Below are positions 1 through 64,000 of a stretch of DNA of 64,000 nucleotides, piece by piece. Numbering within the stretch: the stretch's first letter is position 1; each line of letters starts with the position of its first letter. The stretch is from Clytia hemisphaerica (lineage: Eukaryota > Cnidaria > Hydrozoa > Leptothecata > Clytiidae), in NCBI GenBank assembly GCA_902728285.1, contig CACVBU010000359.1:1836386-1900385 (forward strand), given 5' to 3'. Both the position numbers and the translations under genes were made by a program. A model generated the notes under the pieces. It was not told the DNA's origin and did no database searches. It saw only the letters and a list, made by a program, of their open reading frames with translations.

Positions 1-416
1 ACAGATGTCTGCAGCAATATTCCAAGAATTCTAAAAAAAGATTAACGATTGTTGACCGGGGTAAGACCATAAATAAGATCTTTGATTTGGGTTCTATGTA
101 ATTTCTTTCACCGGGTTATCCATCGAGTGGGGCTGACCGGGTCACTGATATAGGGGTATAATAAAAATTTGCATATATAATCTCCGTGGATACAGTCGGG
201 TGCATAATTCTTAGCGCTTCGATGGTGAATAAATGATTTTCCTGCCATGTTTTAGTCAAGTTGACAAGTAAGGGTAATGTCTACCTGAGAACGATCTCGA
301 TTATCGGTTCATCCAGTGGTTCCTATAAAAGACAACGAATGAATAAAAATAGGTGTATTCAGGGCTTCCATTACGTTAGCTCTTTAGATAGAAAGCACAA
401 CCAAACCCATCGAATA
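1..416. other. Left edge, no recognised gene
   Basis: I see no convincing exon, RNA gene or complete repeat here. The stretch is AT-rich with scattered ACCGGGT words. It may be the interior of an element cut by the window edge. Confidence 0.4.
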
Positions 417-679
417 TCAGTGCCGTAGGAAGCATTTTCATATTGGGGGGGGCTGAAGTTTAGTGACACCGCGAGGGCCAACCATGGTTTGGCCCGAGGG
501 GGGAAATTTTGAAAATTTGAGCTCTAGATTGCTTGAAAATGCACTCAAAACATGCACTTAAAAGACAGTTATGACAAATTAAAAAAGAAAAACTTTGCAT
601 TTTGCAAAATAACCATTTTTGAAAAAATTATTGAGGGGGCATAGCCCCCCCCTTGCCCCCCCAGTTGCTACGGCACTGA
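417..679. mobile_element. Small TIR element (MITE), G-run rich
   Basis: The left end TCAGTGCCGTAGGAAGC is matched in inverted orientation by GTTGCTACGGCACTGA at the right end, giving a 263-bp non-coding unit. The interior carries runs of G near the left end and of C near the right end, so it folds back. The size and lack of an ORF fit a non-autonomous DNA transposon; the superfamily is unknown. Confidence 0.65.
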
Positions 680-730
680 ATATTTATTAGACATGTAAAG
701 AAATTTACAGTTAACGTTAATCTCAAAACT

Positions 731-816
731 TAATAAGCGGGGGGGGATAATAAAAATGTCCTGGGTGGAAAATTTTCGAAAAATTAATTTGCGCCCCCCC
801 AGCTATTAGGGACTAC
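731..816. mobile_element. Relic of the ACTCTCGGGTACC MITE family
   Basis: This fragment contains the words AATAAGCGGGGGG, AAATGTCCTGGGTGGAAAA and AGCTATTAGGGA. The same words occur in better copies at 36815-37091 and 50362-50621. Only one half is recognisable, so this is a truncated copy. Confidence 0.5.
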
Positions 817-1550
817 TTACTTGTACACTATTCTGCACTTTCACGGTATCCCTCCTTTATATGTCATTATATACCGCTACGCGTCATTGATACTACCTAG
901 AACGCAAATGTTAATGTCAAAATCATGGAAATTAGAAGATGTAACTTTTCTTTATCTATGTTGGGATAAATTTTTGTCATTCAGTAGTTAACGAACTAAA
1001 ATAGGGGTGCATGACAAAATTGTTTTACTAGTAGAAAGATACATATCAAAATGGTATAAAGGATGACGATAAAACCAGGTGAAAACATTCGAGAACGAAA
1101 TACCTTTTCCTAATTGTATGCTGTCCAATATGAAGATGCGTTAACTTCTCAATCCGGAATACTTGATAGCTGTACCATTATTCGACTTGTCGATTTGGAA
1201 TATCTTGAAAGAAAAGCAATGTATTCAAATTATTTAAATCTTCAACCGGCAAAACCACATTTAACCGATCAAATATGAAACAGTTACATACAACAGCGTT
1301 TCAAAACCTTTTCTAACATTTTTAAATGTCCATCATGTGGCGCTAGAATATCTTTACAATCCCTAAACCGGCGAAATTCTGGATTCATTGACTTAAATCA
1401 AAATACCTTACGTGTCCGCCGTTTTAGGTGGATTAAACTCTGTGGAGTAATTAAAAAAAAAACGGTAAATTAGTGATTTACATGAATTTTCGCCCTTTTC
1501 GCGAAACTTAGTTCTTGCTAAATTGAAAATCCGTCATAACTACAAGAAAT
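817..1550. other. Intergenic, nothing recognised
   Basis: This is AT-rich sequence. I found no ORF with coding character, no splice-linked exon chain and no clear terminal repeat. Confidence 0.35.
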
Positions 1551-1790
1551 TGGTGCGTATTTCCTTCGTTGCAAGGAAGGGGTGTTATGTGTATTCCCTT
1601 CGTTGCGAGAAAGGGATGTAATGTGTATTCCCTTCGTTGCGAGAAAGGGGTGTAATGTGTATTCCCTTCGTTGCGAGAAAGGGGTGTAATGTGTATTTCC
1701 TTCGTTGCAAGAAAGGGGTGTAATGTGTATTCCCTTCGTTGCAAGAAAGAGGTGTAATGTGTATTCCCTTCGTTGCGAGACAGGGAAATA
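1551..1790. repeat. 34-bp minisatellite, seven units
   Basis: The word CGTTGC recurs at 1567, 1601, 1635, 1669, 1703, 1737 and 1771, a strict 34-bp period. Each unit reads approximately TGTATTCCCTTCGTTGCGAG followed by AAAGGGGTGTAATG. The minus-strand 99-residue open frame across it is only the translation of this repeat and is not a gene. Confidence 0.9.
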
Positions 1791-2100
1791 GGAAAGCTCA
1801 CATACACACTATATCTTTCTGCAATCTTTTATAATCACGGTTTCAAAAAAGACGGTCAAAGATTTCCGTATATTTTTGCCCCATTTTCGCTAGGAATAAA
1901 TATTCTTGTTTTTTCTATTGTACCATCCGAAAGACCTTTATTGTGGCCAAACGTGTAGAAAAAATGAATGTGATTCATTCATTCTATAAAAAGTTACAGC
2001 TCTTCAAAGTCGGCCGAAGTTAACAGAGGGTGGCCGAAGTCATCTGGGTTTACGGTACGTTTTCTTAAAGGTTGGCACGGCAATTGACAGATCGTAAATA

Positions 2101-2286
2101 CAGTAAAGCCTCCAATTAACGGACAAGCAATAATTCTATGGACAAGCGGACATTTCTATCTTTCACAGCCATCTACTAGTCAAAGCGTCATAAAAAATTC
2201 CAAATGTGGAAATTTCTAATTATAGCGGATATTACTTAGCGGATACAAACCCATTTTTCCGACGGCGCTACTAATTGAAGGCTCTG
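2101..2286. mobile_element. Pogo/Tc1-like MITE remnant
   Basis: The left end CAGTAAAGCCTCCAATTAAC and the right end CTAATTGAAGGCTCTG are imperfect inverted repeats. CAGT-starting ends with AATTAACGGACA words are typical of pogo/Tigger-type MITEs, and the tandem array at 63546 starts with a related end. No coding capacity. Confidence 0.5.
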
Positions 2287-2515
2287 GCTCTATTAGTGTT
2301 CTCGCCTTTTTGGCGTCGTTTTACGAATTCACCAGAATTAAAAGCCACTATGATGGTAGCCTATCTCTATCTCAACACGCGATTTTTTGATCACTCGGTG
2401 TCGAGGAAAAAGCCGTGGTCGTCTGGTACAGATATATAACGCCAATCTCATAATCTCGCACCGTGAAGTTTTTGTGGGTTTGATTCTCTCTGATCGAAAG
2501 TGATCGTTTAATATC

Positions 2516-2655
2516 GATGCAGTCGATCGCTCGAAGTCATTCGTAGTCGATCGAAGTCAATCGAAGTCAATCGTAGTCGATCAATCGAAGTCGATCGAAG
2601 TCAATCGAAGTCGATCGAAGTCAGTCGTAGTCGATCGAAGTCATTCGATCGGCTT
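2516..2655. repeat. TCGAAGTCAATCGAAGTCGA simple repeat
   Basis: Irregular tandem runs of CGAAGTC and CGTAGTC words separated by GATC or AATC. No coding or structural role is evident. Confidence 0.75.
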
Positions 2656-2778
2656 CGATCGTTTCGATTGACATCCCCTGGAGTATTGCAACAAAAATTG
2701 GGCCAGACAGACTTCCAGACTTGTAGCTAGCGAAGATTTTCTGGGAATAGACCTTTTTTCAAAGAGGACGTCCTGTTG

Positions 2779-2840
2779 AATAATTTTGTAGTCCAGCCAT
2801 AAAAACAATGATTGATAGAGCCATGCATAATTACTGTATC
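2779..2840. repeat. 62-bp direct repeat flanking duplication copy 1 (left)
   Basis: This 62-bp stretch is repeated exactly at 6454-6515, on the other side of the 3.6-kb duplicated block. It begins AATAATTTTGTAGTCC and ends TACTGTATC. A further 16-bp word, CGACGCGAACAGAGCA, lies at 2840-2855 and again at 6781-6796. Confidence 0.85.
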
Positions 2841-3299
2841 GACGCGAACAGAGCACCTTTTATCCCTGAGCTCAAACTTTCCCTGAAACGATCAAACACC
2901 CAAACCACGAAAGCCCTATGTTCTTCTAGTCGTTCTAATCTATAACTGACGACAAATTTTTGAATGAATTTGTTTAGTACTTTTTTGGTGGTGTGGTTCA
3001 AGGTGATTAACGCTAGTTTTTGGAAAAGATAAGAGGGGGTAAATATATTCAAAGCACATGTATGAAGTACATCTTTTACCTTTGGTAGATTCGAGTGGTG
3101 TAAGGATTCGTCTCTTTCATCGACATTAAGTGTGATTTCTTTTTTTTTTGTTGCTTGACAGAAACTTTCAGTTCGCCATTTTCTTCGTCTGTATGTATTG
3201 GTAGATCAGCCAATCACAGCGCGTTGATTGTGAGGATTACGTCACCTTTTCAATTCCTAATTGTACGGTAAACGATAAATGTACTGATACGAGATTTTA

Positions 3300-4036
3300 C
3301 CACTGACCTTTATATAACCCTGGACCAAACAATATCTGCCATCTTTGATTGGAGTTTTTTTAGAATTGGTACCCAAGGAGAAGCCATTGCAATGCTAAAA
3401 ATTAACGTCTAGCGCCGCTACATCATCAAAAGAATTTGAGGGAAAGTAGACCTAGCTCTCTCGATGCATTTACACCGCTATCGAGTAGTGCCGACATTAG
3501 GGTACCAACCCGGGGGGGTACTAGGATTGATGGGTGTCGGGTATGTGCGTGCCAGACCTCTGGACCCTTACCCTTAGAGAGACTGAATTTTGGTGAAAAG
3601 GTGACCCTTAGAGAGACTCAGTGTAGAAAAACCCAACCCTTAGAGAGACTTTTTCACAAAAAATTTCTATAATGGGCCAAAGAAATTCGATTTTTAAAAG
3701 AATTTCCCCAATTTTCGAAAAATTTCTCTAATTTTTGAAAAATTTTCTCACTTTTTTTAAAAATGTTCTCACTTTTTTGACTTTTCACTTTTCTTTGACC
3801 CGAGTTTGTGAAAAAACCGACCCTTAGAGAGACTGATTTTGACTTTTGTTGTTTTGGTAACCCTTAGAGAGACTTTGGGAGGGTGAAAAACCCTACCCTT
3901 AAGGCACGCACATACCCAGCACCCATTTTTGCCTAAGTACCCCCCCCGGGGGTACCAATTTTCAAAAAACTCCGATCAAAGATTTTGCTTGGCTGGGATT
4001 GAGAAGCTTTGTCCAGGGTTATATAAAGGTCAGTGG
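3300..4036. mobile_element. TIR element A (CCACTGACCTTTATATAACC), with a nested insert
   Basis: The left end CCACTGACCTTTATATAACC is matched in inverted orientation by GGTTATATAAAGGTCAGTGG at 4017-4036. The arms continue inward for about 70 bp, to GGAGTTTTTT on the left and AAAAAACTCC on the right. A diverged relative at 62029-62316 lacks the internal GGTACC-bounded block and so acts as an empty site. No transposase is encoded. Confidence 0.8.
3501..3956. mobile_element. Nested palindromic element with CCCTTAGAGAGACT repeats
   Basis: This 456-bp unit is bounded by GGTACC and is internally palindromic: GGGTATGTGCGTGCC on the left answers GGCACGCACATACCC on the right. Between the arms the 14-mer CCCTTAGAGAGACT occurs five times in direct orientation. 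The unit is absent from the related element at 62.0-62.3 kb. Confidence 0.75.
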
Positions 4037-4043
4037 ATTTTAC

Positions 4044-4163
4044 ATAGGCCATTTCACGGTCGAAATGGATCATGGGTAATCAGGACTGATTGCGCCTCCA
4101 TTACGGCTTCCCGCGCAGTGGTCCTGATTACCCATTACGCTTTGCGACTGTGAAATGGCCTAT
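4044..4163. repeat. 120-bp foldback hairpin
   Basis: ATAGGCCATTTCAC on the left pairs with GTGAAATGGCCTAT on the right, and the arms continue through GGGTAATCAGGAC and GTCCTGATTACCC, leaving a short loop. It is a small foldback unit without coding capacity. Copy 2 is at 25179-25298. Confidence 0.75.
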
Positions 4164-4191
4164 TGAACTGACTGTTTGTGGTGGAAAATGT

Positions 4192-4711
4192 TATATCGGA
4201 TGGCCAAAAGTCACCTCACCTTCTTTTCTTTTCTTTCCTATCTCTTATCTGACTGTCTGAGTTTCTGAGACTTAGTTTCTCATTTCTGACTGAGTTTTCA
4301 TACCTGTCAATCATTTGTCCATCAATTTCGACCAGTCTAATTTTCGCACCGAGTGGGATTCGAACCACCACCAAAGAAAGACCTTCAAATTCGGAAGCCA
4401 GCGCTCTATCCGTTGAGCCATCGCCGCACAGCAAAACCACGCAATTCATAACATATTATACCGAACTGGCAAAAGACGGGGGTAATATTATTATAATATG
4501 GGTAACAGTACCCCTTTTTTAAACCTGACTGAAATTCGAGCCGTTACTAGCAACCCTGCGGGGCCCAAGGCGCCGAGTATGCACCCGGCACAGTGACAAG
4601 CCGTTACTAGCAACCCTGACCCTACCTAACCCCCGGAAAAGTGACTATCAGCGATCCGTGGATAAAAAAATAAAATTAAAAAATGAAGGTGACTATTGGC
4701 CATCCGATATA
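4192..4711. mobile_element. TIR element carrying a tRNA-like promoter
   Basis: TATATCGGATGGCCA on the left is matched by TGGCCATCCGATATA on the right, and the similarity continues through the AGTCACC and GGTGACT words. Inside, on the minus strand, lies a tRNA-like sequence with A-box and B-box matches. A TIR unit with a pol III promoter is an unusual combination. Copy 2 is at 25327-25846. Confidence 0.75.
4346..4427 (-). ncRNA. tRNA-derived (SINE-like) sequence
   Basis: On the minus strand the sequence begins GCGGCGA, has an A-box match TGGCTCAACGG and a perfect B-box core GGTTCGAATCC, and ends with an acceptor-like TCGGTGC that pairs imperfectly with the 5' end. The region between the anticodon arm and T arm is too long and irregular for a normal tRNA. 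It also sits inside a TIR repeat, so I read it as a tRNA-derived promoter rather than a working tRNA. An identical copy is at 25481-25562. Confidence 0.6.
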
Positions 4712-5075
4712 AGAGCATCCGTTTGTGGTTGGATTCTAGAATTGCGCGATTGCTTTTAAGGAATTTCAAAAATGGAGGTTTTTGGCATTTGGTGGGAAAA
4801 TGAAAAAAATGTTCCAGTTTCAGCTACTGACCGACCGACCGACCCATTTTTCAAAGCTTCTAGGACACGAACCAAACAATCAATTGGGCCTGGCCTAGGG
4901 AGGTCAGTCAAATTTTCGAACATCATAATATATATAAGGGGCCACTCACATATTGATTTTTCCCATGCTTAGCGTCATCCCGACGCTATAGGATGGGTGG
5001 GTTAAATCAAGCGATGCTAAGAAAATCTAGTAGAGATATCAATTTTCAAGGCCCAACAGATGCTCAAATTTCCAG

Positions 5076-5424
5076 AGGACCCTGCCGACGCACCGGACTG
5101 TCCGGTGTATTTGTCCGGTGGCAAAAAGTATCCTTTCGCTACACCGGACGCAATAAGTCCGGTGTCAGTCCGGTGTTGCATACAGGGAATTTTGGACACC
5201 GGACATTTATGAAACAAAAAAAAATTAAGAAACACCGGACGCACCGGACTGGTCATGTCCGGTGTTTTGATTGTCCGGTGGAAAAAAATATCCTTCTCCA
5301 ACACCGGACATCCGACTTTCTTAAGTCCGGTGTAGAGATTGTCCAGTGGTAAAAAAAATTCTCATTTTACACCGGACTTTCGCGTGTCCGGTGTTCGTTA
5401 AGTCCGGTGCGTCGGCAGGGTCCT
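5076..5424. mobile_element. MITE built from CACCGGAC/GTCCGGTG octamers
   Basis: The ends AGGACCCTGCCGACGCACCG and CGGTGCGTCGGCAGGGTCCT are perfect inverted repeats. Between and within them I count seven CACCGGAC and nine GTCCGGTG octamers in about 320 bp, plus one degenerate GTCCAGTG. Such dense two-orientation motifs resemble transposase-binding subterminal repeats. The open frames on both strands are artefacts of the repeat. Copy 2 is at 26211-26559. Confidence 0.85.
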
Positions 5425-6453
5425 ATTTCCAGAAAACTATAACTTTCATACTTATATTATTTTTCTAGTAGCCAGTTGGGTGTTTAAGATAAAAACAGCA
5501 AATTTATTGCTCTTTTCTGCAATTATTGTTGAAAACGGCAATTTTTTCAACAATGAAATGCTGAGTCAGCAAAAAAGTAAAAAAAGTAAATAAATGAAAA
5601 TTGGCATTTTCGGCAATTATTGCCGTTTTTGGAAATAAAGTTGATTTTATTATTGAACACGTGGTATTTGACACCCTCACAATAAATAGGTCCACTGTGC
5701 CTCGTTCAGTTTTGTTTTCAACTGGTTTTTGCCGGAAATGCAGATAGCAAAATCGAGTCATATCCAGTCATATGTAAACAAACTTACGATGGAGGCTTTG
5801 TTTTCTCTTACTGACTGTGTTTCGGCATCAATACAGGATCTTGTTATATACATATTATTTTAGAATTTTTCATGTTATTGAGCAATGAAAAATTACTTTA
5901 AAAATCCGAAAAACCTTTAGTAGAGGGCATTTTGTAAAATCGCTCGAATGTTTTGATCAAAGCACTTGTTATACATTTTTGGAAAGCTAAGGGGTAGGGG
6001 AATCGAAATTACAATGTTTCCAATTTTTTTTCGGTCACTTTGGTCTGATTTTCGGACAAATATGAACGGTCTCAGGCAAAAATCATAGGGTTAAAAATTA
6101 ATGAAAATTTTAGCTCGAGAAAACGGAGACCTGTTGTATATTTTTGGAAAGCTCTCAAAAATTAAGATTAGAGATATATTGCAAGTATAGTTGATTTCAG
6201 TACCTAAATCGAGATATTGAGCTTCAAAAAGCGCAAAAACTGGACAAAAATAGCTGTTTCTGGCTGAAAAACACGGTTTTCAAGGGTTAATATCTCGAGA
6301 AGCAAATATAAGCTATTTATAGTTTACCTGCTTTGTTGAAAATAATTTTTATGACGCGCGTGCTATTATTTTCAAAGAGTGTTTTAGGCGTGCTTAAATC
6401 GCACGCCTTGGAGTTTTTTTAACCTTTTTAGGCGTGTTATTTTCGCACTCGTA
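5425..6453. other. Non-coding tail of duplication copy 1
   Basis: AT-rich sequence with repeated TTTTTGGAAAGCT words and, at the end, inverted GGCGTG and CACGCC words. I see no exon with coding character. Confidence 0.4.
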
Positions 6454-6515
6454 AATAATTTTGTAGTCCAGCCATAAAAACAATGATTGATAGAGCCATG
6501 CATAATTACTGTATC
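6454..6515. repeat. 62-bp direct repeat flanking duplication copy 1 (right)
   Basis: Exact repeat of 2779-2840. It overlaps the last three bases of the duplicated block (AAT), which suggests microhomology at the junction. Confidence 0.85.
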
Positions 6516-6832
6516 ATGCATATTGTAATAATTATGGTGATTGGTAATGGTCCAGATCAAATTTTCCGCTGATTTTCCGGTGCCGGAGAGAAGCGGAAAA
6601 AAATCTGGGAAAAGCAATTCGTTCTTTTAAAGTATAGCTTTTTTCTCAATTGCTCTGACAACCATCGAAAAAGTGTTTTGCTCGCGTTACCACCAACCCC
6701 TGAGTTACTGGCGTGATTAAAAAAAACCCGGGAATGTTTTTGACCGCCCGTCCGCCCACATGCATTTTTAACAGCCGTTACGACGCGAACAGAGCATTTT
6801 TTCGATGACCGCCTTAGTGGTCAGAGAGGAAT

Positions 6833-7216
6833 AATCCTTTTTCAATCAGGGAGAAATTCAAGCCTTCATATTATTCCTTTCTCTAAAGAAGGGTGTTGGA
6901 AATAGACGAGGGGTGTCGATATTAGACCAACTTACGGTACACTCTCCCTGGCATGAATCCGTGGAACAGTGGTTAGAAAGCGTGGGGTTTCATTTAGTGG
7001 GTTTGAATCCCACTGCGCACTCGTGGCAATCTTTCAGAAAATCATTCAAACAGTTGAAAAACATAGAAAATAACTCACAAAGTCCCAAAATTCAGAAAAA
7101 CTTTGAACTATGGTTTAAGAAGGTCTAATAATACTGACATCCCTCATCTAATTCCAACACCCTTCTTTAGAGATAGGAATAATATGGAAGATGGAATTAC
7201 TGATTGAAAAAAGATT
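6833..7216. mobile_element. Second TIR element with a tRNA-like core
   Basis: AATCCTTTTTCAATCAG on the left answers CTGATTGAAAAAAGATT on the right. The arms continue with AAGAAGGGTGTTGGAA and TTCCAACACCCTTCTT and with GATATTAGACC and GGTCTAATAATAC. The centre holds a tRNA-like sequence on the plus strand. The sequence is unrelated to the element at 4192-4711 but has the same architecture. Confidence 0.7.
6953..7024 (+). ncRNA. tRNA-derived sequence in TIR element
   Basis: An A-box-like TGGAACAGTGG and a B-box-like GGTTTGAATCC (one mismatch to GGTTCGANNCC) are spaced as in a tRNA, followed by CCCACTGCGC. The folding is poor for a working tRNA, so it is probably a tRNA-derived promoter. Confidence 0.5.
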
Positions 7217-8223
7217 GTCTACACAGTTTGTTGTACGCAGCACTGAAGATCTGGAAGTGCACCAGAAATGCTTCCTGCTATTGTTTTGATGATTAAGTTT
7301 TAAATTGATTCTTCTTAGAAAAGGCTCGTTTTAGCTATCTGTAAGCTATAAATTTATTTAGATCTGAAATATGTGTCCTGTCAGAAAAAGGAAAAATAAA
7401 ATTTTTATATATTTAAAAATAACTAGCTCTGCTGTGTAACTATTTTTGAAATATTATATTGTAAAACCAGGTAAAACTCACAAAGTTTTATTTCGATCTC
7501 TTTTGTGATTCTCAATGTAGGAATTTGAAGATATTACTAATTGATAAGGAAACGTTGCAAGGTTGAATTCAAAGCTGTTAAAAAATTAAGAAATAATTTA
7601 TTTGTTTTTTTCCTCTTACAGATTGGAAAATATACTGAAATATATTAAAAAAACACAAAATCTAATCTGAATCAAAAAAGTTTCCTCAGGTATGTTTGTA
7701 AAAATCTTGATCTTTTTACATCTTTTAAACATTAAAATTTAAAGTCACAGTTTTTTTCGAAAGACATTTGTGTAACTTTAATTTAAGCAAAGAAACTCAC
7801 AAACAAGCTTCGAATGTTCCTAACATCAGGTCATGATGAGACACATCTCTGCTTGTTAAATTTTTAATTAATAGTTTGTTCAAAATCAATACAGCTCTGC
7901 AATGTTGGAATCAATCAAATCATTGACATCAGGTAATACTTAATACAACAGGATTCAATCCTGGAATGAAATTTGATTCTTAAGATTCAATCCTCATCCC
8001 TATCCTATCTTAAAAAAATTTTGCATTAATATCAGAACATTTTGTAAATCGTAATCAGTTGCCTTGAATTTATCAGTTCATATAAAAACTTTTCACGACT
8101 TTTTGTGTGAATTTAGCATGATTATATCTAATTATCAGAATTCAGTTGAATATAATTGACCAGCTGTTGATAGATAAAATGAAAGATGATCCTCCTGCGA
8201 TGTCAAGTTATATTTTTTTTTAG
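7217..8223. other. Region upstream of the KDZ gene
   Basis: AT-rich, with no convincing exon. The first exon or exons and the promoter of the KDZ-related gene should lie here or further left, because its first recognised exon (8224) begins mid-codon. Confidence 0.4.
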
Positions 8224-9729
8224 ATTCTTCACTATCTAATAACATTGACATGGGCATTGCTGATGAAGAACCAATTGTGTCATCTTCGGAAGGTATTTTT
8301 AAAATTTTAGTGACAGAGTTGATCTCAGTTGATATAAATAAGGAATCATAATTAACTATTGATTTTATCTGTTTTTGATCTGGAAATTTCCCATTCATTT
8401 CTCTAGACCCCTCAACATATACGCCATCAACAACTACACGACACGCAGATGCCATGTTTCGGGAAGGTATTCCAACTGTTCATATTCTGTTTACACTTGT
8501 TTCGATGCAATTATTTTTTTCATTATTTTTTTATTTCTCAATTTTAAGAGTTAAAATTCAAAAGTCATTTTTGCCAGGTAGATACTAATAAGACACAAAC
8601 TAATTTTAGCAATTTGTAAAGTGTATTTCACTCTTCAATTTTTTTCTTGAAAACATTAATTCATAAATTGTTTTTATCTTTAATCACACAAAGGTATCAA
8701 CAATTCAACATCAATCGCCTTTGACAAAATAATCAAAACGAGAGAAGCATCTTATCCACTCTATAGATGAGAAGTTGGAAGCTGCTTCTCACAAAAGCTA
8801 TCTGAGTTTGTTGTCGTGTGAGCAGAGTCTTCTTAACCTATCCAGCTGCGATGAAACGGGTGGACTATTTTTTGCTTGCACGTTCGAGTTAATCAAAGAA
8901 AAAACTATAATCACGCGTTATCTTGAGCATGGCTCCTACTCTGGCTACTATAGGTAACTTTGATCCCTCTTTTGGAAACCCCTAGCGAAATCTATGATTA
9001 TAAAAGAAGGGAGTTACTTGAAGTAGTATTAATGATATTTATTACAAAAATAAAATCAGAAAATAACCATGAAATTGAAATAACTATTAGCCGTACAACT
9101 ATGTTCAAATATCGAATTGGTTTAGCTTCTTTACTAAATGTTTGTAGTAATGCTTCTGTTTCTTTATTGTTTTTCGTTTTAGAAGTTACGGCGAAGCTTT
9201 AATAAACAACAAACTGGAATGTAAGACATTGTCATTGAAATCGTTTAACGCTGCTGATGTCGCGAACGACCGACTAAGAAAAGATATGATACGAAAGAAA
9301 TTGAAAAAAACTAAAGGTATAATTTTCTTCTTACTTAATTCTTTTACTATTTAGATCAAAATAATTTCTTTTAGCAGCTAAAACATTTTTAAACTTATTT
9401 CAAAAACTTATAAAGGGAGGGAGGGTTTCGTTCTTTGCAGAATATCCCCGAGAATGTCTTATGATTTCTTTTTAACACAATGGGCATTACTGGTTCTAGT
9501 ACCATGATGGATTAAGAATAATGCATGAGCCGGTTACTTACTTGATTCTTTTAGGATCCTCAAGACAGCGTGGGTATTATTCCAACAATTTAAGGAATAA
9601 CAAGACGAGTGTTGTAAACTGTCTGAAAACCTTATTATCAGAATTAGAGGCTTCGAGTGAAATCCGAACTATTGGCTGTGTCGTACTAGTGGATAAGGCA
9701 ACTACAAAAACAAATGATTCCGACAACAG
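8224..9729 (+). CDS. KDZ gene, five N-terminal exons
   Basis: The exons are 8224-8292, 8407-8466, 8767-8953, 9183-9316 and 9555-9729, with intron phases 1, 1, 2, 1, and the fifth ending in phase 2. They encode an acidic Ser/Thr-rich start (NNIDMGIADEEP), a helical stretch (EKLEAASHKSYLSLLSC), a Lys/Arg-rich patch (RLRKDMIRKKLKKTK) that could be a nuclear localisation signal, and a segment containing NCLKTLLSELEASSE. The fifth exon carries two bases into the next codon, exactly what the exon at 11759 needs. I recognise no domain here. The minus-strand 106-residue frame over the first two exons is a shadow. Confidence 0.6.
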
Positions 9730-12700
9730 GTAATTTTATTGATTAATCATATTCAATTTTTTATTAAATATTAAAAAATAATTTACAACTACTGATATAT
9801 CCTGATACGATTAACCGCTTTCTGGTCTGTCATAGGTTTTTTGTTAGTTAGTTTATGGAATCATCATCAATATTGCTCTGCTCTGCTCCAGCAGTATTTT
9901 CTAACCTCGCATCTGGAGATCAGAAATTAGATATTCGTATCAGTACAAAACAGTGACTGCTACTAACTAAAACGCCATTATACGAACAGTTATTCTCTAT
10001 GATGATCTTTTGGACAGCAGGCTAACTTTTACTTTTATGAAGATAAGGTTTTAAAGGCTAAAAAAAGTTTTTTGACATATATTATTGATGTCATATCTAA
10101 TAGGACGATTTATAAGTGTATTTTTCAGATTACAAGGTTTTTTGACAGTTACAAAATTTGCTTTTTATACTTTTTTCTTTGACACATGACATATTACGAC
10201 ACCTTACGTTACCTACGAGACATTTTACACAACAGACATCACGTTTTTGGTAAGTTCTACAGTTAAATATCTTCAATTTCTTATTTGAACGATGTACTTC
10301 AACAGTACCTTTTATTTATTTGAAATACATTCATTCAAATTGAAATGCAAACTATTCCGTGTTGTTTATATTCTTTCCTTTTCCTATCACGATTCCAACA
10401 ATTTTAACTATTCTTGTTTGTCAAGCCGGAGAAGTTCTCGACCGTATCACTTTAAGATATACCCTATTTCCTGAATATTCGCCGAATAGAATTTTTAGAA
10501 TATAGAATGAACAAAATATCTGACATCTGTTTTCGAAATTTTTGGGGAATTTTTGGCTTTTGACCTGAAATCCACATCAAAGTATTATAAAGTGCAAGTC
10601 AAAGAGAGAGAAATTTTCTATAAGGGAGCGAATTTGCATATTTTTATATCGTAAGACTGCATTTTCCACGAATCAATCTTTAAAATAAAATCGTTCAAGT
10701 TTTATTCTGAAGCCGTTTTATAAGACCGTTCCCCCATTGATAGTCAGTAAAGTGAATTACCTGAAATTCCTAATCAAACCTATAGTGTCCGGTGTGTGAT
10801 GATTGAACCTACAAATTGACTGTTGTGATTTGTATTTCTTGTCCTTGATCCTTGAGCATCAATAGTAGAAGCTCCAAGACACGGGATAACATTTAGCCTT
10901 GTTACATGTTTTTTTAATAAGCATAACGCTTATAAGCATATGAAGGTTTAGATTTGCAGAATTCCTAAGCATAGCATAATCTTATATATCAGTCTGAAAT
11001 ATCTGTTGAAAAAGGTTTGGTAGAGGTCAAGTAAAAAATAAGACATTCCACGGCTAGCTACATTCCACCTCTCCCAAAATCTGAACAAACTTTTACAAAA
11101 TTTCTGAAAATTCACTAAAAACTTGGCTCGGGGTGATTAAGGATATAATAAGCTATGCATGGATGCTTTGAGAACTTAAGCATACACGAGCCTGACCGAG
11201 GGGCTTACACTTGCTTATAAAAAAACATGTACATAAAAAGTGAATAATTAAGTCGAAAGATTGTGTATAATACAAGCAAAAATAAATTTTGATAAAAGTA
11301 GATTGAATTAAATTTAGCGTGGATTAATTTTCCCAATTTCGGAGAAATGTAGTCCTCGCGAATAACTTAAAATCCGAGTTTTGGCCAAAACCCCTAGGAA
11401 AATGAAAGAAATCATACAAAAACTAACCCACTTAAGGTACATATTTCAACACGTACATTTAAGGTACAAGTTTTTGGTAACTAAGCAATGATCTCTATTG
11501 ATTAAGAACAATAGAAAGCTAAGCAAATATAATGCGAGCCCTATTTAGGGGTAGACACATTGTATTTGTAGTGCGCAAGGGAAAAAATAGTAGGCATACT
11601 TATTTTTGCATAATTTGTCATCTACGTAGTTCTCGGTTCACTTGCACCGTAAAAAACGTACAACCTGTCGGTAGTTTTACGATTCATGGTTTTACCAAAG
11701 AAACAACAACATTTAAAATACATCTTGAATAATGAAGTGTCGATCTTTTCTTATTCAGGTATTTGTCGAGCCAGAGAGACTTCGATCAAGGCATCGATTG
11801 GGAAGCAAGTCTTGTTGCTTATAAGCTCCAAAATTTAAATTCATCCGAAGAAGCGGAATCAATATTCCAGAAAAGTAATTATACGGGTCCATTGTCTCTA
11901 CAAGAGCAATTAGACATTTTATCTGAGATACCAAACAATCATTATTATCTTTGGTCGCTGGCCAAAGATCCTGCTGAACAACAAGTTAAATTTGCTCAAC
12001 GCTTTTCCACGTCTACGAAATACCCGTGTAGTTCGCCAAGAAACAGAATTATAAATACCGTTGTGTTTAACGCAACACCTAGTAATATCATTAATGCCCT
12101 TCATGTTATGCTTGATTTATACAATGATTCTGATGTCAAAGGCCCACCTTCGAAGAGAAGAAAGTGCGTGTTTGACAAAAAGAAAAGAGTCGTCGTTGAC
12201 ACTCCATACATTTGTAATCACCTTGGTATTGACGAGGAGGAAGTCTTAGAATTGTCCAAAAACATCTCTTCAATCGCAACACAGAAAAACAAAGACGAGA
12301 AACTCTATCTGCATTACGTGGAAAAACTTTTTTCATCAGGCTGCTTGAATTGGAGAGTATTAAAGGCTCCATCTCTTCAAATAATTTTAATGAACAACAT
12401 TGATCCGATGACTGGTGAATTTAAGGTAAGTCAGTGCTGAGCAGAATCTTGGGCTCTTTTTATGGGAATCCAAGCCGATAAGCCCAAGGGACTTCGAATG
12501 GATTTTTGTGTATTTCGTTTTTTTGGTGTGCGTTTTTATTTCTTATGGGCTCTATTAATGGGAATACTTATTCACTTTCTCCACCTCTTCTTTTCGCTTG
12601 GGTTTCGCCCTTTTGTCAAAACTGCCACCACCCTGCCCGCCACTCCCACCCTTACCGCCCCTGTCTCAACGTGGTTTATTCGATCTATACCGTCTCGTTT

Positions 12701-15700
12701 ATTGGACTGCTCTCCCTACCACTATGCCACCCTGTCCTGGTTATCTAATTTCATTATTAACTGCTTGTACAGCCCTATAAAGTTTTAATAAGGATGATTG
12801 ATAATTAACTTATTGGTAATAGTTACTAAAAAGTTAGCAACACTGAGAACCAAAAAAAGCTCTCTGCGAGCTAGAAAAATCGCCCTGTCAATCAAATATC
12901 GCAACATACTTTCAAAAACAAACAGCCAATCAACCACAATCGGGAGATTGACAACTTCGGCAATTGCCAATCAAACTACAGGGAACCAATAAGAATAGCT
13001 AAAACAAAACATTACATCTTCCTAAAACATCAAAGAATAGCTAAAACGAAACATTACGTCTTCCTAAAACATCAAACAATAGAATTACAAGGACCACAGA
13101 CGACCTTTGTAAACGTGCTAAATGCTGGCATGAAACTAAACATCATCCTTTTTGAAAATTGCTGTAGAAGAAGAAGGACATCAATATTGAAAAAATGGCA
13201 GAAGGTAAAAATATCTTTATTCTATATTACCCCAATTAAGGACTTACATTCAATCAACAAAATAGAGTAATTAAAATAATTTATGAAACTAATTAATCAG
13301 CGCTATTTTAAAAAAACTGCTGAGCTTGAGGATGTAGTATCTTGGATAATACTGATACTACATGGCCCGCTGATCTACAAGAAGTTATTGAATTAAAGGG
13401 CCGAAAACTTCATTTGAGTAGATCTGAGTCAACTGATGACCTCCTATAAGCTCTTCAATCTAACAAAAACAACAGATAATCCTTAAAATTCATGACATAA
13501 CTATTCGAAAACATTATCTTAAAAAATCTCAATAATCCAAGAAGATAATGAGTTATAAATCATAAAAATATATTATCTGTTACATCAAATTATGAATATT
13601 AGAAAAAATTTCACTCTAAAAAATTTTTTTTATGACTTCTATACCTTCAGAAACATGACTTCATTATTCCATGTATCTGCTCTCCCTGTTACAGCCTAGG
13701 GTCTCTATCTCTTTAAAAATCTTATCGGCAGTACTCTGACCATATATATTTTTTTGTTTTTTGTTTTTGTTTTCATTTTCCATCAAAATAAGCCCAAGGG
13801 ACTTCGAATGGATTTTTGTGTATTTCGTTTTTATTTCTTGGGCTTAACTACTCTATGGGAATCCGATACCATTAGACCATGCAGGGAAGAGTTGTCTTTT
13901 ATTTCTAATCTTTTTTACTTTAGGATAAAGATTTTGTGCACGTGACAATCAAAGGAACGACGACAGGTCCAATCATCACTTGCTCCTGCGCAGTGTTCGA
14001 CCTCCTGCAGTCCACAGTAAACGAAGAAGATGTAAACGGTTCAGTGGGTTTTCGAGGCTTGAAATGCTGTCATTCTCGGCTCGCAGAAGATTTACTCGTC
14101 CTCAAACCCATGAATTTCGTGCCGAATGAACTTGAGGAAACTTCAATAGGGAGACATTATTTTAATGCAGATTCAATTTCCAAGGCAGAGGAATCCGTTA
14201 ATATGCCAATCCTACAGCTACCTGGAAAAATAAACGTTTTCAGGTTCGCTGTAGTAATCGAAAACAATGAGGCGGAACTGATTACGATTTGCAGGAATAA
14301 AAAGGGACACAACACAATAACGTGTCACAACTCCTATTGCCGTTCAAAAATTTCCAAGGAGCGGTACTTGGATACGTTCCAAAAATCTGATAACCTTTGC
14401 CCACACCTTGAGTTTCTAAGGAGTTCTTTTGATGTGACCACCCTGAGGTTCACAGAAGGTGTGCAGGACGAAGATGAAAATGAAAATGAAAATGAAAACA
14501 ACAACGACAACGACATGGAATGTGATGATTTTGTATCCGACGCTGAACCTATTGAGGTACTGCTCGCTTTACAAACTTTAAATCTTAATTACAAAATACA
14601 CTAAGGTCAAATAAAGGGCTGAATATGATAAAAAAAAAACACAATATGTACAACTGATAAAAATAACAAAATAACCAGATCTGGGTGTCTAATCCACACA
14701 CTATCATAGTGTAACCATAGAACTATCATCAGATAGAATAAATACAAGCTTTTTTCCTCAAAATGAAGCGTGTCTATAAGGGGTCCCTTAGCTGCAATGG
14801 GAATTCTATTATACGCGTGTAATAATAATTTCTTTGTTGCTATCGTATATTAATTACATATTTTCACATTCTTGATCAGAACATAATTTGATTATTTTCA
14901 AATGGAAATTTAGGGCACATCGGTCTCATCAGTAAAAATAAAAATTATGTATTCGAAATCAGCTACTTTCATAAATTCATCAGTGGTGAAAACTATTTGA
15001 AAACGCACTCCTTAGGAAAGAAATCTAGCTGTCAAGTTTTCACCTAAATTAGTCATTCCTTCCATGTAGATTGGAATCCAGATTATAGTTTTTGAAGTGA
15101 AAATTGATGAAAGCACAGAATATCAACTCCTAAAATTTCAGATTGTAAGCTGAAATAGATTTGTAAATATCAAACATTTTTTAAAATGAAATCTTTCTGA
15201 ACTGAGACAAAATGTAGTGAAAATATACCCTTTATGAAGAGGTTTTTATCCATGCTTCAGATTTTGAGAAACTGTTTTTACGACCAATAATCACTTTTAA
15301 CAAAAGGAATCTGAATAGACGATGACGCAGCCAAAGTAAGATGTTATTCTATCTGATAACAGTTCACTAGTGTAACATAACATTCTAAGTCGTTATTCCA
15401 TCTCATTTTAGTGGGAAAAGGTGTTCGACGAAGATACTGGTCGATGGAAATTCCATGAGAAAGCTCCAAGCGTTTGGCGCGTCAGCGATAAGAGGGACGA
15501 AATTTATCAAGAAAACATCAAAAGGCGGGCAATACAAATTTTACTTGGTCAGGAAATCAAACTCATTCCATCAAAGAATGGTAATTGTGGATGTGAGGTA
15601 AGCTTAATTTACGTTTTTCCAATGTCAATGTAATCAAATCAAAGTTAGTTATAAAATCTATGAAAATCTTGTGGATTAAAAGTTAACTGATTTGATTTTA

Positions 15701-17516
15701 TTTTAATGCAAAAGAACCAATTGTTGTGTCGACAGCCTATTGCGTGATACCATTTTTTATAAGCGCAGTCATATCATATCCACTTCCATGAAAGTCATTC
15801 TAACATTTCATAACAAGTTTTATCTTGTTTATTTAGGGTGGATGGTACAACGAAGAGAATCCAGACGGTCATATAATGCCTCGCGGGGAAACTATCGTTT
15901 ACTCTACCATGGGTGCAGCCAAAGGTCGACTTTACGAGCGAGCGTGTATGGGTGGCAGCTGCTTTCGGGACTATGACGGGTCTGAAGACAGTTTGTTTCG
16001 ATCTAGCACAACAGTTGCCTGCGGGTACGAAATAGGCTGGGAGTTCGTGGACAGCGTAATGACCAGCAAACAAACAAACATTTTCAGGGTTTGTCAAGGT
16101 TGTCAAAAATAGGTACACAGACTACCAGTCTCCATGTGAATTTATGTCCAGGAACACTCTGATCAAGTGGCTTCAGCAATGGATCTGGACTTTGTTCAAA
16201 AATGTCCGAGTTGTGGATCAGATCCAAAGTACCTGGCCGCCGATGCCACAAAGATCGGAATTACATTTAAACAGATTAATGTGACGCCAATTGAGCAGCC
16301 TGTCGGAGATTCTTTTCCTACAAAAAGAAGGAGATATGACCGAACCTTCATTAACAACCGCAACAGTAAATCAAGAATAGTCGTCAACGAGGCTCTAAAT
16401 TTAATTTCAAGACATTTTTGTGGCAAAGTCAAGGCCAGTAAAGAAGATTTAGAAGTAGCGAAAAAAACACTGATGAAATCAGAAATCCCTGTGGTGCGTT
16501 TAGTGACAGAAAAACTCTTTGAGTGTGATATCTCAACTCTCGAAAGAACATCATTGAGTAAATTAATAGTGATATTAACCAAAGATACAAGTTTAATTAA
16601 TCTAATTCCAAAAAGATACCTACCTCAATTTGAAACTTTGAACACTTTATTGGCGTCGGTGAATGCAATCGAAGAGAACAGTGATCTGTGGCGAGTTGTA
16701 GAAGAATTCCATCGGTCTTCAAAGTTCTTCTTTCCTGAGCTCGGTGATTGGCTGTTCATCGTAACATCGCTCTCCAAAGGATCTGCACCTAAAACATACG
16801 GAGTTGAATTTCTGAGATATCTTTTTCTTCTAAGAAAAGAGATAATGGATGATGACGTTCCCCCTGAAGATCCAAGATTCGTCAAGAAATATAATCTAAG
16901 AGACGGGAGAGCGTACTATTTTCATGATGGGGACCAGATTCGGGAAACGAGAAAGTTTAGCGCCGACAAAGACAACAAAAGGTTGGACAACTTTGACGAT
17001 CTTCCTGACAAAGACGTTTGTTCAAAGATTTTTCCAACTGCCAAAGGCAGATCCTATTTGTTTTTGTGGTTTTGCCCAGCACACGGGCACTGTTACGGAT
17101 ATCATATAATTCCCCACGCAGAAGGCCGAAAGGATGCTGCAGCGCCTCTATACGCTTTCTTGAAAAAGGCACCATATGAAATTTTTTATGACTTTGCTTG
17201 TTCATTGGAGGAGTATGGTAGGAACAGGGAAAGTGGTTTCTTCCAAGACACCCGCTTTTTCCACGATATCTTCCATGGATATGGACATAAATGTTCTGAT
17301 GTGTTCAAGTCAAACAGATTGCTTGGATTCAACGGCTTGAACACATCCATTTGCGAGCAGTTTAACAGTTTTCTGCAGTGCATCAAGACATCAGGGAAAC
17401 TGATGACACAGGAGCATTTCACCTTTTATGTCCAATTTTTCATTTACCAATGGAATCTGGCTCGAAAAGACTCGTTTGCAAAAAGAATTGCTGTTGCAAT
17501 CGCCTGCACCAGATAA
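8224..17516 (+). CDS. KDZ-superfamily transposase-related protein, ten exons
   Basis: Ten exons join with consistent phase: 8224-8292, 8407-8466, 8767-8953, 9183-9316, 9555-9729, 11759-12425, 13924-14556, 15412-15597, 15837-16088 and 16152-17516. The last five exons are joined by phase-0 introns. The product is about 1,240 residues: an acidic/Ser-rich start, a region with SWIM-like and other Cys/His clusters, and a C-terminal RNase H-like transposase domain of the Kyakuja-Dileera-Zisupton type. Candidate catalytic residues are Asp in AADATKIG, Asp in FYDFAC and Glu in CEQFNSF. KDZ proteins are cut-and-paste transposases or their domesticated relatives acting on DNA in the nucleus. The many introns and open frame suggest a host-retained gene, but a live element is not excluded. 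The true start codon is not identified. Confidence 0.75.
11532..11735 (+). other. Cys-containing open frame in a KDZ-gene intron
   Basis: A 66-codon frame includes FVVRKGKNSRHTYFCIICHL and RSSRFTC, which look like a half zinc cluster of the kind found in KDZ proteins. I could not find splice sites that put it in frame with exons 9555-9729 and 11759-12425, so it is either an alternative exon, a relic or chance. Confidence 0.3.
11759..12425 (+). CDS. KDZ gene, exon 6
   Basis: The exon lies between a TTATTCAG acceptor and an AAG/GTAAGT donor. It encodes about 222 residues beginning RYLSSQRDFDQGIDWEASLV. Near its middle is a basic patch, PPSKRRKCVFDKKKR, likely a nuclear localisation signal. The end is a helical segment with LHYVEKLFSSGCLNWRVL. 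It contributes the N-terminal flank of the Cys-cluster region. No separate domain is recognised. Confidence 0.7.
12426..13923. other. KDZ-gene intron with two direct repeats
   Basis: A 42-bp word starting AAGCCCAAGGGACTTCG lies at 12480-12521 and again, in the same orientation, at 13790-13831. The second copy ends in CTTGGGCTT and so forms a small foldback. The open frames at 12462-12788 have no coding character. Confidence 0.55.
13924..14556 (+). CDS. KDZ gene, exon 7, SWIM-like Cys cluster
   Basis: A phase-0 exon after TTTACTTTAG, ending GAG/GTACTG. It encodes VHVTIKG, then ITCSCAVFDL and LKCCHSRLAEDL, which match the CxC...CxH spacing of SWIM zinc fingers. A second Cys/His set follows: ITICRNKKG, ITCHNSYC and CPHLEFL. 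The end is an acidic, Asn/Glu-rich run. Cys clusters next to the transposase domain are characteristic of KDZ proteins and are thought to bind metal and DNA. Confidence 0.75.
14557..15411. other. KDZ-gene intron 7
   Basis: AT-rich intron with a consensus 3' end (TCTCATTTTAG). I see no embedded gene. Confidence 0.5.
15412..16088 (+). CDS. KDZ gene, exons 8 and 9
   Basis: Exon 8 (15412-15597) begins WEKVFDEDTGRWKFHEK and ends in NGNCGCE before GAG/GTAAGC. Exon 9 (15837-16088) begins GGWYNEENPDG and contains ERACMGGSCFRDYDGS and TTVACGYEIGW. All borders are phase 0; exon 9 ends AGG/GTTTGT, which is needed to join exon 10. The Cys pairs in exon 9 resemble the cysteine clusters preceding the catalytic domain in KDZ proteins. 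Confidence 0.7.
16152..17516 (+). CDS. KDZ gene, exon 10, transposase catalytic domain
   Basis: About 454 codons after a TTTATGTCCAG acceptor, ending in TAA. It starts with QKCPSCGSDP, a CxxC pair, then AADATKIG with the first candidate catalytic Asp (codon at 16242). Further motifs are FLWFCPAHGHCYGYHIIP, IFYDFACSLEEY (second Asp, codon at 17190), FHDIFHGYGHKCSD and LNTSICEQFNSFLQ (Glu, codon at 17355). This is the signature order of the KDZ RNase H-like fold. The frame is uninterrupted and the candidate residues are retained. Confidence 0.8.
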   Translation, partial: EHSDQVASAMDLDFVQKCPSCGSDPKYLAADATKIGITFKQINVTPIEQPVGDSFPTKRRRYDRTFINNRNSKSRIVVNEALNLISRHFCGKVKASKEDLEVAKKTLMKSEIPVVRLVTEKLFECDISTLERTSLSKLIVILTKDTSLINLIPKRYLPQFETLNTLLASVNAIEENSDLWRVVEEFHRSSKFFFPELGDWLFIVTSLSKGSAPKTYGVEFLRYLFLLRKEIMDDDVPPEDPRFVKKYNLRDGRAYYFHDGDQIRETRKFSADKDNKRLDNFDDLPDKDVCSKIFPTAKGRSYLFLWFCPAHGHCYGYHIIPHAEGRKDAAAPLYAFLKKAPYEIFYDFACSLEEYGRNRESGFFQDTRFFHDIFHGYGHKCSDVFKSNRLLGFNGLNTSICEQFNSFLQCIKTSGKLMTQEHFTFYVQFFIYQWNLARKDSFAKRIAVAIACTR

Positions 17517-17640
17517 AGTTATTTTTATAGCTACATTCCTTGTAAAACAATTATTTTTATAGCTACATTCCTTGTATCCTTGTAAAACAGTTATTTTTAT
17601 AGCTACATTCATTGTAAAACAGTTATTTTTGAATCTACTT
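17517..17640. repeat. Short tandem repeat right after the KDZ stop codon
   Basis: About four copies of TTATTTTTATAGCTACATTC, each followed by a variable CTTGTAAAACA spacer, lie immediately behind the stop and so probably in the 3' UTR. Confidence 0.75.
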
Positions 17641-19400
17641 TAATGTCAAAAATTTTCGCGGTCAGAAAATCTTTATTATTTCGCGAGAATTTTATTTCGC
17701 GCATTTGACTTAATGAAATATTTCGCGTTGTGTGTCATTTTCGAATCATGAAGAAAAAGTTTTTGCCTGTTTTTTTTTATAAAGTGGAAAGTGAAAGTAT
17801 TTGTTTTTGCTCTTTTTTTTAGTTTTTCAAAATATTATCACCACATGTTCTATACATGCAATCAAATAGTAATTTAGTACTTTAAGATGGGTGTCAACTG
17901 AAAAAAAAATAAGTTCGCCCTTTTTAATCTTCAAGTTCTTTAAATCCCTGCTGGGAATGTTTGCATTATTATCTATTGCTTTTTTAAATTCAATTTCATC
18001 AGTAAGGTTTGCAATTTGATGGCAGTTTATTGACAGTCATAGTGGGCAGCATCCAACCCCCACTTGAAAAAGGTCAACCCCACCTACATAGGGTTACCCC
18101 CACTGGAAATCTCTTACCAGCCCAACCCCACCTCATTCAACAATCGACATGTATTATATTTTTTGCTATTTGTTAACCTTTAGACACCGCTGTTTTTAAA
18201 AACAGCGCGCGCTGCTGCCGCTGTTTTTTTCATGAAAATGGAGGTTTCGCGGAAAATGTCATAAAATCTGAACCGCTAAAGCTTAAGTAAAAAGTAAACC
18301 CATTTTGAAAAGCTAAGGATCTATTTTTTCAGATAACACCAACGGTAATGGTTATTTGCCAGCTGAAAAACACCATTCTATCACGAGAGAACTTTTGGAT
18401 CAACAAACTAAAAACCTTAAAACCCAAGGGTTTAAACCAAGAACTCAATTTGATAGCGCCTTAAGTCTGTGTTTACACGTCCATTTTTTCCAGATCACTT
18501 ACAGACGGCTCATAAATATACGTCACAAAAAAGCGTTTATTTGACGTCAAAAAAAATTTTTTTTTTGTTAAAAAAACTGAATTTTTTTAGCTAGAAATAT
18601 ACCTTGAAAACGGCCCTGGCCGAAACATGTTGGAAATTTCTAGCATCTAATGGTATTTTTGTCTCGATCCTCCGTCCGATATATTGCTGTAGCTGGATAT
18701 AATTAAAAATGTGTACTATTTTATTTTTCAAATAAGTTTACGTGATTGAAGTAAGACGACAAAAATGCAAAGGCTTGAAATGTGGTTTCATCTCGAAGGG
18801 ATCGTAAAAATTGGTGTTTATACTAAAGCATTTTGGTTGATAAATATTTTTAACCTTTTAGAACTGACTCTGAGTGCATGAGTCTGTAAACACTTTTTTC
18901 TAGCCTCGCAATAAGACTACTCTTGTTAAATCTAACATTAATATTCATTCATTGTCACATCATTATTTCAATTACAAGTTATTGTTTATTTTGAGTAAGG
19001 TTATTTACACTTTGAAGTATTTCATTAAATAAATCATTAATTTGGTGGTTGAATGTTTTCAGTTTGTCAAAATGATTAATTTTGATCATTCCAAATAAAT
19101 TTGATTGTTTTGATATTCATTTTGATATTTTTCTGCTCAGGAGGAATTTTTCAGGAATTTTCCAAAAACCGACCCCTTTTTACAAAGGAAAAGTGTGTTG
19201 AGTGTTTTTATATAGACTTTTTGATAATGACTAATAACTAATACTAATAATAATTCGATACTTGACATGAAAAATATCTGCTGAGATTCTTTTTCCCTCA
19301 ACAGATTGATAACAGAAGCTTGGTTCACCAAAAATCTTACCTACACAAGTAACACAAGTAAGTAATATAGTTTTTAAATAGTCAATGCGCAGGTAAAACG
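17641..19400. other. Intergenic, no gene recognised
   Basis: AT-rich. I noted TTCGCG-rich sequence at 17655-17730, a CCAACCCCCACTTG-type word cluster at 18050-18140 and a small GC palindrome at 18190-18230. No exon chain was found. Confidence 0.4.
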
Positions 19401-19410
19401 GAGGAACCCA

Positions 19411-19743
19411 GAAATTTTCCAGTTTGCAGAGTGTGGCACGTTTGATGGAGATCGAGTGCACAACTCGGAAAAAGTAAAGTGTAGGTGCAAAATTTTGAGG
19501 TTTTCAGGTGCAAGTTCAGACTTGCAGCAGAGTTTCAGCTATTTTTTCCTCAAGCTCAAGTGCAGGCGTATAATATTATAATTCTTTTTTTTGCCTTTTG
19601 GGCGAATTTTCGAGGTATAGGTGCACCTTGTCTGGACCAAAATTTATCAGGTGTGTTATTCCAGTGCACAGAACTTGTTTTCTCCGAAATTTTTCCTCAA
19701 GTGCAGCCTTGCCATACTGTACTCTGCAAACTGGGAAATTTTT
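19411..19743. mobile_element. Inverted-repeat element
   Basis: AAATTTTCCAGTTTGCAGAG on the left answers CTCTGCAAACTGGGAAATTT on the right, about 330 bp apart. The interior repeats words such as AGGTGCAA and GTGCAG. Probably a MITE; no target duplication was identified. Confidence 0.5.
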
Positions 19744-20633
19744 GCTGACGCAAAATAAATCTGTATACATCCAATTAGAATTTATCGAATACTCGTTACA
19801 ATGACCATTTGTCCGTCTATTGCAGTTAACGATAGCCTGATCAAGAGTAATCTCTGAACAGATTCTAATTTTCCGCACATGGCACGTATTCTCTCTAAAG
19901 TAAAGACCATATGGGACCCCGTAAGAGAATCTGTCCAGATTAGGGGCACCGCTTGGATTATTTTTATCGATTGGTGTATTCCTATTAAGTTTGAAGTCAA
20001 AAAAGTTACTTTCTCAGGCGGGACGGCTAAGAATGTTATAATCTTGTATCCCAACGAGAAACCATGGGGTTGAGCGTGAATTAGTCGACTAGTTAAATAG
20101 TCTAGTTGAACCTGACTGGGGATGCGGCACATCAAAGGCCGATTATCATTCCTCTCCGATGGGAAATTGGCCCACTCCTATCTATTAGAGCTGTAGCGTT
20201 GGCGGCCACCAATCCACCATCGAAATATCAGATAACGAAATACACCTTTCCAGTAATTCGTAAAACTAATGCGCGCGCATTATTTTGATGTCTCCACCGT
20301 TTGGTCTCTGGAGGTAAACAAACCCGTTTTTGCCTGCATTCCCTTACGGAAAGTTTTTTTTTTTGGCTTTTCTTAAGTTCTGTCGAACAAAATTCCATCA
20401 AATTTAAGTATGTTCAATCTATTCATGATATTATACCACCCTGAAAATATTTTTGCAAAAGAAGATCGCTGTCAAAAGTTAGAGGCTGAAATCCCACTTT
20501 CCCTAACCCCTCGCAGGCAAAAACACATTTTTTACCTCCCAAACAATTTTATACACAACAGTGGAGCGCACATTTTCCCGGACCATTTCTGAGAACTTTG
20601 AATTAAGGGAAAGGTGTATTCTCACCCAATGGC
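19744..20633. other. Unassigned sequence
   Basis: Several 60-117-codon open frames occur on both strands, but none has splice-linked partners or a motif I recognise. I treat them as chance. Confidence 0.35.
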
Positions 20634-20778
20634 AGGGCCGGCGAATCAATTTTGAAAGTGGAGGGGCCAAATAGTAAGTGTCTAAGGAGACGCCACCATG
20701 GTTGGTTGGTTTTTTTTTCTTAGTAAAAAAGTGGGGGCCATGGTCCCCCGCTCCCCTCCCCCCCGTTTAGCCGGCCCT
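20634..20778. mobile_element. Short GGGCCGGC-ended MITE
   Basis: AGGGCCGGC on the left and GCCGGCCCT on the right bound 145 bp with a G-rich left and C-rich right half. No coding capacity. Confidence 0.55.
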
Positions 20779-20859
20779 AAATGGAAATTTGGAAAGTCCT
20801 TATTATCCGCCAAAGTACCCGGAAAAATCTGCTTTTGTCGCTACCAATATATTTTTCAG

Positions 20860-21590
20860 ATCGAATAGAGATTGATATCAATTGGATCGATATATTTTTA
20901 GAATCGATTGTTTGATTGGATCGATAAGATCAATAAGTAATAGATATAATTTTACAATCGATAATTTGATTGGATCGATGTAAGATCGATAAGTAATTAG
21001 TGGGGTCGTTTAGCATAATTTACGGGAAAATGATAAGATCTAGCTGAAACTTTCTCCAGACCTTCTCTATAGGATGGTTACGCCTCAGGAAAAATTCCCC
21101 TAAAATCCCACTGGTGGAACATCCCTTTTTGGGGACATTTCTTTTTTCCCTAGGCAATTTTTTTGAAAAATATCTCGAGTTAGGTAAGGAAATCAGCTAT
21201 AACCGTTAAAAAGTCTTCTATATAGATTTTCGAGAGCTTCCGAATGGTATACATAATATTGTCTGGAAATAAGTTTGAAATTTTCAAAATATTTCGCCCT
21301 TAGGGTTTTGCATGGGGAAAATAGAAATGTCCCAAAAAAGGGATGTTCCGCCAGTGGGATTTTAGGGGAATTTTTCCTGAGATATAAGCATCCTATAGAG
21401 AAGGTCTGGAGAAGGTTTCAGCTAGATCATATTTTTTTCCTACAAACAGCCTGTATTTTTGTAACACAACCACACTAAATCGATAAATGATCCTGACCAA
21501 AAAATTCTTGAGTATCGATCTGGTATCGATCCCTACTCGATCCTTTATCGGAATCAATAAGTAATTTATCGATCCTTTATTGATCCTTCA
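20860..21590. mobile_element. Foldback element with ATCGAT-rich ends
   Basis: The two outer segments (20860-21000 and 21478-21590) are full of GATCGAT and ATCGATAA words. The inner segment 21037-21428 is a long foldback: GATCTAGCTGAAACTTTCTC on the left pairs with the GAGAAGGTTTCAGCTAGATC stretch on the right, and CCCCTAAAATCCCACTGG pairs with CCAGTGGGATTTTAGGGG. No transposase frame. Confidence 0.6.
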
Positions 21591-21629
21591 TCCATCCGTG
21601 CCGTACCAATTATCAATATCCTATAGAGC

Positions 21630-23205
21630 CCGACAACGAACCTCAACATGGCCCGAGAATTCTCGGGCCTCTTCGGGCCATGTTCGGGCCGAGAGACCCT
21701 ATCAATTCTTTTTGCCCGAACTTGACCCGAATCATTCGGGCCACGTTCGGGCTACGACTTAAGACGTAAACTGTTCAACCTATACCTTTGTGCCTGTGTC
21801 AGAAGATTCCATTGATTAATCCAGCTTGTCCAGTCATAATGAAATTAAAACGTGAAAATGACGTTGAAAATGTGTGAAAATGTTCATTTTAATTTATTTC
21901 GTCGCGTTTCATCCAGTTCATGTTGCTAAATAAACTTAACAAGCTCCTCGTGGACCACGCTTCAAAGTTTTAAACCAGGACCAGTTACGACCCTCGACAT
22001 GGCCCGAGAATTCTCGGGCCAAAACTTTTATTGGAATTCGCGTAAAGCCCGAGTATGGCCCGTGCGTGGCCCGAGAATTCGGGACGTGTTCGGGCCACAC
22101 GCGGGCCACGCACGGGCTACACTCGGGCCAATTTTTGAAAACATGATTTAAACAGGCGTGTAATTTCAGGACTGATTTTTTTAAACATTTTCTTTGAGAA
22201 AAACTTGGTTTCTCTTACTTAATTACAGTATATTAAATATATGAATGTTATACAGTCAGGGAAATCCCTCAATTGCGGTATACTGCAATTGCGGTAGTTT
22301 TCATTCGTGATTAGCCCACAAAGGCTTATAACAGCTACATATAGTGCTGGTCGACAAAGATAAACAAACATCGACTGTAAAAAATCGTACGAGAAGATAG
22401 CTTTTCTTTATTAAAAGAATCTGATCTACGGAAAAAATATTTTGTCTGTGCGTTAAAAAGATATCATTAATTATGTACAAAAATTGCCTGTTTTCTCCTT
22501 GAATCTTGAATTCTGTTTCTTGAATATACTGCAATTGCGGTATATGAAAAATTTAAAAGTGACGTTTATACCGCAATTGCAGTAAGAAATTACTACCGCA
22601 ATTGAGGGATTTCCCTGACTGTTATAAATTCATATAAATATTAAATGTCTTATTTGGTATGAAAACATAGTTATAAATATACTTAGGGTGGAAATATTTG
22701 CTAGTAAACTGGTCCTGGTTTTAAACTGAAGCGTGTCCACGGGAAGCTCGTAAAGTTTTTTTGAGCGATATAAACAAAACAGACAAATCTTATTTTGTAC
22801 TATTTTGTTTGACTGGAGATGCTGAATCAATTTAAACATGGCCCGAAAATGGCCCAAATGACTCGGGTCATGTTCGGGCCAAAAGAATTGATAGGGTCTC
22901 TCGGCCCGAACATGGCCCGAAGAGGCCCGAGAATTCTCGGGCCATGTCGAGGGTCGTGACCAGTTTAATAGCAAATATTTAAGTGAAATCTAATTTTTCT
23001 AGAGAAAATATTGAAAAAATGCAGTCCTGAAATTACACGCGGGTTTAAATCATGATTTCGAAAGTTAGCCCGCGTGTGGCCCGCGTGAGGCCCGCCCGCA
23101 GCCCGTAAACTCGGGCCATGCCCGGGCCATCCTCGGGCTTTATGCGCATTCCAATAAAAGTTTTAGCCCGAGAATTCTCGGGCCATGTGTCGAGGGGTCG
23201 TGCCC
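21630..23205. mobile_element. Nested inverted repeats with GGCCCGAGAATTCTCGGGCC palindromes
   Basis: The perfect 20-bp palindrome GGCCCGAGAATTCTCGGGCC occurs at 21650-21669, 22001-22020 and 22924-22943, with a near-copy at 23165-23184. Flanking words (CGACCCTCGACAT; CCAAAACTTTTATTGGAAT) recur in inverted orientation on the far side, so the cluster is a set of nested foldback elements. It also holds a separate MITE at 22253-22621. All open frames across it are repeat translations. Confidence 0.75.
22253..22621. mobile_element. 369-bp MITE with TTATA target duplication
   Basis: CAGTCAGGGAAATCCCTCAA on the left is matched by TTGAGGGATTTCCCTGACTG on the right. TTATA lies directly outside both ends (22248-22252 and 22622-22626), a likely 5-bp target duplication. 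TGCAATTGCGGTA words recur near both ends. The element is inserted inside the GGCCCGAG palindrome cluster. Confidence 0.8.
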
Positions 23206-23768
23206 GACACCGCCTGGATAAAGAAAGGCTGTGTGGCATCAATGGTGATGAGAAGCACCTTTTATCCCTGAGCTCAAACTTTCCCTGAAACGATCAAACA
23301 CCCAAACCACGAAAGCCCTATGTTCTTCTAGTCGTTCTAATCTATAACTGACGACAAATTTTTGAATGAATTTGTTTAGTACTTTTTTGGTGGTGTGGTT
23401 CAAGGTGATTAACGCTAGTTTTTGGAAAAGATAAGAGGGGGTAAATATATTCAAAGCACATGTATGAAGTACATCTTTTACCTTTGGTAGATTCGAGTGG
23501 TGTAAGGATTCGTCTCTTTCATCGACATTAAGTGTGATTTCTTTTTTTTTTGTTGCTTGACAGAAACTTTCAGTTCGCCATTTTCTTCGTCTGTATGTAT
23601 TGGTAGATCAGCCAATCACAGCGCGTTGATTGTGAGGATTACGTCACCTTTTCAATTCCTAATTGTACGGTAAACGATAAATGTACTGATACGAGATTTT
23701 ACCACTGACCTTTATATAACCCTGGACCAAACAATATCTGCCATCTTTGATTGGAGTTTTTTTAGAAT

Positions 23769-24499
23769 TAGTCGCGCGGCTGAGGTCGAAAAAAGTGGCT
23801 AGAAAATGATTTTCGTGATACACCTCTTAGATTCCACTTTTTTCGATGGAAACTCTCGAATTAGTATATGTAGATTCCAAAATCAAAAAGTTTCCACGAT
23901 ATTATCGTGCAAGTAATGAGTAAATGGCGATTTTTAGCGTTTCCAGGCAAAATTGCAAGGCCTGGAAATTCATGATTTTTGGGGGGTCTTCAAATTAAAA
24001 AAATACCTATATCACATGATAGAGCTCTTCAAACTGAGCAAAAAAGTGTATTACACCAAAGTCCCAACTTCTCTAGATCAAAAGTTATGGGCCTATTTGT
24101 GGTAAAAAACTGATGGAAAACAGGGAATTTCCCCACAATCTGCATTAATTTATGCAAAATTAAACACCTTTTTGAGCACAAATAGGCCCATAACTTTTGA
24201 TCTAGAGAAGTTGGGACTTTGGTGTAATACACTTTTTTGCTCAGTTTGAAGAGCTCTATCATGTGGTATAGGTCTTTTTTTAATTTGAAGAACCCCCAAA
24301 AATCATGAATTTCCAGGCCTTGCAATTTTGCCTGGAAACGCAAAAAATCGCCAATTACTCGTTACTTGCACGATAATATCGTGGAAACTTTTTGATTTTG
24401 TAATCTACACATACTAATTCGCGAGTTTCCATTGTTTTTTTTGGAATCTAAAAGATGTATCACGAAATGAAACGTTTTTCGACCTCAGCCGCGCGACTA
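23769..24499. mobile_element. 731-bp near-complete palindrome (foldback transposon)
   Basis: TAGTCGCGCGGCTGAGGTCG on the left is matched by CGACCTCAGCCGCGCGACTA on the right. Pairing continues almost to the centre, for example CCAAAGTCCCAACTTCTC with GAGAAGTTGGGACTTTGG, leaving a loop of only some tens of bases. AAT flanks both sides (23766-23768; 24500-24502), and the empty site is preserved in copy 1 at about 3365. No coding frame of note. Confidence 0.85.
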
Positions 24500-25326
24500 A
24501 ATTGGTACCCAAGGAGAAGCCATTGCAATGCTAAAAATTAACGTCTAGCGCCGCTACATCATCAAAAGAATTTGAGGGAAAGTAGACCTAGCTCTCTCGA
24601 TGCATTTACACCGCTATCGAGTAGTGCCGACATTAGGGTACCAACCCGGGGGGGTACTAGGATTGATGGGTGTCGGGTATGTGCGTGCCAGACCTCTGGA
24701 CCCTTACCCTTAGAGAGACTGAATTTTGGTGAAAAGGTGACCCTTAGAGAGACTCAGTGTAGAAAAACCCAACCCTTAGAGAGACTTTTTCACAAAAAAT
24801 TTCTATAATGGGCCAAAGAAATTCGATTTTTAAAAGAATTTCCCCAATTTTCGAAAAATTTCTCTAATTTTTGAAAAATTTTCTCACTTTTTTAAAAATG
24901 TTCTCACTTTTTTGACTTTTCACTTTTCTTTGACCCGAGTTTGTGAAAAAACCGACCCTTAGAGAGACTGATTTTGACTTTTGTTGTTTTGGTAACCCTT
25001 AGAGAGACTTTGGGAGGGTGAAAAACCCTACCCTTAAGGCACGCACATACCCAGCACCCATTTTTGCCTAAGTACCCCCCCCGGGGGTACCAATTTTCAA
25101 AAAACTCCGATCAAAGATTTTGCTTGGCTGGGATTGAGAAGCTTTGTCCAGGGTTATATAAAGGTCAGTGGATTTTACATAGGCCATTTCACGGTCGAAA
25201 TGGATCATGGGTAATCAGGACTGATTGCGCCTCCATTACGGCTTCCCGCGCAGTGGTCCTGATTACCCATTACGCTTTGCGACTGTGAAATGGCCTATTG
25301 AACTGACTGTTTGTGGTGGAAAATGT

Positions 25327-25846
25327 TATATCGGATGGCCAAAAGTCACCTCACCTTCTTTTCTTTTCTTTCCTATCTCTTATCTGACTGTCTGAGTTTC
25401 TGAGACTTAGTTTCTCATTTCTGACTGAGTTTTCATACCTGTCAATCATTTGTCCATCAATTTCGACCAGTCTAATTTTCGCACCGAGTGGGATTCGAAC
25501 CACCACCAAAGAAAGACCTTCAAATTCGGAAGCCAGCGCTCTATCCGTTGAGCCATCGCCGCACAGCAAAACCACGCAATTCATAACATATTATACCGAA
25601 CTGGCAAAAGACGGGGGTAATATTATTATAATATGGGTAACAGTACCCCTTTTTTAAACCTGACTGAAATTCGAGCCGTTACTAGCAACCCTGCGGGGCC
25701 CAAGGCGCCGAGTATGCACCCGGCACAGTGACAAGCCGTTACTAGCAACCCTGACCCTACCTAACCCCCGGAAAAGTGACTATCAGCGATCCGTGGATAA
25801 AAAAATAAAATTAAAAAATGAAGGTGACTATTGGCCATCCGATATA
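25327..25846. mobile_element. TIR element with tRNA-like core, copy 2
   Basis: Second copy of 4192-4711, with the same TATATCGGATGGCCA ends and a minus-strand tRNA-like core at 25481-25562. Confidence 0.75.
25481..25562 (-). ncRNA. tRNA-derived sequence, copy 2
   Basis: Identical to 4346-4427, with the same A-box TGGCTCAACGG and B-box GGTTCGAATCC. Confidence 0.6.
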
Positions 25847-26210
25847 AGAGCATCCGTTTGTGGTTGGATTCTAGAATTGCGCGATTGCTTTTAAGGAATT
25901 TCAAAAATGGAGGTTTTTGGCATTTGGTGGGAAAATGAAAAAAATGTTCCAGTTTCAGCTACTGACCGACCGACCGACCCATTTTTCAAAGCTTCTAGGA
26001 CACGAACCAAACAATCAATTGGGCCTGGCCTAGGGAGGTCAGTCAAATTTTCGAACATCATAATATATATAAGGGGCCACTCACATATTGATTTTTCCCA
26101 TGCTTAGCGTCATCCCGACGCTATAGGATGGGTGGGTTAAATCAAGCGATGCTAAGAAAATCTAGTAGAGATATCAATTTTCAAGGCCCAACAGATGCTC
26201 AAATTTCCAG

Positions 26211-26559
26211 AGGACCCTGCCGACGCACCGGACTGTCCGGTGTATTTGTCCGGTGGCAAAAAGTATCCTTTCGCTACACCGGACGCAATAAGTCCGGTGT
26301 CAGTCCGGTGTTGCATACAGGGAATTTTGGACACCGGACATTTATGAAACAAAAAAAAATTAAGAAACACCGGACGCACCGGACTGGTCATGTCCGGTGT
26401 TTTGATTGTCCGGTGGAAAAAAATATCCTTCTCCAACACCGGACATCCGACTTTCTTAAGTCCGGTGTAGAGATTGTCCAGTGGTAAAAAAAATTCTCAT
26501 TTTACACCGGACTTTCGCGTGTCCGGTGTTCGTTAAGTCCGGTGCGTCGGCAGGGTCCT
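26211..26559. mobile_element. CACCGGAC MITE, copy 2
   Basis: Second copy of 5076-5424, with the same terminal repeats and octamer pattern. Confidence 0.85.
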
Positions 26560-27590
26560 ATTTCCAGAAAACTATAACTTTCATACTTATATTATTTTTC
26601 TAGTAGCCAGTTGGGTGTTTAAGATAAAAACAGCAAATTTATTGCTCTTTTCTGCAATTATTGTTGAAAACGGCAATTTTTTCAACAATGAAATGCTGAG
26701 TCAGCAAAAAAGTAAAAAAGTAAATAAATGAAAATTGGCATTTTCGGCAATTATTGCCGTTTTTGGAAATAAAGTTGATTTTATTATTGAACACGTGGTA
26801 TTTGACACCCTCACAATAAATAGGTCCACTGTGCCTCGTTCAGTTTTGTTTTCAACTGGTTTTTGCCGGAAATGCAGATAGCAAAATCGAGTCATATCCA
26901 GTCATATGTAAACAAACTTACGATGGAGGCTTTGTTTTCTCTTACTGACTGTGTTTCGGCATCAATACAGGATCTTGTTATATACATATTATTTTAGAAT
27001 TTTTCATGTTATTGAGCAATGAAAAATTACTTTAAAAATCCGAAAAACCTTTAGTAGAGGGCATTTTGTAAAATCGCTCGAATGTTTTGATCAAAGCACT
27101 TGTTATACATTTTTGGAAAGCTAAGGGGTAGGGGAATCGAAATTACAATGTTTCCAATTTTTTTTCGGTCACTTTGGTCTGATTTTCGGACAAATATGAA
27201 CGGTCTCAGGCAAAAATCATAGGGTTAAAAATTAATGAAAATTTTAGCTCGAGAAAACGGAGACCTGTTGTATATTTTTGGAAAGCTCTCAAAAATTAAG
27301 ATTAGAGATATATTGCAAGTATAGTTGATTTCAGTACCTAAATCGAGATATTGAGCTTCAAAAAGCGCAAAAACTGGACAAAAATAGCTGTTTCTGGCTG
27401 AAAAACACGGTTTTCAAGGGTTAATATCTCGAGAAGCAAATATAAGCTATTTATAGTTTACCTGCTTTGTTGAAAATAATTTTTATGACGCGCGTGCTAT
27501 TATTTTCAAAGAGTGTTTTAGGCGTGCTTAAATCGCACGCCTTGGAGTTTTTTTAACCTTTTTAGGCGTGTTATTTTCGCACTCGTAAAT

Positions 27591-28080
27591 CATTTTACGC
27601 GTGTGCCAGCGCGCGCGCGTGCTTTCACACGCCATTCATGGCCAGGCCTGAAAAACAAAACCTGATTTACAAAATTTGTGGGTTGTAAAATGTATATCTG
27701 CTAGTCATAAAATTTATTTAATGATGTCATGCATAATTATGTTTAATATATCATTATTGAATTCGAGATTACATCCAGCAGCCATTGAGAAACATCTGAA
27801 TTCCCACCATCTTGAAATTTCTGACTTTGCATGATTTTTTATTATCCAATCATGATGTTTTATTTACCCGGAATTCTGGTGGCGAGTAACTCATAAAAAA
27901 TACTCGCGTAACAAATATAAGATTCTGAAATGGTAGAGTAGAGCTGCAAGCAGAGCTGTATCGTTCACTTGCACTGTTAAATTGGTTATGAAATTTTGCT
28001 GCTTTGATTGGTCAGGCATTTAATGGCTATGCAAGTTTCCCTCCTCCTATGCAAGTTACCCGATCTCATGGTATAACCCA
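27591..28080. other. Sequence right of duplication copy 2
   Basis: The ACGCGTGTG and CACACGCC words continue the right end of the duplicated block beyond the point where copy 1 stops, so copy 2 may preserve more of the source sequence. No gene recognised. Confidence 0.4.
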
Positions 28081-28084
28081 GACG

Positions 28085-29757
28085 TAATTAATCGAACCAA
28101 TCGAACGGTATTTTTAATCGAACTTTGTCGAACTTAATCGAACCTTGTTGGCCGATTAATGTTCGACTAAGTTCGGTTGTCGAACTTTAATCGAATACTC
28201 GCAAATTTCTCAAAATACAAAGTTCGATTAAGTTCGATTACTGAAATCGAACTTAATCGAACTTCTTTTAAAGAGACCTCGACAGTTCGATTAGTTCGAT
28301 TACATTAATCAAACTTAATCTAACTAATCGAACTTTGTCAAGTTTAATCGAACAAAAAATTGAGAAAACCCGAGCAACTGAAGGCCGCTCCACTTGCGCG
28401 TAATTTGATCGCACTTTTTGCCGGCCTTTGACGACGACACTTTGAGGAGCCTTGAAGCACCCCCGCTGGTGCAGGCGTGTACCCTCACATTCCCCCAGAC
28501 CAGTGGGCACCGATCAAACTCCCCGGAACCCCGACCGGGACCCCCAGGGGCCGTCCACGGTGGTACCCAAATGAGGTCATTTTTCCCAATTTTGACAAAT
28601 TTTCGCCAATTTTCCAATTTTTGCCGGTTTTTGACGACGCTTTAAGGAACTTTGAAGGGCCCCCACCGGTGCAGGCGTGTACCCTCACATCCCCCTGACC
28701 AGTGGGCACCGATCGAACTGCCCGGAACCCCAGCCGGGACCTCCAGGGGTCGTCCACGGTGGTACCCAAAGGAGGTAATTTTTTCCAATTTTGACCAATT
28801 CTTGCCAATTTTCAAGCCTTGCCAAGCATTTTAAAGGCTTTTGGAGCACTGACGGAGGGTGCTGGCTTTGAGGGACAGTAAGGCAGAGGGTATCCAAAGG
28901 GGTCCGAAGGGCTATGGGAGGCTGTGGAGGGCTGTAAAGGCCTCAATTGGTCTCACCGGTGATTTTTCCTGGTGAGAAAGGGGTGTAGCAGCCTCAATTG
29001 AGGAGGTCATTTTTGGCAATTTTTGCCGGCTTTTGACGGCACTTTGAGGAACTTTGAAGGACCCCCAATGGTGCAGGCGTGTACTCTCACATCCCCCTGA
29101 CCAGTAGTGAGCACCGATCGGACCCCCTGGCAAACCAGCCGGGACCCCAAGGGGCCGTCCGTGGTGGTACCAAAAGTAGGTCATTTTTTTCCAATTTTGA
29201 CCAATTTTCAAGCCTTTCCGCCTTTCTAAGCCTTTTAAATGCTTTGGATGACTGATGGAAGGTGCTAGCTTTGAGGGAAAGCAAGGCAGAGGGTACCCAA
29301 AGCGGGGTCCAAAGGGGTCTGAAGGGCTGTGGTAGGCTGTGGGGGGTGGGGGGTTTCTGTAGAGGCCTCGATTGGTCCCACCGGGGCTGGTACCCAAAGG
29401 AGGTCAATTTTTGCCGGCTTTTGATAACACTTTGAGAAACTTTGAATGACCCCCGACGATGCAGACGTGTACCCTCACACCCCTGACCAGTGGGCACCAC
29501 CGGACCCCCCCGGGACCTCGGCCGGGACCTCCAAGGGCCGTCCATGGAGGAGGTCATTTTTTGTTGTCGTACTTTTTCGAACGGAGTTTTTTATCGAATT
29601 TGTCGAACCTTTCTTGTTGTCGAACTTTATCGAACGGAGTTTTTTGTCGAATTTGTCGAACACTTCTCGTTGTCGAACTTTTGTCGAACTTAGTATGTTT
29701 TGTCGAACTTAATCGAATACTCACAATTTTAGCGACTTTTGAAAAGTTCGATTAAAG
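28085..29757. mobile_element. Composite repeat: TCGAAC-rich ends around GC-rich tandem units
   Basis: Both ends are arrays of AATCGAACTTTGTCGAAC-like words, in opposite orientation overall. Between them a unit of roughly 200 bp (GCCGG...TTTGA; GGTGCAGGCGTGTACCCTCA; GACCAGTGGGCACC; GGTACCCAAA) occurs four times, starting near 28420, 28620, 29029 and 29412. A second module (AGGGTGCTGGCTTTGAGGGA; GGCAGAGGGTA) occurs twice, near 28855 and 29265. It is far more GC-rich than its surroundings. The open frames on both strands are translations of the unit. Confidence 0.75.
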
Positions 29758-30276
29758 AATTTAAATTCCCTACTTTCCTTCATTTTCTTTTGACTTTAAA
29801 AACAACCATATGATCTAAAAAAATTGTTCTAAAAGTTCTGAAATATTTTCATTTTAAAAACTCCTAATTTCATTATTTTTTGGACATCAAAATTTAGCTT
29901 AGATTGATTTTTATATTTTTGCAAGGCAAATTTAACTATAAAAAAAAGTTTTTGTAGATAAAATTTCGCAAATCATGATTGAATATGTTTTGCTAGTCAT
30001 GTGTTGAATAATTAAAAACTCCAGCATCAAAACAATGATGAGAAAAAATTAATTCACACTTATGATAATTATTCATTGTGTCACATTGTTTTAATGCTAG
30101 AGCTCTGAATTATAATTATTAAATAATGTACTATTGTTCCTAATAATATGTGCAAGAGAAAAGTTTCATCCTTATTGAATTGTCAGATGGGTTTTATTTA
30201 TACAACAAAAGGTAATTCTCTATCTAGGGGTCCTATAATATTTATGTCTCAGGCAAAGCATTCTAATTTCATCTTT
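29758..30276. other. Intergenic, nothing recognised
   Basis: AT-rich, no exon or terminal repeat seen. Confidence 0.4.
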
Positions 30277-30280
30277 TACA

Positions 30281-31401
30281 GGGCAAAATTATTTTAAAGG
30301 GAACCAGAGACCTCCTTGATTTCAAAAGGATATCGTGCTTAAAGTGGAGATTGTCATTGAATGATTTTAATTTCAGAGGATGCACAATAAAAAATGCTGA
30401 AAAATGAGAGCTCATACAAGTCTGTAGCACAAGCGAAACTAAAGTTATGGCATTTTAAAGCTCAAAAACTGCCCATTTTTTCCATGAAACAGAGTGTCAC
30501 CCAAAAATTTGCATTGTTAAAGTGGTTAATAAATTGACACTGACTGATGATCATGCTATCAAAGTCATGATTTTTAGCCATAGCAACTATAACACTTTGA
30601 GAAAATCAAAAAGATTTTTGGTAACACTCAACCAATTTTTTAAATTTATCATGAATGCGGTACACATGATATGAAACAGAATCGGCTGTAAAAATTTTAT
30701 TTAACTTTAGAACCCTATATAGGGTTAATGGAAAGGTTTTCAAGATAGATCAAATGCTTAGATTTTGATACAAAGTTACTGTATCTGCTTAAAAAATGTT
30801 TGAGGTGATATGGTTAAGTGAAAATTTCATAATTTTTATTTCAGTAAAGTAAGATAATTTTCCGTCATTCCGTAACCAAAAATGATTTCTCAATTAAAAA
30901 CCAGTCTTCCCCCAATTGCAATTAATTTATGCCTGGTTTGAAAGTACTCAGTAAGAGGTAGAAACTTGCCAAATATTTTACTCTAAAAATGTTTCCTTAA
31001 AACTTTACAGCATTTTTAATTTTTCCGTCATTCCGTAACCAAGATTTTCAGAAAATAAAATCCTCAACCGTTCAATCCAGGGAAGGCCAAACATGCTGTA
31101 AATGAGTTTTCTTGATCAATTGTTGGCCTATGTTGGATTTTGAACAACTAAAACTGCAGCATTCATTGTATTTTTTGTGATATGGCTGTGGCTGTTTTTT
31201 AGGCTAAAGAGCTTTAATTTCAAGGCTTTTTAGCCTAAAAAATGGCAAAATCATGTTTCGGAAGTGCTGTAGCTCTAAAACAACTGCAAACGAGTTTAAG
31301 ATACTATGAGAAATGATACATATAAATTTGAAAATGTTAACTGAAAAAAAATTTTCAGCTCCCAGATGCACTTTTTGGTTCCCTTTAAAATAATCTTGCC
31401 C
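30281..31401. mobile_element. 1.1-kb TIR element with TACA target duplication
   Basis: The left end GGGCAAAATTATTTTAAAGG with GAACCA is matched by TGGTTCCCTTTAAAATAATC and TTGCCC on the right, a 26-bp TIR with one mismatch. TACA lies directly outside both ends (30277-30280; 31402-31405). The word TTTTTCCGTCATTCCGTAACC or close variants occur twice inside. No transposase frame, so it is non-autonomous. Confidence 0.8.
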
Positions 31402-33169
31402 TACATCAACTTCATTTCTGAGATGCCTTGGAGTTTTTACAAGATACTTCACTAATTGGTCATTTAAAGTGATAGAGATGACGCGTTCTTTAGAACAAGT
31501 AATAAGATTCCTTTATTACATCTTAACGACCAACCAAATCAAATAAGAGCTTGTAAAAACTCCAGCTTGTCCCTCATTTCTTGAGTAAAACAATATTCAA
31601 GCAAGAAAAAAACAACAGGAGAAAAAATTTCATCTATTTCATCTAAGAAAATTTACAATTTCCTTGTTATTTGATAGTGAATAGTTAGTTAAAAGTGTTA
31701 CTTGTTATTAAGAGACACCGGTATATGAGTATTGAGTAATGATTGCAGCGATCGGGTCTACTGGAGCATGTATTTAACTTTAGTTTCTTTAAATTTTGGG
31801 AAAATTGCTCAAAAAAAATATTATCCTAAAAATGGCCATGTTAACTAAGTCCATCCACAATGATTATAAACTAGCCGGTACCCGGCGTCGCACGCCGGTT
31901 AAGCTGTAGCTGAACGCACTAAAAGTCCTTTGGATGTTGAAGCTGGCTTAAAAAAGCGATCAAATGAAAAAAAGAAATCTGTACAACGTTTAACTCTAAC
32001 CTTCCCCGGGTGTCTTATCTTTAAACCATATTTGGATCGTTTACTGCCCCCCCTCCCGAGACATAATTTTTTGTTTAAGTCAAAAGTTATCAGAAAGAGC
32101 ATCGTTTACTGTACCAGTGTCGTTTGAAACGACTCTGCAGGTAGTTATTTTTCTCGCTTTGCTCGCGTTAAATATGCCGTCCAGTTTGAATGACAATTTT
32201 TCAGGAAAAGTGGGAAGGTCAAAAAGAATAGTGCAACTTTTTGTTTTTATCAGATCGAAAAAATATAAAATTCGAAGTTGCTTTTTTAAACCCTTGTCAT
32301 AACTTTTCGAATTTAAAACATAAAAAATGACGTACACGCTTTTTAGCAGTAACAACCAATGAAGTAAAAGACCGAAGGGCTAGAAGTCAGTCAAGTTGCG
32401 CGGCCTTGAACGGCTCGCCTGGTTTTTACACAAGTGACAGATTGAAACTAAAATTTACCTCTAAATTTCGAAAAATATCAATCGTAAACAAAGGAACTGC
32501 TAGATTCAATCTGTCGTCAAAATGCGGCGCATTTTTTCTCTTGCCTGAGAAAGGTTAGAGATTGAACTTTAGCCCTTCGGGCTTTAAACTCAATGGTAAC
32601 GACGGCTTGAATATTTTTATAAGAAAAAAGAATTGAACTAATTTTTTCTTATGCTTTATATCGCCCTTTTGTTGTTGTCCACAAACCTTTTATGTTTTGA
32701 TTTACTTTTGAAATATTCTTTTCTATGAACTGAAATTGTTTTGTTTTGAAAAGAATTCGAATGTCATTAATAAAATATGATCGTTAAATACATTCGAAAA
32801 CATTTAAAACAAAAGAAGAGAGAAAAAGGCAAGTTTGGGCAGAAGTTAAAATTACTAAATGTAGATGGGCCTTAAATTTCAAAACAAAGGCTTAATAAAG
32901 TCTAAACCAAGCTCTATCCGATCTTTTGCAAATGGCGCGAATTCATAAAAACAAATTTGTGGAGCAAGAGACTAAAAGTCATAATTTTAAAACACAAACA
33001 AAGCGAAAACGAAAGTGGTGACACACAGACATACAAAGCACCGCTATTAATATATAGATGTCATGTATTTGTTGTAACTGGTTGTAATACAATTCATTTC
33101 CATCTTTTTGTATAGAGAAAAATATTACTTAGAAATTTATAAATGACGATGTGAGTATTGTTAAAGAAA
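31402..33169. other. Upstream region of KNL1, possible degenerate retroelement
   Basis: A block starts with ACTAGCCGGTACCCGGCGTC at 31872 and ends near TATTAATATATAGAT at about 33060. Starts and ends of this style occur in some non-LTR-type elements, but I see no reverse transcriptase frame, so the assignment is weak. The KNL1 promoter and 5' UTR should lie in the right part. Confidence 0.3.
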
Positions 33170-36100
33170 ATGGCAGATAATGAAAAAAGGTATACAACTT
33201 TTATTTGATTCAGTTGATACGTTCCTGTATTTGCTTAAAAATTAATGATACCCAATAAATGCCCCTACTGAAACTGAGAACTCATTTTTCCTTGTCAACA
33301 TCAATCTTCAGGTACATAGGTCCATTCAACATGTAGCTTGTTTTTCTTATTTGTTTTGTCCATCCATTTTAGAGCGCACTCAAGAAGAGCATCTCGTAGA
33401 CGTAGTGTAAGTTCTTTTCTATTCAATTTTTTCTGATTTATTAATTTATACACAATATACTTCTAAATTAGGAGAGAACGAAGGAAGTGACAAAATCAAA
33501 CTTAATTTTTCTTTTTACTTTGTTAGACCTGAGACTTTGATTGCTTTGTTTTAGTGCTACACCTACTCTGTCAGCGCTCAGTTACCTATTGCCTATCCAA
33601 GCTACTCGTTCTCTGATTTATGGAACCTAACACCTTTGAATTGAAAGATGAAGGCTCTACCAATTTGTATAATATACATTTTAGATCTGAGTCAGTCTAT
33701 TATATAAAACTATCTTTGATTTTTGTAGTGTTTGAAGACAATTGTTGGAAATAAACAGGTAATGTTTGATTTTTCGCTGTTTCTATTTGACTTTTATTAT
33801 AACCATACTTGGTTTGAGCTATACATGCCTCCTTTTCATGAGATAAATTAGAAGATTTGCAGCATAATAAATTCTAATAGCAACATTTTGCTAATGTTGT
33901 AGTAAAAGTTCTATAAAAATAAAATATTAAACATTAGAAGCATAAAAGTGACTTGTTGGAAAAGTACAATCACTAACAAACAATATTTTCTCCCATTTTT
34001 AGGATGACACCACTGGGTAAATATGGAATTATTTTGTTTGGCAATGCAAAGAATGTTTCCAAAGAAATGTGACCAAACAAAAGAAAAGTTTATTACCAAT
34101 AAGCATAACTTGATCTTCATGGGAAAGATATAATGATCTTGTATTTTGTATTTAGTGAACAGATCTATGAGCACACTTTTAATTTGATGTAGGACCCTCA
34201 CCTTGACAGATAGTTATTAAAGCCAGTATATACATATTATGAAGCTGCTTGCTGATCTTTCAAAAGCAATCCAATTTTTATGATTTACTTGTTGCATGAA
34301 AAGTATAGATATTTGTTTTAATTCTTAAATTCAACACTTTTAACCTCGAAGCAATTCAGACCTCAATTCAATGTTTTACCTGGCTTTAATAAATGATCAC
34401 CTTTTAATGAATTTAATAATAACACAATATAACCATAAATATTTTTTAAGGTAATAAAAAAATGTCATTTTTCATTTTTTGTGAAGTAAAGCAATGGTTT
34501 TTAGGGTCTGTATAATATTATCTTTATCCATAGATCAACAAATCTCCAACCAAGGCGGAAAAGTAAAACAGTTAGTTTTGACCATTACAGGAGTGTGAAG
34601 TAAGCTATATTCATTCAAGCCTGGTTCCCTCAGAAGAGTTCATTTACAATGCTTAATGGAACTTGAAAAGTTGAATGGAAAGTATACTCCTCCATAATGC
34701 TCGTCTCAGACAAATTAATCGTCTCAGTATAAATAGAACTATAACGACAGTTGAGGGAAAATATTTCTTGAGCAGTCCTGTGCGATATATTATAAAGACC
34801 GCTCTGGTCTGCATTTTATTCATTTTGTATAAAGCCTTATATCGAAAGATAAGTTTTTACATCAGACTTCGTGCAGTAAACATGCCACTTTGTTACATCC
34901 TGAATAGGAAACTTCGCTTTTCAACTTTTTATTATAATATCTAACAACTTTGAGAAAATGTTTTTTCGTGTCATGTTTCTATTCTTATTTCCTGTAGCTT
35001 GCATTTGTTACAGTTACTTTAACTAATTTTTTCCAATTATTTACAGGATTTTTGAAAAAGACAGCCCTGAAAAAGGTGTGTCTCGGTTTTTCATTTCAAG
35101 TGCTGGATTTTTCTTTTACTCTCAGGTACCTAATAGCCGTCCCTCCAATTAATTTTTTGAAAATTATCAACCCAGGACATTCTTATTCCAACCCCCGCTT
35201 ATTAATTTTTGGGAAAATGTTTTTGAAAGTTCCCTCTTTTGTCCTAATTTAGCCTGGATATCCAAGCTCAAAATTTTAGAAAAAATAAGTTTTACCTCAG
35301 CCAGACAAAGTTCTAAAATTATAGAGCTTGGTTCACCTAGAAATCAGGTGAACCCCTGTTGACAGATTTTCCTGCATGAATCCCATGGCTGCAAATAAAT
35401 ATATGCACATAATGACATGCATAAATTCAAGATGGTACCCCAACAGTGATAAATCAATTTAGAATGGCAGCCTTGACTATAAAATATAGACAGTGTGGTG
35501 GAAAGTCTGTTTAGACAAAAAGTGCAAAGTGAATTTTGGAGAAATTTTTTTTCAAAATCCAACCCAAAACAGCAATACAAAATTGGCAAACAGAAAAGAA
35601 GAATTGAAGCAAAATAAAGATATACCTTTTTAGTTTTTTACACGATGCAACCAAGTCATAAAGAAGATTAAAACAATAATATCTAAGCAAGTAATTGAAA
35701 AGAAAACAACCAGAACATCTAAAAATTCCCATGTTTTGATCTTCCCGCTTCTTCCCTACCATTATTGTTATTTTTATTTGGAATGCGTGGTCAAACACCC
35801 AAGGGAGATAATTAGATATTCTATTGTTATTTGCTTCGAAGAAGAAAAGTCAGGAAGATTTTCAAAGCAGCGTATGCGCCTTGCTAATCGCCCGCACGGT
35901 CCATCTAAATATTTAGGCGAACACTTCAAGTCGTCTCGCATAATTTCTTATACGCGCGCCACCATTTCAGATCTCTGATTCGCTTGGACCAACCAATCAG
36001 AATATCCGCATAATCATCCTCAGATGAGAATGCAGACGATCTAGGTAAACCAGACCGTAAACATAAGAAATATCAAAATCAAAAAAAAGTTTACGGGCTG

Positions 36101-36606
36101 GATATCCAGGCTAGTCCTAATTCTGCTGTATTAGACTCCTTTACAAAAATTTTCCACCCAGAACATTTTTATTCTAAAAAGGGGGCCCCCCTGCCCGCTT
36201 ATTAAATTTTGATATTTTTTTCCCCCCCCCCCCCCGGCTATTCGATACCTGTGAGTACCTCTGCTATTTTTTAAGACTTGCTACCCATTAATTCAATTTG
36301 AGGAACCGTTAGTAATAGATTTAGTTTTTTATATCATACTCAATAAAAATTCAAAACAAACTAAACATTTTTCCATCATTAAGCTAAAAACACACTTTAG
36401 GCTATGTCATACCTTTCTTTGTTTTGAGCAACCGTATCGTATAAGTAGGTGAAATCTCGGTGGGGTGACTAGTGGCCAACCCATAGCAGTGCCTATAGAC
36501 CAAGAGTAAGGCCTAAAAGCCTGGAACTGTCTATTGTGTAGACTAACACACCTGAACTAATTGACAATTGTTGTTTTGTTTACTTTTAGATGAAGAGGAT
36601 GAAAAG
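33170..36606 (+). CDS. KNL1: KNL1 N-terminal exons with PP1-docking motifs
   Basis: Six small exons: 33170-33189 (MADNEK, good ATG context AAAATGG), 33373-33406 ([12 protein letters not shown]), 33729-33758 ([10 protein letters not shown]), 34505-34599, 35047-35075 (IFEKDSPEK) and 36590-36606 (DEEDEK). The joint SRRRSCLK matches the SILK motif context of vertebrate KNL1, and RRKSKTVSF matches its RVSF motif, both PP1-binding. The stretch after RVSF (RSVKIFEKDS) also parallels the vertebrate protein. For exon 4 an acceptor at 34504 keeps phase. The nicer-looking acceptor at 34533 would break the frame unless a further exon lies between. Confidence 0.7.
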
Positions 36607-39600
36607 GTGAATTTACAACCCTTCTGTGCTCCCTGAACCTCAATATTATTATTTCCGCAACACGTACAGGTGTATCAGAAATTGATTTCTACTTGTGTTT
36701 CTCTATTTTCGTTTGTCAGCTTGACGTAGTATTTTCATTACATCTCCTTTATAATTTTATAACTCTTTCTAGGTTTATTCAGACTTCACACTATAATGGA
36801 GATGTCTTGTGTTTACTCTCGGGTACCTAATAGCCGTCCCCCCCCGCTAATTAATTTTGCGAAAATTTTCCACCCAGGACATTCTTATTCCAACCCCCTC
36901 GCTTATTAATTTTTAGGAAAATGTTTTTGAAAGTTCTTTTGTCCTAATTCTGCTGTATTAGCCTCCTTTTCCAAAGTTTTCCACCCAGGACATTTTTATT
37001 CCAACCCCCCCGCTTATTAAGTTTTGAGATTTATTCCAACCCCCCCCCCCCCGCTTATTCCAAACCCCCCGGCTATTATGTACCCGAGAGTAAGCAAAAG
37101 GTCTTTGTCTAGGGTTGAAGATTATTTTGATAATTGCCCCTTTTTTTAAATGCTCCCCCTCGAATAAACAATCCTACTGCCTAAAATCCAAAAAAAGATG
37201 AACCCCAGGGCATTTATTCGAAGTGATATGGTATATAATTTGTTAGAAGGAGTGACCTATAGTAGGGTTGATAAAGAATGAATGAATAACTGATTACTGG
37301 TTCATTTTTATCTCCTTATTATTGTTTTTTTTTTCTCATAGACTGAATTCTTGGACAAGACGTCTCACGCTGAACACGACATGGACCTCACCAGACTAAC
37401 AGAACTTTCACCCAGTGGGGATGATTTGAATGAAACTCAAAAAATTCAAAATTTCTTTAAATTATTTTCTGATGACAAGCCAACTACAAAAAATGGAATG
37501 GACACGACTCTTGGGATGCCATCTCTACACAGTGAATCACCACATGTAAACAACAATAAAACTATCCTCAATAACTATGACGTTATGGACGAGGCTTCTG
37601 AAACATTTGTGACTTTCCCTCTAGACCGTACCACAGCTGAAAAAGAAACCAAAATCTCTTCTGCTGACTTCTTGAGCAATTTTAAATCAACCAAAGACAA
37701 TTACCTTCAGAGTAATAAACCACCGGAATCCTCCTTAGTCTCTGGTAAAGACTTTCTTGCAAAGCTCATAAGTCATAAGACACCATCAGAAAGCGATGAC
37801 CCACCTCCAGGGGCGATCGCTCTTGAACTTAATAACATTACCATATTAAGCGAAGCTTCAATGAATATTACAGATGATGAGAACCAAAGAGAACTGATGT
37901 TAAATCAACTCAACATGTCTGCTGCTATCAGCCCATCCAGTAAAACAAAAAATAGCTTGGAAGCTCAAATACAAAAAGGATTCTCCGCAACTCCAGTAAG
38001 CAGCTACAGAGACTATTGTTCAACTTTTGGAAAATCACCAAACATCAGCAATATAACTAAAATCGCACTTGGTGATTCACCAACTAAAACAATCTCTATT
38101 CCAGCAACTCAGACTCCTATCTTGGTCACACCCAGAAGAAACGCCAAGGAGACTGCCACATCCATATCAAATGAAACACCATCTTTATCACATGATAAGC
38201 TTGCCCCTAATGAAGACATCAACTCAATTTCACAATCACAAAATGTCATCTTGGTAACACCAAAACGAAGCGTTTCAAAGAAAAGACCAGAAACAGCACC
38301 GGTCAGTGAAGCCAAGTCGACTGGAATTTCGTTAGGTGAAACCTCCGCTTTCGCATCTGTACCCATGAAAAGGATAAAGTTATCAAATGAGGCTGAACCG
38401 GTCAAACTACCCTCAGTGTCAACCATACTTCCAAGGCTTAACCAAACGTCTCCCAAGAAAAACTCAATAGCACCTTCCAGCCAATGGCTGGTGGCAAGCA
38501 GTCAATCACCACAACTTTGTATCCCGACAACTGCCACACTAAAAGTCAACCCTCTTAAATTGCTGATGGAACAAAAAGAGGATACAAACACATCAGTCCA
38601 GACCAAGCTCTCGTCTCTGACCAAACCTCTCCCTATCAACACATTGCCTGGAGGATCACCACCTCAGATACTCAACACAGACACCATATCTTCAATTCAA
38701 AATAAGGATACTAACCCACAAAGCCAATTCAAAGTCGCTGATGAGAAGAAGGATCCACAGAATCGCAGAAAAACGTACACTCTGAGCAAAGACCGAAGGT
38801 TGACAATCCAAGATGTGATTCTGGCTGGCAACGAAAAATGCATTGATGATTCAACCAACTTTGAACAAACTCTTGTGTTCCAACCACCCATTGCTAATAG
38901 TTCAATGATGGTTTTTCCTTCTGATGGCTTGGTGTCAACTGAAAACACACCAAAAGCTGCTCCACTATCGACCAAGGAGACCACATCCAATGAGACATTT
39001 GTTGTCACTGAGACTAAGCAAAAACCAACCCAAAATCACACCAGTCAATCGCTTCAGACTCCTGGATCTGCTGAAAATATTGATGACCAGTTTATACAGT
39101 CTGGAGCAAACGAGGTGCCAATTACAAACAAAACTTTTGTCGTTGAAGAGCCATCAAAGATGGAGAAGATGTCAAAAACGTTGGAAATGAACTTCACTAA
39201 AGAAACTCTTGTCGTAGAAAAACCCACAAAGATGTCGAAAACTATGGAAAAGACCTTCACTAAAGAGACACTGCCTGTAGACGTTTCTTCGCTTGTTGAG
39301 GAACAAGCAAGTTCTTTGGTCTCTCAAGCTATTGCTGAAGCAGATCTATCCATTGCTAAAGAGAACCAACCTACCCTTCCTAATGAAGAAACATTGAAGA
39401 ACGAAATTGTTCAACAGATCATGAGCCAGTTAGCAGTTTCACAAGCTAACACCAATATTGCAGAATCTGTTCCATCTCAACAAAAAGATGAGATTCAAAG
39501 AATGGTGATGAACATGCTCCAGAAATATAATCTACCAACTAAAGAAACAATTACACCTGTTGCCACGGCAGACCAAACTGATAGAGGTATATCTCTTTGA

Positions 39601-42600
39601 TTACCTTAAGGGAACTCATTTTCACGCTTTTGGGTGTCTATCGCGAAAATTAGTTCTGCCAAATGCTATTTTTTCTGAAAATTCTCCAAAACCCCTAGGA
39701 ATATAGAAGAATTTCAGCAAAAAGTGGATGTCAAGCGCGAAAATTAGTTCCTTAAAATGCGCCAATTTAGTACCCTCGCACCCCAAAAATAAGTTGGCGA
39801 AAATTAGTTCCCGCTTAAAGTAAGGTGTTCAGGTTCTCGTGACTTTTCAATTATCATCACTGTTGTTCAACTATTATGAACACCAAAATTAACTTTTTTT
39901 TTTTTCTCACACATTCATTCTCACTCAAGGAGGGATTTTTACTTACTTTTGATACTTTTGATGGGTTCTTTGAGTCTCTCAATCATCCAATTTGGAAATC
40001 CGATGATTCACCATTTCTCTCACACTGTTTGAATCCGCTCTCCTGTAGGGATAATAATTCGGGAGCAGTGGTTCGTCCGGCAGTGTGGAAAGAAAAAGGT
40101 CAAGTTGTCTTTTGAATTTAATTTTTGTGCAGTTTGTGATATTACGAATGTAGAATGGGACAGAATTGAAAAGCTTAGGTCCTTCTTCAGATAGTGAGCC
40201 TCTCCAAATGTTTTTGTGTTTAGAATTTACTTCTTTAAGGTGGCATTTTCGTCCGATTCTCTGGTTTTCGTAGCAGGTGATACCCCCTTTGTTCTCAGAG
40301 TGGTTGAAATTTGGAGAATATTTCTCTAAGATATACCAAGTATAGATGATTTGATATCTTTCTCTACGTCTTTCCAGACTGTATAGTTTTAGAGTTTTAA
40401 GTTTTTCCCAATAGTTCAGTTTTTGTAAAGAGAATATTCCATTTAGGAATGATTTTTGAAGCTGTTCTAGTCGTTGCATTTGGTGTCTCTTGGATGGTGA
40501 CCATAGCTGTGAACAGTAATCAATGTGAGGGATTGCCAATGTCTCCATAGGGTCAGCATTACAGTAGGGTCCCTTGTTTTGAAAGTTCGATATATCCATG
40601 AACTGATACCTTTGACCTTGTCGATTACATTTTCTATATGATTGTCATATGTCATACCCACATCTAAAGTGATCCCAAGGTCTTTGACTGTAGTCTTGGT
40701 CTCTATCACCTTTTGGGTATCAGAGAAGTATTTGGAGAGTTCTTTAAGTTCTTCATTTCTACCATAATTGAGATGTTCAAATTTAAGTCCATTCAATTTC
40801 ATGTTATTCAATCCAGTCCACTCATAGACTGCGTTCATGTCATCTTGGAGCTGAATGATATCAGCATGGTTTTTGATTTCTTTCATTAGACGTGTATCAT
40901 CAGCAAATGATGATAAGAAAGAGTGTAATATCTTTTTGTCAATGTCTTGTATCATTATCAGAAACAGTAGTGGTCCAAGCACAGAACCTTGGGGAACACC
41001 AGAGATGACTTCTGACCTTTCTGATAGTGTGTAGTCAACAGAGACTTGTTGCGTTCTACCTGTTAGAAAGGATTTGATCCAAGCAAGCAGTTTGCCTTTG
41101 ATGCCATTGGTTTTAATTTTTTTCAGAAGAATGGTATGGTCGACTCTGTCGAAAGCCTTGCTAAAGTCAAGGTAGATCACGTCCACATTGTTGCCGTTTT
41201 CTATATGGTGGATAAGTCGTTCTGTGTGAGAGAGAAGTTGGCTCAGGCAGGATCTACCAGATCTGAAACCATGTTGGTTGCAATTAAAAAGATTGTTGTC
41301 TTCAAGATGTTTTTGTATCTTACTTCTGACAATTTTTTCGAAAATTTTTGAGACATTCGAAGTTAAAGCGACTGGTCTATAGTTTTCTGGTAAACCTTGA
41401 TTGCCTTTTTTGAAGATTGGTGTGATGTAGCTTGATTTCAGTAGATGGGGAGTTTGACTTTTGTCTAGAATATTTCTCCAGATAAGACAAAGAGGAGTTG
41501 CAAGTTGTTGTCTGGCTTTTTTGAGCAGGATGGCAGGGAAACCATCAGGTCCAGGGGCAGAGTTTGAAGATAGGGTGTTGATTTCGTTGATAAAATCAGC
41601 TTCTGTGAGGTCTATATCACATAGTTGAGAAGTGTTGTTGTCATTTTCATTCAGGTCGTATCTCTCCAATGGTTGAGTAAAGGCAGAACTGTATTGGTTC
41701 TGAAGTATGTTAGCCATACGTTTACTGTCATTTGTAAGTTCATTTGTTGACGGATCTATTAAGGGTCCAACCTTGGGTTTATGCTTTGAAAACTTCTTTG
41801 CATAGGCATAGAAATATTTAGGATTAGATTTAATTTTTGAAGTAGCATCAAGTTCTTGCTTTTGTCTTTCATTTATGTGTGACTGTTGAAGCTTGAGTTC
41901 AATATCAATAAGTTTCTGTGCGGTTTTGTTCGTTCGATGCTTTTTTTTAATTTTGATCTATTACGCATTAAAACACGTCTGTCTCTTGGGATTATTTTAT
42001 AAGAATGTTTTGGTTTTCGAGCTGGTACTTTGTTTGCTGAAATAACTGATATACACTTATCAATAAAAGTTTCGTATTGTTTCTCTGGGTCTGAGGTTGA
42101 GTGCAAAGTCTTACGCCAGTCAATACATTGTAAATCTTTGTTTATGGCTTCCCAATTTATATTTTTGTTAAGAAAATTAAAATTATCGAATTTGCTGTTC
42201 AAAGTTTTTTTGTTTTCAACCTTTCTTGTTTCAGTAAAAGTCAAATGTGTTAAAATGTCTATTAAGTGATGATCTGAATGGACTGTAGGAATAACATCAT
42301 AATCAAATATCATTTCATGATTGTTTGTCAATAGAAAGTCTAAAATATTTCCATCTGAATGAGTTTCTTTGTGAATGGATTGATTCAGGTTTAGGTGTAT
42401 CATGAAATCTTGTAAAGCATTTAAAAGTTGTTTATTGCAATTTTCAGTTGGGGTGTATCTGTCATTGAAATCACCGCAGATTACAATGTCTGGGGTGTAA
42501 TCTTGAAGTGATTCAATTTTTGATATTGTAGAAGAAATCAATTGGATAAATTCTGGAGCGTCCGATTTATGGAGTTTGTTTGTTGGTTGCCTGTAAACAA

Positions 42601-45600
42601 TGCCAAGAACAATATTGAATTGTTTAGAGTAGAGTAAAAGGGCTTCGTTGACTCCATTTGAGAATTCCAGTAGTGGAGTGAAAAAAGGGGCAACATCTTC
42701 ACGAATGTATAATGCAACACCGCCACTGTATCTACCATGTTTGGCTTTTGGTCGATTTCGATCCTTTTTAAAAATTCTATAACCTTGTATCTCAAGCTCA
42801 GCTTTATTGTGATGTTTCGACAACCAAGTTTCAGTTATAACTAAAAATATTTGATTGTCAGTGTGTAGAATGTCACGTAGGTATGGAACTGATGACGGTT
42901 TTGTTTGTGGGCACAAGCCTTGGATATTAAGAAATGAATATTTTGTTATTGGTGTAACGTTGGATATTGATGGTTCGGTAGATGGTTTGTTCGGTTGAAA
43001 TTCAGGTTTTTGGATTGCATCAATGGTTGTGGAAGGATTGGAGGATGGAATCTTAGTTGATTGTTCTGATGGAATCTTAGTTGATTGTTCTGATGATTTG
43101 GAAGTTGAGGTGGCTGTTTCATTTCGTCTCGTATCAGTGACAGCATTTCTGTTCTGAAATTGTCCAATAGTTTCTGAAAATCCAGCTGTTGAAGGGTGTT
43201 CGGTGAGCTGATCTTTCTTTGTGTAGGGGGCTTGCGCTTGGTGCCTTTTACATGAACAAAATTACAGTTGTCATTAAAGCACTGACTTATTTTGATTGAT
43301 GATGAACACATTCTTGGATGGAAATGAGGGCATTTTGTTCCTGCGTTGCATCCTTTAGGGCTTTTGTTGCCATGTCTCATCAGCTTCGGACAAGCTTTGG
43401 GATGTTTGTACTTGCAGCCGTTTCCTTTAATACCATGTTTGCATTTTCCCTTTTTATAGAAAATGCAAATAAGTTCCTCGTTTTCGTTATTTTGAGAAAG
43501 GTTTTCTTTTGGAGAAAAGTCACTGCTTTTTGAAAAATTGTTATTTTGTGAATTTGTTTCTGTGATATTTTCTGAGGTAAGCATGATACTGTTTTGGATT
43601 TCTCTTTGAAATTTATTTCGCATAAACTCAGTTCTTCCTAGGTAGATATCGCTGTCCTGTCTGTTGGTGACAACAATATTTGGTGATAATGGTATATGCG
43701 GAAGAGTTCTTCTTGATGATGGAATACTAACATTTTGGTTAATATCTTTAATTGTATTAGGAGATCGTTCATGTAATATGGTTCTTTTTGGTGATGGAAG
43801 ACTGGTGCGTTCGAGAATAGATTTAGTTTTAATTGCAGTAGATTCTTCTTGGAACTTGGTTGGTGGTGAAGTTTCGTGATTATCACTGGTTTGAGGTTTG
43901 GAGTTTGGAAAGTTGGCAATTTTCGTTTGGCATGATGTGCATATGTAACAGACACCTGGAATGTTGAATATGGGAAATCTCAATTCTTTGTTTTCAGTCA
44001 TTAAGTTCATACTTTTGAGATGGTCAATATAGCACTGTTTGTGAACCTCTTGGCCACACACAATACAGTTAATAAATGGTTGATGATCGAGTTTGATTCT
44101 GTATGGTTCAGTGCAGATTTGACAAATGTCTTCAAAATAATTTTTTATTTTTAGGCAAAGCTTCTTGACAGCTTCATCTTTAAGTCGGATGGTGTCGACA
44201 GGAGCTTTGGATAGAAAAGATAGAGTGTCCATAATAACGTCCTTGTTGAACGACGATTTCAGAGAATTTATGTTTTCTTTCGTAGGATTTTCTGGATTGT
44301 ATGATCTGAGGCAATCTCTGATTTTAGGTGTTGAAGCCTGCTCTGCAAGTTCAGCGAGGGATGTTTTCCAGCCTTGAATCACGTCCGAAGAGACACCGTT
44401 AACTTCAGTAGATTTAGACATTTTAGGTAGTCTCCGCAACGGAAACCAGAGACTGGAGCACTTAACTGGTATATAATGAATGTAGTAGGAGTCAGTCTAA
44501 ACCATAGAATTGCGAAAAGATGAAAAGTTACCTGATCAGCTGCACATGGGAATATCAGATTCACTGTCATGTGCAGCTGTTCCTCAGGATTTGGCAACAG
44601 GACCCTTGTTGCTGACTTGGAAGTAAAAATATAAACGTATACCTCTATGATCCAGGGCTAACCTGGTGTGTTAAAGCAATGTGGTCTTTAGTAATCTTTT
44701 CTTGCAGAGAATTATGGTACCACAACTGGTCCAGTAGCGATTGATGTTAGCCAGAGATCCAATGAAATATATATGGCCAATTTTTGTTATTATTTGATTA
44801 TCTTTGATATTGATCCAATTGATACAACCAATACCAAAAAGGTAATAAAAACTTTTGAAGGAAATAAAAACTAAAAGTGAAAAAATAAAAAGTAAAAACA
44901 AGATTTCAAAAGAACTTCAACAATCTGAAGTTAAAATCAGAATTTTTGCAAAAACCGTTGGGAAAAAATGAATGAAGGTGAAAGAATAGGCTGATTCGTG
45001 AAATTTTGTCTACGCCAAAATTTTTGATTTTCGATTTGCGTACAGAAAATCTATCCACTAAAGATAATATCATTATCATTGAAAAAGAGAAATTGATTTT
45101 ACTATAGAATTTACTTTCTGAATTAACTCTTTTTTATTTGCAGAACCGACAGAACTTTTGATGGACGTGCAAGCGCCTGACGGAATGGAAGATTCTGAAA
45201 TCACCACTAGTATGAAATCCCTCCAAAACTTCGACTTCGACTTCGAAGTGTCACCAACCCTTGCAAAATCATCTCCTACTTTTGAAAATGAATCTACAAG
45301 CCCTGTTGAACATCCGAAAAGTCTTGGTCAAAAACCATCAACGCCCCAGAACAATGCAACTCCAACTAAAGATCTGACAAAACAATTTGATGAAGGTGAA
45401 CAAACACTCAGGAGATCTGCTAGAAAGGTGAATTTGATATATTTTTCACTCTTTCCGTGAATGTTTCACATCCTTGAATTGACCAATCTTGCTCCACATC
45501 TATGTCAATCCAATGTGAAAAAGCTTGTGAATTAAAATTGACGATTAAGCAAATGTTATCACTTTTATTTAAAAACAAAACCTTTAAGCAGTCGATATTG

Positions 45601-48600
45601 CATTTGAAGACTTTCTTTTTTATGATATAGAAAGGGAGCGCTCTTCTATGCTGACAATGCAACATCGACAATAGACTTTCTCAAATTTCGTGCTCCCGCG
45701 AATGAGAAGATACTTGTTCTTTAGTTTGTTTAAAAATATAGTGTAAGCAAATGTTAAGTGATGTCCTTTGAATCGTTTAATTGGAACCATCTACGCGATG
45801 ATTTATGTACAGTTTACATAGGCGTAGCGAGATACCCTGCAATGTTTATGGATGAGAGCGGTTTTTACGACACTGTAATTATTGTCTTTGTTTTATCAAA
45901 AGATAATGAATGTGTCATAAATGTCTGAACAGTGTGTTCTTACAAAGCCTATAGAAAAGAGGTAGCGTACCCTGACCTAATGGATTATTAAATCGATTCC
46001 TTAAATTTTCGACGTTTACGAAGATCACAACTGATGAACGTCTCGTCAAATCGTTCGTGTGTCAAACTGTCTACGATGCTGAAAAATCCGTCATTCGAGA
46101 AACGGCAGACGGCTTTACCAAGAACATTGTCGAAACAAATGACGTGGTAACAAGCCTCGTTGAATCAAATGACGTCGATATGGAGAAAAATGTTGTTGTT
46201 GAGAAGACATTGGATTCCAAGGAAGATGATCGGAACCAAACAGTTGATACTAAGAACCAGACTATAGATGATTTTACCACGCCCAAAGGTGCGCCCTTAT
46301 GCGATGCTTATTATGTTTATGTTTTCATGTATTACACCTTTTCGCCAGTAGCCGCCAATTGCCGCGCGGGCATTTTTTGGCTGTTTTACCACTCTAAAAC
46401 CGGGCACCTAAAGACAATAGAAAAACTGTAAAAAAGGATTGGATCGAGTTTAGGGTGATAAATTAAATGATAAAGTGGCACGCGCCTGACCGCGCGACTA
46501 CGGTCGAAAAGGTGTATTTAGCTGCCTAGCTTTTAAAACTAACCTTATTTGTATACTATTAGTCTCGCGGTTCTTCGTGGGGTCAATGGATGCGGGATAT
46601 ATATTGAGTCCGTAAGAACCGTAATAGGAGTTCTGGTTCTATCTTGCTGAAGCACAGAAGACAAACTTTTGAAATAAGTAATGTTGTTTTCATTTTTTAT
46701 TTTTTTCAGTTGAAAAGGAACTTCGCAACCCTTATACCATACACTTCGAACGACAATCGCCTATGAGAAGGACGACGATAATTTTGAAACAACTCCCGAT
46801 AGCTGAAGAAAAACGTAAGCAGGATAATTTTTGCTTGTTAGTTTCTTTCTCGTCAAAAATGCATGAAAATTTTCAAAATAAACTCTGAAAACCCATTTTT
46901 ACCGGAGCCAAAGTTGTTTTTATTAGATTTGGAGAGTTAAGGTGACAAGTCCAGAAGCCAAACCCACTTGACACTGAAGGAAATGAATTTTAGCAACGTC
47001 TTAACATAGTTTGCACCCCCCCTTTTTAATAGGGGGGGATGCCAACTTTCTGGAGGGCCTTTGTAGGGGGGGTACCGAGATCTGCCGAAAAAACTAGGGG
47101 GGATGGGAATGTAGGGGGGGATCAAATAAAAAAGGGGGGGATATGGCGAAAGTAAACTATAAATTAATAAGAATTTTCAACAGAACACACACATTTTAGA
47201 TTAGATTTTAAAATGATCAAGATTAATGAAAAACGCTAGTTATATTCTGTCATTGTTGGCTCGTGACTATAATACTTCATACTCTTTCTTGTTGATAATT
47301 TTGCTGGTAGGTGGGAAAGCGAGTTTCCTTCGAAACGGATTTTCTGTAAAAAAAAGGGGGGGATAAGATTTCATTACAAAAGGGGGGAATGGGTATATAG
47401 GGGGGGATGAAATAAACCTAGGGGGGTTCAGACCCCTCTGCAAACTATGCTTAAAGGGGTTTTTTTGTCTGAGATTGAAGGTTCAATGAGGTTTGCTCTT
47501 CAACTATTTCGAGAAGACATATAATTTTAATAAGACATATAATTTTAATAAGACCGTATTTGAGATGGTTTAATTAATTATAAACAACTTTTCAGAGTTT
47601 TCTGGTGCACCCACCACCTGTGTGGCTAAAGTTCACTCAATTTTAGTCATTTTAAGTCATTTTAAGTCATTTTCAGTCCAAAAATCACAAGGACTGCTAG
47701 AAAACATGTAGATGGCAAATAACTACTTTTGGATCATTTATGGGAATTTCTCCAAGTGTCAAAAAGGCTTTTCTTGGTACAATTGAGTAATGTTTGAAAA
47801 GTCTACAAATCTTTTGTCCATGATTGCAGACTTAAAAGTTAGATAAGTAAGTCTTATCCTGAAGGCTCCTTTTTCTGATAGCTATCTGCTCGAAAGGTGC
47901 CACTCTTTCTCGCAAAGTACCGCCAAAACTTTATAGACCTTTTCCCAAGTCTCTGATTCAAACATCTAAATTATATTGTGACGTTAATTTATCGCCTTAA
48001 TGTAAGGGTATCTTGCACTTTCTACAAGCGCACTCTTAAGACTGGTCTCCTCTTGCGCGCGCTGCGATCGCCCTTTTTGGCTTCAGTCCTTTTTGCTTGG
48101 AAAAAAGATTACGTCATAAAAATGTAGCGCGCTCTCGAAAAAAAAGTTTAACACATTTCAACTTTTTTTCAACCGTTGCGTCAGATCGCGCCAATGGAGT
48201 TGTTTCATTCACTTTTCACCAATAGTGTGGAAGCTTTGCTCGAAAACGTGCGATCGAAGCTAATCTCATAACCGATCACCATTGCTAAGGCATATGATGA
48301 TCTGAGAAGTTTATTCAGCGGAATTTTACAAAACCGCGTTCGGCGGGGTCTGGGAAAAACTACGACACGTGACCAGATACCGGTATATGATTGGCCCGCA
48401 GTTTTCAAGATTTATTTATCATTTTATAGGAAACAATTTTTTGTAAGAACTAACTGGCAAAAACCTCTGTATCTTTTGAAATATTGAATATTTTCCAAGA
48501 ATTTTTTCAGATGATAACATGCAATTGTACATGGAACAATCTGAATCTTCACCTGTCAAAAATAGTAACTTTTTTGCTGCTAGAATGCCGTTTGAGCACC

Positions 48601-51600
48601 TGAACATCATGGCTACAAAATCATAAACAGTATCATTTAATTTGGAGTTTTAAAACCTTTTCAAGCCAAAAAATACTTTCCAGAACTTAGAGTTGGTATT
48701 TGTTTATCTTCCAAATCTATTAAACAGTTCTCATGAAAGGTTTTTGAAGTCTGATTGCAAAAAGTATGGAACACAAAAAAACTGATCATCGAAAACAAAC
48801 ATAAAATTTCACCAATATTCTATCCAAATAGAGTATCCAAATATCCAACAATACAAATAGCGCCTAAACTAGTCAACCTCTTGACGTTTGAATCAATTTT
48901 TTGTCGGTTGAATGCCTGACAGACATTTCGCACACGTTAAGTTATAATTATTCTCATTAAATGCAATTCATACCTCCTATAATAATCAAGCAGATTGCAA
49001 GAGGGAAGTAATCATTACATAAGAGAACATACCTGTAATAATTTAGTTGGTGTTTGAGCCTTCATCTTGAACAAAAATGAGAAAACATCCAAGCAAAATC
49101 AGTGTACAATTAATACAACTTTCAAAAAGTCTTTCAAAGCTTTTAGGTCAATAAGTATGAGCAGCCATTTCTGTGGGTGTATGTCAGAGCTACACTAAAA
49201 TGAATAAACAACATTTGAAACATTGAATTTTCCTTCACAAGTCTCAAAATCCATAAAAAAATCAAAACATTGACCAAGAGCCAAAACGTGAATTTCAGGC
49301 GCCATCTTGGATTTGGTTCGGAGCAAGAAAGCCACGGTCGCAGTAGAATCGGTTTTGTTTAGCCCACGCATCCAAAGACGGCCCGAGCAAATCGATACAT
49401 TTTATGCGAATGCCGCGATTGAATCGTGAAAAGTACTCTGAAATTTCAGAGTGTCGGCCATCAAAGAAAACCCGAGAACCTTCGCAGGTCTTCTTGCAGA
49501 ACCATTCCCTTTAGAGCGCATGCGTGGAATGCATGGAGCACGAAGAGCTGCTTGGAGGTTAGATCGAAGCGCGCGAAAGTAGAGACTTGCCTTTACACTT
49601 GTTTTTTTTATACCGTCGTCAAGACGAATTTTCCTTGTATTTTTACCAAAAGCGCCACTAGAGGTTGATGGGTGTATTTAGATGACGTTCCTCATCTTTT
49701 GTTCCCACAGGTACGAGTTCCAGTAAAAAGAAGAGGCGTAAAAGAATGAACATGCCATCCAGCCGGAAACCGAAAACTAAAGTAACGAAGGAGAACTCAC
49801 CACCCATCCAGAAAAAGAAACACAACTTCCAGGCTAGGTATTGAATGTGAATTAGATACTTCCGCTTTGAATGGTCACTCTTTTTTACCATGTGGAAACC
49901 GTGTCAGCTAATTCGCTCAAGAATAGTTTCTAGTGCACAAACCGAGTGGACTTTTGTTAATGGTTCATTCACCAGCTCAACTTCTTCTGATGCGCCTACC
50001 CACAGATTTTTTATAACTTTGAATTTCATTTTCTCTTCTCAGTGATGGTTCGTTTACCGTGGAAGACCTCGATGACGCCACACTGTTGGTCAATTTCCCG
50101 AAGTACAAGCACTTTCACTGTCTCATCAAACACCAAGGTTCGAATGTCTCCTTAACTAGAACATGTTTTATGGTCTCTTCAGTTAACAATGCCTTACAAA
50201 TCTTACTCCATATTTGTGCTCCTCGTGCGTTTTTTAGTTATAGAGACTCCATTTTATCACATTAGGTATGACCTCTGTATTTTCATTGAAGTCAATATTT
50301 ATATATGGGCTTTGATTTTTACCAGCAGTAATTTTATCTGCAAGAACATCCTTAGAAGACTACTCTCGGTTACTAATAGCCGAGGGGTTTGGAATAAGCG
50401 GCGGGGGGGGGGGGGTTGGAATAAAAATGTCCTGGGTGGAAAACTTTTGAAAAGGAGGCTAATACAGCAGAATTAGGACAAAAGAAAGAACTTTCAAAAA
50501 CATTTTTCCAAAAATGAATAAGCGGGGGGGGGGAGTTGGAATATGTCCTGGGGGAAAATTTTTGAAAAATTAATTAGCGGGGGCACAGGGGGGGGGACGG
50601 CTCCATTAGGTACCCGAGAGTACCTATTAAAAGCCTGTGAAACGTACGAAACTCTAAACATGCTGTACTCTTTTCGTTATTTCAGGGGATTCTCTTAATG
50701 ATGTGATTGTGGGAAGAAATTACCGTAAGAAACACTTTTTTTAGGATGGGCTCTTCCAGAAAATATACATGGAGGGTGGAGGATATCGTGTCCGGGGATA
50801 GTGAAATATCTACAAGATTTGCTTTGTCCGGGGGTAAACCTGCTCTAATTTGAGGGTAATCTTGCTCTGTTGCTATCCGGGGGGGAGGTGTTCAAAAGTC
50901 ACGTGGGGGTAAATTTTCAAAAAATGTTATATCCTCCCCCCATATTGAATATTTTCTGTAAAAGCCCAATCATTTCATCAATCTTTCATCGTGTTTTTTT
51001 TAAAGTCGTTTATATTCGTATGCCTTTCGATTCAAAACTGTTATTCGTGCTTGCCTCCGAAGCCTTGGTAGATGTTTCAAGATGCTTCTGTGTTACATGT
51101 TTTTTCTTTTATAAGCATAACGTTTATAAGCATATACAGACTAAGTTTTGGTACCTAAACAATGGCTCTATTAAATTTGGTTGTTACTATAACGAGGAAC
51201 GAGAATAGTAACAAGAAGTAGCGAGTAGGTAACGAGAAGTAACGAGTGCTTAAATGGAAGTAACGAGTACTAGACCTAACTACGGGTAATTGCAAAATTG
51301 ACGTTCCATTGTCTTGCTTTTGTCAACCAAATAGTTAATAAAAGTGAAAAAAATGTAAGATATGTTACTATAATCTACATGTTTTTTATAAGAACGTCGA
51401 AAAATATTGAACTTTTCGGATGTTCTTAAATTTTTAGCGTTATAACCTTGAAATGAAACTCTTTCCCATGCATTTCCTTGAAAGATTGCATAGAAGATTG
51501 CAAATCTTAGAGCTAATAAGAATAACGATGTTGCAATTCGTGACTTCATTATGTTAACGAAAATATTTTTTCCCTTAAAATAATAAACAGTATCAAAAAC

Positions 51601-54600
51601 TCAAATAATTATCTCGAAAATTCTATGTACAAATTTCAACGATTATAATTAATTATTTGAGTATTAGTCTTTTAAGTTTAATCATCTGAAGAAACATCAC
51701 TATTGGATTCATCTGAAACATCACTACTGGTTTCATCTGATGCTAATCAAAAATTAACCCCTGTTTTGTGACATTTGTACAGTCAGCCACAACTTTGCTC
51801 ATAGAGAGAAACCATTTTGTGGCTTACATTTGTAAATGCATCTGTTGTTAAGCTGAATAGTTCAGCTTTCCGTCGCAAAAAGAATGAAATTTTGTGGCTG
51901 ACTCAAAATTGATCTATAGCTGTCTAAAGTGTGAGTAAATTCTGTGGCTGACATGCCGAGTGGCTTACCCTACCTGCAATCTTTGAGAAGCTATTTCTCA
52001 GCAATGGAATTAGATATGACATTAGTTCCTTCTGCGAGTTCTCAGAAAAGGTTTGGATTTCTCATATTCAATCCAAAAATGTGGCTTACATATTGTTAAA
52101 TGAGAGAAAATGTGGCTTACATCATAAAAGTGCTGTGATTTTTTTATTTCAATATTTTCTTTCACTTTGATTAGGAAAACCACCAATTTATGGCTGAATA
52201 TCAAGGAAAAAAGTAAAATATAGTTGTTAAAAGTACATTTTGGTGGCTTACGGACTCGATAAGAAGCTCTATTAAAATGGATATAAATGCATTATAGATC
52301 TTTGACAAAGATTTTATTAAGATTTTCCAAGTAATGGATAGCCGAATGTTTATTTATTTATTGACACATTACATTTTGTATTAAATTGTGGCTTACTGCC
52401 CTTCTGTGAGTAAAAAATGTATGGAGCAGGTTAAACGCTTAATTTCTGACAAAAATATCCCTTTAATGTAAGCCACAAAATAGAACGTTTAACAGTGGAA
52501 TATCATGTACATTTAATGCTTTTCGTAAAATTCAATCTTTCTACCATCGAGAGCTGAAGGTTTCTTTTTTGTATCATCTCTAGTTTTGATGTGGCTTACA
52601 TTCTAAAAAAATCGACATTTTTTGATTTGCAGCCACAATTTTGGCTCAATTAACAAAATTTTTTTTTTCAATCATATTCTCGTCTTGAGTTCTATAAGCC
52701 TCTGAGATTTGAAGGCTAGATTCAAATACCTGGGGAGTTATTTCAAAAAGTTGTTTTTGGCCATTTTTTCCAATGTCACACTATTTTTGATTAGCATCAT
52801 CTGAAGATTCTACTATTCAACAATCATGAGATTCGTCGTGCATCTCATGATCATATTACATGGGTGATCATCATGACCAAATCCAGAAATTCCTTCCACG
52901 ACGATGATGATGTTCTCCCACTCGAAACCGATAATTAATTCATAGTCAACAACTAATAAAATGTTTCCGTCTTTGAGATATTGATATGGACTTTCACCTT
53001 CATTGAAATCGTTTTGATCTTCCCCATACCTTTTCCATTTTTTATTATTATTATTATTATCATTTATTAGGTTCAATTTCATACAAAATTGTTCTTCCCC
53101 CTAAACATAAATATCAAAATAAAAAGCACTAAAGAATAAATAGTATTAATAAATATAAATATTTTTACAAATTTTCTGGATAAAATTTTATTAAAACTAG
53201 ACCACTAGATAGACATGAAATGGAATTGGATAACTAAGACAAAAAGGCTGAATGTAGAATTGTATCGAAATAGGGACTAGCAAAAGGATAGTGGATAATA
53301 GTAGTGGAAATATTTAGTAAGTAATAAAGTAAAAATAGATCTTCATAAATTTATAATTTTATTGTTGTGTTGCACGAGTATGTGCCCTAGATTTAAAAAA
53401 CAATTTTGATTCTTTAATAAATTCTTTCAGGTCTTTGATTTCCCTGATATTTTTCGGGAGTTCGTTAAAAATTTGAGCTTGGTCCTGAAATGTCTTAGAT
53501 AAGCCAAAATCAATTTTAATACCATCATCCTGCGAGCGAAGCTTCCGAGGCTGAGTTACTTTCACCAAAGAAAGATATGAAGGCCATTTTTTATCATTAA
53601 GGGCCTTGTAAACAAGTTTGGAAACATTAAAATCAATAAGCTCTTTTATTGGTAACCATTGCAGATCGACAACATCTTTCAGTGTGGCATATCGGTTTAG
53701 GACATATCCTGCAGCAATGTTCTGTATACGTTGCAGACGATTTAATAAGTAATCGGGGATCTGTCCGAATACGACTATGGAGTACGCTATTTTCGATAGC
53801 ACTATAGCTTCAGCGAGTGATTTCCGAACTTTAAATGGTGTGAAACGTTGGAAATTACGAAGAGCTCGAATGGTACCATGACTGGATTTTATAATTTGGT
53901 TGATATGGTCGGACCAGGATAGACTTTTATCAAAATGAAGACCAAGAAGCTTGACGACATCTTTTTGTTCAATTGATTTTTTTGAACAAGAAATAAGATA
54001 CGAGTAGTCACTACATAATTTGTGATATGACGCTAGACGTTTGGTTGAAAAGATGATGTATTGCAGTTTATCAGCATTGAACAAGAGATTATGATCAGCT
54101 GACCAGGTGGAAAGTGATTCGATATCAGTCTCGATTTCCAGGATGCATTGAAGTATATCACGAATTTTTGAGTGACGATAAAGCGTTGTGTCATCAGCAT
54201 ATTGGATACTGAGAGAGGAGATTTGGTCAGATAATTCGGTAACATATAGGTTAAATAAAACTGGACCCAAAATACTGCCTTGAGGGACACCAAAGTGAAT
54301 GGGTTGAACGGGTGATCTTTTATCGTTCACTTGCACAAATTGCTGACGGTTTGTGAGATAGCTTATAACGATTTGCAATGACATGGAACTAAAGTTTAAC
54401 TTTTTAAGTTTATCAATGAGGGTAAAATGGTCGATCGTATCGAATGCCTTGGAGTAGTCGATAAGAATTGATAGTGTAATTTCACTTTTATTCATAGCTT
54501 TGATTATATCATCACGTAGTTTTAAGAGTAGCGTTGTTGTGGTGTGCCCTTTCCGAAATCCAGATTGATTTGGACGGTAAAGTGAATTCCTTTCAATGAA

Positions 54601-57600
54601 ATCGCATAATTGTGTTAAAATAACACGTTCGTAGACTTTCGATAAAACCGGTAGGATTGATATTGGTCTGTAGTCTTTTAATTTCGTTGGATGGTCAATT
54701 TTTGGGACTGGGCTGACTCGAGCAATCTTCCACTTATCTGGGAATAAATGCTTATCGATTGAATTGTTAATAATGTTAACAAGAGGAGATACAAGATACT
54801 CATTGACTGGCTTCAGGTATCGTACCGGTATATTGTCATACCCGCTTGAGCAATCATTTTTCAGTTTTTTAAGTATACTCGAGACCTCTTCATAATTCGT
54901 ATGCTTGATTGTAAAAACATTCTCATCATTTTCGATGGATGGGTTACCCAGTAAATTATCATAATTTGCAGGTTTATTAGGTTTTTTTGTGAGGTTAGAA
55001 GCAAGATTACAATAGTAATTGTTCATGTCGGAAGGTTCGTGGTTTATTTTAGTGTTCTGCTTGGTTAGAATTCGGTCAATTGTTCTCCAGACTATCGATG
55101 GATTTTTCGAAGATAGAGCTTTCCGAAGAAATTCGTTTTTTAAGCTCTTTACAGTTTTTTTGTATGCTTTAAGAATCTCTTTATAGCGTGCATGATGATC
55201 ATTGTTAACGTTTTTGTTCGCTCGTGCATCTTCGAGTAATTGACGTTCTTGAATAATTTTTGGATCTTTCATCCACGGTGCAACCGGCCTGGTTATCCGT
55301 ACTCTTTACAATGGAGCGTGTGATTCGATACAGTCATATACAAGTTTATTGAGAATCGATATCTGATCATTGGGGTCGTCGAAGCTAAATACAAGGGATA
55401 ACGGAAGTTGTTGAAAGTCGGATGTGAAAGAATTGATGTCAAAATTCTTTTCGTCTCGAATGTATTTATATCTCGGTTGAAAGCGTTCTTTTTCAATTTC
55501 AATTTTCCATTTCAATTTCAACGTGTTCAATGTTTGAAGATCTTCAGCCTCGTATGGTGGAAGATTATCAGATATCACTAGCACTCCATTGTTCGTGATT
55601 TTTCTCATTTCTTTCACGGCATCTTCAAAAGAGACGGAATAGTATGGTTTCTCTCCGTCAGGGTGGTTTGGTGGTGGAAGTACTAAACCCTCTTTATATC
55701 CCGAACTTTTTCTTTCTTCAAAGCTTAATGCCTCCTTTACTATACTTTCACAGTTTCTTAAATTCACGTCAAGTTCAAATTTTATGAAGTCGTCATACAC
55801 CGAAAGATCTCCATCACCTGATAAAATACGCTGATGACCGTATCCATTCAATGCAATCCAAATCACATCAACATATTCTTTGAGATCCGTTATAATTTTT
55901 TTCGGTTTTTCATCGACAATCCAACATTCATCGATGAATAATGCATTGATGTTTTTTGTTTTAATCCTCTTCACCAGCTTTTCATTTTCGTCATCATCGA
56001 TCTGTTTGTAAAATTAAAGAAAAATATTATTTTATAGTAAATCTCTTCCATTTGCATGCAAAGGATCCTAAAAGTCTATTACGGAAAAATGCACGACAAA
56101 ATTGAAATTACACTCGTTTCTGACTTTTTTAAAAATAATACCAGTAAGCTTAAAGATTTGCAATATTAAGTGTAGATCAGAGCATTATTAGTCTTTTTAT
56201 AATTTTTTTTTCTCATTTTTTCAATATGTAACAAATATTTAAGTTCTAAATTTTTTCTCACACTAGAGAATTTAAACGGTTTTCCGAATGAAAATAACGC
56301 AGTAAAGTGAATCATGAGTCTGCGTTGACAACCTAGTTTGCAGTCTTAAAACTATCACGATCTCCATTTTCTTTTACTTTTACTGCTCTTATCAGTTATT
56401 CTACTATCGTTTGTAATCAATAAAAATATATTGTTACAAAGTTTGGAGGCGATCAATAAATCAAAGCCGTTTTTATATGGTTAGATTTAGAATACGAATC
56501 AAACTAGATTCAAAACGCAACTTACCATTCCGTATTCGTCTATGATTCCATAGACGTCAACTCCGTATTCTTTTCCCAATTCATCTTTCAACCTCCAATC
56601 AAGAAGGGTTTCTAAATTATCAGTCCTCTGAATGACATACATAACACGTCCTTTGTACTCTCCCATTCCACTCAATTGCTTTGCTTTCTCCTGAAGGATG
56701 AAAGACTTTCCGCATCCGTAGGGAGCCAAAAGAATGATCTTATCGAATTCAGAAGTGTCTGTCTTCATGATGGGAAGTTGACGCTGACTGTAAAAGAGTA
56801 TGTTGTCAGTGGTGCAGACGGTATCGATGGCTTGTGAGATATATTCCACCCAGTTTGATGTGGTAATGGGTGCTGTTTTTGAAGCATGAATTGCAAACAC
56901 AATGATTCTTAGGAGGTCTTTGACTTGATTTACTGCTGGGATGAAAGGTATTCCAGAGGAAACGGTAGGATATTTTGCCAGCAAGGTGGATAACCAACAT
57001 TTCAAATCTGTTTCTTGGTCAATGTAATGTTGATTGTTGAAGGAAAGATCGTCCGTGCCAACACATATGACTGGATAATATGTCCAGCCGTGTCCCAACT
57101 GATCACCCAATTTCTCCTCTATCAGTTTATGGTATTTATTTAACTGGTCAAAAGCTTTTCCAGTTAGTGTCCGTTTGATTTCAACGCCTATGATTAATTT
57201 CTTGGTCCACGAGACAAGAAGGACGTCAATCTCCTGATGCATTTTCTTTTAGACATTGGTGAGAAAATTGATGGAACTGAGAATCACAGTATCTTCAAGA
57301 ACAGGGTCGTCTTTGAGGGAATAGAGTTTACGAAAGAATGAGTGTTCTCCTTTTTCACCAAGCTCCGATAAAACTAATCCGAAAAGCCATTTTATTGTTG
57401 AGTGGGATGGTTGGTTTTGTTTTACCAAGTTTTCGACTTCTTTTTTAGCGTCTTTTAATGTCTGGAGATAAAATAAGAGATTTTTACAATTCAATTCGCA
57501 AATTGAGGTTAGTATATGTAGTCACATGATTACGAGTGCAATTCGAGAATAATTGCACGAGTGAAGTCCGAAAGGACGAGGAAAATTCGAAACAAAAAAA

Positions 57601-60600
57601 TCACGAGTGCAATTTTCGAATTGTCTGAGTTATCATGTGATTACGAGCTAATCGCACTTTAATCGGTTTCACTGCTTTTTCCCTGTCAGAAAAGTAAATC
57701 ACACTGAAAAATTTATATTTTTCTTTTATCGTTGTTTATAGATTTTCTTTTTCACAAAATCAATTTCGAATGCAATTAAAACGTTCGATAAAAAATGTAA
57801 GAAAAACATTAAAATCAATTTTGTAAACATTGGTGCGGCATCGAAGAAAGTGATTAACGACTAATTGCTCTCTACAGGATGAAATTAACGATTAATTGCT
57901 CTCTTTGAAGGGGTGTGATTATTAAGTTTTTAAATACAAATCTCTCTGAACATTGATAAAATTGATAAGTTACCTTTTTGAGAGTCTGTTCCAGTTTTGA
58001 TCCTGGTGATTTTGAAGCCAATTCCTGAATACAAGCTTGGATGAACGTCTTGCTGTCTTCAGTTGTTGATGGTAAAGTCAGATTGTTAAGAATTGGTTGA
58101 CGAGAGGAAGAACTTTGGATCAGTTGATTGCCAATCTCTTCCATCAAAAGATACACGATTTTGACATTCAAGATCCAATAAGAGAATTCCTTTGCGTTGA
58201 TTTCATTACCGCTAGAGTTGTTTAATTGGAGATCATAGAAAGCCTGAAGTTCTCCTGTAAACCAGTAGTCTGGTGAATCCTTCTTCAAATTATCCAAACA
58301 TTTCTTGAGAGTGTTTATATCAACATCGTAGTCGAGGAGATGTACGGTTGAATCCTTTTTCGTGTATTGGTGAGATTGAAAAACATTAGGGATGAATATT
58401 GGATTGTGGCGGTTGGTGTCAAATAATGCTGAATCAGCATATTCTCTAAGGAGAAGCTGATCAGCGGCAAGAATGGGATCAGTAAATAGTTGACCATTCC
58501 CGAGATTGAACTTTCGGTTCTGGTTGTCAATGGTAGATTGTGCATTTGCTTGTATTTGATGGTATAATGACGTCTGTGGTAAGCATTTGGAAGGATCGAT
58601 AATCTTCGATTTCAATGTAATGATTTTCTGGTGTAAATTCAATTGTGATGCCATTTTATATTTTTTGAAGAAACTCCTTTTTTTGCATATAGACAAAACA
58701 GTAGTTATTGAAAAAACAACACATATAACAGCCTTTTTATCAAAATAGAGAAAGTGATAGTTCAAAAATGATCTTGTTTGCTTTATAAACAGATTTTTGT
58801 CAATGATATAGTCATACCACGAGACCTTCATTAATTAGTTTTTTTAAATAAGGTCTGTTTTTTATAAGAACAAAGAAATATCATATTAAGATAAGGCTTC
58901 GATTACCAAATTACCAAGAAGAAATTAAAAACATTTCAAGGCTTTGCGGGCTCTAAAACAAAAATACTTACGAAATGGTTGAAAATAAGAAAATGTTAAG
59001 AAACTTTTAACATTAAAACTCAAAAAGTTAAGAACATTCCGAGGTTTCAAAAATTTTCTATGTTCTTATAAGAAAAACGTATAGTAAGATATTTTGTGGT
59101 TTTGTTTTCTTTTATAAACCGAACAAACAAACAGAATTTCATAAACACGTTTTTTTTCGGGAACATGTTTATAAGAAACTTGAGACTGAAAATGGTCCGA
59201 GAAATAAGGAATTGTTAAAGAACTGGTCCGACTGAGAATAAGAAAACGAACAGTAAAAGAATAAGTAAAGGAACAGAGAGTTTAACTTAAATTTACACAC
59301 ATTCACAAAAGCTTAAACAAAAAGATGACAAAATATTGAGGAAATAACATTCAATGAACGTCTTTTTCTGTACTTTAGCCCATTTTATACTTATACATAC
59401 TTAGCAAACCTAATTTTGGCAGTTAAGTAAATAAGGAACTCGATAAGGAACTTTGAGTCTGAAATTCTCTTGAAAAATAAGGAACTCCAGGCTCGAAGTC
59501 AAGTAAAGTTTCCTTATAAAAAAAACATGTAGCACTTCTATTCCACTACTCTCATATCACAAGATGGTACAAAAGACTTTTTTTAATATGCTATAATAAC
59601 ACTACCCGTGGTTACCAATTACTACATACCTTTATAATTTATGTTATAAGCAAGATTGCCATACCTCTCCGTTGCACTTTTATCCCCTTCTTAATAATTA
59701 TAAAGAATGCTTTAAGAAGCTGGCTCTGAAAAATCCTTGAGCTTTTAGACAGCTCAAGAATTGTTTCCACAAAGGGCCACTACGAACAGAACAAGAACAG
59801 TAACACAGATCTTCAAGAACAGGGTCATCTTTGAGGGAATAAAGTTTACGAAAGAATGAGTTTTCTCCTTTAAGAAGAACACTCATTCTTCCGTTAACTC
59901 TTTTTCACCAAGCTCCGATAAAACTAATCCGAAAAGCCATTTTATTGTTGAGTGGGATGGTTGGTTTTGTTTTACCAATTTTTCGACTTCTTATCTTTTA
60001 ACGTCTGGAAATCTCAAAAGAAAACTCAAATAATCAAAAGCTATTTCATAATGATAACTAAGATTAAGTTACTAAGATTAAAGTAGTAGATTAGTATTTA
60101 TTTTACAGTTTCTGTTACCTTTGTACTTTTTCATCTAGTCAAATTGCAAGTTGTTTTACCAAAAGTATTCCTGATTTCAAAGGATAATCTTCTTACTGTA
60201 TCAACCTTCCTATAGATGCACTTTTATGTGTGCTCTTTCTGTTCTAAAAACAAAGTGGTGCTCGAGAAATATAATTGTCATTTCAGTACCATAAAGGACC
60301 CAAATGATAACTGAGGCATTATTGTCAAGGTGTCACATGCCAAATTTGAAAGTAAACAGACAAGCCGATCACGAGATATAGGTACCCGGATTCTAGTACC
60401 AAAAAGGCCTAAATTATGACGTCATCACCAAAATTGACAAGAACTGATTAGGTTAATTTCAAGGCAATATTGTCAAGGTGTCACATGACAAATTTGAATG
60501 GAAACAGACAAGCCAGTTACGAGATATAGGTGCCCGGATTCCAGTACCAAAAAGGGCCCAAATGATGACGTCATCACCAAAATTGACAAAAACTGATTAG

Positions 60601-63539
60601 GTTAATTTCAAGGCATTATTGTCAAGGTGTCACATACCAAATTGAAAGGAAACAGACAAGCCAATCACGAGATAGGTGCCCAAATAGTAAACCTAGCAAT
60701 GACGTCATAGACCTTAAAACAATTGACTGGTGGCAAAAGCAAGACAATGGAGCGTCAATTTCACGACTATAATATTCGTTACTTATAGGTCTAGTTCTCG
60801 TTGCTTCTATTTAAGCACTCGTTACCTACTCGTTACTTCTCGTTACCTACTCGTTTCTTCTCGTTACTTCTCGTTACTCGTTACTTTTGTTACTTTTGTT
60901 ACTTCTCGTTACTTCTTGTTCCTCCTTTTAGTAACAACCCACAAATTTTCAATGTGAACAAGTTTTATATCCGTCTCACCTATCACCAAAATGCTTCCAT
61001 ATTCCACTCTCTCTCTCTTTCTCTTTCACAATAGACAACACAAAACAGTTCAAGCAAGGTGCACAGAGTTTAACCGCCCAGGATGAATGGTATTACTCTT
61101 GTGTAGAACAATCTATATCCAACCAAAAGTTAAGCGAAAAATACACAGATATGACTGAAGTGTCAAACGTAAGTTTTCATTGGGTCATTCCATTTTATAT
61201 CCATCTTTCTCATACCTTTCAAGTGAGGGTGAACGAACTAAAATCAGTCTTTTACCCCCTGGAAATTTTAATATAACCTTTTACCCCTTAATAAAATGAA
61301 AAAATACTCTTTTATACTCCCCTGTAATTCTTCTCCGGTGAAGCCCCAGGATATATCTCCCGGCGGACGTACATTTCTTGGGGGTCACAGGAGAAGAACT
61401 TCAAGGGAGTATAAAAGAGTATTTTTTCATTTTTCCAAGGAGGTAAGAGGTTGTACTAAAATTTTCAGGGAGTAAAAGACCGATTTTAGTTCGTTCACCC
61501 TCACTTTTAAGGCATGAAAAAAAAATTTCTAGGGTTCTAATGCAAGTTTTGCCATTTCCCAGGGGGTATCCACACATTTCTAAGAATATTTTTTTGCCTT
61601 GTAAAGGTTCGTCCACTCCCCTGTATGGAAATTTAATGGAACAGTCCATTTGATGATAAATCAAAAGTGATAAAATCTACAATAGACTACTTTGCCCTAA
61701 GGCTTAGGTTGCGTTAGCATGAAAAAACATGTAGCAAATTATAGTTAGTTCTTTATTTCTTAACATGGATTCAGTGGATTAGAGAATTAGGGTTCAATTA
61801 AAGTGGCGCCTCTTTGAGAAAAATCTACTAAAAGATGAATAATATATGAAAATATATCAACGCTCTCGTTTTTAGTTGATATCAGAATTGAAGAGATTGT
61901 TCTCATTCTGGCAACCATTCATCATGGACTTGTACGAAGTTGTTCGCCGAAGCCAAGGAGAAGTAAACTTCACCGACCATAGGTTACTTCCTTGTACCTT
62001 TCTTTCTTTTCAAAAGGATAACGTGTAACCACTGGCCTTTATATATCCCTGGAGAAAGTTATATCCGCCATCTTTGATCGAAGGTTTTTTTTTGAATTGG
62101 TACCCGTAAAGAAGCCATTGCAGTGTTAAAAATTAACGTCTAACGGCGCTACATCATCAAAAGTTTTCGAGAAAAGTAGATCTAGCACTCTCGATGCATT
62201 TACACCGCTATTGAGTTGTGCCGCCATTAGGATATCACTTTTCAAAAAACTCCGATCAAAGATTTTGCTTGGCCGGGATTGAGAAACTTGGTCTAGGGTA
62301 TATATAAAGGTCGGTGCAGTCTGGTCTCCACTTTCGCGCGACATAAGCGAAAACTTTATAATGTTTTTGTAAGTTCATTGCGGTCGGTTAAAAAATAAGG
62401 CAATTCAATTGAATTCAATTGAACTGCCTTCAACTTTTAGTTTTTTTTTCGCTTAAAACTCTTTTAAATGACGCAATCTTTTCTGCAGGCAAAAAGGATT
62501 GACAAAAAATTTTTGCTCATTTTCGCGCAAAGTGGAGACAGACCTTTAGGTTCAGAATTAAATGCCATAGTATCAGCATGAAGGTAATAAAGATACAGAT
62601 GGAGAGAAAACGTCTCGGTAATGACCTAAATGATCGTTGAAATCTTTTATAAATCTATTCAAAGCGGCTTTTCTTTGATGTACCATCATTGGAAGCAAAA
62701 AAATCCGAAATGTAAATTTATAAGAACAGAAGTGAGAATGTTATCCTGATTGAAATAAACTTATGATGCAAAAAGTTCTTGTTCGAACGCGATACAAAAA
62801 TAATTTTCTCAAAGTCAGGTTACAAAAGTTCTATGATTTCATATCGATGTATTTTTGGGCGAACATAGTGCTAATTTTGAGAGTTTCAGCACATTTTCCT
62901 TGAAAATTTCTTCATTATAAATCTTTACGTCTAAAAGGGAGGGGGTTTTCAAATTCTGATGGATGATTAATTAAAAGGTTACCTAATCGTAATATAGAAT
63001 TCTTTTTGAAATTTATCGATGATTTTATGAGAGGGGACCCTTAGAAAAATAGGATTTTGTTCTTGTTACGGCAACCTTTTTCTTATTTTGATCAACAAAG
63101 TTATTATCTCACAATAGAGTTGTTAAAAATCCAACATCTTTTTATTCAGTTTTTTAAGAACTTAAATATTCCCACGAGTATACCCAAAATTAATCATCTT
63201 ATTCCCAAAGCAACCAAAGAGCTGTTTGCTTCCGATGATAAATCAGAATAGAACAAAAGGCATTGACTCTCTATCTATCTTTATTACCTCCATGGTATCA
63301 GCAACAAATAGCGTAATCTTTTTTTCTGGTATATATAGATACAATATTTTTTCACAGAATTTTATTTTACTTTCATTTATCTGTTCGACTCGAAATGTTT
63401 TCTTTTTTCTTTGCAGTTTGACATGTGAAATGTTGGATTTGGTGAACTACCGAGGAAGCTTTACCTTCCAGGCTACGTTCGATTTGAGCGTTGAGAAACC
63501 GAAACCGATCTTTTGGTTGCAACATGACACAGGCTTTAA
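33170..63539 (+). CDS. KNL1: Kinetochore scaffold KNL1 (CASC5/Spc105) homologue, 3' end outside window
   Basis: Sixteen exons join with consistent phases: 33170-33189, 33373-33406, 33729-33758, 34505-34599, 35047-35075, 36590-36606, 37342-39586, 45144-45427, 46024-46288, 46710-46814, 49711-49837, 50043-50137, 50686-50724, 61035-61168, 61876-61982 and 63417-63539. KNL1 is the outer-kinetochore scaffold. It docks PP1 through N-terminal SILK and RVSF motifs, recruits Bub3/Bub1 through phosphorylated MELT motifs and joins the Mis12 complex through C-terminal RWD domains. Here SRRRSCLK, KSKTVSF and a long exon with MDLT, MNIT and MNFT motifs give that order, and the last exon resembles an RWD strand pair. 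About 1,250 residues are visible. The introns carry several transposons. Confidence 0.72.
35118..36256. mobile_element. ACTCTCGGGTACC-family MITE, split by an insertion
   Basis: The left part (35118-35249) starts ACTCTCAGGTACCTAATAGC, and the right part (36114-36256) ends GGCTATTCGATACCTGTGAG. Together they align with the intact copy at 36815-37091, and an 864-bp element interrupts them. It lies in a KNL1 intron. Confidence 0.7.
35250..36113. mobile_element. 864-bp TIR element with 9-bp target duplication
   Basis: TAGCCTGGATATCC on the left and GGATATCCAGGCTA on the right are perfect 14-bp inverted repeats. GTCCTAATT lies directly outside both ends (35241-35249; 36114-36122), and the uninterrupted target sequence is seen in the sister MITE at about 36950. 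A 9-bp duplication suggests a Mutator-like (MULE) origin. Its open frames (up to 95 codons) show no transposase motif. Confidence 0.85.
36815..37091. mobile_element. ACTCTCGGGTACC-family MITE, intact copy
   Basis: The ends ACTCTCGGGTACCTAATAGC and GGCTATTATGTACCCGAGAG with a final T are inverted repeats. The interior carries ATTCTTATTCCAACCCC words and C-runs. It lies in a KNL1 intron just before the large exon; related copies are at 731, 35118 and 50362. Confidence 0.8.
37342..39586 (+). CDS. KNL1: KNL1 large exon with MELT-like motifs
   Basis: About 748 codons, entered in phase 0 after TTTTCTCATAG and left in phase 1 at GAG/GTATAT. It starts [23 protein letters not shown] is a good MELT-type motif. 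Further candidates are [46 protein letters not shown] and [12 protein letters not shown], the last few forming a short degenerate repeat array with TKET. Long Ser/Thr/Pro/Asn-rich low-complexity stretches lie between, as in the disordered middle of KNL1. When Mps1 phosphorylates MELT threonines they bind Bub3-Bub1. The last 120 residues are more helical ([20 protein letters not shown]). Confidence 0.75.
39979..42916 (-). pseudogene. LINE ORF2: endonuclease and reverse transcriptase, two frameshifts
   Basis: The endonuclease part shows [30 protein letters not shown] and [11 protein letters not shown], the usual metal-binding and catalytic motifs of LINE AP-like endonucleases. The reverse transcriptase part (41717-40467) shows [36 protein letters not shown] and SSFADDTRL, so the catalytic FADD box is intact. 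The C-terminal part (40599-39979) is in another frame, with [13 protein letters not shown]. Family knowledge places this layout in the CR1/Jockey group. Two frameshifts make it non-functional as read. Confidence 0.85.
42946..44439 (-). CDS. LINE ORF1 with PHD-like and CCCH zinc fingers
   Basis: An uninterrupted 497-codon frame beginning [15 protein letters not shown]. Around residues 115-170 it has Cys pairs and a His-Cys set ([24 protein letters not shown]) that fit a PHD/RING-like treble clef. Around residues 325-405 there are three CCCH-type units ([20 protein letters not shown]...[17 protein letters not shown]). ORF1 proteins of LINEs bind element RNA, and CCCH fingers would suit that. 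It lies directly upstream of ORF2 in the transcription direction. Confidence 0.75.
   Translation of the reverse strand: MRRLPKMSKSTEVNGVSSDVIQGWKTSLAELAEQASTPKIRDCLRSYNPENPTKENINSLKSSFNKDVIMDTLSFLSKAPVDTIRLKDEAVKKLCLKIKNYFEDICQICTEPYRIKLDHQPFINCIVCGQEVHKQCYIDHLKSMNLMTENKELRFPIFNIPGVCYICTSCQTKIANFPNSKPQTSDNHETSPPTKFQEESTAIKTKSILERTSLPSPKRTILHERSPNTIKDINQNVSIPSSRRTLPHIPLSPNIVVTNRQDSDIYLGRTEFMRNKFQREIQNSIMLTSENITETNSQNNNFSKSSDFSPKENLSQNNENEELICIFYKKGKCKHGIKGNGCKYKHPKACPKLMRHGNKSPKGCNAGTKCPHFHPRMCSSSIKISQCFNDNCNFVHVKGTKRKPPTQRKISSPNTLQQLDFQKLLDNFRTEMLSLIRDEMKQPPQLPNHQNNQLRFHQNNQLRFHPPILPQPLMQSKNLNFNRTNHLPNHQYPTLHQ
45144..50724 (+). CDS. KNL1: KNL1 middle exons 8-13
   Basis: The exons are 45144-45427, 46024-46288, 46710-46814, 49711-49837, 50043-50137 and 50686-50724, phases compatible throughout. 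Exon 8 encodes [12 protein letters not shown]-like acidic sequence ending RRSARK. Exon 9 has [11 protein letters not shown] and an acidic [16 protein letters not shown] run. Exon 10 has a basic stretch with [12 protein letters not shown]. Exon 11 has [13 protein letters not shown], a strong nuclear localisation signal. Exons 12 and 13 encode [20 protein letters not shown] and [13 protein letters not shown]. No individual domain is recognised here; membership rests on phase continuity, orientation and position. Confidence 0.6.
45635..45724 (+). other. Possible alternative terminal exon of KNL1
   Basis: After an acceptor-like TATGATATAGAAAG, a 29-codon frame ([20 protein letters not shown] and a short tail) follows in phase with exon 8 and ends in TAG. 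There is no good donor before the stop and no clear poly(A) signal, so it could be an alternative 3' exon or chance. Confidence 0.25.
47005..47449. mobile_element. G-run-rich inverted-repeat element
   Basis: CATAGTTTGCACCCCCC on the left answers the CCCCTCTGCAAACTATG end on the right. The interior is full of GGGGGGAT words. It lies in the KNL1 intron between exons 10 and 11. Confidence 0.65.
47450..49710. other. KNL1 intron 10, right part
   Basis: No exon or complete element recognised. Direct repeats of GACATATAATTTTAATAA are near 47515 and of TTTTAGTCATTTTAAGTCAT near 47640. A GC-rich island with GCGCGCGCTGCGATCG is at 48053-48070. Confidence 0.35.
50362..50621. mobile_element. ACTCTCGGGTACC-family MITE
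   Basis: The ends ACTCTCGGTTACTAATAGCC and GGTACCCGAGAGT, with long internal G-runs and the word AAAATGTCCTGGGTGGAAAA, place it in the family of 36815-37091, in the opposite orientation internally. It lies in the KNL1 intron between exons 12 and 13. Confidence 0.75.
51173..51326. repeat. Left terminal inverted repeat of the 9.8-kb unit
   Basis: Contains GTAACGAG words and, at its inner side, TTGACGTTCCATTGTCTTGC. It pairs with 60728-60948 read in reverse complement. Confidence 0.75.
51678..51733 (-). pseudogene. Displaced acidic C-terminal tail of the nuclease-ATPase gene
   Basis: On the minus strand this reads [18 protein letters not shown] followed by TAA. It continues the host-gene sequence across the hAT-type MITE inserted at 51741-52796: SSD sits on the far side, next to the target duplication. 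A TAGTAGAA stretch before that point puts a stop in the main frame, so the tail is no longer joined to the ORF. Confidence 0.55.
51741..52796. mobile_element. hAT-type MITE with 8-bp target duplication
   Basis: The ends TGCTAATCAAAAAT and ATTTTTGATTAGCA are perfect inverted repeats. TCATCTGA flanks both sides (51733-51740; 52797-52804), the 8-bp length typical of hAT elements. TGGCTTAC occurs many times inside in both orientations, probably subterminal transposase-binding motifs. No transposase frame. Confidence 0.88.
52813..53040 (-). pseudogene. Nuclease-ATPase gene, 3' part beyond the LINE
   Basis: Downstream of the LINE poly-ATA tail the host frame resumes with [15 protein letters not shown] and continues with [19 protein letters not shown] and [11 protein letters not shown] before TAG. 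The codons KWK are present on both sides of the LINE within the 10-bp target duplication AAATGGAAAA. Confidence 0.7.
53041..55502 (-). mobile_element. 5'-truncated CR1/Jockey-group LINE inserted in a coding exon
   Basis: The element runs from 55502 (5', truncated within ORF2 after the endonuclease) to 53041 (3', with an ATAATAATAATAAT-type tail). AAATGGAAAA flanks it on both sides (55503-55512; 53031-53040), a 10-bp target duplication. It interrupts the last exon of the nuclease-ATPase gene. The 5' truncation, A-rich tail and variable target duplication are typical of target-primed reverse transcription. Confidence 0.85.
53359..55272 (-). CDS. LINE reverse transcriptase
   Basis: An uninterrupted 637-codon frame. 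Motifs in order: [50 protein letters not shown] and [11 protein letters not shown] (the YADD catalytic box), then [17 protein letters not shown] and the thumb/C-terminal region. Upstream codons (55502-55308) are LINE sequence in the same frame, with DINSFTSDF and ESHAPL then TAA. Reverse transcriptase copies element RNA at the nicked target. The missing endonuclease makes this copy non-autonomous. Confidence 0.85.
   Translation of the reverse strand: MKDPKIIQERQLLEDARANKNVNNDHHARYKEILKAYKKTVKSLKNEFLRKALSSKNPSIVWRTIDRILTKQNTKINHEPSDMNNYYCNLASNLTKKPNKPANYDNLLGNPSIENDENVFTIKHTNYEEVSSILKKLKNDCSSGYDNIPVRYLKPVNEYLVSPLVNIINNSIDKHLFPDKWKIARVSPVPKIDHPTKLKDYRPISILPVLSKVYERVILTQLCDFIERNSLYRPNQSGFRKGHTTTTLLLKLRDDIIKAMNKSEITLSILIDYSKAFDTIDHFTLIDKLKKLNFSSMSLQIVISYLTNRQQFVQVNDKRSPVQPIHFGVPQGSILGPVLFNLYVTELSDQISSLSIQYADDTTLYRHSKIRDILQCILEIETDIESLSTWSADHNLLFNADKLQYIIFSTKRLASYHKLCSDYSYLISCSKKSIEQKDVVKLLGLHFDKSLSWSDHINQIIKSSHGTIRALRNFQRFTPFKVRKSLAEAIVLSKIAYSIVVFGQIPDYLLNRLQRIQNIAAGYVLNRYATLKDVVDLQWLPIKELIDFNVSKLVYKALNDKKWPSYLSLVKVTQPRKLRSQDDGIKIDFGLSKTFQDQAQIFNELPKNIREIKDLKEFIKESKLFFKSRAHTRATQQ
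55306..56003 (-). CDS. ATPase exon 3 fused in frame to LINE sequence
   Basis: After an ACAAACAG acceptor at 56004-56006 the host frame reads [25 protein letters not shown] (Walker B) and [13 protein letters not shown], up to KLKWK. There it runs in frame into the 5'-truncated LINE ([19 protein letters not shown]) until TAA at 55308-55306. The result is an accidental ATPase-LINE chimera. A single base change at that TAA would open it into the reverse transcriptase frame. Confidence 0.75.
56526..57461 (-). CDS. Nuclease-ATPase gene, exon 2 (nuclease core and Walker A)
   Basis: It enters after a TTTATCTCCAG acceptor and leaves at ATG/GTAAGT, phase 0 at both ends. The first 70 codons ([17 protein letters not shown]...) match a second, decayed copy near 59.8 kb. 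A TAA at 57251-57249 interrupts the frame, and the same frame continues with [11 protein letters not shown]. Motifs: EIDVLL and GVEIK (PD-(D/E)XK core), [12 protein letters not shown], and APYGCGKS (Walker A). The stop may be a real nonsense mutation, an assembly error or an allelic variant; a protein starting at the Met after it (57242) would keep the nuclease and ATPase. Confidence 0.65.
57521..57650. repeat. Small foldback repeat in an intron of the ATPase gene
   Basis: CACATGATTACGAG occurs near the left side, with ATCATGTGATTACGAG at the right side and GAGTGCAATT(C/T)TCGA words between, giving a partly palindromic unit. Confidence 0.45.
57974..58654 (-). CDS. Nuclease-ATPase gene, exon 1
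   Basis: It starts at ATG in good context (AAAATGG) at 58654. A longer frame upstream to 58831 has a hydrophobic low-quality stretch and is probably 5' UTR. The exon ends AAAAAG/GTAACT in phase 0. The 227 residues look helical ([41 protein letters not shown]). No domain recognised; it may be a target-recognition or oligomerisation region of the multidomain protein. Confidence 0.65.
58832..59690. other. 5' region of the nuclease-ATPase gene
   Basis: AT-rich, with several TTATAAGAACA and CTTATAAGAAA words in both orientations, suggesting MITE remnants. No exon seen. The gene's promoter should be here. Confidence 0.35.
59698..60010 (-). pseudogene. Decayed second copy of nuclease-ATPase exon 2 start
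   Basis: On the minus strand it reads [20 protein letters not shown], nearly the same as the start of exon 2 at about 57.3-57.46 kb, and includes the acceptor-like CCAG. It has a deletion near DAKKEVEN, an internal insertion and frameshifts. It lies upstream of exon 1, so it is a fragment of a tandem paralogue. Confidence 0.7.
60322..60720. repeat. 148-bp tandem repeat with TGACGTCATCA
   Basis: ATTGTCAAGGTGTCACAT recurs at 60321, 60469 and 60618, a 148-149-bp period over about 2.7 units. Each unit holds an ACGAGATA...GTGCCC segment and a TGACGTCAT word, a CRE-like palindrome. It sits just inside the right TIR of the 9.8-kb unit. Confidence 0.8.
60728..60948. repeat. Right terminal inverted repeat of the 9.8-kb unit
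   Basis: Contains GCAAGACAATGGAGCGTCAA, then TAGGTCTAGTTCTCGTTGC and an expanded GTTACTTCTC array, then TAGTAACAACCCACAAATTT at the outer end. It pairs with 51173-51326. Confidence 0.75.
61035..63539 (+). CDS. KNL1: KNL1 exons 14-16, coiled-coil and RWD-like start
   Basis: The exons are 61035-61168, 61876-61982 and 63417-63539; exon 13 (phase 1) joins exon 14, then phases 0 and 2. The sequence is helical first ([40 protein letters not shown]), then strand-rich ([28 protein letters not shown]). This resembles the start of the C-terminal RWD domain of KNL1, which binds the Mis12 complex. The last exon ends AA/GTAAGT in phase 2, so more exons lie beyond the window. Confidence 0.55.
61222..61505. 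mobile_element. 284-bp MITE with long arms
   Basis: AGTGAGGGTGAACGAACTAA on the left answers the TTAGTTCGTTCACCCTCACT end on the right. The arms run for about 110 bp each (TTTTACCCC, AAAATACTCTTTTATACTCC and their complements). It lies in the KNL1 intron between exons 14 and 15. The minus 87-codon frame is a repeat translation. Confidence 0.85.
62029..62316. mobile_element. TIR element A, diverged copy without the nested insert
   Basis: It starts CCACTGGCCTTTATATATCC and ends GTATATATAAAGGTCGGTG. The interior follows 3300-4036 (GAAGCCATTGCAGTG; CGGCGCTACATCATCAAAAG; CTCTCGATGCATTTACACCG) but passes straight across the site where the GGTACC palindrome is inserted there. Confidence 0.8.
62319..62545. 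mobile_element. Short MITE with CTCCACTTTCGCGC ends
   Basis: TCTCCACTTTCGCGC on the left answers GCGCAAAGTGGAGA on the right, 227 bp in all. It directly abuts the TIR element A copy. Confidence 0.6.
62546..63416. other. KNL1 intron 15, right part
   Basis: AT-rich, no element or exon recognised. The 64-codon frame at 63057 has no splice signals that would link it. Confidence 0.4.
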
Positions 63540-63545
63540 GTAAGT

Positions 63546-64000
63546 GCAGTAAACTCCCGATTATTCGAACTTCTATTATTCGAATGTTTCTATAACTCGA
63601 ACTTGTCTCCTGTCTCCATCAAGAAGAAGCCCTTTTGAAATACTTTCTATTATTCGAATTATTCTATAACTCGAACTTGTTTCCTGTCTCCATCAAGAAG
63701 AAGCCCTTTTGAAATACTTTCTATTATTCGAATTATTCTATAACTCAAACTTGTTTCCTGTCCCCATCAAGGAGAAGCCCTTTTGAAATACTTTCTATTA
63801 TTCGAATTATTCTATAACTCGAACTTGTTTCCTGCCTCCATCAAGAAGAAGCCCTTTTGAAATACTTTCTATTATTCGAATGTTTCTATAATTCGAACTT
63901 GTTTCCTGTCCCCATCAAGAAGAAGCCCTTTTGAAATACTTTCTATAATTCGAATTATTCTATAACTCGAACTTGTTTCCTGTCCCCATCAAAAAGAAGC
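63546..64000. repeat. 74-bp tandem array starting with a pogo-like end
   Basis: ATAACTCGAAC (or ATAATTCGAAC) recurs at 63592, 63666, 63740, 63814, 63888 and 63962, a strict 74-bp period that continues past the window edge. The array begins CAGTAAACTCCCGATTATTC, similar to pogo/Tigger MITE ends, suggesting amplification of a transposon terminus within the KNL1 intron. Confidence 0.88.

Follow-up and report, generated by a model that had tools for sequence, protein, structure and literature searches.

A probable Pack-MULE carrying a nearly complete nuclease-ATPase-like gene in the hydrozoan Clytia hemisphaerica

The window analysed here, a 64-kb stretch of Clytia hemisphaerica DNA taken at its full length, contains at 51179–60939 a unit that is very probably a Pack-MULE, that is, a non-autonomous Mutator-like element (MULE) in which a host gene, copied from genomic DNA, has taken the place of the interior. 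The assembly gave 39 matches to the wnt family, which is not known outside animals. The ends of the unit recur elsewhere in the 417 Mb assembly (951 contigs), mostly without the gene, and in two places they enclose a candidate transposase. A preliminary description of the locus had placed the unit at 51173–60948 and had offered two explanations: a new class of large DNA transposon, or a cargo-carrying unit with terminal inverted repeats (TIRs) moved by another transposase. The second of these fits the results below, and a candidate source of the transposase exists in the same genome. The minus-strand, intron-containing gene that had been described between the inverted ends was recovered as well.

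The unit itself proved real, but its bounds had to be moved inward. Its termini are GGTTGTTACTA at 51179 and TAGTAACAACC at 60939 (the unit has no strand assignment), ends that it has in common with elements on contigs C161, C82, C915 and C659, and the outer 6 + 9 bp are target-site duplication. On the right, the duplication CACAAATTT occupies 60940–60948 and is the same as the 9 bp to the left of a sister copy of the unit on contig C223; on the left, 6 bp (AAATTT) of it remain at 51173–51178 (both unstranded). The C223 unit is flanked on both sides by a perfect 9-bp duplication CACAAATTT. A 131-bp stretch of its left flank that takes in the first three bases of CACAAATTT is absent from the window copy and from a third copy on C250, which we infer to be a loss in these two. 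Counted by eye, the duplication matches at 6/9 positions in the window copy and 5/9 in C250. Because this flank is absent from the window copy, and because AAATTT is its own reverse complement, the outer bases had previously been assigned to the inverted repeat, an assignment that the comparison with C223 corrects. The long inverted similarity between the ends is nevertheless far above chance (blastn E = 1.7e-28 over 155 columns with the low-complexity filter off). The left MULE arm (51179–51330, plus strand) consists of a TIR of ~150 bp, and the C915, C659, C161 and C82 elements all cover the corresponding C223 positions 753/756 to 908/911. The right arm (60014–60939, minus strand, inner end approximate) contains the TIR and subterminal repeats of ~148 bp; homology to the right arm of C915 begins at C223 position 8962, equivalent to ~60014 in the window copy.

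The unit had also been assigned to an intron of KNL1. It does sit between exon-like stretches, but the KNL1 identity found no confirmation: six flanking open frames scanned against Pfam gave no significant match. Several other features of the window were observed along with the unit. Two pairs of nearly identical open frames, ~20–21 kb apart (2834–3205 and 23242–23607; 4957–5349 and 26092–26484), appear to point to a direct duplication inside the window. A 458-residue open frame at 16140–17513 matched a KDZ transposase at 6.1e-5, with a sub-threshold 23.3 bits (Pfam cut-off 26.6), and a chain of long open frames on the minus strand at 39982–44496 resembles, by eye, another non-LTR retroelement. 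A dispersed repeat of ~0.72 kb at ~62577–63294 is 90–98% identical in more than 30 rows and is absent from the C250 copy.

A genome search with the right end of the unit gave at least 48 rows in at least 30 places (40 of 280 first-look candidates were scored). Among the matches listed, 27 of the 30 places had no match to the gene within 20 kb; the other three were the gene-bearing copies on C254 (the window), C250 and C223. A complete non-autonomous MULE of 2.65 kb at C161:159314–161967 has TIRs of ~900 bp, inner repeats of ~148 bp in both arms and a 9-bp duplication, CTTTTTTGC. The C82 element, also non-autonomous, is 1.1 kb long and has a target duplication that matches, by eye, at 7/9 positions. 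Both ends could be read in seven units: the target duplications were perfect in three (9 bp in C223, 9 bp in C161 and 8 bp in C659) and imperfect, as counted by eye, in the window copy, C250 and C82, and no matching duplication was found for C915. The duplications agree with the 8–11 bp described for MULEs (PMC6446971), and the long TIRs that mark such elements are present in the unit as the ~150-bp left arm and the longer right arm. We conclude that the ends of the unit are those of a MULE family. A Helitron was ruled out by the TIRs and the 9-bp target duplication; Helitrons have neither.

The two transposase-bearing elements with the same ends are located at C915:370944–379326 and C659:621080–629343. 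They are 8.3–8.4 kb long, are 99.1–99.4% identical where aligned (~8.1 kb) and have different flanks; two MULEs of 99% identity suggest recent activity. C915 carries two tandem copies of the left part of its element (C915:367068–370943), through an assembly artefact or a real duplication, and this doubling may account for the missing target duplication of that element. Both elements encode a multi-exon protein with the motifs VDTTF, GHDLDKA, WCTRH and TNGLESKH, which align with what we take to be the D, D, C..H and E motifs of two proteins from the same genome that match PF10551, the MULE transposase domain. Over ~400 residues of homology, the C915 product matched the first of these proteins, on C628, with a blastp E-value of 3e-24 and the second, on C662, with 6e-16. 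Against a PF10551 cut-off of 27.6 bits, the C628 protein scored 24.9 bits in one scan and 28.8 in another, and the C662 protein scored 29 bits. The transposase exons themselves had no PF10551 match up to E = 10 in a direct Pfam scan with two queries, and the assignment of a PF10551-type transposase to the members with these ends, and with it the MULE assignment, is therefore made through the intermediates only. In C659 the transposase exon used for comparison is broken up, its pieces being 95% identical, and a further copy of the transposase exon lies on C624, 2 kb from a matching end. Judged from its sequence, the C915/C659-type protein is a candidate for the autonomous-partner transposase of these ends.

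The gene-bearing unit itself was present in three places: in the window, at ~1291.5–1297.7 kb on C250, and at 33755–42750 on C223. The right flanks of all three are colinear, with gaps in C250, the left flanks match too, and in each the unit is 7–12 kb away from a long exon belonging to the surrounding gene. These common flanks indicate that the three copies represent one insertion in three haplotypes or duplicates. Both ends with the same gene and target duplications at different loci had been predicted as support for a new transposon class, but the matches listed gave no loaded copy outside this one insertion. Since only one insertion carries the gene, transposition of the unit with its cargo is putative.

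A fourth contig, C408, shares the right MULE arm and, at 90%, the right flank; its target sequence is CACAACTTT, and its interior is different. No gene match was found over 2.3 kb inward of the right arm, C408 is absent from the 131 rows of the gene search described below, and the interior contains a 124-bp satellite in 12.7 copies with 89% matches (C408:850900–853349). A right MULE arm without the gene is as expected if the MULE preceded the gene. Loss of the gene from this copy would explain C408 equally well, as would a place paralogous to the locus; in keeping with the latter, the surrounding gene's long exon was not detected on C408. No empty site was found in the genome (all five candidates were scored). 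A fourth copy of the long exon is present at C920:73301–76369, where the only gene row is 185 kb away and neither the unit nor its flank appeared among the matches listed; this is possibly an empty or truncated copy of the locus.

The captured segment covers approximately 51331–59106 on the minus strand and comprises the gene with its introns, its 3' flank and ~450 bp of its 5' flank, together with a nested LINE and a nested MITE. Homology to the gene copy C512b covers the segment between the left MULE arm and the start codon, and homology to the copy C775 extends ~450 bp further upstream at 74%. The retention of introns indicates that the capture was from DNA. At the left junction, MULE sequence ends at C223 position 908–911 and gene sequence begins at 911. 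The right junction is formed by a second, partial copy of exon 2 (approximately 59804–60012, minus strand), which corresponds to C223 8745–8960, matches C223 3346–3530 at 93–97% and abuts MULE sequence at 8962; it is separated by ~0.7 kb (59106–59804) from the captured 5' flank. This extra fragment suggests repair in place, and such filler would be expected from template switching during gap repair, under the gap-filling model set out in PMC8277862.

We considered the possibility that two separate MITEs in opposite orientations had come by chance to flank a dispersed copy of the gene. In favour of this explanation, MULE ends are common in the genome, and short paired copies exist. However, the outer 9-bp duplication matches across the whole C223 unit, and both arms stop on the inside at gene sequence, with sharp junctions and no inner MITE ends seen at either one. 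Chance flanking is thus highly improbable, and the arms are better read as the two ends of a single MULE.

The captured gene has three exons and a predicted product of 777–810 residues, with an N-terminal region, a D...ExK stretch and a P-loop with Walker A and B motifs. Exon 1 (57974–58654, minus strand) starts with MASQLN; its limits were set by eye from the reading frame and the splice sites, in the same way as for C250 and C223. Exon 2 (56526–57461, minus strand) holds the PD-(D/E)XK-like motifs and Walker A, while exon 3 (51678–56001, minus strand, low end placed by eye) holds Walker B (ALFIDE) and the motifs GFEW and RCTTNL. The window copy is broken. An in-frame TAA interrupts exon 2 at 57249–57251, where C250 and C223 are open, and exon 3 is split by two nested insertions, not mentioned in the preliminary description, that are absent from C250 and C223. 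The first is a 5'-truncated non-LTR retroelement at ~53041–55502 (minus strand; RVT_1, E = 1.6e-32) with target repeats TTTTCCATTT. The second is a MITE of ~1.05 kb at 51741–52796 (unstranded) with TGCTAATCAAAAAT ends and 8-bp target repeats TCATCTGA; its left part has ~17 further matches at 97–100% identity, and its size points to a hAT-like element. Spliced by eye, the gene has an open frame of 810 codons in C250 and 777 codons in C223. Between these two copies, pN was 0.054 and pS was 0.089 (Fisher p = 0.0067), with a patchy pattern, and dN/dS for exon 2 alone was 0.14–0.18 among the three copies. These ratios suggest some purifying selection after the insertion. Gene conversion by paralogues may explain part of the C250–C223 pattern, a reading that the patchiness of the substitutions favours. 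Even among these copies of one insertion, the region separating Walker A from Walker B is highly variable.

The gene belongs to a large family. A search with the central exon, exon 2, returned 131 rows in 117 places, with 65 rows in open frames of at least 500 residues. The rows are partly clustered, several contigs having at least three (nine on C594, six on C732 and four on C512); C668 is another contig with members of the family. Of all rows, only 3/131 lie within 20 kb of a listed TIR, these being the three copies of the one insertion. A tree of 22 sequences placed the captured copies in a single clade (support 1.0) nested in the C512/C732 group. The unit thus shows the marks of a Pack-MULE: it has no transposase, there is host sequence inside it, and relatives of that sequence occur without the ends.

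The family proteins are ~750–810 residues long and combine nuclease and P-loop regions. PD-(D/E)XK nucleases carry a D...ExK motif on an alpha-beta-beta-beta-alpha-beta core, and SF1 helicases/ATPases have Walker A/B plus the SF1 motifs. Residues D310, E325 and K327 were invariant in five of five aligned copies, two of them the captured ones, and so were GxGK(S/T) and DE. A structure model of one family member was weak (mean pLDDT 59), with an order of elements that fits the PD-(D/E)XK core. No row at E ≤ 0.001 was returned by a Foldseek search with this model, although nucleases of the PD-(D/E)XK type were among the top rows. The best Pfam and NCBIfam matches for five members were weak, with E-values of 0.001 and 0.003, and PADLOC gave a single match, to PDC-S26 (1.7e-4), in one of the five. 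The label “SF1-like” that had been given to the ATPase was not confirmed, the P-loop matches of the cargo being weak (DnaI, 0.003; Rep, 0.26). A contig scan of 324 pattern stretches confirmed no prokaryotic relative, and no phage relative was found with exon 2 as the query. From the conserved motifs and the weak model, the cargo protein is probably an ATP-dependent nuclease of this host family, and the nuclease-ATPase pairing is a feature of the host gene family and not of the transposon. A bolder proposal is that a MULE family of apparently recent date carries around intact members, introns included, of a nuclease-ATPase family of more than 100 copies, perhaps one for genome defence whose segment between the two Walker motifs is hypervariable, that the intronic captured copy is functional and that a DNA transposon is in this way disseminating a defence-like family; we consider this improbable.

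These results also bear on the proposal of a new class of autonomous TIR transposon, moved by its own nuclease-ATPase. The ends do flank the gene, its product has nuclease-like and P-loop motifs, and two copies (C250 and C223) keep open frames. However, most of what had been named beforehand as evidence against such a class was found: the TIRs occur without the gene at 27/30 of the listed places, the gene family occurs without detected TIRs (all but 3/131 rows at the 20-kb distance used), and the same TIRs enclose a MULE-type transposase elsewhere. Furthermore, the 12.5-kb region around C512b contains no inverted repeat flanking the gene, save short ones. We regard this reading as very improbable.

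The Pack-MULE interpretation suggests the following sequence of events. A MULE would have inserted at CACAAATTT in an intron. Gap filling with template switching would later have mended a break inside the MULE, with a gene of the C512/C732 group as the template, and would have left the additional fragment of exon 2 at the right junction. The window allele would then have lost part of its flank and gained the stop codon, the LINE and the MITE. The ends could be mobilised in trans by the putative C915/C659-type transposase, and the cargo protein would play no part in moving the unit. This order, with the MULE first and the capture by gap filling afterwards, is the somewhat likelier one. Alternatively, the gene could have been captured elsewhere and the loaded unit then transposed into the intron. 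The perfect 9-bp duplication around the loaded C223 unit is what such a transposition would leave, and the near identity of the C915 and C659 elements suggests recent activity. A second loaded insertion was not found among the matches listed, however, and on C408 a different interior follows the same MULE end and matching target; the exon-2 fragment at the junction likewise suggests repair in place. Capture before transposition is therefore possible but doubtful, and by our estimate capture in place is about twice as probable.

Pack-MULEs are best known from plants and have rarely been described in animals. The locus described here adds an animal case with a target duplication, seen in the sister copy C223, with sharp junctions and with a candidate autonomous partner elsewhere in the genome. 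Its captured gene is near-complete, and two of the three copies keep it open. C408, with its MULE end, matching target and other interior, helps in asking whether capture occurs by gap filling in place or before transposition. The plant Pack-MULEs, such as those of rice and KI-MULE, are presented in PMC6446971 as carriers of gene fragments, and protein-coding ones are described as rare in PMC8277862. Like the unit, they have MULE ends with host sequence inside, and their parental copies are not linked with MULEs (PMC6446971, PMC8277862); unlike those described in these two sources, the unit resides in an animal and holds a near-complete three-exon gene.

For animals, the survey in PMC8277862 reports 370 Pack-TIRs in 100 genomes, which resemble the unit in combining a TIR transposon with captured host sequence. 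Of these, 323/370 were hAT or Tc/mariner, whereas the unit is of the MULE type, and no Pack-MULE was identified in the animal reference genomes covered by that survey. Single-copy animal Pack-TIRs are explained there by gap filling (PMC8277862). At the Nv1 locus of Nematostella, a pack-MULE has been suggested from MULEs at both ends of an insert of ~15 kb (PMC9842752). This is likewise a large insert between MULEs in an animal; according to the same account, the Nv1 insert occurs at several loci, whereas the unit is one insertion. The Ssk-FB4 element of Drosophila, called a Pack-MULE in PMC8277862, is similar to the unit in its near-complete protein gene and long TIRs, and has target duplications of 9–10 bp. 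As described there, Ssk-FB4 is present at several loci, compared with the single insertion of the unit, and the FB4 transposase is given as unknown, whereas the unit has a candidate autonomous partner in the C915/C659-type elements.
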